43,687 bases of DNA from a virus. The DNA lies in the IMG/VR virus record IMGVR_UViG_3300042328_001217, positions 1 to 43,687 of that record; one strand, given 5' to 3'. Shown piece after piece: positions 1-43,687 of the stretch (its first letter is position 1; each line of letters opens with the position of its first letter). A program made the translations under genes and the position numbers. The notes below the pieces were generated by a model. It was not told the origin of the DNA. It saw only the letters and a list, made by a program, of their open reading frames with translations, and searched no databases.

Positions 1-81
1 CATCTTTGACAAAGACTTTGGATCAACATTTTGTTCCCAATGGTGTTCCAAAATGTTGATCCAAAGTCTTTGTCAAAGATG
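1..81. repeat. Fold-back inverted repeat at contig start, probably artefact
   Basis: Bases 1-33 are the exact reverse complement of 49-81, with a 15-base spacer. The true sequence upstream of base 33 is given at the other contig end (before 43561), where the portal reading frame continues without a break and shows no such inversion. The first 32 bases are therefore best read as a fold-back chimera from amplification or assembly. A real hairpin terminus is possible but would truncate the portal gene. Confidence 0.85.
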
Positions 82-159
82 TTGGATTTGCCGGACCCAC
101 GACAGTTCTTGGTTCAAATGGACCCCGACATTGCGAAAGCAGAATGGGAAAATGGCCTG
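33..159 (+). repeat. Left copy of 127-bp terminal overlap
   Basis: Identical over 127 bases to 43561-43687. The repeat lies inside the portal gene and keeps its frame, so it marks closure of a circular contig rather than a biological terminal repeat. The length equals the largest k-mer of common de Bruijn assemblers, which is typical of such overlaps. Confidence 0.9.
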
Positions 160-603
160 CTTATGCAGGGTATTCCTGTTGTTCCGGAAGACTTCGACGT
201 TCACGACGCTCACATCATGGAACACAACCGCGAACGCAAATCACCGGCATACGAACTTGCAGATCCTCAGGTCAAGCAAATCATCGACATGCATATCATG
301 GCCCACATGCAGTTCTTGGGCAACGAAACAGCCGCCGTTATGGCTCAATCAGACCAAGCGGTTATGGGTGAAATGCAAGATCCCGGTATTACGGCTGCCC
401 TTAATGCCGGTGTTGGATTGCCGCTTCCTGAAGACGGCATGATGCAGGAACAAGAAATGATGGATGAACAGTCCATGGGTATGGCTGGTGGATTGCCACC
501 TGAAGCTATGTCTATGATGGGCGGACAAGAAGGATCTATCCCGATGATGGGAATGGAAGAATCAATGGGAGAAGAAATGCTCCCAGGTATGGAAGGAATG
601 TAA
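33..603 (+). CDS. Portal protein, C-terminal part
   Basis: In-frame continuation of the portal gene that starts at 42056. The first 127 bases repeat the last 127 bases of the window, and the new part is 160-603 (147 codons before TAA). The full protein is 691 residues. The last 57 residues contain 16 methionines plus many Glu and Gly, an unusual flexible acidic tail. The stop is followed directly by the scaffold-like gene at 604. A start codon near base 31 would be an artefact of the fold-back, so this is not a separate gene. Portals form the dodecameric ring at one capsid vertex through which DNA is packaged. Confidence 0.8.
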
Positions 604-1359
604 ATGGAGTCACAGGACACAAACTTTACTGATTACATCTCAGAACCAGCAGCAGCAGCAGAAGCTCCCGTTGCCGATGCTGCACCTGTTGGTGACGTCA
701 ATTGGGAAGAACGCTACCGCTCAGAGGTTCAAGATCGCATTAAAGAACGTGAGCGCTATAAGCCAATTCGTCAGGTGTTTGACCAAATGCACCCTGACGA
801 CGCCGCTGCCGTGCAAGGTTTTGCGCAAGCATGGGCTGCCGGTGACCAGGATACAGCTATTCAATGGATGATCGAGAACGCAAAAACCCTTGCTGGTGAC
901 CGTTTCTACGACATTGCTGGGGTAAACAGCCTTGGTCAGACACAACAAGATGTTTATCAAGAAGCCATCGACGATAGCCGCCAGGCTGGTCTTACTCCTG
1001 AACAAGTAGCACAGGTTGTTGAAGAACGCATGGCTGCTTTTCAGCATGAACAAGTTGTTCATCAGTACGAAATAGAAATTGAACAAACGCTTGTAGAAGC
1101 AGGTTACGACCCAAACAGTCCGCTTGCGATTGCCGCCATTTCAGCAGCACAACAACGTGAAGACTTAGATCTTCGTGAAGCTATCGCAGATATTGAGAAT
1201 CAAATTCTTTCTCAAGCACAATCAATCGTTCAGCGTCGCCAAAATCCGTCAGCAGGAATGCCTTCTGCTGCACCTAATGGCATGGCACCCGTAATGAACA
1301 GTTCAAACATGTCACCTAGAGATCGAGCAATGGCTCGTTTGAATCAACAAGGACTTTAG
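604..1359 (+). CDS. Probable capsid scaffolding protein
   Basis: A 251-residue acidic, Gln/Ala/Glu-rich and mostly helical protein between portal and major capsid protein, the normal place of the scaffold. It has a disordered Ala/Pro N-terminus (residues 1-35), a long helical middle (about 35-215) and a Met/Pro/Ser-rich tail ending in a short basic stretch (about 238-251). In known scaffolds a basic C-terminal helix often contacts the capsid protein. No protease motif is visible. ATG at 604 follows the portal stop with no gap, so translation is probably coupled. The role is inferred from position and composition, not from a sequence match. Confidence 0.65.
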   Translation: MESQDTNFTDYISEPAAAAEAPVADAAPVGDVNWEERYRSEVQDRIKERERYKPIRQVFDQMHPDDAAAVQGFAQAWAAGDQDTAIQWMIENAKTLAGDRFYDIAGVNSLGQTQQDVYQEAIDDSRQAGLTPEQVAQVVEERMAAFQHEQVVHQYEIEIEQTLVEAGYDPNSPLAIAAISAAQQREDLDLREAIADIENQILSQAQSIVQRRQNPSAGMPSAAPNGMAPVMNSSNMSPRDRAMARLNQQGL

Positions 1360-1380
1360 GCTATGCGTTTTCTAGGTTAC

Positions 1381-1408
1381 TTGACAACACACTAGCAACG
1401 TATATCAT
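1381..1408 (+). promoter_or_regulatory. Sigma-70-type promoter for the capsid operon
   Basis: TTGACA at 1381-1386, a 16-base spacer, and TATCAT at 1403-1408. It lies in the 204-base gap between scaffold and capsid genes. This is the best -35/-10 pair seen in the window and suggests extra expression of the capsid gene by host-type RNA polymerase. Confidence 0.65.
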
Positions 1409-1563
1409 ATAAGTATCTGTCCTGGACTGGTCAGATGTACATAGTCACCACGATGGCACATTGGCAGGAGCCAAGCGCCCCGATGTTCGGAGAACTAGGG
1501 ATCGCCGGGTAGTGGGTCAAACCATTCAATCCAACCACTTCAACAATTAAGGAATTATCAGAC
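1409..1563 (+). promoter_or_regulatory. Long untranslated leader of the capsid gene
   Basis: About 155 bases between the predicted promoter and the capsid ATG with no convincing coding potential. Short inverted repeats are visible, including ATCTG/CAGAT near 1415-1436 and TTGGC-AGGA-GCCAA near 1464-1477. The end is AC-rich, with a weak AAGGAATT about ten bases before ATG. A leader of this size is unusual in a genome where most genes abut, and it may be a structured 5' UTR. Confidence 0.45.
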
Positions 1564-2832
1564 ATGCCCGCAAGTCTTTCCACCGTTGATGCAATCCTGA
1601 AGGACGACTACAAGGATTACATCGAACAGCTCAACCAGGCCACGTTTCTTCTCTCGCAGATCGAAACGCGCCGCGACACAGTTACAGGCCGTATCGCCCG
1701 TCACGCCATCCACCTCGGACGTTCGTCCGGCGTCGGCGCTCGCGGAGAAAATGGCACTCTCCCAGCAGCAGGCAACCAAGCGTATGCGACAGTCCCAGTA
1801 CCAGTAAGGTACGTGTACGGTCGTATCCAGTTGTCCGGCCCAACAATCCGTCAAGCAGTTACCGACCGTGGCGCTTTCGTTGATGCACTCGATGCAGAAA
1901 TGAGCGGTATCCGTCGTGACGCAATGAAGGACGTTAACCGTCAGCTTTGGGGAACATCCAACGGCGTTATCGCACAATGCGGTACCACATCAAGCTCAAC
2001 CACAGTTGTCTTGGCAGCATCAACCGGCTCAACAGCACTTCGCAACCTCTTCTTTGATGGTGGCATGGTTGTCGACATCGGCACGGTGTCTTCACCAGCG
2101 ACCGTAGCTTCTGCTCGTACCATTACTTCTGTGAACGAATCAAACAAGACAGTTACCATTTCAGGTGCTGCTGTTACCACCACATCGTCACACTTCATCT
2201 TCCGTACCGGAGCAGGTGGAGCTTCCAACAACAGCGGTCAGCCAGGCGACGGTCAGATCGAATTGACAGGTGTTCAGACAATCGTCGACGACACCGCAGT
2301 TCTTCACACCATTGACCCAGCAAGCCAGCCAAAGTGGAAGGCATACGTCAACAGCAACGGTGGAACAAACCGTGCAGTGACCGAAACCTTGATCACCGGC
2401 TCGATCATGAAGACCCTCATCAACAGCGGCAAGAAGCCATCGCTTCTCGTTTCTTCTGAAGGTGTCCACATGTCAGTTGCTAACTTGTTCCTGTCGCTGA
2501 AGCGCAACATGGAGCAAACCCAACTTAAGGGTGGCTACGCAGGTATCCAGTACTACTCACCATCAGTTTCAGGTCAGGGCGACGAAGGCCCAACCGTTCT
2601 GTACGCAGACTTCGACTGCCCGAACAACCGCCTCTACGGTATCAACCCTGAGTCGCTCGTTTGGCACCAAGTCGGAGAAGGCTGGCAGTTCATGGACCTC
2701 GACGGTGCAGTGATGAACCGTAAGCCTGACATCGATGCCTACGAAGCAACGTTGACCTGCTATGCAGAACTTGCATGTAAGCAGCGCAACAGCCACTTCG
2801 TTATCGAAGACCTCACGGAGACAACGATCTAA
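1564..2832 (+). CDS. Major capsid protein, HK97-fold type
   Basis: A 422-residue protein. The N-terminal third matches my memory of actinophage major capsid proteins: STVDAILKDDY near the start, then HLGRSSGVGARGENGTLPAA, then YGRIQLSGPTI. The length suits HK97-fold capsid proteins without an attached protease. It follows portal and scaffold and has its own promoter and leader. No cleavage site is obvious. A Thr/Ser/Val-rich middle (about residues 140-225) could be the insertion or A-domain region. Family placement rests on motif memory and gene order. Confidence 0.8.
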   Translation: MPASLSTVDAILKDDYKDYIEQLNQATFLLSQIETRRDTVTGRIARHAIHLGRSSGVGARGENGTLPAAGNQAYATVPVPVRYVYGRIQLSGPTIRQAVTDRGAFVDALDAEMSGIRRDAMKDVNRQLWGTSNGVIAQCGTTSSSTTVVLAASTGSTALRNLFFDGGMVVDIGTVSSPATVASARTITSVNESNKTVTISGAAVTTTSSHFIFRTGAGGASNNSGQPGDGQIELTGVQTIVDDTAVLHTIDPASQPKWKAYVNSNGGTNRAVTETLITGSIMKTLINSGKKPSLLVSSEGVHMSVANLFLSLKRNMEQTQLKGGYAGIQYYSPSVSGQGDEGPTVLYADFDCPNNRLYGINPESLVWHQVGEGWQFMDLDGAVMNRKPDIDAYEATLTCYAELACKQRNSHFVIEDLTETTI

Positions 2833-3153
2833 ATGCCAGCATCGGTAAGTATCGTTACGGGTCCGGAGGTTCCAGGCAACCGTAAGTTTGTGACCGCAAC
2901 AGTCACATTCGACTCGTCGTATCCAACCGGGGGAGAGGCGATTTCGCTCTCTTCCCTCGGTTTGGACCGACTTGATTTTCTGTGGGCAGTGACCACAGAT
3001 GGTTATGTCCCCGCATGGGACGGTTCAACAACCAATCCTAAGATTGAACTCTTTTGGGTTGACACAACAACAGATGGGGCCGCACTTGCGGAAGTTCCGA
3101 ACACTACCAACGTTTCGACGGTAGTAGCACGAATCTTCGCATTCGGCGCATAG
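2833..3153 (+). CDS. Small head-associated protein, possible decoration protein
   Basis: A 106-residue protein starting at the ATG directly after the capsid stop. It is beta-rich, with the pattern TVTFDSSYPTGGEAISLSSLGL that recurs in small proteins next to capsid genes in many tailed phages. No catalytic motif or membrane segment. Position and coupling to the capsid gene suggest a capsid decoration or stabilising role, but this is inference. A strong hairpin follows it. Confidence 0.6.
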   Translation: MPASVSIVTGPEVPGNRKFVTATVTFDSSYPTGGEAISLSSLGLDRLDFLWAVTTDGYVPAWDGSTTNPKIELFWVDTTTDGAALAEVPNTTNVSTVVARIFAFGA

Positions 3154-3157
3154 GTGT

Positions 3158-3199
3158 TTGCCTGGGTGGGGCTTTCTCTCCTTTCACCCACCCAGGCAA
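3158..3199 (+). terminator. 13-bp perfect hairpin after head genes
   Basis: TTGCCTGGGTGGG (3158-3170) pairs perfectly with CCCACCCAGGCAA (3187-3199) across a 16-base pyrimidine-rich loop. No T-run follows, so it may work as a pause, an RNase processing boundary or mRNA stabiliser rather than a classical terminator. The effect would be more capsid mRNA than downstream tail mRNA. Confidence 0.6.
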
Positions 3200-3217
3200 C
3201 AACTACTATGGAGGATT

Positions 3218-3679
3218 ATGAACAGAGCTAGTGACCTAATCTCCCAACACATTCCAAACTCTGACCAATGGGCCGAGATCTCTTTGGATGTTTACAACAT
3301 TGCCGAGCGCATTCGCAAAGGCGATGAATCAGGTTGGCGTGGTGATCCATCCGCCAGCGTCATGTTTAACCCCATGACACAACATTTTGAAGTATGGCTG
3401 GTAGACGAACACAACACCCCATATATCGCCTGCAGCGGACCTCGCTGCGATCACTCGCTTATCGTGAAGTTGATCGAAGGAGACTGGCAAAAAGGCAAAA
3501 GGTTATTGGAAGAGATCCAAAAGAAGAACCGCCAGGCCCGTGATGCTGAAATGACCATCAAACGGGACATGTCTGAAGAGCTCGCTGACAAGATGCACTA
3601 TGCTATCATTAAGGACCTGGGCCATCTTGAAGGTGGAACAAAGCGTCAATATTCAATGAATACCAACAAGAAGAAATAA
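3218..3679 (+). CDS. Conserved phage protein of unknown function
   Basis: A 153-residue protein. ATG at 3218 is preceded by GGAGG at about 3210, so an upstream in-frame start within the hairpin is unlikely. Charged and helical in its C-terminal half, ending in a basic Lys-rich tail. The middle reads MFNPMTQHFEVWLVDEHNTPY and holds two cysteines (near CSGPRC). It sits between the capsid and fibre genes and could be a head-completion or assembly factor. I do not recognise the family. Confidence 0.7.
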   Translation: MNRASDLISQHIPNSDQWAEISLDVYNIAERIRKGDESGWRGDPSASVMFNPMTQHFEVWLVDEHNTPYIACSGPRCDHSLIVKLIEGDWQKGKRLLEEIQKKNRQARDAEMTIKRDMSEELADKMHYAIIKDLGHLEGGTKRQYSMNTNKKK

Positions 3680-3982
3680 ATGGCCACATATTCTGCGTCT
3701 CAATCAAAATACGCTACATTAGTAGCAAATACGGTAGACACCATTACCCTTACGGGTACCGGCAATATTTTGCGCCTTATTACTACTGCTGGTACGGCGC
3801 ATGCTTATTTTACTGTAGGTAGTGTTGAATCACAGCCTGCAGCCCCTACTGTTGGTGGCGACAATACTTACGCTACGGTACATGGAAATCCTGGTTACAT
3901 TGATATTCCATGGAATGGTGGCGGGGTCGTTGTAAAAATTATTAGTTCAGGCACACCTACGATTGGTGTTCTTCTTATCTAA
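3680..3982 (+). CDS. Small beta-rich virion protein, unknown
   Basis: A 100-residue Thr/Gly/Val-rich protein with no charged helices. It resembles small beta-sandwich domains of phage surface proteins (TITLTGTGNILRLITTAG near residues 20-37). The start is directly after the previous stop, and its stop overlaps the next ATG by one base (TAATG). Its place just upstream of the collagen-like fibre suggests a capsid or tail surface protein; function is not established. Confidence 0.6.
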   Translation: MATYSASQSKYATLVANTVDTITLTGTGNILRLITTAGTAHAYFTVGSVESQPAAPTVGGDNTYATVHGNPGYIDIPWNGGGVVVKIISSGTPTIGVLLI

Positions 3983-4332
3983 TGGCAACACCGGCGGAAC
4001 AAGACCTCGTTATCACAAAAGGCGACACAGTTAGTGTCGTCGTAACAATGACGTCCAACGGTACTACCCCAATCAACATTACAGGCAGAACATACTCTGC
4101 AAAAGTTCGACAGACGTATCGATCGCCATCTGCCGCTGCCGAGTTTGTTTGTAACGTAACTGATGGAGCAGCAGGCGAGTTAACCATGACCATGAGTGCC
4201 GCCACAACAGCAACATTGAACAATTACAACAACCAGCAAACTTACGTTTGGGATCTGCAGGAGAACGCTTCGGGCGTTATCACCACCGTTCTCTCAGGAA
4301 ACTTTGTTGTTTTACCTGATGTAACGTGGTAA
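3982..4332 (+). CDS. Beta-sandwich structural protein before the fibre
   Basis: A 116-residue protein with [19 protein letters not shown] near the N-terminus and VWDLQ then [13 protein letters not shown] near the C-terminus. This pattern is frequent in small phage proteins encoded before fibres or baseplate parts and suggests an Ig-like or fibre-attachment domain. It is translationally coupled to the genes on both sides. The role is inferred from context. Confidence 0.6.
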
Positions 4333-4336
4333 CGCC

Positions 4337-5497
4337 ATGGCTTCGTTTGACATAACAGTCACCAGGCAGGATGTAATCGATGGTGCTATTACGACAGCTC
4401 AGATTACTATTGTCGGCACAGATAGCGTTGGACCCCAGGGCCCTACCGGTCCAACAGGTCCTACCGGCGCTGCTTCAACTGTAACTGGTCCAACTGGTCC
4501 TATTGGCAATACTGGTCCAACTGGCGCTATTGGTCCAACTGGCCCTATTGGTCCAACTGGTCCTATTGGTGAACAGGGCGCTCAGGGTATTATTGGTCCC
4601 ACTGGTTTAACTGGACCACAAGGTCCCACCGGCCCAACAGGCGCAACTGGCGCACAAGGCATACAGGGCTTTACTGGTGCTACAGGCCCTACAGGTGCCC
4701 TTGGAGTACAGGGCGCAACGGGTCCTACCGGTCCAACCGGCCCAACAGGACCAACTGGTGCAGCATCTACTGTTACGGGGCCAACTGGCCCTATAGGCGA
4801 TCCGGGACCGCAAGGTGTTACTGGTCCTACAGGCCCCACTGGAGCTACGGGCCCTACTGGTGCAGACTCTACGGTAACAGGACCTACTGGTGCTACTGGA
4901 CCCGAAGGTGCTCTTGGAGCTACAGGTCCTACTGGTCCGATCGGTCCTGCTGGCAACGATGGTCCAGTCGGTCCTACTGGCCCTACAGGTGCCACGGGAC
5001 CAACAGGCGCTGATTCAAATGTGACAGGACCCACCGGAGCTGTAGGTCCTACTGGTCCTACTGGTCCTACGGGCCCCACCGGTGCTGCATCAACAGTGAC
5101 TGGTCCTACGGGTCCTGCTGGTGTGGATGGTGCAACAGGGCCCACTGGACCGCAAGGCCCGACTGGTCCTACCGGAGCAACAGGCACATTTTCTAACGCT
5201 CAAACCATCAATGCTCAAACAGGTACAACATACCCACTTGTATCTAGTGACGCTGGAAAGATGGTGACATTAAATAATGGTTCGGCTATCACGGTGACAG
5301 TGAACGGCACAACAGGGTTGACGGCTGGGCAGGCTATTGACTTGGCGCAGTTAGGTGAAGGTCAGGTAACGGTGTCAGAATCTGGCGTTACTTTGAACGC
5401 TACGCCTGGTAAGAAACTTCGGGCTAGGTATTCGGCTGCCACCCTGTTCTGCGTTTCAACAGACAACTATCTTCTTATCGGGGATTTGAGTGCGTAA
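4337..5497 (+). CDS. Collagen-like fibre protein with phage-type C-terminal domain
   Basis: A 386-residue protein in three parts: an N-terminal attachment segment (1-31), a collagen-like Gly-X-Y region (32-284, 77 triplets by my count, mostly GPT), and a 102-residue C-terminal domain. The C-terminal pattern [19 protein letters not shown] ... [11 protein letters not shown] ... [10 protein letters not shown] is widespread at the ends of phage collagen proteins and probably drives trimerisation. The triple helix is interrupted five times by S-T/N-V-T after GAA or GAD. It should form a trimeric rod on the capsid or tail and may bind the host. Confidence 0.85.
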
Positions 5498-6543
5498 TGG
5501 CAATCAGACACGGCATTGTTGCATCGTCTGTAGCCCTACCGCCGATCATAACCATTAATTCAACTACAAACGTTAGCGAAAGTAGAGCCACATTTAACGC
5601 TACGGTCAACCCGAACGGATACGTAACCAGCGTTAAATTTCAGTACAAATTAGTATCCAGCTCTACATGGACAGATGGGGCAACGATTACTGGAATTACT
5701 GGTGGTGTTCAATCTGTTTTTAGCAACCAAACCGGACTCAATGTTAACGCATCAACTAGTCCAAACTACGACGTTCGCGCCATAGCAACAAACATTGTTG
5801 GGGAAACCACCTCAGGAACTACTTCTTTTGCAACATGGCGACTGCTTGAATATACCAACGGAACACAGGGTGGCCATTCATTTACCGTACCTACCATTAC
5901 GCCAACCGGGCAATCCCCTGTTATACCTTCTATTCTGAATGTATTTATTTTGGGCGGTGGCGGCGGAGCCGGAACATTTGGCGGTGGGGCAGGTGGTGGG
6001 TACAGGCTGGTTTCTTCACGGGCTTTCACTAACACTAGCAATACCGTATTATCGCTTACTGTCGGATCTGGTGGTAGCGTTTCTATCGGTGGAACCGGCG
6101 TACAGGGTGGGACTACCCAAATAACAGCATCTAACTTTTCATCTATTGATGCCGGTGGCGGTACTGGCGGTCTTTCTACTGGCGGTCTTAATGGTGGCAA
6201 CGTTGGTTACGGCGACAACCCTGGATATGGTGGCGGTGCCGGTGCTTCGTTTACAGATACTGGCGGCAAGGTGCCATTCACTTACACTGCAGGCGGCGGT
6301 GGTGCAGGCATCAACGGCGGTGGCGGAAATGCAACAGCAAATGCTATGGTTGGCGCAATCGGCGGAAATGGCGGCAGCGGCGGGCAAGCTTATGGTTATA
6401 ATGGTGGTGCTGGTGGTGGTGGCACTAGCGACTGGGCCAGTCAGCATGGCAGCGCAGGAGGGTTTTATGGTTATGGTTCAGGGGGATCCGTTCAAGGAAA
6501 CGGAACAGTAGGTTTTATTCGTTTTCAATATTACGGTGCATAA
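5497..6543 (+). CDS. Fibre tip/adhesin: FN3-like plus glycine-rich domain
   Basis: A 348-residue protein starting at the ATG overlapping the fibre stop (TAATG). Residues about 14-110 resemble a fibronectin type III or Ig-like sandwich, with NVSESRATFNATVNPNGYVT near its start. Residues about 145-345 are a glycine-rich domain with repeated GGGG and GGAGGG runs and a closing GTVGFIRFQYYGA. Such glycine-rich domains occur in phage adhesins, for example T-even gp38-type tips, and in bacterial adhesins. Receptor binding is the likely role, probably at the end of the preceding fibre. Confidence 0.7.
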   Translation: MAIRHGIVASSVALPPIITINSTTNVSESRATFNATVNPNGYVTSVKFQYKLVSSSTWTDGATITGITGGVQSVFSNQTGLNVNASTSPNYDVRAIATNIVGETTSGTTSFATWRLLEYTNGTQGGHSFTVPTITPTGQSPVIPSILNVFILGGGGGAGTFGGGAGGGYRLVSSRAFTNTSNTVLSLTVGSGGSVSIGGTGVQGGTTQITASNFSSIDAGGGTGGLSTGGLNGGNVGYGDNPGYGGGAGASFTDTGGKVPFTYTAGGGGAGINGGGGNATANAMVGAIGGNGGSGGQAYGYNGGAGGGGTSDWASQHGSAGGFYGYGSGGSVQGNGTVGFIRFQYYGA

Positions 6544-7620
6544 ATGATTATTGAAGATTTTTCCGTAGAAGCATTGCAACACCACTCTTTGTGGCACTTG
6601 TTGAAAAAGCAGTATGGACAGCACGTTGATGTAGTTCGCCCGACGCCTGCTGGTAATGAACCCTGGACAGATTTTAAAGCCTACAGAATGTTTAACGGCA
6701 GAATCCTTCTTGGTTTTAGCGGTATTGCTGAAACAGTTCATGCACAAGGTTTGATGGCCATTGGAGAAGGTGTCAGCGAATATATTTCTACACAGGCGTA
6801 CGAAAGGGTTGAACACCTGTGTTTAATACAGCCACCAAATGACGATTTGGGAACTTTTATTTTTACAGACTCGCAACCGATAGTTTCTACCAATAAAACA
6901 GACTGGCGTTGCGATGTTTCTTTCTATGGTCCATTTCCTTTCCCCGATAGAGAAGGCACCTATCATAAACCGGTAGAAGAAAAAAGCGTTATCCTGGATT
7001 TTGAGCCAATTTTAACTATCGCTGGTATTGGGCATTTAATCTATGTCCGTAGATCCAACTATGCCGAGCAACGCTGGCAATTTGTTAACAACGCTCTTAC
7101 ACCCATGACCGCCCCCACTTTGAGCGAATGTGTAAAGCTTGTTTATGAATGGAGCGCTGTATCGCAAGAACCGTTTAACAATACGGAAGACATATCAAAA
7201 AAGGCTGCAATGTTCTGCAATGAAACAGGACTAGAACAATGGCATATTGATGCCTATCCGGACATGCAGATAGCTCGGTTCCTTGCTGGTCGTCCTGATG
7301 CCCGTATGCGCCCCGAAAACGCAATTGGGCCACAAGAAGACCTTGTTGTCTACATCAAACAAAACTCGTCGTTTGTTTCTCTTGCTTCTTTGCTTGACTG
7401 CAACCCAGGCACTTGGGACGTTCAGGATGTTGCGGAACTAGAACAAAACAGCATCGATGTTCGTAAGGCTGCATTCTACAAACGACACACTCGCCATGAT
7501 TATCCTGGTGACGGTAATGTTCCTAAAATTATTTGGGAACAAGCTTCTGCGGTTTTTGAGCCGTGGTTTAAGGTTTTTGAAAAAGCAAAGGAAAACAGTA
7601 AGTGGCTAATGGAAAGTTAA
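6544..7620 (+). CDS. Unknown protein paired with a glycosyltransferase
   Basis: A 358-residue protein of mixed alpha/beta character with many aromatic residues. I see no catalytic motif I can name. It begins right after the tip-protein stop and overlaps the glycosyltransferase gene by 19 bases, so the two are co-translated. Its AT content looks higher than that of the capsid genes. Possibilities are a sugar-handling partner of the transferase or another tail component; the sequence alone does not decide. Confidence 0.7.
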   Translation: MIIEDFSVEALQHHSLWHLLKKQYGQHVDVVRPTPAGNEPWTDFKAYRMFNGRILLGFSGIAETVHAQGLMAIGEGVSEYISTQAYERVEHLCLIQPPNDDLGTFIFTDSQPIVSTNKTDWRCDVSFYGPFPFPDREGTYHKPVEEKSVILDFEPILTIAGIGHLIYVRRSNYAEQRWQFVNNALTPMTAPTLSECVKLVYEWSAVSQEPFNNTEDISKKAAMFCNETGLEQWHIDAYPDMQIARFLAGRPDARMRPENAIGPQEDLVVYIKQNSSFVSLASLLDCNPGTWDVQDVAELEQNSIDVRKAAFYKRHTRHDYPGDGNVPKIIWEQASAVFEPWFKVFEKAKENSKWLMES

Positions 7621-8660
7621 AAATAGCAGTTTACACAATCGCTAAAAACGAAGAACAATTTGTCAAGCGATGGGCTGACTCATGTGCCGAAGCCGATCAT
7701 CGGTTTATCCTAGATACCGGTTCCGATGACAATACGGTTTCTTCAGCTTTTGCTGCTGGCGTAAATGTAGATAAAAAAGTCTTTGATCCTTGGCGGTTTG
7801 ACCACGCCCGCAATTGGGCATTTTCTTTACTGCCGGAAGACATAGATATCTGCATTGCCCTAGACATGGATGAGGTTCTACGGCCTGGGTGGAGACAAGC
7901 ATTGGAAACCATGCCTGAAGGTACTACTCGGCCGCGCTATAAATACGTATGGTCGTGGAACGATGATGGCTCAGAAGGGTTGGTGTACGGTGGGGACAAG
8001 ATTCACCGCCGCCACGGGTACAAATGGAAGCACCCTGTACATGAAGTCCTTACACCCATTTGGCCTGAGAAACAGGAATGGATCGCCGGTTTAGAAATAC
8101 ACCACCACCCTGACCACACCAAATCTAGGGGGCAGTATTTTGACCTACTCAAGCTGGCTGTAGAAGAAGACCCACGGGACGACCGCAACCAGTTCTACCT
8201 TGCCCGCGAATACTTTTTTCATGGTAAATACGAACTTGCTCAGTACCACTTTATGCAGCACTTAGCCCTTTCTCAATGGCACCCTGAACGGGCGGCATCA
8301 CATCGCTACATTGCAAAGATGAGGCCCGAAGCGCGAGAGCATCACTTATACCGGGCTATTGCTGAAGACAGCGGTAGGCGAGAATCATGGGTTGACCTTG
8401 CTATGCACTACTACGAAAAGGGTGATTGGAGAAGGTGCAAGATGGCGGCACGGGCTGCTTTGGATATCAAAGATAAACCACTCGACTACCTATGTGAAGC
8501 CGATGCCTGGGGGTGGCTACCACACGATCTGATGGCTATTTCTTCTTACAATCTTGGTCACAAAACCACGGCCCTACTCGCTGGAGAAAGGGCTTTGTCT
8601 CTCAAACCAGGCGATGAAAGGTTACAAAAAAACCTAGATTGGTATAGAATTGACGCATGA
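7602..8660 (+). CDS. Family 2-like glycosyltransferase with TPR-like C-terminus
   Basis: A 352-residue protein. The GTG start at 7602 has AAAGGAAA upstream; the ATG at 7609 is out of frame. The N-terminal GT-A fold shows VYTIAKNEEQF (about 10-20), DTGSDDNT (38-45) and a metal-binding DMDE at 88-91, all typical of family 2 transferases. Residues about 190-350 look like helical TPR repeats. Such enzymes transfer an activated sugar to protein, DNA or glycan. Its place among fibre genes suggests it modifies a virion protein or host surface glycan; the acceptor is unknown. Confidence 0.85.
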   Translation: MANGKLKIAVYTIAKNEEQFVKRWADSCAEADHRFILDTGSDDNTVSSAFAAGVNVDKKVFDPWRFDHARNWAFSLLPEDIDICIALDMDEVLRPGWRQALETMPEGTTRPRYKYVWSWNDDGSEGLVYGGDKIHRRHGYKWKHPVHEVLTPIWPEKQEWIAGLEIHHHPDHTKSRGQYFDLLKLAVEEDPRDDRNQFYLAREYFFHGKYELAQYHFMQHLALSQWHPERAASHRYIAKMRPEAREHHLYRAIAEDSGRRESWVDLAMHYYEKGDWRRCKMAARAALDIKDKPLDYLCEADAWGWLPHDLMAISSYNLGHKTTALLAGERALSLKPGDERLQKNLDWYRIDA

Positions 8661-9271
8661 ATCGTGGCGAAATCCGGGCAGCAGTAAAAGAACGACTAGC
8701 TATCCCATCTATTGGTGACGGTTTATTGCCGGACTCAACGCTCAACAACTTAATTAACCGGTCCCTTGCTACCATTTCGGCAGCAAAAGAATGGCCATGG
8801 TTGTTGGATACCTACGATATTACGTTTGTTGATGGTTCCGCCTACATTCCAAACGATTTTGTTCGGGCCCGGCAGCTTGTTCTAAACAACCTTCCAGTCT
8901 TGTGGCTTCAGCTTGAAGACTTCTTAATGCCGGACAGGCGGATTTCGGTGTTTGCGTGGACAATTATCGGGAGCCAAGCTCGGCTCAACCCTGTTCCCAC
9001 CAACGACCAATCAGGCACTCTTTATTACTATAAAGCAGAACCTGAACTATTAAGCGACTTCTCTACCCCATTGATGCCAGCTTTACACCATCCATTGATT
9101 GTCGCCTATACCGCATACCTTGCCGCCATGGTCCGCCAAGACGAAGGCCGAGCTGCTGTATACCAGGCTGAATATCAGGCAATTCTAAATAACATGCGAG
9201 ACGATCTAAAACAAAACACATCCCGCAGAATCCGCTACGACAGCGGGTACCAATATGCTGCGTGGTCGTAA
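8657..9271 (+). CDS. Tail tubular protein A / head-tail adaptor
   Basis: A 204-residue protein beginning NRGEIRAAVKERLAIPSIGD, followed by helical segments, the order seen in podovirus adaptor proteins such as T7 gp11 and P22 gp4. LYYYKAEPELLSD near residue 125 is also common in that group. ATGA overlap with the glycosyltransferase stop, and it directly precedes the nozzle gene. The protein would form the ring between portal and tail nozzle. Confidence 0.75.
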   Translation: MNRGEIRAAVKERLAIPSIGDGLLPDSTLNNLINRSLATISAAKEWPWLLDTYDITFVDGSAYIPNDFVRARQLVLNNLPVLWLQLEDFLMPDRRISVFAWTIIGSQARLNPVPTNDQSGTLYYYKAEPELLSDFSTPLMPALHHPLIVAYTAYLAAMVRQDEGRAAVYQAEYQAILNNMRDDLKQNTSRRIRYDSGYQYAAWS

Positions 9272-10858
9272 ATGGCTGCATTTGGTTACGAATGGAACGA
9301 CTTTCGCGGCGGGTACTTTTTAGGCCCTTCTGAGGTCAACCAGCCAAAAAACAGTTGGCGTGGAGAAAATGTAACAATCTCTGACGATGAAGCAACTCTT
9401 GTCCCGACTTATGAATCAGAACTTCTTTCTTTGTCAGGTTCAGGGACCAGCAGTGGTGTTATTGCATCAGGCACTACTACGACTACATGGAGCGACGCTA
9501 CCTATTTCAACGGGTACATTTCCTTTATTGGTAAAACATCTTCTACTTGCACTGTTTATTTTGTAAACACCTCTAGCGGTGCTGTAACTAGAAAAAATCT
9601 TACAGATGCTGGTACTGGTGAATTTGGTCCACCGGTTATGGTTATGGAGTTGGGCAGCGTTGTTTCCTACGTAGCCATCGGTACCAGTAAGGTTTATAAG
9701 GTCGACCAAGCTACGCTTACTGAATCGAACTATAGCGTTATTCAAAACGTAACCCATTTAACGCTGTGGAACGCAAGAATGATCGCTTGGAGCAAGGCGA
9801 GTGACCAGTTTATTTTCTCCGATGCGTTGAGTTTTGGATCATGGCCAACTCTCAACTTTGTGGGTGTTGGGTATTCTAATGACGGTATTTCATACTGTAT
9901 TCCTCGCAACCTAGATCTAGTAATCGTCAAGCCTTCGGGCTGGTACTCAATTACCGGCGTTCTTGGAACCAATGCTGCGGTGCGACAAATGAACGACGTC
10001 CTTGGTGTTACGCAGTTTGATAGCGCTGCTCAGAACAATAATGTTGTTTACTTTAATACGGACACCGGATATCAGGACTTTTCTGTAAACCTGTTTGCTA
10101 TTACGGGATCACGTGTCGAGGTGGCGGCTTTCCAGCGTTTTGGTTTTGGCGGTTCCGGGGCAAAAATTGTTTCAACAAACCTTGGTTATCTTGGTGTTAG
10201 TGCCTTATCTAATGATGGAACAAATGATTTTGCGACAGTTTTCTTGTTGAGCGCTATGAATAGATGGCAACAAATTAAAGTTCCGTCATCGATTACTTCG
10301 GCACAAAACAGGCGGTTTGCTTTAGCCGCCGGTCAAGTATCACGCTTTACGGCATCGGCCAATGATAGAACCCTTTATCTATTGGAATATAGTTCAGGCA
10401 ATACAACCAATTCTCTAGCTGTTAGAAAACTTTACCCAACCACCGTTGAACCAGGCAAGATTAGTGGATCGTCCAACCCAGCATTTGCAACCGTAAAGCT
10501 TTCTGATATTTCTACCCAACGCCCAACCATGATTAGGCGGGTTTTTGTTGAAGCTGAAATGCTGCAACCGCCAAACGCTTTTTATACGGGAAGTGCTTCT
10601 ATTCAGGTGCGGGTCAACAACAAATCTGTTCACGACATACCTTTTAGCCAATCTACCGGAGATGCCACAAGCGGTCTATCGACGGCCTATACGTACCCAT
10701 TTTCAACGTTTTCGTCGAGCTCTCCTGCCCCATATTCTCAGGTTAGAGTTATGCGCTTCAACATGGACAATGCTGCTTACGGTTATTTGCAGGAAGTTGA
10801 GTTATATTTTTCCGGCCTTCGCATTAGAAGAGTATGGGTTGAGGGCGATTCCCAATGA
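9272..10858 (+). CDS. Tail nozzle / tail tubular protein B-like
   Basis: A 528-residue, almost entirely beta-rich protein with repeated blades (DATYFNGYISFIGK, LTLWNARMIAWS and YCIPRNLDLVIVKPSGWYSI). It begins FGYEWNDFRGGYFLGPSEVN. This fits the beta-propeller nozzle proteins of short-tailed phages (T7 gp12 or P22 gp10 type). Position after the adaptor supports the call. It would form the hexameric tip of the tail. Homology was recognised by pattern and order only. Confidence 0.7.
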   Translation: MAAFGYEWNDFRGGYFLGPSEVNQPKNSWRGENVTISDDEATLVPTYESELLSLSGSGTSSGVIASGTTTTTWSDATYFNGYISFIGKTSSTCTVYFVNTSSGAVTRKNLTDAGTGEFGPPVMVMELGSVVSYVAIGTSKVYKVDQATLTESNYSVIQNVTHLTLWNARMIAWSKASDQFIFSDALSFGSWPTLNFVGVGYSNDGISYCIPRNLDLVIVKPSGWYSITGVLGTNAAVRQMNDVLGVTQFDSAAQNNNVVYFNTDTGYQDFSVNLFAITGSRVEVAAFQRFGFGGSGAKIVSTNLGYLGVSALSNDGTNDFATVFLLSAMNRWQQIKVPSSITSAQNRRFALAAGQVSRFTASANDRTLYLLEYSSGNTTNSLAVRKLYPTTVEPGKISGSSNPAFATVKLSDISTQRPTMIRRVFVEAEMLQPPNAFYTGSASIQVRVNNKSVHDIPFSQSTGDATSGLSTAYTYPFSTFSSSSPAPYSQVRVMRFNMDNAAYGYLQEVELYFSGLRIRRVWVEGDSQ

Positions 10859-11457
10859 CATTAAGATACACCAATAGGGCCAGCTCTATTTCTACCGCAT
10901 CCATTGGCAGCGGCGAATACTCATACACTTGGGAACACCCAAACCCATGGATTAAAATCTATTCAATATTTGAAAAAATCTTGGGCGACAAGGCCGATGA
11001 GTTCATTTCCCTGATGGAACAGAATGCTCAGTCTTTGGAAGACTTCATGGACTTCGCCTACATTAAAGGAAATGGCGGTCAGATTGAAGGAAACCTTTCT
11101 ATTGAGGGCGACTTAACTGTTGACGGATTTCCAATTGTCCCCGTACCAACAGGGACTATCGCCATGTTTGCAGGGGACACTGCTCCTCCAGGGTGGGTAG
11201 TTTGCGACGGTACAGCGTACGACGCATCAGACCCTATCTATGCGTCTTTGTCCGGTATATGCAACAACGCATACGACACTTCGGCTGGACAACCACCGCC
11301 AACAACCGGTTATTTCCGTGTTCCTATTTTGGTAGGTAGGGTACCGTTGGGTTATTGGTCCGGAACGTACGAACTTGGTGATTATGCCGAAATAACCACT
11401 TCTGCTGGTGGCAACGAACCCGGCTACCTGGTAGTCAACTACATCATTAAACTCTAG
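10855..11457 (+). CDS. Short fibre with phage tail collar domain
   Basis: A 200-residue protein, ATGA-coupled to the nozzle gene. The N-terminus (1-80) is helical and probably attaches to the tail. GNLSIEGDLTVDG (residues about 78-90) is a short triple-beta shaft sequence. Residues about 97-200 match the tail collar domain: GTIAMFAGDTAPPGWVVCDG, then YFRVPILVGRVPLGY. Collar domains occur at the receptor-binding ends of short tail fibres. It is the last gene before the lysis cassette. Confidence 0.8.
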   Translation: MTLRYTNRASSISTASIGSGEYSYTWEHPNPWIKIYSIFEKILGDKADEFISLMEQNAQSLEDFMDFAYIKGNGGQIEGNLSIEGDLTVDGFPIVPVPTGTIAMFAGDTAPPGWVVCDGTAYDASDPIYASLSGICNNAYDTSAGQPPPTTGYFRVPILVGRVPLGYWSGTYELGDYAEITTSAGGNEPGYLVVNYIIKL

Positions 11458-11496
11458 CCCCTACCATAAAACTGGCCCGTATGCGATACTTGGTGT

Positions 11497-11712
11497 ATGG
11501 TTGTCAAGAAGTTTGCTATTAGGTTTACCGCTGTAGTTTTGTCTGCTGGCCTTGGAGCAGTTGTTTCTCCAGCCTTGGACATTTCCTTGTGGAAGGGTGC
11601 GCTGGCAGCAGCTTCGGTACCCGCCCTGTCGATGTTGAAGAAACTTCTTGATGCCCTGAAAGACGGGGATCTCACAGAAGAAGAAGCCGACAAGATCATC
11701 AAGGAAGCCTAA
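11497..11712 (+). CDS. Small membrane protein, holin candidate
   Basis: A 71-residue protein with hydrophobic segments (about residues 11-30 and 32-45) and a charged C-terminal helix ending DLTEEEADKIIKEA. It is one base overlapped with the M15 endolysin gene, so a holin role is likely. There is almost no Shine-Dalgarno sequence before ATG; GATACT ends six bases upstream, which would fit a leaderless transcript. Alternatively it reads through from the fibre operon 40 bases upstream. Confidence 0.6.
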   Translation: MVVKKFAIRFTAVVLSAGLGAVVSPALDISLWKGALAAASVPALSMLKKLLDALKDGDLTEEEADKIIKEA

Positions 11713-12257
11713 TGAAATACCCCGTCCAGCCGGTAATCCTCCCAAAAGACATGAAGGGGGTCAAGAATGGGGAAATTCCGTCTAAGCTTCTTGATGCTAT
11801 TGACGGTGGTCACCTTCATCACCTTGCCGCTGACGCTTGGTATGCTATGGCAATTGCTGCAAAAGCAAAAGGAATCTTATTAAAGCCGACTAGCAGATGG
11901 GATCTATACCGCCCCTATGAACGTCAAGAGTCTCTTTTTCTTTCTCGCTACCAGCTTAAAAAGCGTATTACGAAGGTCACTCGCCAATGGAAAGGCAAGA
12001 CCTGGTATCTCAAAAAGGGCGTCGCTCCAGCTGGTGTACCGGGAACCTCTAACCACGGGTGGGGTTTGGCGGTTGACGTTGCCCACTGTAATGGTCGTAT
12101 TCTTCGATGGCTCCTAAAGAACGCCGCTGATTATGGGTTTTCTTGGGAAGTAAAAGAAGGGGCCAATGCTGAGGCGTGGCATATCCGCTACCACTCAGGA
12201 GACAATATTCCAGCCAAAGTACAAGAAGTACTTACGACCAACCCACGTAAAATCTAA
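11712..12257 (+). CDS. M15-family peptidase endolysin
   Basis: A 181-residue zinc peptidase of the M15/VanY group, cleaving peptide cross-bridges or stems in peptidoglycan. SNHGWGLAVD at 113-122 supplies zinc ligands His115 and Asp122. EAWHIRY at 154-160 supplies the catalytic Glu154 and third ligand His157. No signal peptide or separate wall-binding domain is seen, so export would need a holin. The holin-like gene is immediately upstream and another single-span protein immediately downstream. Confidence 0.9.
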   Translation: MKYPVQPVILPKDMKGVKNGEIPSKLLDAIDGGHLHHLAADAWYAMAIAAKAKGILLKPTSRWDLYRPYERQESLFLSRYQLKKRITKVTRQWKGKTWYLKKGVAPAGVPGTSNHGWGLAVDVAHCNGRILRWLLKNAADYGFSWEVKEGANAEAWHIRYHSGDNIPAKVQEVLTTNPRKI

Positions 12258-12478
12258 TGGATTGGGCGGCTGGGGCTGTTGTCGTGTCGGCTCTTATATC
12301 GGGCCCACTAATGTGGGTACTATATAAGTTTGACAAGCGAAATACCGACCAGCATGGAAAGGCCGTCGATCTGATAAAATCAGTAAAACAAGACATTACC
12401 GACGTCAAGCATATGCAGGTTTGGATGGACAAAAAGCTTGATAGACACATTGAGCAGGACCATGCCATCAACGAATGA
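12257..12478 (+). CDS. Single-span membrane protein of the lysis cassette
   Basis: A 73-residue protein with one hydrophobic segment (about residues 4-24) followed by a charged helix (about 26-73), probably a coiled coil. It overlaps the endolysin stop (TAATG). The layout is that of a second holin or an antiholin in actinophage lysis cassettes. There is no lipobox or Rz-like feature, as expected if the host lacks an outer membrane. Confidence 0.6.
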   Translation: MDWAAGAVVVSALISGPLMWVLYKFDKRNTDQHGKAVDLIKSVKQDITDVKHMQVWMDKKLDRHIEQDHAINE

Positions 12479-13133
12479 TTATTTTCAAAACCTAAAGCTA
12501 CAGGCAGAGGCGGCGGCGCTTGCGAAAAAACAGGCCCTTGACACCGCATATGAAATGGCAACCCAGGCAAACGTCAACCCCACTACGGGCGAGATTACTT
12601 ACAACAAAGACGCATCAGGGGCAGAAAAGCTTGGAACGGCAGACGTCGCCTATAAAGAAAAACAGCGTTCTACTGCCGCATCAGGAGAGTCCGCTGGCAT
12701 GTTGCGAAGCGGACAACAGGCTCGTCAAAAACTAGTAGATGAATCCGATTATAGAGCCAGGATTCTATCGCTAGCACAAGATAAGACTGCACAACAAACA
12801 CAGATTGACAAGGATACTGCTACCCAGGTTGCCGAATATAGAGCCCTGTATGGCACGACGGGTGGAGCTTCGAACTCTAGTGCCCCAACTACCCCTCGGA
12901 CTCCAAGTTCCAGCAATTTTGATCCCATTACTAAACTACCTGAAGAAACGGCAACCCAAAAGCCTGTTGTGTATTCTCCCGCCGCTGTTGCTCAGATTAA
13001 AAAGGCTTATGCAACCCCTACTAGGGTCGTACCCAAAGCATCTCCGACTACAACGGTTGCACCCAAGAAGTCTCCGACTACAACGGTTGCACCCAAGAAG
13101 TCGGTTGTTCCTAAAAGGATTGGAGGTCTGTAA
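12462..13133 (+). CDS. Virion-associated candidate with Pro/Thr/Lys repeats
   Basis: A 223-residue protein. ATG at 12462 follows GAGCAGGA and is preferred to a TTG at 12438; it overlaps the previous gene by 17 bases. Residues 1-110 are helical and Gln/Ala-rich. Residues about 125-223 are disordered with two exact copies of SPTTTVAPKK and a basic end. It heads a run of overlapping genes leading to the giant virion protein, so it is probably an internal virion or ejection accessory protein. Family not recognised. Confidence 0.65.
   Translation: MPSTNDYFQNLKLQAEAAALAKKQALDTAYEMATQANVNPTTGEITYNKDASGAEKLGTADVAYKEKQRSTAASGESAGMLRSGQQARQKLVDESDYRARILSLAQDKTAQQTQIDKDTATQVAEYRALYGTTGGASNSSAPTTPRTPSSSNFDPITKLPEETATQKPVVYSPAAVAQIKKAYATPTRVVPKASPTTTVAPKKSPTTTVAPKKSVVPKRIGGL
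13041..13100 (+). repeat. Two perfect 30-bp tandem repeats
   Basis: 13041-13070 is repeated exactly at 13071-13100 and encodes two copies of SPTTTVAPKK. A degraded version lies just upstream and another truncated one follows. Exact nucleotide identity suggests recent slippage duplication. Confidence 0.95.
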
Positions 13134-13525
13134 TGGCTGCGTTTGACCAATATGTTAACGCCGTTGCTATGCGTGAATCAAACATGCGCAACCAAGCAGC
13201 AGGTCTTGGAAACATGAGTTCGTCGTTGCAAAATGTGGCGGCACAAACAGGCGCTCCTGCAGCCATTAACCCAGCAGAAGTCCCGTCTATTGCTGGGCTT
13301 GCTTCACTGCAGGCAGGCGCAACAAACCTTTCTAACGTGCGCCAAAAACAAGAAACGGCAAATATCAAAAACCTTCCTAAGTACATGAGTTCCTACCGAA
13401 ACTACCTGCAGTGGCGATATCCCAAGCGTTATGGTGGCGGCAGCTCCGGAAGTTCTTTATCAAACCCATATGGCGACTATGATGTGCCTCAACTACCTGG
13501 AATTAGCGGACTACCAAGACAATGA
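13133..13525 (+). CDS. Small virion-associated candidate
   Basis: A 130-residue Ala/Asn/Gln-rich helical protein with a Gly/Ser/Tyr/Pro-rich disordered tail (about 96-130). The start overlaps the previous stop (TAATG), and its end overlaps the next gene by four bases. No motif recognised. It belongs to the co-translated run leading to the giant protein; a minor internal virion component is plausible. Confidence 0.6.
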   Translation: MAAFDQYVNAVAMRESNMRNQAAGLGNMSSSLQNVAAQTGAPAAINPAEVPSIAGLASLQAGATNLSNVRQKQETANIKNLPKYMSSYRNYLQWRYPKRYGGGSSGSSLSNPYGDYDVPQLPGISGLPRQ

Positions 13526-14658
13526 TTGCAACATTTAAGGACCTTGAAAAAGCGGCTCGTGGTGGCACAGTTCGTAGCACTGTTTCTCCTGAGGCGGTCA
13601 TGGGCAAGCCAGCGCAATTAAGATCTTCCCAACCACGGACTAGTAATGCTGGTTTTGGTGCAGGAGGTACCGCACCCCGCGATTCCCAATGGATCCCTTA
13701 CGAGGCTGATTCTTCTACAGGGCTAATTGGCACCAGCTATGGCGACCCAACCAAGACTTATGCTCAACTATTGGCGTCTACCGGAACTACGGGTGGTTCA
13801 GGAAAGTATGCTGGTTTTAATACAGAAGGCGCTCTAACAAGCGCTATCCGTGGTGGAGCTATGAACTTTAGAACACAAGTTCCAGCGAACCTTCGTTCTG
13901 CAGCAAATCAACGTTTTGAACAAATGAACGAGATTCTTCGCCCTGCTAGCAAAAAGATTGAAAAAGATTTGTTTGGTGGAACAATCGGTTCGTACAATAA
14001 AATGGAGAATTACCGTGGCGCTCTAAAGGACTGGTACGCACAAAATGCTGCTCCTGCCCAAGAGTATATTAATACCGCCCAACAAATCGAGGCTACCCCC
14101 GTTAGCTCGCTTGCATCGCAAATTGCTGCATCCAAGTACGGTCAGAGCGCGGATTGGGCTGCTAATCAATTCAAGGATTTGGATACAGAGTATGCAAGCT
14201 ATGTCCGCAACCAAGACTACCTAGATAAGTACGGCATTACATACGATACCTACATCAGCCAATTGGCCGAACGGGACAAGATCCAAGCCGTTACGAACGA
14301 ACAAGCAAACAGTCAGCTTGAGGCTCTTACTGGCTTGCGTGGAAACTTTATTTCTACTGTCACGGCTCGTACCCCAAGCCAACTCATTGAAGCTGCTGCT
14401 AAACCCGTCAAGTACCGTGAACCAGGTAAAGAATACGGCGAGGACCAGGTTGACCAAGATACTGGAACCAACGTTATCAACCTTGCTAGAGGCTTTATTT
14501 CTGACCGTAAATACCAGGAAGCATATGACATGGCTCAAAGCATGGAAGAGCAAGGTTACCCTGACGCTGCATATGTTGTGTATGCAATGCTCAAGGCTAG
14601 CGGTGCTAGTGAAGACCTTAAGAACAGACTGGCACTCTCTGGTATTGTTACTCCCTAA
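13522..14658 (+). CDS. Candidate internal virion/ejection protein
   Basis: A 378-residue protein with a disordered Gly/Ser/Thr-rich N-terminus (about 1-100) and a long helical region rich in Ala, Gln and Tyr (about 110-378). The C-terminus resembles helical hairpin repeats (RGFISDRKYQEAYDMAQSME). ATGA overlap upstream and TAATG overlap with the 2,453-residue gene. In podoviruses genes at this place encode proteins ejected with the DNA; the sequence itself gives no direct match. Confidence 0.6.
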   Translation: MIATFKDLEKAARGGTVRSTVSPEAVMGKPAQLRSSQPRTSNAGFGAGGTAPRDSQWIPYEADSSTGLIGTSYGDPTKTYAQLLASTGTTGGSGKYAGFNTEGALTSAIRGGAMNFRTQVPANLRSAANQRFEQMNEILRPASKKIEKDLFGGTIGSYNKMENYRGALKDWYAQNAAPAQEYINTAQQIEATPVSSLASQIAASKYGQSADWAANQFKDLDTEYASYVRNQDYLDKYGITYDTYISQLAERDKIQAVTNEQANSQLEALTGLRGNFISTVTARTPSQLIEAAAKPVKYREPGKEYGEDQVDQDTGTNVINLARGFISDRKYQEAYDMAQSMEEQGYPDAAYVVYAMLKASGASEDLKNRLALSGIVTP

Positions 14659-17600
14659 TGGCAGCCAAGCGTTTAACACCAACTAGCGGTATTCCGGTAC
14701 CACCCGTACCACCGGTTCCCGTGGTTCCAGGATTGCCTGGGTTGACGCCGCCTACTACTACGGTCCCCCCTACGACACCCAAAACCACTGGTCCTACTCG
14801 TACAACATCAAACAAGGTTAAAACACGGCTTGGCACCGTGGAGATGGAGCAACTCGCTGGCGACCCTGCTACAAGGTTAAAAACCGAAGGTAGGGCCATC
14901 CGTGACCTTATTGTTAACGCCCCTGTTGGGTTTACTCAGTTTGTTGTTGGCGCAGGCATAGACATTGGTAAAGGGGCTTTGGAAGTTGGTTCAAAGCTTA
15001 TACCGGGCGTTAACTTCGAAGCTGGCAGATTTCGGACTACCGAAGATTTGATTTCCAGCTTCGGAAGAACTGGTCAGTTTTTAGGAAGAGCACTCAACCC
15101 TGTTCGCATGGCTGGCGCAGCTATAGACCCACGCAACCCAAAGTACGACCCGCTTCCTCCGCATTACATGGAAGCTTTAGAAAAGAACCAATCTATCCTT
15201 CCGTTTATTATTGAAGATTTTGGAAACATCTCTATGGCCGGAAGTATTTATTCCGGTGTTGCTAAGGGTGCCATTAGGGGTGTTACCTTAGGAGAAGCTG
15301 CAGCGCGAGCAGAACGTACGGCGGCATCCAATGCCATGGCTTCCGCCGCAGCAGGAAGTGCTGAAGCCGCAGAAGCAGCAGCCCGTATGGCAAAAGCCGA
15401 TGCTCAGTTAGCTAGGATCGCAAGAACAAAAGACGTATTAGGGAAGCAAGCCGACATCGGTAGAAATATTGCCCGGCAGGCAGACAGAGTTGGCGCTTTA
15501 CCGTTCAAGCCCTACACATATACGACAAGAAAACTTCTTGGGCTTTACCGTGATGGTATCTACTTGGGCCCTGATGGTCGCTACGCTCGCTGGGGTCAAA
15601 AAGCATCCGAAGGGTATGCAGAACAAGCGCAAAGGCTTGTTGATGAAGGCGTTTCAATGGACGACGAACGTGTCGTTAACCTCATGAATAAGTCCGTCAA
15701 GGCAGGCCGTCGTTCTGTTGCTCGTGAAGTAATGAAGCAGGTTCGTGCAGCAACGCGAGATGCAGAAAACGAACAGGGTTCAGCCGTTCGAGCCGTAACA
15801 AGCCAAATGATGGATCCCCTACATAAAGACGTTATTGATCCTGAAACCAATCAGCCTTATGGAGAACTAAGCCTTGATGAAGCGGCAGCAGTTCTTGCTG
15901 TGATCGGTGGTAACGCACAAATCATCAACCGTTTAGCTGCCCGCTACAACATCTCCCCTAGGGTTCTTGCGCTCATGGGTCGTTATGATTTCAAAGAGGA
16001 ATACTCATTAAGTCAACGTGCAGCCGAAATGGCTCGCGACTTCATGAACTACTCTCCTGAAAACCCTGGCACTCTTACGCCGGAGCGCTATGAACGTTTA
16101 GCTGACGCTGCAGACAAAGTATCAAACGTTGTGTTCAAGGCGATGATTGAACGCGCTGCTGCTGGATATGGTCGCCGCAACGCACTTGATCCTGCATACA
16201 TGGTTCCAACTCCTTTTGTGGAACGACTGGAACGCAATATTCTTGAATCAATCAAGCAAGCGGAAAAGGCACTACGTAAGGAACGTTCTAAGAAAACCCC
16301 TAATACTGCCGAAGTATCTCGTCTTGAAATTATTCTGAACGACCGTTATGCCCTTTACGAAGCTTGGGGAGAAGTTAAAGAAGCGGGTATTTTTGATCTT
16401 CCCGTAGACCACCCTGACCGTATTGCCACACTAAAAGGTTTTGTTGACCAGCTTCCAATTGAGCTAGCGCTTGACCCAACGATGTACCCGGCTTCTATGC
16501 GTGTTCCAGTTGAATTTTACAGGCGTATTCGTAGGGCAATGGCTGCAAAGATTATTGGTGACGAAGGCGGCCCTGAACCGGTTGGACCCGACGGTGAACC
16601 TACAGGACCACGCCTTACCCCTGCTCGCTCCACGAGAGAAGGCGCAGTTGAAGCAGAACTTGCAAAGCGTGAACGCTCTAAGGAAGCCATCGAACGCAAG
16701 ATCAAACAAACCGCAGAGCAGATCGACAAACTGGAAGTACAACACGCCAAACTTGTCGAGCGTATTCTTCGTTACGACGTTGTTGATGCTTACATTGGTG
16801 GCGCATCTTTTATTCAAATTGTTGGCGACTTTAATTTAGACGGAAACCTTGTAAGAAAGATTCTTGAGAACAGTCCTGTTGCTCGCACATACCGTCGTTT
16901 GCAAAACATTAGAACCCGTCTTGCCGAAATTGAATCCCAAGTAGGTTCAGCAAACATCGACAAAATTGATGCCATCATGGCAGAAGCCGATCGGTTGAAT
17001 CAAGAAGCAGCTGCAGCACAAGCCGAATACGAGCGTGTTGCTGCTTTGGCAGAAGCAGAACGCCAGCAGATTGAAGCAGAAGCAGACGCACTTAACGAAG
17101 AACTGTATGACCTTGAAGAAGGCATGGGCGACTACGAAGGGCAGTACGAAGATGCTGGCGGCGTTGTCGAAGATATCTATGAAGATGACGGAACGATTGT
17201 TGTTGAAGACGGTGAAGCACCGACTGGTGTAATAAGAGATCCATATGATGTTGTCAAAGAAATATTTGGCGATGAAATCGACAAAAGAGACAAAGTAGCA
17301 AGTGATGAAACCGGAAAAAACGCTCCAAATAAAAAACTTGCTACTCAATTTCCTGAGCTCAAACAAGATATTACACCTCAACCAACATTGCCTGGTTCTG
17401 ATTTTGACGTTCAAATATCCGCCAAATCCAGGATCGGATCTTCTTTTCTTGATGGGAAAACAGATGTAGAACACGATAAAACCGTTGAAATGCACCTTGA
17501 TGACGGTTCCGTAGAATTCCACATTTTTATTTCCGGAGAAAAAGGTGTCAACGCATTCAATAACGTTTTACAACAAATTGAAACAACGAGGCGTGTATTA

Positions 17601-20600
17601 AACGATCTACTTAATGGTAACTACAATGAAGCAGCTATTGCCAGCCTTGTTGACCAGGGTTTTAACGACGAAGTTTCTATTTTGCAGATTTATTCTAATG
17701 ACATCAATCCCAAAAGATTCACTACACCATATATAACGGAAATTACAAACGAAACACCACGCGAAGTCATTCAAAACATAATTGATGGTTTAGATGAAGC
17801 TGAGCATCAGATTCGTTCACTTGCTACTGGAGAAACAAGCAAGGCACCAACACTAGGACTAAAGCCTGTAAAAGAAGAAGCCCCAGCAAAACTTACGCCG
17901 GTTACAAAGAAACGTGATGTTTCTGAAAAAACTGGTCTTGTCCACCCAATGGACGTTATGGAGGAAATGTTTGGCCCTCAATTAGAAAAAATTAGGGAGT
18001 TAAGGCAGAAAAACGAAGACCAACGCAACAGCAGAAAGAAGAAAGAATACGTAGATGTTCCCGAACCTGAAATTGATCTTAATTTACAACCGGTAAATAA
18101 CGAATACACCGTAAAAGGTACCCTAATTCTGTCCGGCCAAGACAGAATGAACTCAAACGATTCTTTTGGGATAGAAGTTTTAGGGCCTACTCCTCGTGCT
18201 GGCGAGTTAGGTGTTCGCGCAGACATATATGTAAACTATCAATACAACAAATTTGACGAGGCTTTGGAAAGCATTGACGATGCTATTGGTGAGTTAACCA
18301 AGATTATTGAAGGAGAATTAGATCACCGATCTTTTGACGCAATGGCTTCTGACGTTGGCGGAGATTGGGGCGGCTCAACAATAAATGTTTTTGATACAAC
18401 AGACCCCGATTTTAACATTCTTTACGACATTGGAGATCTTTTACGTCGTGGAGAAGCTGTTGACTTAACTTCTGTAAAGCAAATAATTTCTGCTTTAGAA
18501 GAACTAAAACAGCAAATCGTTAACGTTGGAACACCGGGCGCAACCACAAAAACACCAGGACTAAAAGCACCGGCGACACCTAAACCACCAGTCAAAACAG
18601 ACTTTGAGCTAGTCAATGAAATTTTTAATACGTTTGGTTTCTCCCGTCGTACTGACGTCGGCAAAATGATCCTAAATGCTTTTGATGAAAGCCCTGTCAA
18701 AGTTGAAACCGTTCCCGACAAAATCATTGAAGGACAAAACAAATACATTGTCAAGGCGATCAACAGCGTTTTGCCTAGAGGATTCCATGTTTTTGTAGCC
18801 GGTAACGCTCCATATTTTTCCGATGGGTTTGTTGTTGTCCCAATGGAGACTACGACGTTCAAGAACGTTATTATCCCTATTGCCCCTGACGGTTCGGGTT
18901 CGTACTATTTTGACAAAAAAGGTGACGCAAAGGCTGATAGCTCTAATGTCACAAGGACGAGCGACTCAACGCCACTTCAGGCGATTATTGAAAAATACAT
19001 TAATCCTGATGGTAGCTTAAAGGAAAAGGGTAAACCTCTTCAGGAGGTTGGTCGCGACATTAGCGACGGCGTGGTTGTTGTTGTTTTAGAAACAGCCGAT
19101 GGCGAAAGGGCCTACGTACCGCTAGAGCGTTATCAAGCTATTGGTAAGGCACAGTATTACTATACCGGAGAACAGCCAGTTTTGTTTGACAGCGCTGGCC
19201 AGTTCGGCGTTGTTATGTCAAGCAAACCAGCATTGTTTGAGGGTGGCACAAAGGTTGACAGACTTGTTTCTTCTTTAGAAGGCATGAAGCTTACCCCTTC
19301 TCAATTTAATGGAAGAATGGTTAAGACCGTCATTGAAGATTTTAGAAACGCTCTTGGCGGAACACCTAGAGAAATTGACGTCACATACCAGCCGGGTTAC
19401 GAACCTAAACCAAAGCCCCTTACTCCCAAGAAGCCAAAGGCAACCAAGCCTTCAGAAGTAAAACCTGACGACAACATTGTGGATCCCGTTGTTCGCGAAG
19501 CTGTCTACACCAAAGAGGTAGTAGACGCCATGGCTGCTGATGCTGCAGCAAAGATGGACGCTGCACAAACTTTCAACGAAAAGATTAAAGCTTTCCAAGA
19601 GTTCCTTGACCTATCCAAGAAGTATGACGCTGAAGTGGCCCGTATGGCTGTTGAGCTTGAGCCATCCCGTAACGCTCGTGCAAAGAAAAAGAAGATTGAA
19701 GAAAAGATTGCCAAGCTTCGTGCCGCTTTAGAAGAACTGCCTGAACAAGCTGAAGCCGCTGATGCTGCCATCGAAGCCATGCTCACCAATCCGTTCTATG
19801 ACGCATATATGAACATGGATGGCAGCACCCCACTAGATGTTGCTTTAGAAGGTGGGTACCCATCAGAAATTGGTGGCTTTGAGATCGAAAGCCCAGGCGG
19901 GGAAAACGTTCGACTCATCGGCCCAATGTATTACCCCTCCGGTGTACCAAAAGAATTCTTTGGTGGTATTGAAACCGAAGTAACCCGTGAAGGTTTTACG
20001 GGCTATGAAAAGCTTTCAAGCGAACACTATCGAGATGGTGACCGGCAAGTAATTTTCTCATTGCGAGAACTTGCTATTCGCATGGGGCGTCAAGTACGCC
20101 AAATGGCAATGAACGATAAATTCCGTGCTCTTGTAAAGCAGTTCGGAAAGTCGGCTTCAGAAATCCTTGGGGAAGAATACACTCAGGGGCTATACGAACA
20201 GGCTGTAGCTTACGTAGACAACATGCCGATCGATGCTCTTCGCGTTCACGTTGCAGAAAAAATATCTGAATCGTTGAAAACAGACATGCCGATTTCGGGT
20301 ATTGCATCCCCTGGCCCTGGTGTAAAGAACCAAAAAGCCGTACGAGAATTTGCTATCAATTTTGAATTTGGCCGACTTATTGGTGAAGCCATGCGAGCAC
20401 GTGGATACGAAGCAATTGATCCATATGCCAAAATCAAGGATGTTATCCCTGCACAAAACATCACTGCTCGTCGTGCTGGAGAAACCGTTGCCGACGTAGA
20501 TATGGATGGGCCGTTTGATGACCCCGCTCCCGACGACATCGTTCCTGAAACAATGTTTTTGCCAAAGGGCATTAAAGAAAAGATGGCTCAGGTTGTTAGC

Positions 20601-22019
20601 ACCAAGAACGAAGGTGCTTTTGAAAAAGCAATGCGTGGAGCCCAAAAGGTTACCTCGTTCTTTAAGGTCGGAACACTTGCTCTGTCCATCCCTTGGCAAA
20701 TTGGGGACCTGACAAGCAGCATGATCATTTCAACAATGTCCGGGGTTGATCCACGAACATTAATTAAATACATGAAGGAAATCAAAATCCAGGAATACGG
20801 TGAAGGACCAGGCAGCTTACGCCGAATGGTTGACCCCAACGCCGACTGGACAAACTTCCGTCGTGGACCGTTGGCTCGACTCGCTGGTGAATCAGGAGTA
20901 CAGAACCTTGGGCAAACACTTCAGGAACGTTCCTACTTGTATGGCGAAGACTTGCGTCCTGAGCGTGGAGTCGTGGATCGCTTAACTGGTGGCCGCCTAA
21001 AGTTTGTCAGCGACGCAGCGGCTGCCGTAACGGGTGTTTCTTTTAAGATTAACGAAACCATCAACAAGATTGTTCGTCACGCATTCTTCCTTGAACAACT
21101 TGATATTCAACTTCGTCAGCGTGGACAAACCCTTGAGTCGCTAAAGAACGTAGAGAACTGGCAGAACGATTCTAAGTTGCGAGAAGCTGTATTTGATGCA
21201 GCACGTTCTGCAAACCAATGGCTTGGTGACTATGCGAACCTCAGCGTCCGGGAACGTAAATACATGGGGCCATTGATTCCGTTTTGGTCATGGATTCGCC
21301 ACATTCACGGTGTCTTTGATCTCGTTGCAGTCAACAACCCTGAAGCACTGTTCTACTACATGTACCTGGGTACGCTTGCAGACGCTGAAGATGATCCGTT
21401 GGGTCTTCGCCGTGGCGGCTTCAATGTGTTCGGTGGAGTGGCGTCAAGCAACTGGCTAAACCCGTTTGCTGACGTCGTTGCTGGTCCAATTGGTAGCGCT
21501 CTTCTTGAACAAGACCTACGCCCTGCTGGTGGTTCGCTTGGTCCCGTACCTCGCCTTTTGGGTGGCGCTGTTGGATATGACGTTTCTCGATTCGGACTCA
21601 TTCGCCGTCCAAGCGGAACAGGTGGGTATTCCGAAAGTGGAGAACAAACTTCACGATCCGTACTGCCGTTGGTTGGTGGTTCGGTTAGCGAAACAGCAGG
21701 ATTCACAGCCCAGCAGTTCCCGATTGTTCAACGTCTTCTCAACCTGAACCCAACACCGTTCGAGAACATCCCTGGAACACGTATTGCGCTCGGTCCAGTA
21801 GCTCGTTTCCAAACAGGTGAAGCACGACTGTCATCCACAACCGGGCGACGCATTGAACAGCCTGGTGGTCGCCTTGCGTCTGCTCTGCGTATGTTTGGTG
21901 GACCACTCGTTCCATACCGCACAGACGAACAGATTGCTGAAGTTCTTTCTGCTGCTCGCCAAAAGCTTATTACCCTTGATGAAATCCAGCGCCAGCGGGA
22001 ACTGCAGGGAGCACCATGA
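14658..22019 (+). CDS. Giant multi-domain ejected/polyvalent-type protein
   Basis: A 2,453-residue protein. In order: a Pro/Thr-rich N-terminus (1-50), a hydrophobic Gly-rich segment (about 85-118), Ala/Arg-rich helices, a coiled coil (about 664-845), three related modules starting near 861, 1096 and 1315, a second coiled coil (about 1620-1715), and a C-terminal region with DYANLSVRERKYMGPLIPFW near residue 2190. That last pattern, a DY..L...E....PF..W core, recurs in very large phage virion proteins. I see no convincing catalytic motif. With no tape measure and a short-tail gene set, an ejected protein that helps DNA cross the envelope is likely. Coupled to genes on both sides. Confidence 0.75.
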   Translation: MAAKRLTPTSGIPVPPVPPVPVVPGLPGLTPPTTTVPPTTPKTTGPTRTTSNKVKTRLGTVEMEQLAGDPATRLKTEGRAIRDLIVNAPVGFTQFVVGAGIDIGKGALEVGSKLIPGVNFEAGRFRTTEDLISSFGRTGQFLGRALNPVRMAGAAIDPRNPKYDPLPPHYMEALEKNQSILPFIIEDFGNISMAGSIYSGVAKGAIRGVTLGEAAARAERTAASNAMASAAAGSAEAAEAAARMAKADAQLARIARTKDVLGKQADIGRNIARQADRVGALPFKPYTYTTRKLLGLYRDGIYLGPDGRYARWGQKASEGYAEQAQRLVDEGVSMDDERVVNLMNKSVKAGRRSVAREVMKQVRAATRDAENEQGSAVRAVTSQMMDPLHKDVIDPETNQPYGELSLDEAAAVLAVIGGNAQIINRLAARYNISPRVLALMGRYDFKEEYSLSQRAAEMARDFMNYSPENPGTLTPERYERLADAADKVSNVVFKAMIERAAAGYGRRNALDPAYMVPTPFVERLERNILESIKQAEKALRKERSKKTPNTAEVSRLEIILNDRYALYEAWGEVKEAGIFDLPVDHPDRIATLKGFVDQLPIELALDPTMYPASMRVPVEFYRRIRRAMAAKIIGDEGGPEPVGPDGEPTGPRLTPARSTREGAVEAELAKRERSKEAIERKIKQTAEQIDKLEVQHAKLVERILRYDVVDAYIGGASFIQIVGDFNLDGNLVRKILENSPVARTYRRLQNIRTRLAEIESQVGSANIDKIDAIMAEADRLNQEAAAAQAEYERVAALAEAERQQIEAEADALNEELYDLEEGMGDYEGQYEDAGGVVEDIYEDDGTIVVEDGEAPTGVIRDPYDVVKEIFGDEIDKRDKVASDETGKNAPNKKLATQFPELKQDITPQPTLPGSDFDVQISAKSRIGSSFLDGKTDVEHDKTVEMHLDDGSVEFHIFISGEKGVNAFNNVLQQIETTRRVLNDLLNGNYNEAAIASLVDQGFNDEVSILQIYSNDINPKRFTTPYITEITNETPREVIQNIIDGLDEAEHQIRSLATGETSKAPTLGLKPVKEEAPAKLTPVTKKRDVSEKTGLVHPMDVMEEMFGPQLEKIRELRQKNEDQRNSRKKKEYVDVPEPEIDLNLQPVNNEYTVKGTLILSGQDRMNSNDSFGIEVLGPTPRAGELGVRADIYVNYQYNKFDEALESIDDAIGELTKIIEGELDHRSFDAMASDVGGDWGGSTINVFDTTDPDFNILYDIGDLLRRGEAVDLTSVKQIISALEELKQQIVNVGTPGATTKTPGLKAPATPKPPVKTDFELVNEIFNTFGFSRRTDVGKMILNAFDESPVKVETVPDKIIEGQNKYIVKAINSVLPRGFHVFVAGNAPYFSDGFVVVPMETTTFKNVIIPIAPDGSGSYYFDKKGDAKADSSNVTRTSDSTPLQAIIEKYINPDGSLKEKGKPLQEVGRDISDGVVVVVLETADGERAYVPLERYQAIGKAQYYYTGEQPVLFDSAGQFGVVMSSKPALFEGGTKVDRLVSSLEGMKLTPSQFNGRMVKTVIEDFRNALGGTPREIDVTYQPGYEPKPKPLTPKKPKATKPSEVKPDDNIVDPVVREAVYTKEVVDAMAADAAAKMDAAQTFNEKIKAFQEFLDLSKKYDAEVARMAVELEPSRNARAKKKKIEEKIAKLRAALEELPEQAEAADAAIEAMLTNPFYDAYMNMDGSTPLDVALEGGYPSEIGGFEIESPGGENVRLIGPMYYPSGVPKEFFGGIETEVTREGFTGYEKLSSEHYRDGDRQVIFSLRELAIRMGRQVRQMAMNDKFRALVKQFGKSASEILGEEYTQGLYEQAVAYVDNMPIDALRVHVAEKISESLKTDMPISGIASPGPGVKNQKAVREFAINFEFGRLIGEAMRARGYEAIDPYAKIKDVIPAQNITARRAGETVADVDMDGPFDDPAPDDIVPETMFLPKGIKEKMAQVVSTKNEGAFEKAMRGAQKVTSFFKVGTLALSIPWQIGDLTSSMIISTMSGVDPRTLIKYMKEIKIQEYGEGPGSLRRMVDPNADWTNFRRGPLARLAGESGVQNLGQTLQERSYLYGEDLRPERGVVDRLTGGRLKFVSDAAAAVTGVSFKINETINKIVRHAFFLEQLDIQLRQRGQTLESLKNVENWQNDSKLREAVFDAARSANQWLGDYANLSVRERKYMGPLIPFWSWIRHIHGVFDLVAVNNPEALFYYMYLGTLADAEDDPLGLRRGGFNVFGGVASSNWLNPFADVVAGPIGSALLEQDLRPAGGSLGPVPRLLGGAVGYDVSRFGLIRRPSGTGGYSESGEQTSRSVLPLVGGSVSETAGFTAQQFPIVQRLLNLNPTPFENIPGTRIALGPVARFQTGEARLSSTTGRRIEQPGGRLASALRMFGGPLVPYRTDEQIAEVLSAARQKLITLDEIQRQRELQGAP

Positions 22020-22387
22020 TGTACAGCGTTTCTGTTATGGGTCGCCGCCCCTGGACGACCAACCAGGAACGCAAGAAAGGTTCCCATTACCTTCGTTCTG
22101 AAACGACAAAATGGTGGCGGCAAAGCTTTTGTGAGGCTGCAGAAGAAGCAGATATCCCCCACTTTGATTCCATTAGAATTGAGGTGACCCCGATCCTGCC
22201 TGACCGCAAGATGCAGGATACAGGGGCTTGCTACCCTACGGCCAAGGCAGCTATTGACGGACTAGTAGACGCTGGGGTAATTGACGACGACGCCCCACAG
22301 TATGTCCCTACCATTACGTTCCATTCTCCTGTAATATCTAAGGGTAGGCAGGGGCTAGAAATTCTTATTATTCCGGAAGGAAATTAA
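22016..22387 (+). CDS. RusA-like Holliday junction resolvase
   Basis: A 123-residue protein. DTGACYPTAKAAIDGLVDAG (68-87) followed by DDD at 90-92 resembles the RusA pattern of Asp, then Lys and Asp, then a DD pair. Full RusA enzymes bind metal through such aspartates and cut four-way junctions to resolve recombination or packaging intermediates. This version matches the actinobacterial-phage subgroup I recall. It overlaps the giant gene stop (ATGATG) and so may be expressed late, for processing DNA before packaging. Confidence 0.65.
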   Translation: MMYSVSVMGRRPWTTNQERKKGSHYLRSETTKWWRQSFCEAAEEADIPHFDSIRIEVTPILPDRKMQDTGACYPTAKAAIDGLVDAGVIDDDAPQYVPTITFHSPVISKGRQGLEILIIPEGN

Positions 22388-22391
22388 CAAC

Positions 22392-22649
22392 ATGAGGTCA
22401 CCAAATCCACCACGGTTTACACCCCGACCCACACCCCCTAACCGGACCGACGCAAGCGGAAATAGCGGTTTTGGAGCAACTAGCAAACCGTCTAAAAAGA
22501 AAAGACCAGTTTCTGCATTAGCGGAAACCATGGCGAGCGCAGCAATGGACCCAGCAAGGTTTGTCGGTTCCGCTGTTAAGGGTGTTGCTGGAACCGTTGG
22601 TCGTGCAGGAAAGCTATTGTCAGGCGAAAATCCTTACAAAAAGAAATAG
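22392..22649 (+). CDS. Small basic protein, unknown
   Basis: An 85-residue Pro/Lys/Ser-rich protein with GGAAGGAAAT before ATG. The N-terminal 40 residues are disordered and basic; residues about 41-75 form an Ala/Val/Gly amphipathic segment. It is the first of three small basic proteins in a row. DNA binding or virion packing is possible but not shown. Confidence 0.55.
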   Translation: MRSPNPPRFTPRPTPPNRTDASGNSGFGATSKPSKKKRPVSALAETMASAAMDPARFVGSAVKGVAGTVGRAGKLLSGENPYKKK

Positions 22650-22657
22650 TCCAGTCA

Positions 22658-22813
22658 ATGGCTAAGAAAGCATTTTGGGACAAGAAAAACCCAAACAAGA
22701 AGTCAGAAAAGCTTTCGCTTGCACAGAAGAAGGCTGCCAAGGCACGTGCCGCTAAGGCTGGCCGCCCCTACCCTAATCTTGTAGATAACGCTTGGGCTTC
22801 CCGCAATGGCTAG
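22658..22813 (+). CDS. 51-residue Lys/Ala-rich basic protein
   Basis: ATG at 22658, TAG ending 22813. The sequence is rich in Lys, Ala and Arg and has AKAGRPYPNLVDNAWA near the C-terminus, a pattern I associate with small conserved phage proteins encoded next to the following gene. It overlaps that gene by eight bases. Function unknown; strong positive charge suggests nucleic-acid binding. Confidence 0.65.
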   Translation: MAKKAFWDKKNPNKKSEKLSLAQKKAAKARAAKAGRPYPNLVDNAWASRNG

Positions 22814-23075
22814 TCCTGCTTGGCAACGCAAAGAGGGCAAGAACCCCGAAGGTGGTCTGAATGCTAAAGGCCGCGCCTCTTACAATCGTGCTACCGGAGG
22901 CAACCTAAAACCCCCTGTTTCTCGCGAACAAGCAAAGAAGTCCAAGAAGTCCGCTGCTCGTCGTGAAGCATTTTGCCGTCGCATGGAGGGCATGAAGTCA
23001 AAGCTGACCAGCGAGAAGACTGCCCGTGACCCTGATAGCAGGATCAACAAAGCACTTCGGAAGTGGGACTGCTGA
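22806..23075 (+). CDS. DUF6321-like small basic protein
   Basis: An 89-residue protein containing KEGKNPEGGLNAKGRASYN (about 9-27), then KPPVS, then AARREAFCRRMEGM and a C-terminal WDC. This arrangement is characteristic of a widespread small phage and bacterial family that I recall as DUF6321. Its function is unknown. The gene overlaps both neighbours; the next gene starts at the ATG inside the TGATG junction. Confidence 0.75.
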   Translation: MASPAWQRKEGKNPEGGLNAKGRASYNRATGGNLKPPVSREQAKKSKKSAARREAFCRRMEGMKSKLTSEKTARDPDSRINKALRKWDC

Positions 23076-25399
23076 TGGTTCCACGTTCTGCAAACGCTGC
23101 TGAAGCAGCACTTTTAGCCAAGAAAAAGGCTGCTAGAAACCAGCCAAAGCCACCGTTTGATCCAAGCGACCCAAGCACCTGGCCACAAGCTACGCCTGGA
23201 CGTGTTGCCCAAATGCAGGCCGATCAAGGCTACAAGCCGTTGACAGGCAAAGCTACGGGGCAATACGTAGCACCCGACACCAACATGTATAACGCCACTC
23301 CTACGGATGTTGCTCGCGGCACGGTTGGTTTTTTAAACACAAACTTGCGCGACCCTTTGTATCGCACTTTTAGTACGCAAAACTTGCAAAAAGCTTTTAA
23401 CCCGAACACTAACGAAACAGACCGTGCTTTAGCTATTGCTGAAGACACATTAAACATTGCTTCTGTTGTGCCCGGTGTTAGGGCTATTGGTGGTTACATC
23501 GATGACGCTGCTCGTTTTGCTGATGATGGCGTCAATGCCCTTGCCAGGGCGTGGGGCAGGTACAGAAATAGAGGTCAAGTCGCTGATTCTTCATCAACTC
23601 CTCAACAGTACGTTTCAAATAGATTGGCAAAAGCCGTTCGCACCGAAGAGGAATTGGCAGAAAATGTATCTAAAGAGATTTCAAACATAAAACTTCGCCC
23701 CGAACAAATGGTTGGCCCAAATAGGCCAATATTTAGAAGGCCCGAATGGGACGAAGAACTACCTTCAGGTGTCAAAAGATTTTGGCACAGCAATCCGGAA
23801 GGTGGCAAAATTCCGTCAAATCTGATGTCTATGCAAGAAGCAGCAAGAATCCCTGAAAGAAGAGGCAGTGGTGCCACTCAATTGTTTAGTGGTGGCATAT
23901 ACAATACCGATTCAGGTTATATTTCTGCTTTGTATCCGCGTGATTATTCTGAATTTGCTAACACGATTGTTAAATCATCTACGCTGCCGTATTCCGTTAT
24001 GCCGGACCAGTTAATTGATGATTTAATAAGCGTACCAGGGACTTGGGCTGGCGTTACCGGCTCTGATGCGCCTTTTAAGCAGCCGGAAGTATTGAAAAAA
24101 ATTCGTCAAATGCAGGTTGACGATTTTAAAAACCAATTTTTAAACCTTGACACTCCGATTGAATCTGTCCCTTTTGGCGATAGAACTTCTTCAGTTTTAA
24201 TGCAGCGCAGAGGGATGTGGTCGGGCAAAACACTTCGGGAAGTTTTGGAAGAAGCGGAAACCCCCGAAAGGGCGCGTCAAATTATTGAAGATTCCTTGCG
24301 TCCAATTGTCTATAAGCCATCAACACAAGTCGATAGTGCTCTTCCTCTTGCTAGACAAAAAGCTGCCCAAAACGAAAGAATAGATTTTAGACACCCAATT
24401 ATTAAAAACGCCGATGGGTCTTATAGCAGATCCGCTATTGTTGCCCCCGATTCGGGTTTGTATTTGTTTGGTAAAGAAGCGGAAAGAGGATTGGAAAAAA
24501 CTTTTTCTCAAGAATATTTTGATAAATTAAAATTATTACAAGAACAAAATTACGCCGACGAGTTACAACAGCTAAAAGAACTCTACCCAAATAGACCAGA
24601 TAGTTTTTATGAAGAAGCGATAAATGCTGCCAACAATTCTGCCGACACAATTACCCCCTCAGGTGTTTACGGTGTTTTTCAACAACATTTTAAAATTCCT
24701 AAATTTACAGAAACTTCACACGCGTTTCCTGGACAAAACTATTGGGATCTACCTATTGTAAGAAACGCAGATGGCAGCATTCAATCGGTTGCTGGGTTAA
24801 AAGCTATAGACATCGACAAGGGAACACCTGAAACATTTAATGAACTAGCTAATCAGATTGAAGCATTTGTCAACGCTGAACACCCATTTCAAATCAATAA
24901 TCCGGAAGTTCTTAAAGCGATTGAATCGATCAGAACATTGCATGATGTTCAAAACAAGACGCAGCAATTTGCATGGGTTCAAAATAGATTGGTTAGTTTG
25001 TTAACACCACGAAACAATATGTTCAGTATAGGCACCGACTCTACGGTAAAAGAAAATTTATACAATTTTTTAGAACAACAGGGTTACGGTGTTATACCGC
25101 ACTCCGGTGGGCAGGTTACAGGCGGTCAATCACACTTGGCATTAAATTTTTTAAAACCTGAGCTTTTGCCTCCGTCGACATACGCTCCACCAATAGGGGC
25201 TGATTTTGGCGACGCTTTATCTTCTATCGCTCGTCAAAAAGCTATTCAAATGCGCGAACTGAGGTCCCAAGGAACAGGCAGGGAACTCACTGGTTACCTA
25301 GCACAAGAACGAATGAACAAGCGGTTGATGGATGCTGCCCGCGCCGCACGTTTGGCACCAATAGCTGGCACCCCTAGACAAGCCACAAGCAATCGCTAA
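23075..25399 (+). CDS. Large unknown protein with ART-like pattern
   Basis: A 774-residue protein. ATG at 23075 overlaps the previous TGA, so I prefer it to GTG at 23063. A disordered Pro/Lys N-terminus is followed by alpha/beta regions. FWHSNPEGG (His at about 238), SGGIYNTDSGYISALY (about 272-287) and GYGVIPHSGG with GGQSHLALNFLKPELL (about 670-698) recall ADP-ribosyltransferase-like polyvalent domains, but the spacing is very large and no catalytic Glu is clear. It may be a late virion protein or an injected effector. Local AT content rises between 23.9 and 25.1 kb, hinting at a different origin. Confidence 0.6.
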   Translation: MVPRSANAAEAALLAKKKAARNQPKPPFDPSDPSTWPQATPGRVAQMQADQGYKPLTGKATGQYVAPDTNMYNATPTDVARGTVGFLNTNLRDPLYRTFSTQNLQKAFNPNTNETDRALAIAEDTLNIASVVPGVRAIGGYIDDAARFADDGVNALARAWGRYRNRGQVADSSSTPQQYVSNRLAKAVRTEEELAENVSKEISNIKLRPEQMVGPNRPIFRRPEWDEELPSGVKRFWHSNPEGGKIPSNLMSMQEAARIPERRGSGATQLFSGGIYNTDSGYISALYPRDYSEFANTIVKSSTLPYSVMPDQLIDDLISVPGTWAGVTGSDAPFKQPEVLKKIRQMQVDDFKNQFLNLDTPIESVPFGDRTSSVLMQRRGMWSGKTLREVLEEAETPERARQIIEDSLRPIVYKPSTQVDSALPLARQKAAQNERIDFRHPIIKNADGSYSRSAIVAPDSGLYLFGKEAERGLEKTFSQEYFDKLKLLQEQNYADELQQLKELYPNRPDSFYEEAINAANNSADTITPSGVYGVFQQHFKIPKFTETSHAFPGQNYWDLPIVRNADGSIQSVAGLKAIDIDKGTPETFNELANQIEAFVNAEHPFQINNPEVLKAIESIRTLHDVQNKTQQFAWVQNRLVSLLTPRNNMFSIGTDSTVKENLYNFLEQQGYGVIPHSGGQVTGGQSHLALNFLKPELLPPSTYAPPIGADFGDALSSIARQKAIQMRELRSQGTGRELTGYLAQERMNKRLMDAARAARLAPIAGTPRQATSNR

Positions 25400-25404
25400 T
25401 ATAA

Positions 25405-25419
25405 CCTCCGGATTGGAGG
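25405..25419 (+). promoter_or_regulatory. Hairpin covering the Shine-Dalgarno of the phosphoesterase
   Basis: CCTCC (25405-25409) can pair with GGAGG (25415-25419), the ribosome binding site five bases before the ATG at 25424. The five-base loop is GGATT. If formed, it would limit translation initiation. Confidence 0.45.
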
Positions 25420-25423
25420 AACA

Positions 25424-26380
25424 ATGACAATCATTATTAAGCCGTCAAAACCCGAATGGCCAGTTATTCAACAGGGACCAAAGGTTCAACTTCCACGAAA
25501 CAGGAGCAAACCAACAAACGCCGGCACCAAGCGTTGCGTTATTTTGCCGGACTGCCAAATCGGCTTTTACCGTGACCGCAAAGGGAAGCTACAGCCTACC
25601 CATGACGAACGGGCTATCGACCTGGCCCTTGAGATCACCAAGCGAGCCAAGCCTGACGTTGTGGTGCTGTTGGGTGACAACCTGGACCTGCCCGAACTGA
25701 GTAAGTACCGGATTACCCCTGCTTACCAACAGACCACCCAAGAGACAATCGACAGGGCTACCGTCCTGTGTGCTCAGATCCGATCTGCCGCACCCCATGC
25801 CCAAATCATATGGCTAGCAGGCAATCATGAGGAGCGCCTTCCAAACCACATCCTAGACAACGCTAGGGCCGCATTTGGACTTCGACGAGGCAATATACCT
25901 GACACGTGGCCAGTCCTCTCTGTGCCCTTCCTGTGCCGTATGGAGGACTTCCAGGTGGACTACCGACCTGGCTACCCAGCTTCCCATGTGTGGCTGAATA
26001 ACAAGATCCGAATCATCCACGGGCACAAGGTTAAGAGCAGTGGCTCCACCGCCCATATGTACCTGGCCAATGAAAAACATAGCGTAATCTATGGGCACAT
26101 CCACCGTATCGAGCTCGCCTACAAAACAAGGGAGGATTTTGATGGTCCTAGAACAATTATGGCAGCGTCTCCGGGGTGCTTGGCTCGCCTTGACGGGGCG
26201 GTTCCGAGTACTAAGCAGGGAATGGACGCTGATGGTCGCCCGCTGGTATCTCATGAGAACTGGCAACAAGGACTAGCCGTAGTGGAATATGAAACTACCG
26301 GCAAGAACAGGTTTACCTACGAGTGTATCCCTATTTTTGACGGTACTGCCTCATGGAGAGGTGAATGGTTTAGTGTATAG
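25424..26380 (+). CDS. Calcineurin-like metallophosphoesterase
   Basis: A 318-residue protein with the complete metal-site order of the family: DCQ at 43-45 (usual DxH with Gln in place of His), GDN at 84-86, GNHEE at 133-137, HGH at 199-201 and GHIH at 224-227. These enzymes use a two-metal centre to hydrolyse phosphodiesters or phosphomonoesters. Phage versions may process DNA ends or nucleotides; the substrate cannot be told here. The D-x-Q variant occurs in several active relatives but may alter metal choice. GGAGG precedes ATG and lies in a small hairpin. Confidence 0.85.
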   Translation: MTIIIKPSKPEWPVIQQGPKVQLPRNRSKPTNAGTKRCVILPDCQIGFYRDRKGKLQPTHDERAIDLALEITKRAKPDVVVLLGDNLDLPELSKYRITPAYQQTTQETIDRATVLCAQIRSAAPHAQIIWLAGNHEERLPNHILDNARAAFGLRRGNIPDTWPVLSVPFLCRMEDFQVDYRPGYPASHVWLNNKIRIIHGHKVKSSGSTAHMYLANEKHSVIYGHIHRIELAYKTREDFDGPRTIMAASPGCLARLDGAVPSTKQGMDADGRPLVSHENWQQGLAVVEYETTGKNRFTYECIPIFDGTASWRGEWFSV

Positions 26381-26382
26381 GG

Positions 26383-26700
26383 ATGGATGCAATCAACCCC
26401 TTTACCCCCGTAATGGTCGAATGGCATGACGCCCACGTAAGCGTCGATGGCTGGGAAGACCTTTCTGCATTAGAAGATGATGGCCCCTGCATCGTGCAAA
26501 GCTGTGGATTTCTTGTCCCCGTAGAAAAAGGTGGAAAAGAGAATCACGTGACCTTAGTGGCTACATGGAGCATCGACGATATGATACATTCTGTGTTCCA
26601 CATTCCGACGCAAATGGTGCAACGGATCGAATTTCTAGCGAGGTCACATGAACTTGGAAATGCTTCTCTACTTTCTACGCAAGGTAGTACCGGCGGGTGA
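26383..26700 (+). CDS. Small conserved-type phage protein, unknown
   Basis: A 105-residue acidic protein with EWHDAHVSVDGWEDL near the N-terminus and ATWSIDDMIHSVFHIP about residues 66-81. Small proteins of this general pattern (W-x-D near the start, then a GW motif) occur between metabolic genes in actinophages. It begins two bases after the phosphoesterase stop and overlaps the next small gene in another frame. Function unknown. Confidence 0.65.
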   Translation: MDAINPFTPVMVEWHDAHVSVDGWEDLSALEDDGPCIVQSCGFLVPVEKGGKENHVTLVATWSIDDMIHSVFHIPTQMVQRIEFLARSHELGNASLLSTQGSTGG

Positions 26701-26773
26701 ATGGGAAACACAAGAGCTAATGAAGCTGTATGCTCAAGCTCAACAGCAGTTACAACAAGAAAAAGCAGCATAG
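26648..26773 (+). CDS. 41-residue helical protein
   Basis: ATG at 26648, TAG ending 26773, overlapping the previous gene by 53 bases in another frame. A short hydrophobic start (NLEMLLYFLRKVV) is followed by a Gln-rich helix. GAGG lies about five bases upstream of the ATG. The overlap and small size keep confidence low. Confidence 0.4.
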   Translation: MNLEMLLYFLRKVVPAGEWETQELMKLYAQAQQQLQQEKAA

Positions 26774-26785
26774 CTGATATTCCTG

Positions 26786-26791
26786 TATAAT
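26786..26791 (+). promoter_or_regulatory. Consensus -10 hexamer TATAAT
   Basis: A perfect TATAAT in the 43-base gap before the small gene at 26817, with no clear -35. It could start transcription of the segment carrying the Rpf-like and RecT genes. Confidence 0.4.
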
Positions 26792-26816
26792 TGAATAAAC
26801 ATTGTTAGGAGCAATG

Positions 26817-27008
26817 ATGACAAAGCAAGAGCTGGTGCCCGTTGGCACCTTAGTGAAGATTGTCCGTCAGCCAGGCGAATACAAAGTCAAGGGCTACAAC
26901 AAAGACGGTAGTTATCTTTTGTATGGCGGTATTTCAGGACACGGATCGTTTCGTGATGCCTTTGATATTCGACCGATAAAACCTAAGAAAATTAGAGGTG
27001 AGAAGTGA
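26817..27008 (+). CDS. Small basic protein, unknown
   Basis: A 63-residue protein. AGGAG at 26807-26811 favours ATG 26817 (five-base spacing) over ATG 26814. It is beta-rich, with GTLVKIVRQPGEYKVKGYNK then a Lys-rich tail, resembling small SH3-like barrels, though that fold is a guess. Its stop overlaps the GTG of the Rpf-like gene. Confidence 0.6.
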   Translation: MTKQELVPVGTLVKIVRQPGEYKVKGYNKDGSYLLYGGISGHGSFRDAFDIRPIKPKKIRGEK

Positions 27009-27418
27009 AGCGTTGCGCCGTCCTTGTGGCGGCTCTTCTGCTTTTTGTACCGCCAACAAAGTCTTCTGCATACGGAGAAGAACTTGTAATGCCGTGGGCG
27101 TTCTACCGTAGGCTCGCACAATGCGAAACTGCTAGCAACGTCAACCATTCCACACGTTCGTATACCGGAATGTTTGGTATCGCTCGTGGTACATGGCAAC
27201 GCTGGTCGAACACCTCATCCGCTAGGGGACTCAACTCATTACAGCAAGCCCGTGTCGTGGACAACATCGCATGGGAAGGACATTGGCAAGGCGGCAAATA
27301 CAAATGGCCTGTTGGACCATGGGGCTGGGGAGCTATCAAAGCAAACTGCATGGGGTTGAAGGACATGATCTGTAAATCCAAACATAAAAAAGTTGCAAGA
27401 TGGAAGTACCGCTGCTAG
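27005..27418 (+). CDS. Secreted Rpf-like lytic transglycosylase
   Basis: A 137-residue protein with an N-terminal signal peptide (KR, hydrophobic core 5-16, probable cleavage after SSA near residue 22). The mature part has PWAFYRRLAQCE (30-41), GMFGIARGTWQRW (55-67) and a C-terminal WGWGAIKANC, matching the lysozyme-like transglycosylase domain of resuscitation-promoting factors. Glu41 after Cys40 is the expected catalytic acid. These enzymes cut glycan strands of actinobacterial walls. GTG start overlaps the previous stop. It sits far from the lysis cassette, next to recombination genes. Confidence 0.75.
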   Translation: MKRCAVLVAALLLFVPPTKSSAYGEELVMPWAFYRRLAQCETASNVNHSTRSYTGMFGIARGTWQRWSNTSSARGLNSLQQARVVDNIAWEGHWQGGKYKWPVGPWGWGAIKANCMGLKDMICKSKHKKVARWKYRC

Positions 27419-27427
27419 GTTGTCGCT

Positions 27428-27940
27428 ATGTCAGAAATAATCAAAGCTCAATTACCCGAACTGTCCGGTGGAGATGTAATCCAAATCTTCAACAATGCAC
27501 TTATGCAGATGGACGACTATCGCATGAAGCTGCACGAAGAAAGCGATTACGAGTCTCTTGCACATGGTCTTGTCAACTTGATCGACTTCAAGAACAATCT
27601 CACAGCATTGGTGCAAGCAATCGAAGCAGACATTTACGACTTGTTGCCACAGAAGAAGTTGCCGGTAGAAGGCGTTGGTCTTATAGAAAAGCGTCGCAGT
27701 AGCACCAAGAAGTGGGACAGCGAGGGCTTATTGAACGACATCGTGAACTCACAGCTCAATAACGGAACTGGCGAAATTACACCAACAGACGTGTTTGAGC
27801 TGATCGAGACATTGAAGAAAGTTCTACCGCTAACGGCGTCACTTAGTTGGCGTTCAACAGCACTCAAAGACATTGGGGTTGACGTGGACAACTACACAGA
27901 AGTAACCTACGGTCGCCCCACAGTACAAATCACAAGATAA
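27428..27940 (+). CDS. Probable RecT-associated protein, unknown
   Basis: A 170-residue acidic helical protein, ten bases upstream of the recT-like gene. Residues 5-75 are helices; LPVEGVGLIEKRRSSTKKWD (about 78-97) is a short strand-turn followed by two helices. I recall proteins of this general kind before RecT-like genes in actinophages, where an exonuclease partner might be expected, but I see no nuclease motif. Function inferred only from the neighbour. Confidence 0.6.
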   Translation: MSEIIKAQLPELSGGDVIQIFNNALMQMDDYRMKLHEESDYESLAHGLVNLIDFKNNLTALVQAIEADIYDLLPQKKLPVEGVGLIEKRRSSTKKWDSEGLLNDIVNSQLNNGTGEITPTDVFELIETLKKVLPLTASLSWRSTALKDIGVDVDNYTEVTYGRPTVQITR

Positions 27941-27949
27941 GGAGAAGTC

Positions 27950-28825
27950 ATGACAGACATCACACCAGTAATCCATACACCACAACAAACAGACTTGGAG
28001 ATGACCTGGAAACTTAGCCAGCGAGTCGCCAATACACCATTCGTACCCAAAGGTTTGCAAGGCAAGCCTGAGTCCGTGCTTGCTTGCATTTTGTACGGTC
28101 AAGAGCTTGGTCTTGGGCCCATGCAATCTCTTAACAGTATTCACGTTATTGAGGGACGTACCGCGATGTCTCCCGAATTGATGCGAGCAATGGTTGCGCG
28201 TCACGGGCACCAAATCACAGTCATTGAGAACAGCAATGAAGCGTGTGAAGTCAAGGGGCTTCGTGCAGATACCGGAAGCACTGCAACCGTTCGCTGGACA
28301 ATGAAAGATGCCCAAATGGCTGGGCTTGCTGGCAAGAACAACTGGAAGACATACCCACGTGCGATGCTTCTTGCAAGAGCAACGAGCGAGCTGTGCCGCA
28401 TTGTGTTCCCTGACATCATTGCCGGATTGTCATACACCCCCGAAGAAGCTGCAAGTATCGAAGGCGTGGAGTACGACGAGACACCTATCGAGATGGAACC
28501 AACGCCCGAAATCGTTGAGGCGGAACTAATGCCTGAAGCAATGCCAGCAGAAACACGCAAGAAGATTAGCGAGAAGCTGGACATGCCTGAACTTGCAGAC
28601 ATTGTGGTTGATGCAATCCCTACGGAACCGATCGAAACTGGCCCAGGTTTTGAGGCTCGCTTGAAGATTGCAGAGAGCTGGGGTGGCTGGCCGTATGTGA
28701 AAGCAATCGCCAAAGCGGAAGCACCGAAGATCGGTTGCGAAGTTCCTATTAGCTTCTACGAACTAGCCCATGACGAAAAGCTGTACAAGCAGGTCAAGCT
28801 AGTCATTGCAACAAAGAAGCGATAA
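27950..28825 (+). CDS. RecT-like single-strand annealing protein
   Basis: A 291-residue protein with AAGGAG before ATG. Residues about 20-165 match the actinophage RecT pattern: ACILYGQELGLGPMQSLNSI, IHVIEGRTAMSPELMRAMV, VRWTMKDAQMAGLAGKNNWK, YPRAMLLARATSEL and GLSYTPEE. RecT anneals complementary single strands during phage recombination and end repair. The C-terminal 110 residues are acidic and linker-like and end in a small helical domain. No exonuclease gene is adjacent. SSB is encoded about 10 kb away. Confidence 0.8.
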   Translation: MTDITPVIHTPQQTDLEMTWKLSQRVANTPFVPKGLQGKPESVLACILYGQELGLGPMQSLNSIHVIEGRTAMSPELMRAMVARHGHQITVIENSNEACEVKGLRADTGSTATVRWTMKDAQMAGLAGKNNWKTYPRAMLLARATSELCRIVFPDIIAGLSYTPEEAASIEGVEYDETPIEMEPTPEIVEAELMPEAMPAETRKKISEKLDMPELADIVVDAIPTEPIETGPGFEARLKIAESWGGWPYVKAIAKAEAPKIGCEVPISFYELAHDEKLYKQVKLVIATKKR

Positions 28826-29433
28826 TGCCTACACATATTGCAGATATCCCACGTCCAATGTATGCGTGGGTGAAAGATCAGTTTTTGTACGACTTCGTAG
28901 ATGGCTACGGCGACATGACAGAGTGCATGCTTTATGGCATTTCTTCTATCCCAGGCAGAGCGTGGGGTATCAGCGCAATCATGAAGAATGGAGCGCTAGT
29001 CCAACATCTTCCTGTTCACGCATTTACCAACACGTCCACAAGCTGCAATCACGACATTGATGACCTGCAAGTGTGGAGTTGTTACGGTTGGGATTTTGCT
29101 GTTCATGAATACAACGCTCTTGGAGAGATGCCGGTGCGTGTGTACATGAAGAACGAGGGCAAGTACGTCAAGGGAAGGTATTGGTTCACCGCCGCCCCAT
29201 ACAATGACCATTATTCAGCCACGCCGGATCAACATAAACATTTCAATTTTGTTTGGCTGGATTGTGGGTGTTTGGCTGCGATGCCAGGCAACAGAGTGCA
29301 GTTCTACGACAGCTCTTTTGTAGACATAGAGGGTGAAAGACCGAAATACATCGTGAATACACGGTATTGGTTCCCCGAAAAGCTCAAAGACGAAAGCCCG
29401 TGGGACAACATCATCACGTCCACAACTGGATAA
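28825..29433 (+). CDS. Unknown protein after RecT
   Basis: A 202-residue Tyr/Trp/His/Asp-rich protein, mixed beta. TAATG overlap with RecT shows co-translation. Cysteines near residues 33, 74, 86, 149 and 151 and many histidines could bind metal, but no named motif is present. The last gene of the plus-strand segment, followed by a strong hairpin. Function unknown. Confidence 0.65.
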   Translation: MPTHIADIPRPMYAWVKDQFLYDFVDGYGDMTECMLYGISSIPGRAWGISAIMKNGALVQHLPVHAFTNTSTSCNHDIDDLQVWSCYGWDFAVHEYNALGEMPVRVYMKNEGKYVKGRYWFTAAPYNDHYSATPDQHKHFNFVWLDCGCLAAMPGNRVQFYDSSFVDIEGERPKYIVNTRYWFPEKLKDESPWDNIITSTTG

Positions 29434-29434
29434 G

Positions 29435-29472
29435 TGTCCCGACGCAAGGAGGAGGCGGCCTGCGTCGGGACA
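29435..29472 (+). terminator. 12-bp perfect hairpin, plus-strand end
   Basis: TGTCCCGACGCA (29435-29446) pairs with TGCGTCGGGACA (29461-29472). The 14-base loop is purine-rich with AGGAGGAGG. It starts one base after the stop codon. The tail after it is AT-rich but lacks a T-run, so efficiency is uncertain. Confidence 0.7.
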
Positions 29473-29489
29473 TAACAATAATAAAAGAA

Positions 29490-29521
29490 AAATCCCCAAG
29501 GCGTAACTGCCAAGGGGATTT
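29490..29521 (-). terminator. Rho-independent terminator of the minus-strand genes
   Basis: AAATCCCC pairs with GGGGATTT, with an AA/AA bulge and an inner GGC/GCC around GTAACT. On the minus strand it is followed by TTTCTTTTATTATT, a good U-rich tail. On the plus strand the tail is weak. Confidence 0.75.
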
Positions 29522-29525
29522 GTCT

Positions 29526-29556
29526 TGTTAGGAGCAACAGAAGTGTACACCTAACA
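29526..29556. repeat. 7-bp inverted repeat next to the terminator
   Basis: TGTTAGG (29526-29532) and CCTAACA (29550-29556) around a 17-base spacer, between the minus-strand terminator and the gene it serves. It could form a second hairpin or bind a dimeric regulator. Confidence 0.4.
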
Positions 29557-29572
29557 GAGAGAGCGTGTGGGG

Positions 29573-29854
29573 TTAGAACGTGAGTTTTTTCCTTCCGTAC
29601 ACCGTGGTTCCATCTTCCGTATGCCGAGCTACAAACTCATAGCGATCGCCGTATTTCTTTTGGGCGTCTGAAGCCCGTTGGTACCCCGACTGCTTCGCTT
29701 GGTAAGTGTGGAATACTGCCCAAACACCTTCGTTGGCGTCGAGAAAGCGCACGAATTCACTCATGAGAGGCATGCCCACACGGGATCCATTTCTTGCCGG
29801 TGGCGGCGCTTTTATCTCAAAGCCACCCACTGAGATTGTTTTTTCATCTGTCAT
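29573..29854 (-). CDS. Small minus-strand protein, unknown
   Basis: A 93-residue protein. ATG at 29854 has TTAGGA six to eight bases upstream and is preferred to ATG at 29875. A Pro/Arg turn (KAPPPARNGSR) is followed by helix-strand segments ending HTEDGTTVYGRKKLTF. The sequence GVWAVFHTYQAKQSGYQRAS resembles small phage proteins of unknown function. Last gene of a two-gene minus-strand unit. Confidence 0.65.
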   Translation of the reverse strand: MTDEKTISVGGFEIKAPPPARNGSRVGMPLMSEFVRFLDANEGVWAVFHTYQAKQSGYQRASDAQKKYGDRYEFVARHTEDGTTVYGRKKLTF

Positions 29855-29898
29855 TTTGTTTCCTAACTTGTCCATAGGGAGAGTGTATCGGCCGTATC

Positions 29899-29917
29899 AA
29901 CTGACGCAACATCAGTT
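29899..29917. repeat. Hairpin AACTGA-CGCAACA-TCAGTT
   Basis: A perfect six-base stem with loop CGCAACA overlapping the stop of the minus-strand gene. The same seven-base loop with another six-base stem occurs at 33712-33730. It may be an intercistronic RNA element or protein-binding site. Confidence 0.5.
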
Positions 29918-30209
29918 AGACCGGCAACCAATAGTGCCGTGTCGCTGTGTGAAGGTCTACCATGAACTCCAAGCTCTGGCGTAGTGCATTGGGGAAGCCT
30001 GCGATCTCCTTCTCGGAACGAACAATAAACGTAGAACCTTCGGGGTGCTGGTACTCAATGCGCATGGCATACGATCCCGACCCAACGGGAACTATCTTCC
30101 ACTTGCCTGTTCCTGCGACAACAAGGTTCACGCCTAACGGTCGTTGTGGTGGTGGCAACAATTCAGTTAGCTCATCAGCCAAAATTTGTAGTTCATTCAT
30201 AGTTGTCAT
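29916..30209 (-). CDS. Small minus-strand protein divergent from the AAA operon
   Basis: A 97-residue protein; ATG at 30209 chosen, with 30200 as alternative. No clear Shine-Dalgarno in either case. A helical start (ELQILADELTELLPP) is followed by a beta-rich part (LVVAGTGKWKIVPVGSGSYA) and a C-terminal helix. It is divergent from the AAA ATPase operon and its start codon overlaps that operon's -35 box, so the two units probably interfere. A regulator role is possible, but no DNA-binding motif is seen. Confidence 0.6.
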   Translation of the reverse strand: MTTMNELQILADELTELLPPPQRPLGVNLVVAGTGKWKIVPVGSGSYAMRIEYQHPEGSTFIVRSEKEIAGFPNALRQSLEFMVDLHTATRHYWLPV

Positions 30210-30255
30210 AGGTGGAAGTCTACGGCATAATAACTCCGTCGGCAACAACGCCGAC
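30203..30255 (+). promoter_or_regulatory. Promoter and 5' hairpin of the AAA-VWA operon
   Basis: TTGTCA (30203-30208), a 17-base spacer and CATAAT (30226-30231), then after six bases the hairpin GTCGGC-AACAAC-GCCGAC (30238-30255). The hairpin would begin at or next to the transcript start. On the minus strand the same AT box reads TATTAT and could serve the divergent gene. Confidence 0.65.
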
Positions 30256-30275
30256 CACAACGAAAGAGACATGAA

Positions 30276-31070
30276 ATGTCATCATCATCATCATCATCAT
30301 TCAGCCAATGCTGGTCAGACCTTGACACAGCTCTACAAGCGAACAGCGATCGTATCTTGTTGTACGGCGCGCCTGGTACGGGTAAGACCCATTACGCCTT
30401 GACGCAACATCTCGACTACAACGGTCGTGTTCGCAACTCCCACCGTGTTCTTTGTTCTCCCGACATGACTACTGCTGATGTAGACGGTCTATGGAAGCCA
30501 ACGAAAGACGAATGGAAGTTTGTTATGGGGTCTGCGCTTCGTGCGTGGGCGAATGGCGACCGTCTTATCCTTGACGAACTTGACCAAGCTTCCGGTGATG
30601 TTCTCACAGCATTGCTGCTTATTTGCGATAGCGACGGTTCGGCCGTTCGTGAACACCCCGAAACAGGTGAGCGTATTCAGCCACAGAAGGGGTTTGAGAT
30701 TATCGCCACAACGAACGCCGAACGACTTAGCGACCTGCCTGCAAACTTGGTAGACCGTTTCCCCGTTCGCATCAACATCAACGAAGTGAACCCTGCCGCA
30801 GTTGAGAAGCTAACGCCACACTTACAAAACGTCGCTCGCTGTTACGCCAACCGTTCGCAGGATCGTTACTCGTTGCGCTCGTTCTTTGCTTATGAACGCT
30901 TGTTGGAGAAAGTCCCACAGGACACAGCGTTGCGCCTTGTGTTCCCGAATGAATGGGAAGCTATTAGCGAGAGCCTTCGTGTTGCCAACGCTGTTGCTTA
31001 TGACGGTGTTGCACCTGGCTCGCTCAATGAAGCCGACACAGTTATTGCAAGCAAGGAAGGTGCGTTGTGA
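30276..31070 (+). CDS. MoxR/CobS-like AAA+ ATPase
   Basis: A 264-residue ATPase. Walker A GAPGTGKT at 31-38, Walker B LILDE at 97-101, sensor-1 ATTNAE with Asn147, and a candidate arginine finger in VDRFPV (Arg161). The order and the downstream VWA gene place it with MoxR/CobS chaperone ATPases, which remodel proteins or insert metals with a VWA partner. Seven TCA codons follow the start (S-rich N-terminus). The nearby ATG at 30271 is in another frame and gives only a His run. It overlaps the VWA gene by four bases. Confidence 0.85.
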   Translation: MSSSSSSSFSQCWSDLDTALQANSDRILLYGAPGTGKTHYALTQHLDYNGRVRNSHRVLCSPDMTTADVDGLWKPTKDEWKFVMGSALRAWANGDRLILDELDQASGDVLTALLLICDSDGSAVREHPETGERIQPQKGFEIIATTNAERLSDLPANLVDRFPVRININEVNPAAVEKLTPHLQNVARCYANRSQDRYSLRSFFAYERLLEKVPQDTALRLVFPNEWEAISESLRVANAVAYDGVAPGSLNEADTVIASKEGAL

Positions 31071-32554
31071 CAGACAACAAGCGTGTCGTTAGTCCTGAAT
31101 GGGTCACTTCCGTTCGCGGGGATAGAAAGTTAGACGAACGCTACGGTCAGGGGTGGGGCGTAAGCCCTGCCCCTGTTGTTCGTGGTGCGTCTTTCACGGA
31201 CTTTTCATCTTGCGAAATGGCTGTCCCTGTTGGTGACAGCGAAGCCGAAACGGCTATTCGTTTCCACGAGTTACTTCATGCAGGCGTGTCACCGGCAGAA
31301 GTGCCAATGGGACTTATTTCCCAAATGGGTATCTCACGCCAAGCCATTCGTCTTGCCGAGGAAGTCCGTGTGAACTGTATCGGTCGGTACATCACTGAAC
31401 GCTATGGAAGCAAGGGCGACATTCGTAACTTGGCTGACGGTACTGAAAGTGCAACAGCCAACGAAATAGTCAAGCGAAAGAGCTGGAACGAAGCAGTTGT
31501 GTTGCTTCTCACCACGCTCAATACGTCTGCGTACAAGAATGTTCGGCGCAAGTTTAGAACGGTCAAAGAATGGCGTGACCTGATTGCCCAGGTGGAAAAG
31601 TATCTCGAATCTCACGGCTGTCACTTTGACGCTAGAAAAAGGGAAAACCGACATCACGCATACCATGTTGCTCGCTGGGCGAGAAACACTTCCCCCATTG
31701 TCTACAAGTGGATAGACCCTAAGAACGGTGAACAGAACACGGTATTCACAGAGGGCTTTCAGTCATTCACACTTCCGTTGGCGATAGCGATTGACCAGAT
31801 GTTCCAATACGAGAGCAAGGAAGAAGAAGGCAACAAGGGCAACGACCTACAACTTGTGCATGGTGCAACTAAGCGTGACCTGCTCTTGGGTAGCGAGTTT
31901 TGGGAGACAATGATCATGGGGTCTACAACTCTCACAGAACCAACTGCAAGCTTCATCAGCAAGCGCAGGCGACCTGCCATGACAGGCAAGTTCCCTTCTC
32001 GCCCTGACCGTATGCTCACCGACCCCGAACGCCGCATCTTCCGTGAGACGGTTCGCAGTCGTGGTGGTGTTGTCGTATTTGACTGTTCAGGCTCAATGGG
32101 TGTTTCGCATGAGGTCGTGCGTGACGCCGTGAAGCAGTTTGCAGGCGCAACCGTTCTTGTTTATTCCCACGTTTCTAGGGGCAAGCCGAACGCCTGGGTC
32201 GTAGCGAAGAACGGCCGAATGATTAGTGAAGCAGAGTTTGACGAACTACCACTTCATCACGGCAACGGCATTGACGCACCGGCACTTCGTTGGGCATTGC
32301 GTCAAAGACGGTCGAATAAAGACTTCGTGCTGTGGGTGAGTGACGGTCAAGTAACGGGTCGTGGTGACACTATGCGCGAGGACTTGGTAGAGGAGTGCGC
32401 TCACCTATCACTTCGTCACAACATCATTGGCGTAGATACCTGCCATGAAGCTTTACAACTGTTAGCAGACATGAAGCGCACTAACGCAACGCCGAAACAC
32501 AAGTTCTGCCGAAAAATTACAACTCAACTAAGAATGATGAAAGGTGGTCGCTAA
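31067..32554 (+). CDS. VWA-domain protein with HELLH metallopeptidase-like motif
   Basis: A 495-residue protein. The N-terminal part carries HELLH at 67-71 and EE at 98-99, the layout of a gluzincin-type zinc site and of VWA-linked metallopeptidase-like domains. The C-terminal part (about 330-495) is a VWA domain: DCSGSMG at 339-345 (MIDAS D-x-S-x-S), GNGIDAPALRWAL (399-411, like the CobT region without the usual Thr) and WVSDGQ (423-428). VWA proteins work with MoxR/CobS ATPases as substrate adaptors. Start overlaps the ATPase stop, so the two are made together. Confidence 0.85.
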   Translation: MTDNKRVVSPEWVTSVRGDRKLDERYGQGWGVSPAPVVRGASFTDFSSCEMAVPVGDSEAETAIRFHELLHAGVSPAEVPMGLISQMGISRQAIRLAEEVRVNCIGRYITERYGSKGDIRNLADGTESATANEIVKRKSWNEAVVLLLTTLNTSAYKNVRRKFRTVKEWRDLIAQVEKYLESHGCHFDARKRENRHHAYHVARWARNTSPIVYKWIDPKNGEQNTVFTEGFQSFTLPLAIAIDQMFQYESKEEEGNKGNDLQLVHGATKRDLLLGSEFWETMIMGSTTLTEPTASFISKRRRPAMTGKFPSRPDRMLTDPERRIFRETVRSRGGVVVFDCSGSMGVSHEVVRDAVKQFAGATVLVYSHVSRGKPNAWVVAKNGRMISEAEFDELPLHHGNGIDAPALRWALRQRRSNKDFVLWVSDGQVTGRGDTMREDLVEECAHLSLRHNIIGVDTCHEALQLLADMKRTNATPKHKFCRKITTQLRMMKGGR

Positions 32555-33360
32555 TGAAGATTGACCCACACAACAACAAACCGTTAGACCTGCTAGACGA
32601 GTGCCACACGAAGTATGGGCTAAACCGTCTGCGCTCAACATCAGAGAACACTCGCTGTTACTACCGTGTATGTGAATACGATCGTGACAGCGACGAATGG
32701 AAGGCTGATTGGAAGCTTGGCAGTATTGGCGAAGGCATGACTGATGTTATGACCGAAACTTTTGCTGACATTGTGAAGCGGCTTGGACAAGCTTCTAAGC
32801 AGGGAGAGACAGCACTCTGTCCGACCTTTGACGCAGTGCTAGTCGTGGTGTCCGGAATGGGTCGGTACTTCGTTCGGGCAAAAGACGGGCGAGAGTGGGA
32901 ACAACTAACCGAGGAAGAACGGGAAGAAGTGCGCAACGAAAAAGAGAGCGCAGTCCTTCCCCCTGAATACAACCCAACGGAAGCAGTCCCGACACGCATG
33001 AGCATTGTTCTCACGCTGGAAGGTATCGCAAGGGAAGTAAGCATCTTGCCCCCAGGCATAGACCCCATTGTTGAGCGAATGGAAGAATGGGTGCATGACG
33101 GCAACGACACCACGCCTGACGCATCTAACGAACTAGACCAGAGTGTTCTGTCGCTGTTCACATTCATTCAGATCATCAACGAGACAGTTCGGCAGGGAAG
33201 AAGCTTCGACCTAACAGGTCTGATGCAGACTGCTGCACTTATCCCCCGTGAACATGGGGGAAAGGAAATGAGTGCGTTCTTGTTGCGTCTTATCTCAATG
33301 GGCGTAGAGACAGGCATCTTTGACCTAACCGACCTAATGGGTAGTGAAGATGACAACTAG
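32554..33360 (+). CDS. Third protein of the AAA-VWA operon, unknown
   Basis: A 268-residue acidic protein, TAATG-coupled to the VWA gene. N-terminal half is beta-rich with several Tyr/Trp (CYYRVCEYDRDSDEWKADWK); a charged helix (EQLTEEEREEVRNEKE) follows; the C-terminal 100 residues are helical (LSLFTFIQIINETVRQGRSF). I recognise no family. Its strict coupling suggests it is a substrate or regulator of the ATPase-VWA pair. A double hairpin follows the stop. Confidence 0.7.
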   Translation: MKIDPHNNKPLDLLDECHTKYGLNRLRSTSENTRCYYRVCEYDRDSDEWKADWKLGSIGEGMTDVMTETFADIVKRLGQASKQGETALCPTFDAVLVVVSGMGRYFVRAKDGREWEQLTEEEREEVRNEKESAVLPPEYNPTEAVPTRMSIVLTLEGIAREVSILPPGIDPIVERMEEWVHDGNDTTPDASNELDQSVLSLFTFIQIINETVRQGRSFDLTGLMQTAALIPREHGGKEMSAFLLRLISMGVETGIFDLTDLMGSEDDN

Positions 33361-33374
33361 CCGATAGGTTCAGG

Positions 33375-33445
33375 TGTGTCGGGTTTTGCTCTTTTTCCCC
33401 GACACAAAGAAGCCCCCTGTGTGGTAATCCACGCAGGGGGCTTTT
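33375..33445 (+). terminator. Two tandem hairpins ending the AAA-VWA operon
   Basis: First stem TGTGTCGGG (33375-33383) with CCCGACACA (33398-33406). Second stem AAGCCCCCTG (33410-33419) with CAGGGGGCTT (33434-33443), an inner GTGG/CCAC and a following T-run. The second is a textbook rho-independent terminator. Confidence 0.85.
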
Positions 33446-33453
33446 CTTTACGT

Positions 33454-33481
33454 TATGTTGGGTGTGTGGCAACAACGCCAC
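33454..33481 (+). promoter_or_regulatory. -10 box and 5' hairpin, unit 2
   Basis: TATGTT (33454-33459), then GTGGC-AACAAC-GCCAC (33466-33481) after six bases, then a purine-rich ribosome binding site and ATG at 33501. No clear -35 is seen. Same arrangement as at 30226-30255. Confidence 0.6.
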
Positions 33482-33500
33482 CCGACAAAGGAGAAAAGAA

Positions 33501-33851
33501 ATGATTAGTTCATTCGACTATTGGCTAAGTGTGGCAATGGTGGTGACAGCTGTGCCGGTGGGTCTGCTGTTCCGAAAGGCATTGCGAGACATCAAGCTTG
33601 ACCGTACGAGAACCCTGCGCTGGCACATTGACCACGCATTGGGAAGCAATGACCGTGTGACGGTATCGCTGAACAATGGCGACACATACCCTGTGCGAAT
33701 TCGCGTGAAGAACATGACGCAACATCATGTCTACGGCTTCACGAACCCTTATGAGTTCATCACCTGGGTATCGGCCGTCACCATTGAGGGAGTGTTCGTA
33801 GACCCACGATCGTACGGTGGCATAGCACTTCATCACCCTTCACTTGGCTAA
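33501..33851 (+). CDS. Small membrane-anchored protein, unknown
   Basis: A 116-residue protein. ATG at 33501 follows AAAGGAGAAAAGAA; an upstream in-frame extension would run through the 5' hairpin and is rejected. One N-terminal hydrophobic segment (about 7-23) is followed by a basic stretch and a soluble beta-rich domain (RVTVSLNNGDTYPVRIRVKN). Expected to be held in the membrane with the domain inside, by the positive-inside rule. It is a single-gene unit with its own promoter and terminator. Function unknown. Confidence 0.65.
   Translation: MISSFDYWLSVAMVVTAVPVGLLFRKALRDIKLDRTRTLRWHIDHALGSNDRVTVSLNNGDTYPVRIRVKNMTQHHVYGFTNPYEFITWVSAVTIEGVFVDPRSYGGIALHHPSLG
33712..33730. repeat. Hairpin ACATGA-CGCAACA-TCATGT inside a gene
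   Basis: A perfect six-base stem with the loop CGCAACA also seen at 29899-29917, here inside the coding region of the small membrane protein. Confidence 0.45.
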
Positions 33852-33865
33852 GACCCAGGCGAACG

Positions 33866-33900
33866 AAGCCCCTACGCATAACACTTGCGTGGGGGCTTTT
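33866..33900 (+). terminator. Rho-independent terminator, unit 2
   Basis: AAGCCCCTACGCA (33866-33878) pairs with TGCGTGGGGGCTT (33886-33898), one wobble, seven-base loop, followed by a T-run. The -35 box of the next promoter lies within its 3' arm. Confidence 0.85.
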
Positions 33901-33931
33901 TTCATGTATGCTCACCGAACGCAACAATGCG
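33885..33931 (+). promoter_or_regulatory. Promoter and 5' hairpin, unit 3
   Basis: TTGCGT (33885-33890), 16-base spacer, TATGCT (33907-33912). The hairpin CGC-AACAAT-GCG (33920-33931) starts seven bases after the -10. The promoter overlaps the upstream terminator. Confidence 0.6.
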
Positions 33932-33950
33932 CAACCGAAAAGGAGAAGCT

Positions 33951-34556
33951 GTGAATACGACAGCCGAAACACTTGCTAACGATTGGGGAACCGTAATCCC
34001 ATTCGTTGGCTACTCAATGGACAACGCCCAAGTATGGGAGAAGTACGGGTCGGAGTGGGTGGAGTTCCCCCACGCCACAGATGATGTCTATCTCACACTC
34101 AAAGTGTTCGCTTCACACAGAGCCAATGTCCCCGAAGAACTAGCCCCTGATGCCATTGCCCTGATGACGACGGGTTATGCCGCACCGATAGACGAATGCA
34201 TTGACGAAGCAACGGGAGAGAACACGACCCCACCTTCCGAATGTGAGAGCAGGCGCAGGGTCGCTATCGCTGTATTCGTTGCCCGTGATGCGTCACGATG
34301 CACCGAGATGCGCTTCCAAGATGACGAACACGGAGAAGGCATCAGGGAGAGCAGGGGGTCGGGAATGTTGTCTGATGCCGTAGACCTGGTGGCACTTAGT
34401 GCCTGGGGTGCAGAGTATTTGGCGCGCCTGTCCATTCTCGCCGTAGATGAGAGCAACGGGCTAGACAACAGCGAGAGAGCAGAACTCAGAGACAGGGTCG
34501 GCACGTTGCTAAACAATGCCGAACTCGTGCAGGGTGCGCCTGACCTGTTCCCCTGA
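33951..34556 (+). CDS. Acidic protein, unknown
   Basis: A 201-residue protein with GTG at 33951 preceded by AAAAGGAGAAG. Acidic and mixed alpha/beta, with GYSMDNAQVWEKYGSEWVEF near the N-terminus and a C-terminal Leu/Ala/Glu-rich helix pair. No motif recognised. Single-gene unit with its own promoter and terminator. Composition is more GC-rich than the structural genes. Confidence 0.65.
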   Translation: MNTTAETLANDWGTVIPFVGYSMDNAQVWEKYGSEWVEFPHATDDVYLTLKVFASHRANVPEELAPDAIALMTTGYAAPIDECIDEATGENTTPPSECESRRRVAIAVFVARDASRCTEMRFQDDEHGEGIRESRGSGMLSDAVDLVALSAWGAEYLARLSILAVDESNGLDNSERAELRDRVGTLLNNAELVQGAPDLFP

Positions 34557-34577
34557 TCCCAACAGACACCAACGACC

Positions 34578-34612
34578 CTGCCCCCTGGTCTCACGATCGG
34601 GGGGCAGTTCTG
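34578..34612 (+). terminator. Rho-independent terminator, unit 3
   Basis: CTGCCCCC (34578-34585) pairs with GGGGGCAG (34600-34607), followed by TTCTGTTTC. Located 22 bases after the stop. Confidence 0.75.
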
Positions 34613-34635
34613 TTTCCTAGCTCTTTTCTAGAAGC

Positions 34636-34686
34636 TTGTGTCGGTCGCTGGTCTGTGCTTAGAATGACGCAACGGCAACAACGCCG
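34636..34686 (+). promoter_or_regulatory. Promoter and 5' hairpin, unit 4
   Basis: TTGTGT (34636-34641), 18-base spacer, TAGAAT (34660-34665), then CGGC-AACAAC-GCCG (34673-34686) after seven bases. AAGAAAGAGA precedes the ATG at 34708. Confidence 0.6.
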
Positions 34687-34707
34687 GACACACAAGAAAG
34701 AGAACCA

Positions 34708-35136
34708 ATGTCCACGACAGACACCACCAACGAAGCGCACCGATACAGCGCAACTATCGCCCAAGAGGTCGAAGCAATAGACCAACTGTTAGCGAACCCA
34801 TACGAGAAAGACCTACGGGAAGCCCTGCTCAACGAACTAGAACTAGACCACCTAGACGCAACGGCCGACGGGTCGGACATTCTTTACACCTGGCTAAACG
34901 AGAGCGTTCTAGATGTCTCGGTGCAGATTGACACACGCCCCGACACGCTCAATGGGCGTGTGGTCTTGTTGCGTACTTCGGGGGGTCCTCATTGCGAAAT
35001 CGTGCGCGAGTACGGCAACGGCGAGACCGTCGAAGTAACGACCACATGGGGTGGCGAGTTCGGGCGCTGTGTCGCCTGGGTCGGTTCGCTTGCCGCATTT
35101 CTTGACGAACTCGTAGAACATCACCACGACAACTAG
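34708..35136 (+). CDS. Acidic protein, unknown
   Basis: A 142-residue acidic protein. N-terminus STTDTTNEAHRY resembles that of the gene at 35828 (PTDDTTNEERW), suggesting a shared leader or duplication. A helical first half is followed by strands (VSVQIDTRPDTLNGRVVLLR) and a His/Asp-rich end. No catalytic motif. Single-gene unit. Confidence 0.65.
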   Translation: MSTTDTTNEAHRYSATIAQEVEAIDQLLANPYEKDLREALLNELELDHLDATADGSDILYTWLNESVLDVSVQIDTRPDTLNGRVVLLRTSGGPHCEIVREYGNGETVEVTTTWGGEFGRCVAWVGSLAAFLDELVEHHHDN

Positions 35137-35178
35137 ACCACGATCCCCCCAAGACCTAGCCCCCCCGTTAGGACAGAC

Positions 35179-35222
35179 AGCCCCACACGGTACGCCCCCC
35201 GTACCTGTGGGGCTGTTCTGTT
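35179..35222 (+). terminator. Long hairpin terminator, unit 4
   Basis: AGCCCCACA (35179-35187) pairs with TGTGGGGCT (35206-35214) and an inner GGTACG/CGTACC extends the stem. GTTCTGTTTCT follows. Confidence 0.85.
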
Positions 35223-35239
35223 TCTCCCGTTCGGTCGGC

Positions 35240-35270
35240 TATGCTCGCCCATGTCGGCAACCACGCCGAC
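35240..35270 (+). promoter_or_regulatory. -10 box and 5' hairpin, unit 5
   Basis: TATGCT (35240-35245), seven bases, then GTCGGC-AACCAC-GCCGAC (35253-35270). The -35 is weak (TTCTGT with 18-base spacing). Confidence 0.6.
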
Positions 35271-35288
35271 CCAAAAGAAAGAGACAAC

Positions 35289-35720
35289 ATGACCCACTAC
35301 CACGACCCCGACCCAACACCTGCACACGGGACACCACGCCCGAAGGCTTACCCTTGCGCCTGGTTCGCCTGTGCTTCATTCACTGCCCAACCGTTGAGCC
35401 TGTGCGAAGTTCACGGCGAGTTCTCCGAGTTCGGTCATGCAGTCGAGTTGTTGGAAACGTGGGTGAGTGACAGCGCAGACCTTGACAACAAGACAGACCG
35501 AACAGCGACCGTCATTCTTGACCAGGTTCTAAACGCTCTCTATGGCGCACTCACAGCCTGGAAGTGTGACGACCTACAAGGTCTAGACATTCACATGACA
35601 AAGGCGGCCGGGCTGTTCGGCTTCATGGCTTGCGATACTTGCGCCGGTCTTGTTGAGCGTGTGGAACTAGACGTGAACGGAATGTGTCAGGACTGCCAAG
35701 ACGAAGCAGAACACGCCTAG
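35289..35720 (+). CDS. Cys-rich protein, possible zinc-binding
   Basis: A 143-residue protein; ATG at 35289 follows AAAGAAAGAGA, and upstream in-frame extension would cover the 5' hairpin. Cysteine pairs occur near the N-terminus (CAWFAC, then LCEVHGEF) and C-terminus (CDTC, then CQDC), spaced like two half zinc sites around a helical middle. It may be a zinc-ribbon or treble-clef protein that binds nucleic acid or protein. Single-gene unit. Confidence 0.65.
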   Translation: MTHYHDPDPTPAHGTPRPKAYPCAWFACASFTAQPLSLCEVHGEFSEFGHAVELLETWVSDSADLDNKTDRTATVILDQVLNALYGALTAWKCDDLQGLDIHMTKAAGLFGFMACDTCAGLVERVELDVNGMCQDCQDEAEHA

Positions 35721-35742
35721 ACCGTCACACACTCACAACATG

Positions 35743-35774
35743 AAAGACCCCTGCCGTGTGGTGGGGGTCTTTTG
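35743..35774 (+). terminator. Rho-independent terminator, unit 5
   Basis: AAAGACCCC (35743-35751) pairs with GGGGTCTTT (35764-35772), with T following. Confidence 0.8.
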
Positions 35775-35777
35775 CTG

Positions 35778-35806
35778 TATGCTCTCGCCTGTGGCACTCC
35801 TGCCAC
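35778..35806 (+). promoter_or_regulatory. -10 box and 5' hairpin, unit 6
   Basis: TATGCT (35778-35783), seven bases, then GTGGC-ACTCCT-GCCAC (35791-35806). The loop differs from the others but keeps six bases. The -10 begins four bases after the preceding terminator. Confidence 0.55.
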
Positions 35807-35827
35807 CACGAAAGAAAGAAGCATCTA

Positions 35828-36091
35828 ATGCCAACCGACGACACAACCAACGAAGAACGCTGGTTTACCAATCACGACGAAACATTTACAGTCACGGTGT
35901 TATTTAGTGTCAGCCGTGGGGGGTGGGAAGTTCACACGCACGACACGATCACGGGCGAATTTATCGAGTTCCCGAACACGGGCAGAACCCCCGATAGCAA
36001 CTGTTCAGCGTTCACTGACATTCGTCATGCGTGGTCACTCGCTAGCGCAATCGTGATGTCTTACGAAACGGGTGTTGGTCGCTCGCACTAA
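35828..36091 (+). CDS. Small protein, unknown
   Basis: An 87-residue protein with ATG at 35828 after GAAAGAAAG. N-terminus shares DTTNE with the gene at 34708. A beta-rich centre (FTVTVLFSVSRGGWEVHTHD) resembles a small sheet domain. No motif recognised. Last of the single-gene units before the non-coding region. Confidence 0.6.
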   Translation: MPTDDTTNEERWFTNHDETFTVTVLFSVSRGGWEVHTHDTITGEFIEFPNTGRTPDSNCSAFTDIRHAWSLASAIVMSYETGVGRSH

Positions 36092-36115
36092 ACGCCACGC
36101 CTAGACACGCAACAG

Positions 36116-36148
36116 GAAGCCCTGGGGGAGACCCTGGGGCTTCTTGCT
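36116..36148 (+). terminator. 12-bp hairpin terminator, unit 6
   Basis: GAAGCCCTGGGG (36116-36127) pairs with CCCTGGGGCTTC (36132-36143) with two G-T pairs and a GAGA loop. TTGCT follows. Confidence 0.8.
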
Positions 36149-36449
36149 GTACCGACACACAACAGACCCCACAGCAACGAACTACGACTGCATAGCAGGC
36201 AACAACGAACAGCAGACGGAAAAGAAGCTTGGGGAACGAGTGACCAGACCCACACGGTCAGAGACACGACAGAGAACGCCCACAGAGAGCGACACGGGCG
36301 ACACACGACAGACCACGCCGCGCCGACGTGCTGCACCTGGCATCATCACCGGCCGACGTTTCACTATTCGACCCCAAGACCCACCGACCGACGACGACGA
36401 CCCCGACCGACCGACCGAACCCAGGCAGACCCAGCCCACCGACCAACCA

Positions 36450-36471
36450 CCCCGACCCACCCCCACGCCCC
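36450..36471 (-). other. G-quadruplex motif on the minus strand
   Basis: On the minus strand: four G, CGT, five G, T, three G, TC, four G. Four tracts of three or more G with loops of three, one and two bases meet the usual G-quadruplex rule. It lies within the T-free stretch. Confidence 0.6.
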
Positions 36472-36704
36472 AAGGGGGGACCCCAGGCCCAATTAGTATT
36501 ACATACTCCCGTACGTTTGGAATTTTTTGGACCTCTTTGGGGGGTAAAGGCGGCAACGAGCGGTAAAACCATGCCTTCTCGGCAAGAAACTGGCTCCTGA
36601 ATGGGTGTGAGTTGTGTAAAACTTGTACAAAAGTCTAAATCTCAGCATGCGTAGCGAAGAATTCTCACCTCTTGGGGGTTTTCAACAGGTAAGTAGGACT
36701 TTCT

Positions 36705-36741
36705 TGTGGATTCTGTGGAGTAGTCCGAGCTGTTATCCCCA
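36705..36741. promoter_or_regulatory. DnaA-box-like pair
   Basis: TGTGGATTC (36705-36713, reverse orientation, seven of nine matching) and TTATCCCCA (36733-36741, eight of nine) against TTATCCACA. Two imperfect boxes 28 bases apart are suggestive only. Confidence 0.3.
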
Positions 36742-37026
36742 CACTTGGGGGTCTAATAGCCTCCCCCCACGCTTTATCGCTCGAAGCGAAGGGTGGCCGT
36801 AGCCAAGATTTCTAGCCGACACCCATAAAAGATTTGTCTTACTCGTACGTATCACATATTTAAGCTGTGTGGCTAACAGCCGTGGCGTTTTTGCATGGGG
36901 AGTCGGACCCCGTTTCCGGCCACGATTACCATTCCCGACGCACATGCTTTATGTTCGGGGTCTAGGTCCTGCTCGCCTCGCTGTTTCCCAACAGTAAGGG
37001 CTTGATCAGTTGATGGGAAAACTATA

Positions 37027-37176
37027 TCAGGTGTTTGAGTGCTTTCGCAAGCTCTTCTGCCATTTTTCTGCATCCCTTGCGGCGCGGGCTAGAAGCTGCT
37101 CATCTGTTAGTTCTCGCTTAGGGCGCAGTTCTTTACGTTTGACGATCCGACCTGCTGTTCCAAGCTTTCTTCCCAT
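37027..37176 (-). CDS. 49-residue basic minus-strand protein
   Basis: ATG at 37176, TGA at 37027. Lys/Arg-rich start (GRKLGTAGRIVKRKELRPKR) followed by a helix (LTDEQLLARAARDAEKWQKS). No Shine-Dalgarno, but TAAAAT ends six bases before ATG, which fits a leaderless transcript. Divergent from the operon starting at 37256. Charge and position suggest a small DNA-binding regulator, unproven. Confidence 0.5.
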   Translation of the reverse strand: MGRKLGTAGRIVKRKELRPKRELTDEQLLARAARDAEKWQKSLRKHSNT

Positions 37177-37199
37177 ACAAATATTTTATCATGAAAGTG

Positions 37200-37228
37200 T
37201 TGCAATTGCTATTTGTGGCGGCTAAAGT
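37200..37228 (+). promoter_or_regulatory. Candidate promoter of the early/packaging operon
   Basis: TTGCAA (37200-37205), 17-base spacer, TAAAGT (37223-37228), 27 bases before the ATG at 37256, which has AAGGAGGAAAC. No terminator is seen from here to the capsid promoter. Confidence 0.5.
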
Positions 37229-37255
37229 TTCAACTACCCACTACAAGGAGGAAAC

Positions 37256-37330
37256 ATGGAAAGATGGGATGGAGAAACACCGGTAGAAGATCGTGATGAT
37301 CGTGATATCGAGGATGGTGTATGGCGATGA
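37256..37330 (+). CDS. 24-residue charged peptide with strong RBS
   Basis: ATG at 37256 with AAGGAGG eight bases upstream, one of the strongest ribosome sites in the window. The peptide is Asp/Arg/Glu-rich and contains a duplicated GATCGTGAT at DNA level. Its TGA overlaps the next reading frame. It may be a real micropeptide or a leader that couples translation of the next gene. Confidence 0.45.
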   Translation: MERWDGETPVEDRDDRDIEDGVWR

Positions 37331-37566
37331 CATTTGATGAATGGGCCGAATACGGCTGGAAACAAGGATGGTGTGGGCCGCCACTATGTCTGTCCCATGA
37401 CGGCTTTCCTATGTCTGATCAGGAATTAGGAGAGTTTGACGAGGGTGGAGATCCTTGCCAGCACTTTATCCGGCTTTATGAGGATGAAACGCACCGGGAA
37501 GCTATTGAAGAGGTAGATTCCCCAACAAACTGGAGAGCAAGCAATCAGGGGTGGAAACGTGGCTGA
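37321..37566 (+). CDS. Conserved actinophage small protein, unknown
   Basis: An 81-residue acidic protein with TFDEWAEYGWKQGWCGPPLC and DPCQHFIRLYED, a pattern I recall from many small actinophage proteins. Start 37321 has GAGGATGG upstream; ATG 37327 (ATGA overlap with the micropeptide stop) is an alternative. Three cysteines and one His might bind metal. Function unknown. Confidence 0.7.
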   Translation: MAMTFDEWAEYGWKQGWCGPPLCLSHDGFPMSDQELGEFDEGGDPCQHFIRLYEDETHREAIEEVDSPTNWRASNQGWKRG

Positions 37567-37939
37567 AAAGTCAGAATGGCAGCAAATTGCTGAAGATTTG
37601 TACCAAGCGTACCAATGTGCAGCTTCTTTGCTAGATTTACACGAAAGACATAGCGATTGTGGTCAATGTGAGGCCGCAATCAATCGATTCAACAAAGGAA
37701 ACATCATGGACAGAGATGAGTGGAAAAAGGCTATTTCGAATGCCAATACCTATAAAAAGAAGTATTGGTCAGAACAGCACGAAAATCCAAAGGTTAAGGA
37801 CCTTGAATACTGGCGGAAGAAGTATTTAGACGAAATGGAAGAGTCAATGCGTCTTCGGAAGCAATGTTGGGAGTTGCGGGACAAACTGGCCGATATTAAG
37901 GAGTTGATCCGTAATCTTCTTAAGAAAGCGGAAAAATGA
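37559..37939 (+). CDS. Coiled-coil protein, unknown
   Basis: A 126-residue helical protein with GTG start preceded by GGGGTGG. Cysteines near residues 20, 34, 37 and 103 include CGQC; residues about 50-126 are a charged coiled coil (KDLEYWRKKYLDEMEESM). Overlaps both neighbours. No family recognised. Confidence 0.6.
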   Translation: MAEKSEWQQIAEDLYQAYQCAASLLDLHERHSDCGQCEAAINRFNKGNIMDRDEWKKAISNANTYKKKYWSEQHENPKVKDLEYWRKKYLDEMEESMRLRKQCWELRDKLADIKELIRNLLKKAEK

Positions 37940-38172
37940 GTGAAAAGCAGCAAGTACTTCCGTTTGAGCCAATTTATAGTTATTTCATGCGTCCTGATTA
38001 TACCGACAGTGATCTTGCAGTGGCTATTGGGGTAGAACGTACAGCACTTCAACGCTGGCTAAAACAAGGAATTCGATTCTATGTTGCGGATAAGCTCGTC
38101 ACGCGGCTAGGATATCACCCATCATACTTTTGGCCGGAGGAATACTGGCCAACACCATCAGGAGGAAAATGA
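37936..38172 (+). CDS. Small helix-turn-helix protein
   Basis: A 78-residue protein, ATGA-coupled to the previous gene. DYTDSDLAVAIGVERTALQR (21-40) followed by WLKQGIRF is a clear helix-turn-helix. The C-terminus (LVTRLGYHPSYFWPEEYW) is aromatic. Likely a small DNA-binding regulator, immediately before SSB. It overlaps the SSB start by four bases. Confidence 0.7.
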   Translation: MSEKQQVLPFEPIYSYFMRPDYTDSDLAVAIGVERTALQRWLKQGIRFYVADKLVTRLGYHPSYFWPEEYWPTPSGGK

Positions 38173-38558
38173 ATAACATCACCATCGTAGGCAACTTGGG
38201 TCAAGACCCTGAGCTTTCTTTTACAAAGGGTGGCAAGGCTAAGGTCCGCTTTAGTATCGCTGACACCCGTGAAGTGAACGGCGAGAAGGAAACAACCTGG
38301 CACAAGTGTGTAGCTTGGGGTAAAACAGCCGAGAACATCGCTTCACTGTTCACTAAAGGGCAGCGAGTCATTGTTGCTGGTCGATACAAGATGGACGAGT
38401 ACACCACTAAGACTGGCGAAAAGAAGCAGAGCTTAGAGGTATTAGTTGACGATTGTGGGCAGAGCATTAGGTTCGATCTACCTAACACGACCCGTCCATC
38501 GTTCAGCAACAACAACTCTGCCCCACAATCGATGTTTGAAGATGAAGAGCCGTTCTGA
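38169..38558 (+). CDS. ssb: Single-stranded DNA-binding protein
   Basis: A 129-residue SSB. ATG at 38169 follows AGGAGGAAA. The OB fold begins NNITIVGNLGQDPEL, includes WHKCVAWGKTAENI and RVIVAGRYKMDEY, and ends in an acidic tip FEDEEPF that resembles the protein-recruiting tail of bacterial SSB. It would protect single strands and recruit host replication proteins, a natural partner for RecT. Confidence 0.95.
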   Translation: MNNITIVGNLGQDPELSFTKGGKAKVRFSIADTREVNGEKETTWHKCVAWGKTAENIASLFTKGQRVIVAGRYKMDEYTTKTGEKKQSLEVLVDDCGQSIRFDLPNTTRPSFSNNNSAPQSMFEDEEPF

Positions 38559-39366
38559 TGAATTCAAGAAAGATGCCGCATGTAAAGGTTATGGACCTGA
38601 TCTGTGGTTTCCATCAGAACCCCAAGGGAAAGACTTTTTCGCGCAAGCACGTGCGATTTGTAATGAATGTCCAGTCAAGAACGACTGCTTAGAATACGCA
38701 CTTAGTTTTCCGTCAGTAGAAGATACTGCCGGTATGTATGGAGGATTATCACCATGGCAAAGGGAAACCATTCGTCAGAGCCGTTTGACGAAGACACCTA
38801 TCACAAACAACTCGTATGGGAGGAATTCCTACACCGAGCCGTTGAGGCCGGTAATCAAGCGATCGGTTGGCTCGAACTCGAAGATTACACCGAACAAATG
38901 GTTGCGGAGTCAACTCTCGAAGAAGTCTACAATGAACGCTGGGCAAGCGCCGGTGACATTGTTATGGCCGCATATAACTTCCTGTGGCCAGAGATTGAGT
39001 CTTTGGCAATCAAGCTGGGAGTCCCATTCCAACCCGAAATCATGGAGATCCACGGTATCGAAGATGACAACTGATCACACAACACCCAAAGCAACTAAAT
39101 TACTACTTGGTTCTACAAAACCAGCCCCCGACACAGAAATTACAGCCAAAGCTCTTGCTGGCGTATTGTCTGCTGGTTGGCCTGATCCATTGCCTGAACA
39201 TATTGCATCTGCTATCTTTATGGGGTGTGCATATGTTATGAACCTTGGCAAGATTGCTTTTGATGCGGGCACACTAACCGCAGAAGAAAACGCAGCTGTT
39301 CAAGGCGTAGCAGAGCTATCAATGCAAATTTGGAAGAATATTTACGATCAGGTGAAGCCGGAATGA
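38542..39366 (+). CDS. WhiB-like regulator, reading frame open into later gene
   Basis: The first 85 or so residues are a WhiB-like protein: cysteines 14, 40, 43 and 49 (C...CxxC.....C) for a 4Fe-4S cluster, LWFPSEP and GMYGGLSPWQ. WhiB proteins act with the host sigma factor and are confined to actinobacteria and their phages. The frame has no stop after the domain; it continues for 274 residues, over the 106-residue gene in another frame, and ends in phase with the gene at 39064. A domain end near 38800 is expected, so either a fusion, an overprinted gene or a lost stop. Confidence 0.7.
   Translation: MKSRSDEFKKDAACKGYGPDLWFPSEPQGKDFFAQARAICNECPVKNDCLEYALSFPSVEDTAGMYGGLSPWQRETIRQSRLTKTPITNNSYGRNSYTEPLRPVIKRSVGSNSKITPNKWLRSQLSKKSTMNAGQAPVTLLWPHITSCGQRLSLWQSSWESHSNPKSWRSTVSKMTTDHTTPKATKLLLGSTKPAPDTEITAKALAGVLSAGWPDPLPEHIASAIFMGCAYVMNLGKIAFDAGTLTAEENAAVQGVAELSMQIWKNIYDQVKPE
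38754..39074 (+). CDS. 106-residue acidic protein nested in the WhiB frame
   Basis: ATG at 38754 with GGAGG nine bases upstream. Acidic helical protein (QLVWEEFLHRAVEAGNQAIG, then TEQMVAESTLEEVYNERW) ending EIMEIHGIEDDN. Codon use and amino-acid balance look normal, whereas the overlapping WhiB-frame product is Ser/Lys/Arg/Thr-rich. This is therefore the genuine gene in most of the overlap. Function unknown. Confidence 0.65.
   Translation: MAKGNHSSEPFDEDTYHKQLVWEEFLHRAVEAGNQAIGWLELEDYTEQMVAESTLEEVYNERWASAGDIVMAAYNFLWPEIESLAIKLGVPFQPEIMEIHGIEDDN
39064..39366 (+). CDS. 100-residue helical protein, unknown
   Basis: ATG at 39064 lies within the end of the previous gene (11-base overlap), in the same frame as WhiB. 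A polar start is followed by helices with LAGVLSAGWPDPLPEHIASA and VMNLGKIAFDAGTLTAEENA. Weak ribosome site, so coupling or a fusion with WhiB must drive translation. ATGA overlap with the next gene. Function unknown. Confidence 0.6.
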   Translation: MTTDHTTPKATKLLLGSTKPAPDTEITAKALAGVLSAGWPDPLPEHIASAIFMGCAYVMNLGKIAFDAGTLTAEENAAVQGVAELSMQIWKNIYDQVKPE

Positions 39367-39863
39367 CACAAAACAACGAAGAGAAACCCGTTGATCCAAA
39401 GATCGCGCAGATCATGCCGTATGTATTTACGAAAGAAAATGCTGCCGAGAACGCTCGTAAGGCTACAAAAAAGCGTATCGAGAACCAGCAGAAAGAAAAG
39501 CATGTTCGCCACGGCTTGAGCCAAGAAATCGTTGATGCTCAAGAACAACTAAAGAAGCTTGGTCTGTCTAAGTTGGCTGCTTCCATTCCCCGTGAAGATC
39601 TACCAAAGATGGCTATTGCTATCATGGCAGACAACGCTCTTCGTGTTTTGGGTGGTGAATGGGAGATTAAGTCTGCAGAAGAGGCTACTAAGATTGCAAA
39701 AGTGTGGCACGACATCTTGCGTCTTGAAATGAACCAAGCTACTACCATTTCCGGCACACAGAACGAAACACCGGAATCTCGTCAGAATCGTCTAGAAGAA
39801 CTGCGCCTTGAGGCAAAGCGCCGCGTTGAGGGTGGTTTGAGGGCTGTTGCTGGCGACGCATGA
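39363..39863 (+). CDS. Probable terminase small subunit
   Basis: A 166-residue basic, helical protein just before the large terminase. ATG at 39363 (ATGA with the previous stop) is preferred to the in-frame upstream ATG at 39330. N-terminal third is Lys/Asn/Gln-rich, the centre is helical (LSKLAASIPREDLPKMAIAI), and the end is a charged helix (RLEELRLEAKRRVEGGL). No clear HTH, so the call rests on position. Small terminases bind phage DNA and start packaging. Confidence 0.5.
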   Translation: MTQNNEEKPVDPKIAQIMPYVFTKENAAENARKATKKRIENQQKEKHVRHGLSQEIVDAQEQLKKLGLSKLAASIPREDLPKMAIAIMADNALRVLGGEWEIKSAEEATKIAKVWHDILRLEMNQATTISGTQNETPESRQNRLEELRLEAKRRVEGGLRAVAGDA

Positions 39864-41443
39864 GCCATCTATTATCCGATGAAGAATTTAATCAGCTCTC
39901 TACTCGCGAGCAAGATGAATATCTTAAGCTTCTTGAAGAGGACATGTCAGCGTGGTCGCTTCAGGGTAACGAACGTCAGCTCCGCGCAAACGCACTCCTC
40001 AGCAAAGTTGATTGGCTCCTATACGGTGGTGCGGCCGGAGGCGGCAAATCAGAACTTCTCGCCTACCACGTCCACCAGCTCAGTCTCAAGTACCCAGGTC
40101 ATAGAAGTCTACTTATTCGAACCTCGCTGCCTGAATTGCGCCGTTCTCTCATCATTCGTACGCAAGTTCGATACGCCCATCTAGATGTAGACGCAACACT
40201 GCGTTCTGTAGACAACGTTAAGGCGTGGTGGTACGGGAACGGCAGTATTATTGAATACGGCTATTGTGCTAGAGACGAAGACGTTGGGCAGTTTATGTCC
40301 GCTGAATACGACTTTATTGGGTTTGACGAAGCTACGCAGTTTACCCCGTATCAGATGTTGATGATCTCCGGTCGTTTGCGTACTAGTAAAAAAATGGCCG
40401 CTTCAGGTGTAAGAACACACGTTATGTTCGCTACAAACCCTGGTGATCGTGGCCATACCTTTTTGTACCAAATGTTGGTTGGTCCTACCCAATATGGTAG
40501 GTATGCAGTTGTATATGATGTGTCGGAAGGGTTTGAGGACCCCCCGATCGTAAAGTTAGTAGAACTGCCTGAAGACCTTGAAGAACTGGAAAAGCTGGAA
40601 ATTGATCACGACCCGAACAAACACCTGGTCGTTGCTTTTGTTCCTTCTACTGTTATTGACAACCCTCATATTGACCCTGCTTATAAAAAGCACCTCTCGA
40701 TGCTCCCGGAAACCGAGCGGCGGCAAAAACTTATGGGAGATTGGGACACGTTTTCGGGGCAGTACTTCGTGGAGTTTAAACGCGACCTACACGTTGTTCC
40801 CCCGTTCGAGATACCGGAGACATGGCAAAAATATCGAGGTGTTGACTTCGGAACAGCCAACCCTTATTGCTGCCTTTGGGGCGCGCTCGACCCGTCAGAC
40901 GGCACTATGTATATATATCGGGAGGCTTATGCTAAAAATCTCACTGCAGCAGAGCAGGCCAGGACTATCAAACGGTTATCTGTATCTACCGAAGGGCGAG
41001 CAGAAACTTTCGTTATGACCGTTGGCGACCCCGCAATGTTTAGCAACGTAGCTGGTACAGGTACTACGGTTGCTGGTATCTACAACAATAACGGTGTAAT
41101 CCTGCAGAAAGCCAAAAACCAACGTATTGGTGGTTGGCAGAACATGCGTCGCTACATGGGGGCGAGCCCTGTAGATGGCGTTGTTAGGCTTAAGATCTTT
41201 GATAACTGCGTTAACTTGATTAGAACCATCCCACAGATGCGGCATGCTCACGCAAACCCTGAAGACTTGGATACCAAAGACGAAGATCACGCAGTTGACG
41301 CTTTGCGTTACCTTTTGGGTTGTCGCCCGTATGAAGTCAAAAAACGCACATTCAAGAAGTATGCTGATGGCGCAGAAGGTCGAGTTCAAAAATACATGGA
41401 AAAGTTAGATAAGTCCGCTAAGAAGAAATCGAGGTTGTGGTAA
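39860..41443 (+). CDS. terL: Terminase large subunit
   Basis: A 527-residue packaging motor. Walker A GGAAGGGKS at 56-64 and Walker B FIGFDE at 152-157. The C-terminal nuclease has Asp329 in RGVDFG, Asp390 in VGDPA and Asp480 in DEDHAVDALRY, the usual RNase H-like acidic set. It cuts and pumps phage DNA into the procapsid through the portal. ATGA overlap with the small subunit candidate. A circular contig fits headful packaging, but the sequence does not prove the mode. Confidence 0.95.
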   Translation: MSHLLSDEEFNQLSTREQDEYLKLLEEDMSAWSLQGNERQLRANALLSKVDWLLYGGAAGGGKSELLAYHVHQLSLKYPGHRSLLIRTSLPELRRSLIIRTQVRYAHLDVDATLRSVDNVKAWWYGNGSIIEYGYCARDEDVGQFMSAEYDFIGFDEATQFTPYQMLMISGRLRTSKKMAASGVRTHVMFATNPGDRGHTFLYQMLVGPTQYGRYAVVYDVSEGFEDPPIVKLVELPEDLEELEKLEIDHDPNKHLVVAFVPSTVIDNPHIDPAYKKHLSMLPETERRQKLMGDWDTFSGQYFVEFKRDLHVVPPFEIPETWQKYRGVDFGTANPYCCLWGALDPSDGTMYIYREAYAKNLTAAEQARTIKRLSVSTEGRAETFVMTVGDPAMFSNVAGTGTTVAGIYNNNGVILQKAKNQRIGGWQNMRRYMGASPVDGVVRLKIFDNCVNLIRTIPQMRHAHANPEDLDTKDEDHAVDALRYLLGCRPYEVKKRTFKKYADGAEGRVQKYMEKLDKSAKKKSRLW

Positions 41444-41844
41444 TGCTTTTGGTAGATCATTATTTGTATTTGCCGGGATGTTGCTGGTGGTGCCGTAGCG
41501 TCAACCTGCCAACAATTGATACCGGCATGGATCTAGATGGAGCCAACTCTCCTGACGACCCTAATCCTTCTGCAGTCACACGTATCTATATTTGTGCCGA
41601 TTGCGCTATTCAGATGGCTTCTATGGTCCTTACTTCCCGCAACCTTGAAATCAGTACCGCTGGGGCTAATGGAACCCTAGCTGACATGGTTCAGGTTTTG
41701 GGTGACAAGAATGTCGAGCTTCTCACTAGGGTAGAGGAATTGGAAAATACCTTGCGTGTTATCAAGTCAATCCCCGAACCACAGCCCCAAGCGGAACCAG
41801 CCGCCACTTTCAAGGTGGCCGCACCAAAGCAGACCAAGAAATGA
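41443..41844 (+). CDS. Small protein with two CxxC-type pairs
   Basis: A 133-residue protein with ATG at 41443 overlapping the terminase stop (TAATG). CCWWC (residues about 13-17) and CADC (about 50-53) resemble a zinc knuckle. A helical C-terminal part (LLTRVEELENTLRVIKSI) and a Pro/Lys tail follow. Position between terminase and portal is typical of small actinophage packaging-region proteins of unknown role. Confidence 0.65.
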   Translation: MLLVDHYLYLPGCCWWCRSVNLPTIDTGMDLDGANSPDDPNPSAVTRIYICADCAIQMASMVLTSRNLEISTAGANGTLADMVQVLGDKNVELLTRVEELENTLRVIKSIPEPQPQAEPAATFKVAAPKQTKK

Positions 41845-42059
41845 TAGTATTGTCTGTTGTGGCACTAGGTCTTCTATGTGTCATTATTTGGTTGGTTCGA
41901 GAGAACCGGAGATTGACACAGATGGTTATTGCGAAACATACAGGCGACTTTACCGCGATGGTTCGTGCAGAACGCAAAAAAGAATCTCCAGCCAAAAAAG
42001 ACAAAGAAGATTCTAAATACCATACATGGCGATACCCGTCTGAAGGAGTTGCTCCGTGA
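41841..42059 (+). CDS. Single-span membrane protein, unknown
   Basis: A 72-residue protein with a hydrophobic N-terminal segment (about 2-19) and a Lys/Glu-rich charged remainder. Starts at ATGA with the previous stop; its TGA overlaps the GTG of the portal gene. The arrangement suggests an N-out membrane anchor with an inner charged domain. Function unknown. Confidence 0.6.
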   Translation: MIVLSVVALGLLCVIIWLVRENRRLTQMVIAKHTGDFTAMVRAERKKESPAKKDKEDSKYHTWRYPSEGVAP

Positions 42060-43687
42060 AACCTTGGGCCCCACCATCCGCTTCAGACGTCGTAGATATG
42101 TGGCAGAAAGCCGACCAGTATCTTGTTAAGGAACGACGCGACTACTGGATGAACGCTTCGTATTACGCTTCTCACCAGTGGATTTGGTGGGACTTTACCC
42201 GCAATATTGTCCAGGAGTTGGACTACGCCAATGAAGCTGAACGTGGATCCCGTATCACTATTGATAAGTATGGGCCTCGTTGCCGCAGCCTTTTGGCTCG
42301 TCTTACCCGGTCTGAGCTGATTTGGGAAGTCCAGCCTACAGGTATGGACGATTCATCTATGCGTCGTCAACGCCTGCAGGAGCAATTGTTGATGGGCGAA
42401 CAACGCCACAACGATTGGGAAGATGTACGCGAAATGTCGCTTCTTCAGACCCTATTTGGTGGCGCTAGCGCTATTGCCGTAGATTGGGACCCCGACAAGG
42501 GCGAAGACTACATGATCGACCCTATTTCTCAGATTTCTGTCCCTATGGGCGGCATTCGACTCACACCATTGGGTATCAACGAATTTACCCTTGAGCCTGG
42601 TTCGCAGAACGCAATCGACGCTCGTTGGTGGATCCGCTGCACAAGTTTGCCACCTGAACAAGTACAGGAGAGATACAACCTTGAAGAAGTACCAAAAGCT
42701 GACGCTGAAGCTATGCTTTCTAGCCGCCACCGCAGTATCTTGCTTCGTCGCCCTGGTGGCGCTCCGCCGAGAACAACCCTCGTCTACGTCTACTACGAAC
42801 GCCCCACCTCGCGTGGTCCGGGATGCGTGGTTCACGTAGTTAACGGCAAAGTCGTGCTTCAGGAAGATGAGTGGCCATTCCCATTCAAGCACCTCAATAT
42901 GTCGCTGTTCCGTCAGAACAAGATCCCGAACACATGGGTTGGTCATACGCTTTTGACCCCTGCTCGTGACGTTCAGTACGCCTATAACCGTGCCCGTTCA
43001 ACAATCCTTGAACATATGCGTAAAGCAGCAAACGCACGATTGATGATCCCTTCCGGTTCGGTAGATGATGCTGACAGTATCACTATTGACCCTGCTGACA
43101 CACTTGAGTACAACAGCGAAATCGGTGAGCCGCACTGGCAGACCGCTCCTGAAGTACCTCGTTGGATTTCAGGTGAAGCACAGCAGCTCGAAATGGAGTT
43201 GGACGACATCTTCCATACCCACCAAACAACCCGCGGTGAAGCCCCTGGTGACCGAAACAGTGGTCTTGCCCTAGCGTTGTTGGCGGAGAAGGACGATACC
43301 CCTCTTGGACCGATGGCTAAAGACCAATCTATGGGGTGGGGGAAGATTGCAGAAATGACTCTTTCTCTTTACAAAATGAATGCCGAAAGCACCGGTATTA
43401 CACGTAACACCATGTTGATTAGCGAAAACGGCGTACCACTGCAGGTATCTTGGAACGCTAAGGATATCGACGATAAACCTGTTGTATTGGTTCCAATGGA
43501 CGCAACAATGCCACGCAGCAAGATTGCAACCCAATCCATGATTACCAACCTTGCGCAACAGTTCCCAATGGTGTTCCAAAATGTTGATCCAAAGTCTTTG
43601 TCAAAGATGTTGGATTTGCCGGACCCACGACAGTTCTTGGTTCAAATGGACCCCGACATTGCGAAAGCAGAATGGGAAAATGGCCTG
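42056..43687 (+). CDS. Portal protein, N-terminal part (runs off window end)
   Basis: GTG at 42056 has AAGGAG eight bases upstream. The 544 codons here continue at bases 160-603, giving 691 residues. Features: an N-terminal aromatic stretch (WMNASYYASHQWIWWDFTRN), YGPRCRSLLARLTRSELIWE near residues 73-92, ARDVQYAYNRARSTILEHMR near 305, and TTRGEAPGDRNSGLALALLA near 391, all of the kind seen in podovirus portals. No stop occurs within the window, which confirms the gene is split by linearisation. Confidence 0.85.
   Translation, partial: MKPWAPPSASDVVDMWQKADQYLVKERRDYWMNASYYASHQWIWWDFTRNIVQELDYANEAERGSRITIDKYGPRCRSLLARLTRSELIWEVQPTGMDDSSMRRQRLQEQLLMGEQRHNDWEDVREMSLLQTLFGGASAIAVDWDPDKGEDYMIDPISQISVPMGGIRLTPLGINEFTLEPGSQNAIDARWWIRCTSLPPEQVQERYNLEEVPKADAEAMLSSRHRSILLRRPGGAPPRTTLVYVYYERPTSRGPGCVVHVVNGKVVLQEDEWPFPFKHLNMSLFRQNKIPNTWVGHTLLTPARDVQYAYNRARSTILEHMRKAANARLMIPSGSVDDADSITIDPADTLEYNSEIGEPHWQTAPEVPRWISGEAQQLEMELDDIFHTHQTTRGEAPGDRNSGLALALLAEKDDTPLGPMAKDQSMGWGKIAEMTLSLYKMNAESTGITRNTMLISENGVPLQVSWNAKDIDDKPVVLVPMDATMPRSKIATQSMITNLAQQFPMVFQNVDPKSLSKMLDLPDPRQFLVQMDPDIAKAEWENGL
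43561..43687 (+). repeat. Right copy of 127-bp terminal overlap
   Basis: Exact copy of 33-159. Joining the copies restores one portal gene and a circle of about 43,528 bp. Confidence 0.9.

Follow-up and report, generated by a model that had tools for sequence, protein, structure and literature searches.

The 43,687-nucleotide stretch of DNA analysed here (the window), from a phage that infects freshwater bacteria, contains an operon encoding an AAA+ ATPase, a VWA protein with a zincin-like N-terminus and an acidic third protein, P3 (Table 1). Our preferred reading, to which we give a probability of roughly 45%, is that the ATPase and the VWA protein form a remodelling machine for replication, recombination or DNA-damage complexes, with acidic proteins as its adaptors or clients. 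Judged by sequence, the pair belongs to a distinct family that has no name and is covered by neither Pfam nor NCBIfam. A broader version is doubtful; in it this machine and a superfamily of partner proteins (P3, P5, U and D) would be widespread in phages, would have been transferred once onto an Acidimicrobiia chromosome within an SOS cluster, would remodel replication or repair complexes, and would have its like in many pairs described as "viral CobST" or "peptidase-CobS", which would not be making cobalamin.

Table 1. Positions of the genes and predicted signals in the window.
Feature	Position	Strand	Basis
AAA+ ATPase (AAA_5, MoxR/NorQ/CobS-like), 264 aa	30276..31070	+	Pfam, motifs, homologues
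VWA protein, 495 aa, GTG start	31067..32554	+	Motifs, AF2 model, NorD VWA fold match
P3, acidic third protein, 268 aa, pI 4.5	32554..33360	+	
P5, acidic protein, 201 aa, pI 4.3, GTG start after AAGGAG	33951..34556	+	
Sigma70-like promoter TTGTCA-17-CATAAT (predicted)	30203..30231	+	10/12 matches
5' leader hairpin GTCGGCAACAACGCCGAC	30238..30255	+	-10.9 kcal/mol
First hairpin 3' of P3	33376..33405	+	
Strong intrinsic terminator (predicted), operon end	33408..33445	+	-32.8 kcal/mol, then T's

The original prediction of overlapping ATPase and VWA genes coupled to a third gene was confirmed (30276-33360), the overlaps being four bases between AAA and VWA and one base between VWA and P3. Its 5' hairpin leader and double terminator were likewise found; for the leader hairpin, mono-shuffling gives an expectation of 0.4 such hairpins per window, and its CAACAAC-loop hairpin is seen again at 33466 and 34673. 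The operon's own promoter fared less well: the match is the sole one in the 5.5-kb region, but because shuffled sequences yield a mean of 3.0 it is weak evidence on its own. A check of gene order in other phages found AAA-VWA-P3 in all seven same-genus loci, and since dN/dS is also low (0.06-0.17 in the pairs of relatives tested), the arrangement is more than chance. P5 forms a separate transcription unit in the window, and in other phages it sits between AAA and VWA.

The assignment of the first protein as a MoxR/CobS-like ATPase was upheld by its match to Pfam AAA_5 (E 8.8e-16) and by a full set of motifs (Walker A GAPGTGKT, Walker B LILDE, sensor N and Arg finger), with G31, G34-T38, E101, N147, R161 and R201 invariant among 35 homologues. 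Its closest solved relatives are midasin and NorQ. When 50,697 phage records were searched by tblastn, the ATPase gave weak matches only, to Gordonia phages and cyanophage CobS.

The VWA protein is basic (pI 9.3). At its N-terminus it has a zincin-like HELLH (67-71) followed by EExRVN (98-103; EE at 98-99), which in the AF2 model (mean pLDDT 85.6; read at motif level) lie on helices 59-74 and 91-113. The resemblance to a zinc metallopeptidase claimed for this head holds at the sequence level, the motif being invariant as HE(L/M)xH plus EExRVN in seven aligned same-genus proteins and recurring as HExxH/EE in the L017 and L151 homologues. It is intact in most family members; both halves have been lost together at least twice, which rules out peptidase activity as the core function shared by all members. 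The C-terminus carries DCSGSM (339-344), GNGID (399-403) and SDG (425-427). The claim of a full MIDAS must be given up: conservation extends to D339-x-S341-G-S343 and D426, but the place of the canonical Thr falls within GN(G/C)xD and no homologue has Thr there, making this a Thr-less variant throughout the family. The best credible match of the VWA model is the NorQ-NorD VWA complex 9qh8 (probability 0.97, but E 0.011). Searches of the 50,697 phage records by tblastn with the VWA protein and its L025/L026 homologues, and of IMG/VR with the single VWA protein, returned no match; the IMG/VR homologues were found with alignments instead. Taken together, these motifs and the NorQ and NorD matches support the original prediction of a putative remodelling pair with a metallopeptidase-like head.

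AAA and VWA are adjacent at essentially every homologous locus where both genes can be seen. P5, U and D make up one phage protein superfamily, members of which lie beside the pair or between its two genes in separate phage lineages, the fullest arrangement being U-AAA-P5-VWA-D. In a census of P5 by DNA motif scan, VWA was present, among the matches listed, on 17 of 43 P5-positive contigs and 0 of 37 controls (p 4e-6), and on 15 of 33 versus 0 of 14 when contigs of at least 20 kb were considered. P5 as an exclusive partner was rejected, 26 of the 43 P5 records listed, many of them fragments, being without the pair. No match to two P5 proteins was obtained by tblastn in the 50,697 phage records. 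Members of the superfamily were not detected within ~6 kb of the pair in many phage lineages (e.g., L026, L054, L057-L069 and L080-L084), and L151 has a basic 133-aa protein in place of P3.

P3 itself was found at nine loci, all of the window genus, and lies directly 3' of the VWA gene in all eight with upstream sequence present. It matched no known family, so the earlier concern that the third gene might prove to be a known virion or metabolic protein was not borne out; a PDB search with its model gave no credible match, and in BFVD the matches were to phage proteins that are uncharacterised, of which two are 150-152 aa long, like P5. With 54 P5 sequences, hhalign aligned P3 to P5 at E 6.6e-4 and a probability of 27%, its score of 30.5 exceeding the highest obtained from 60 column-permuted controls (23.4); comparisons made before the 54-sequence set were not significant. 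This alignment is suggestive of P3-P5 homology, and the P5/U/D superfamily probably includes P3 as a divergent member. The third protein is thus acidic, coupled and without a family as first described, but it is not alone, there being at least two acidic partners.

Acidimicrobiia chromosomes carry the same pair, and their versions form one clade (SH-aLRT 100). At 19 chromosomal loci the pair accompanies a LysM-NrdR-deacetylase(-DinB) cluster, with LysM, nrdR and dinB downstream, and at eight a divergent lexA is adjacent, with predicted LexA boxes (CGAACN4GTTCG), of which a second is usually present ~41 bp nearer the ATPase. These boxes may serve lexA alone, and at about half of the loci the pair is not adjacent to lexA; no members of the partner superfamily were found near the chromosomal pair. 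This location beside lexA suggests that the pair works in DNA replication or repair, not vitamin making, and favours a role in replication, recombination or damage over exclusion of rivals. Under such a mechanism, the AAA_5 protein would assemble into a hexameric ATP-driven ring, as NorQ and CbbQ do, on which the basic VWA protein would dock. The Thr-less MIDAS-like site would bind acidic partners or clients, with P3 and P5 (pI 4.3-4.5) as cognate adaptors or clients, and the zincin head, where intact, would bind metal and may cut the protein being remodelled. In the infected cell, the machine would act on a protein complex involved in replication or recombination or related to DNA damage.

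The neighbourhood of the pair bears on an unlikely alternative, that it serves as a virion-assembly chaperone or protease by which a structural protein is folded or processed. Such a role has been proposed for T4-like jumbo phages by analogy with p618/p892 of Acidianus two-tailed virus (PMC7824862); those phages share the AAA+ and metallopeptidase-vWA architecture, and the prevalence of an intact zincin motif fits as well. However, the repeated loss of HExxH speaks against it, as does the absence of the pair from six sister phages of the same TerL family (70-72% identical; 38-43 kb), which makes the pair accessory. Moreover, the window pair lies in a RecT-WhiB region, with RecT 1.5 kb upstream, away from virion genes, and no virion genes were identified at the chromosomal SOS locus. 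In favour of the preferred reading, in other phages a RecE-like exonuclease and an annealing protein are near the pair, in L081 an SbcD/gp47-like exonuclease adjoins it, and the cyanophage analogue is located between gp46 and gp45/gp44, the phage neighbourhoods otherwise being mostly proteins without assigned function.

The accessory distribution would also suit a conflict module, i.e., a ternary system for defence, counter-defence or superinfection exclusion with P3 or P5 as sensor or effector, and a third component that varies is known from MoxR-vWA ternary conflict systems (PMC7159879). Identity within the genus falls from 86% for TerL to 72% for AAA, 52% for VWA and 27% for P3, a point in favour of such a module; however, an arms-race reading of this gradient was rejected as evidence because dN/dS is low (0.06-0.15) for all three genes among close relatives. 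At short range, purifying selection on P3 is strong (dN/dS 0.06-0.11), as it is on the ATPase. PADLOC gave no good match, only 20-30-residue Walker-A-region matches to IetA, and on chromosomes the pair is seen fixed in an SOS cluster, not in a defence island; we consider this explanation improbable.

Even less probable is an activase in the style of NorQD or CbbQO, inserting a cofactor or metal into one host or phage enzyme: NorQ and NorD are the best matches in both fold and sequence, and the adjacency to nrdR could hint at ribonucleotide reductase, but no metalloenzyme gene accompanies the pair, its consistent companions being acidic proteins without assigned function. A viral CobST has been proposed for archaeal tailed viruses and cyanophages (PMC8651126), with two cobalt chelatase subunits that would hijack the host's CobN and so increase cobalamin. 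Here it is very improbable despite the CobS-like ATPase (PHROG 249, "porphyrin biosynthesis", E 5.9e-14) and the same HExxH-VWA layout in viral "CobT" proteins, and the plain CobST raised against the original prediction fails with it, as the Pfam CobT and CobS models gave no match, no CobN-like or cobalamin genes were found among the tested proteins of the window, and the chromosomal neighbours are lexA, nrdR and dinB, not cobalamin genes.

The literature on AAA+/VWA pairs of tailed phages is divided between vitamin B12 subunits (PMC8651126) and virion-assembly chaperones (PMC7824862), and the SOS-linked chromosomal sister and dedicated acidic partners offer a third, testable answer. If it is true, many of the auxiliary metabolic genes called as "cobS/cobT" in viral metagenomes will have to be re-examined.

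Among known systems, the "peptidase" and cobS of T4-like jumbo phages and cyanophages (PMC7824862, PMC8651126) are alike in placing AAA_5 beside a protein with N-terminal HExxH...(E/T)ExRI and C-terminal VWA. The VWA proteins here are much shorter (443-550 versus 741-769 aa), have a Thr-less MIDAS and keep different companions, and the relation between the two is weak (hmmsearch E 2.4e-5 at best, with a six-sequence set and for the N-terminal part; hhalign probability 3-15%). NorQ-NorD and CbbQ-CbbO share the ATPase type and VWA fold, whereas our pair has an N-terminal zincin-like domain, its own acidic partners and no metalloenzyme partner gene. CobS-CobT cobaltochelatase has the same AAA plus MIDAS/VWA architecture, but the present pair has neither a CobT/CobS Pfam match nor a CobN or cobalamin context. 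The ternary conflict systems (PMC7159879) also combine AAA+, vWA and a third component (VMAP, iSTAND, FtsH or beta-propeller), to none of which the third component here is related, and the bpMoxR model scored 15.9 bits against a cut-off of 27 bits. RavA-ViaA, a MoxR AAA+ with a VWA partner, is set apart by description, through the zincin-like motif and the acidic partners of the present family.

The operon and its family are firmly established. The window, a 43.7-kb virus record from IMG/VR, also encodes the major head protein, tail fibre, and large terminase (TerL) of a phage, together with RecT and a WhiB-like protein. The coordinates given for the operon in the original prediction are correct, and its three genes overlap head to tail: the ATPase (AAA), the VWA protein with its HELLH head, and the acidic third protein (P3). 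Three consecutive transcription units each have, shortly upstream of the start codon, a 5′ leader hairpin that shares the loop CAACAAC and the core GGCAACAACGCC; about 0.4 such hairpins per window are expected by mononucleotide shuffle, and this is possibly a shared phage regulatory or mRNA-stability element. Elsewhere, 14658-22019 and 23063-25399 encode proteins of 2453 and 778 aa with no Pfam match and, for the parts tested, no PHROG match; the larger is only partly conserved within the genus (42% identity over 35%).

Features of the operon and its surroundings in the window
Feature	Position	Remark
Promoter-like site and leader hairpin		upstream of AAA
AAA	30276-31070	overlaps VWA head to tail
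VWA	31067-32554	overlaps AAA and P3 head to tail
P3	32554-33360	overlaps VWA head to tail
Two hairpins		downstream of P3; the second is a strong terminator
P5 (acidic protein)	33951-34556 (+)	own transcription unit
CAACAAC-loop leader hairpins	30238-30255, 33466-33481, 34673-34686	

AAA belongs to Pfam AAA_5 (E 8.8e-16), and its closest solved structures are midasin and NorQ. Its N-terminus (30276-30300) carries a run of seven serines from a TCA simple repeat that relatives lack; translation may in fact begin further downstream, or the repeat could act as a slippage site. The VWA protein had no match in Pfam above cut-off, NCBIfam, or PADLOC, and its sole family match is PHROG 33218, of unknown function. 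HE(L/M)xH, EExRVN, DCSGSM, and SDG are invariant among same-genus phages. The "full MIDAS" originally described needs correction, as the expected Thr position reads GN(G/C)xD across the whole family. A good AlphaFold model (mean pLDDT 85.6, pTM 0.63) places HExxH and EExRVN on two helices, and its top credible PDB match is the NorQ-bound NorD VWA domain (probability 0.97, but E only 0.011), followed by the CLCA1 VWA. Both halves of the zincin motif persist or disappear jointly across the family, and the tree requires two losses (the alternative of one zincin-less clade was rejected at p-AU 1e-4). Most members therefore probably have a genuine metal-site unit in the head, yet not all require it. 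The AAA-VWA pair is likely a remodelling machine of the NorQD/MoxR type.

In several phage lineages, acidic proteins accompany the pair. In same-genus relatives the order AAA-VWA-P3 is kept with P5 ∼0.6 kb beyond, while in another lineage (loci L071-L076, L220, L236, L258, and L285) P5 is situated between AAA and VWA, and in L055, L212, L218, L240, and L259 it lies a few kb away. In L073, a contig of the AAA-P5-VWA lineage, P5 is seemingly split over two frames (4604-5180), through a sequencing error or a real break. In the zincin-less lineage, acidic proteins flank the pair upstream (U) and downstream (D); U and D are homologues by hhalign (97.7%, E 2.5e-12), and L236 has the order U-AAA-P5-VWA-D. 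Because a U-only profile searched against all ORFs recruited U relatives first and then P5 and D members, sequence comparison firmly places P5, U, and D in one superfamily. Among the listed IMG/VR contigs retrieved by a P5 DNA motif, the VWA protein is also encoded by 17 of the 43 in which a P5 homologue is present versus 0 of the 37 in which it is not (p 4e-6), and, among listed matches of at least 20 kb, by 15 of 33 versus 0 of 14 (p 0.001). P3, to which no family could be assigned, is found in the window genus only, directly after VWA in 8 of 9 loci (the 8 with upstream sequence present). Its alignment with the corresponding part of P5 (E 6.6e-4, probability 27%; score 30.5 versus a maximum of 23.4 among 60 permuted controls) is suggestive of homology. 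The partner proteins tested have pI values of 4.3–5.1 versus 9.3 for the VWA protein, a charge contrast that would fit binding. In L151, a phage that carries both P5 and the pair, a basic 133-aa protein (4303-4704, pI 8.6) replaces P3 after VWA.

Across 84,980 scanned species genomes, the pair turned up in Acidimicrobiia and related MAGs; of 247 Acidimicrobiia genomes in a separate sample, 14 have it. Its SOS-locus neighbourhood there is firm: at 19 chromosomal loci the genes downstream are LysM, NrdR, a deacetylase, and, on contigs that extend far enough, DinB, and at 8 the pair diverges from an adjacent lexA with, usually, two CGAACN4GTTCG boxes. One contig labelled Saccharibacteria (L043) has almost the same gene content as the Acidimicrobiaceae contig L051 (LexA 96% and NrdR 94% identical) and is probably mis-binned or mislabelled. 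The 15 chromosomal sequences in the tree group in a single clade (SH-aLRT 100) next to phage sequences, which we take to reflect a single transfer; its direction was probably phage to chromosome because phage diversity is larger, although the unrooted tree does not itself prove this. SOS control of the chromosomal pair may be inferred, but the boxes may serve lexA alone, which is non-adjacent in about half of the loci. Our tentative reading, with a probability of about 0.45, is that the pair, with acidic adaptors or clients, would act on replication, recombination, or damage-related complexes.

Virion assembly, proposed for the MoxR and metallopeptidase-vWA pair of T4-like jumbo phages (PMC7824862), shares first rank among the alternatives with a role in conflict systems. 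Among relatives collected from the terminase rather than the operon, all with TerL at least 85% identical and sufficient upstream sequence have the pair, as does L151 (TerL 77%), and sister phages firmly lack it: AAA and VWA are absent throughout six records of 38-43 kb whose TerL is 70-72% identical. Records may be fragmentary, but in L186 and L191 the interval from RecT to TerL is intact and the pair is missing. These absences argue against the pair being required to build this type of virion. Identity to the window declines in the order TerL (86%), AAA (72%), VWA (52%), and P3 (27%), which invites an arms-race story; we rejected it because dN/dS between close relatives is 0.06–0.11 for P3, constrained like AAA (VWA, ∼0.15; P5, 0.10–0.27). 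Metal or cofactor insertion ranks next.

Least probable is that the pair is CobST, the name given to the equivalent viral pair proposed to produce cobalamin with host CobN, in which cyanophage cobT is annotated "peptidase" (PMC8651126). In cyanophage P-HM2, the "peptidase" and cobS (PHM2_135 and PHM2_136; 895-4274 of the locus, L114) are located with gp46 on one side and the clamp genes gp45/gp44 on the other, an unexpected position if phage cobS has a vitamin B12 role. The P-HM2 "peptidase" has the same layout as the window VWA protein, with a HEVGH...TEDIRIE head and a VWA domain bearing DWSGSM, but homology between the two is weak, and our finding is thus a variant of a known pair type. Phage MoxR/metallopeptidase-vWA pairs are known; what is new is the partner superfamily and the chromosomal context.
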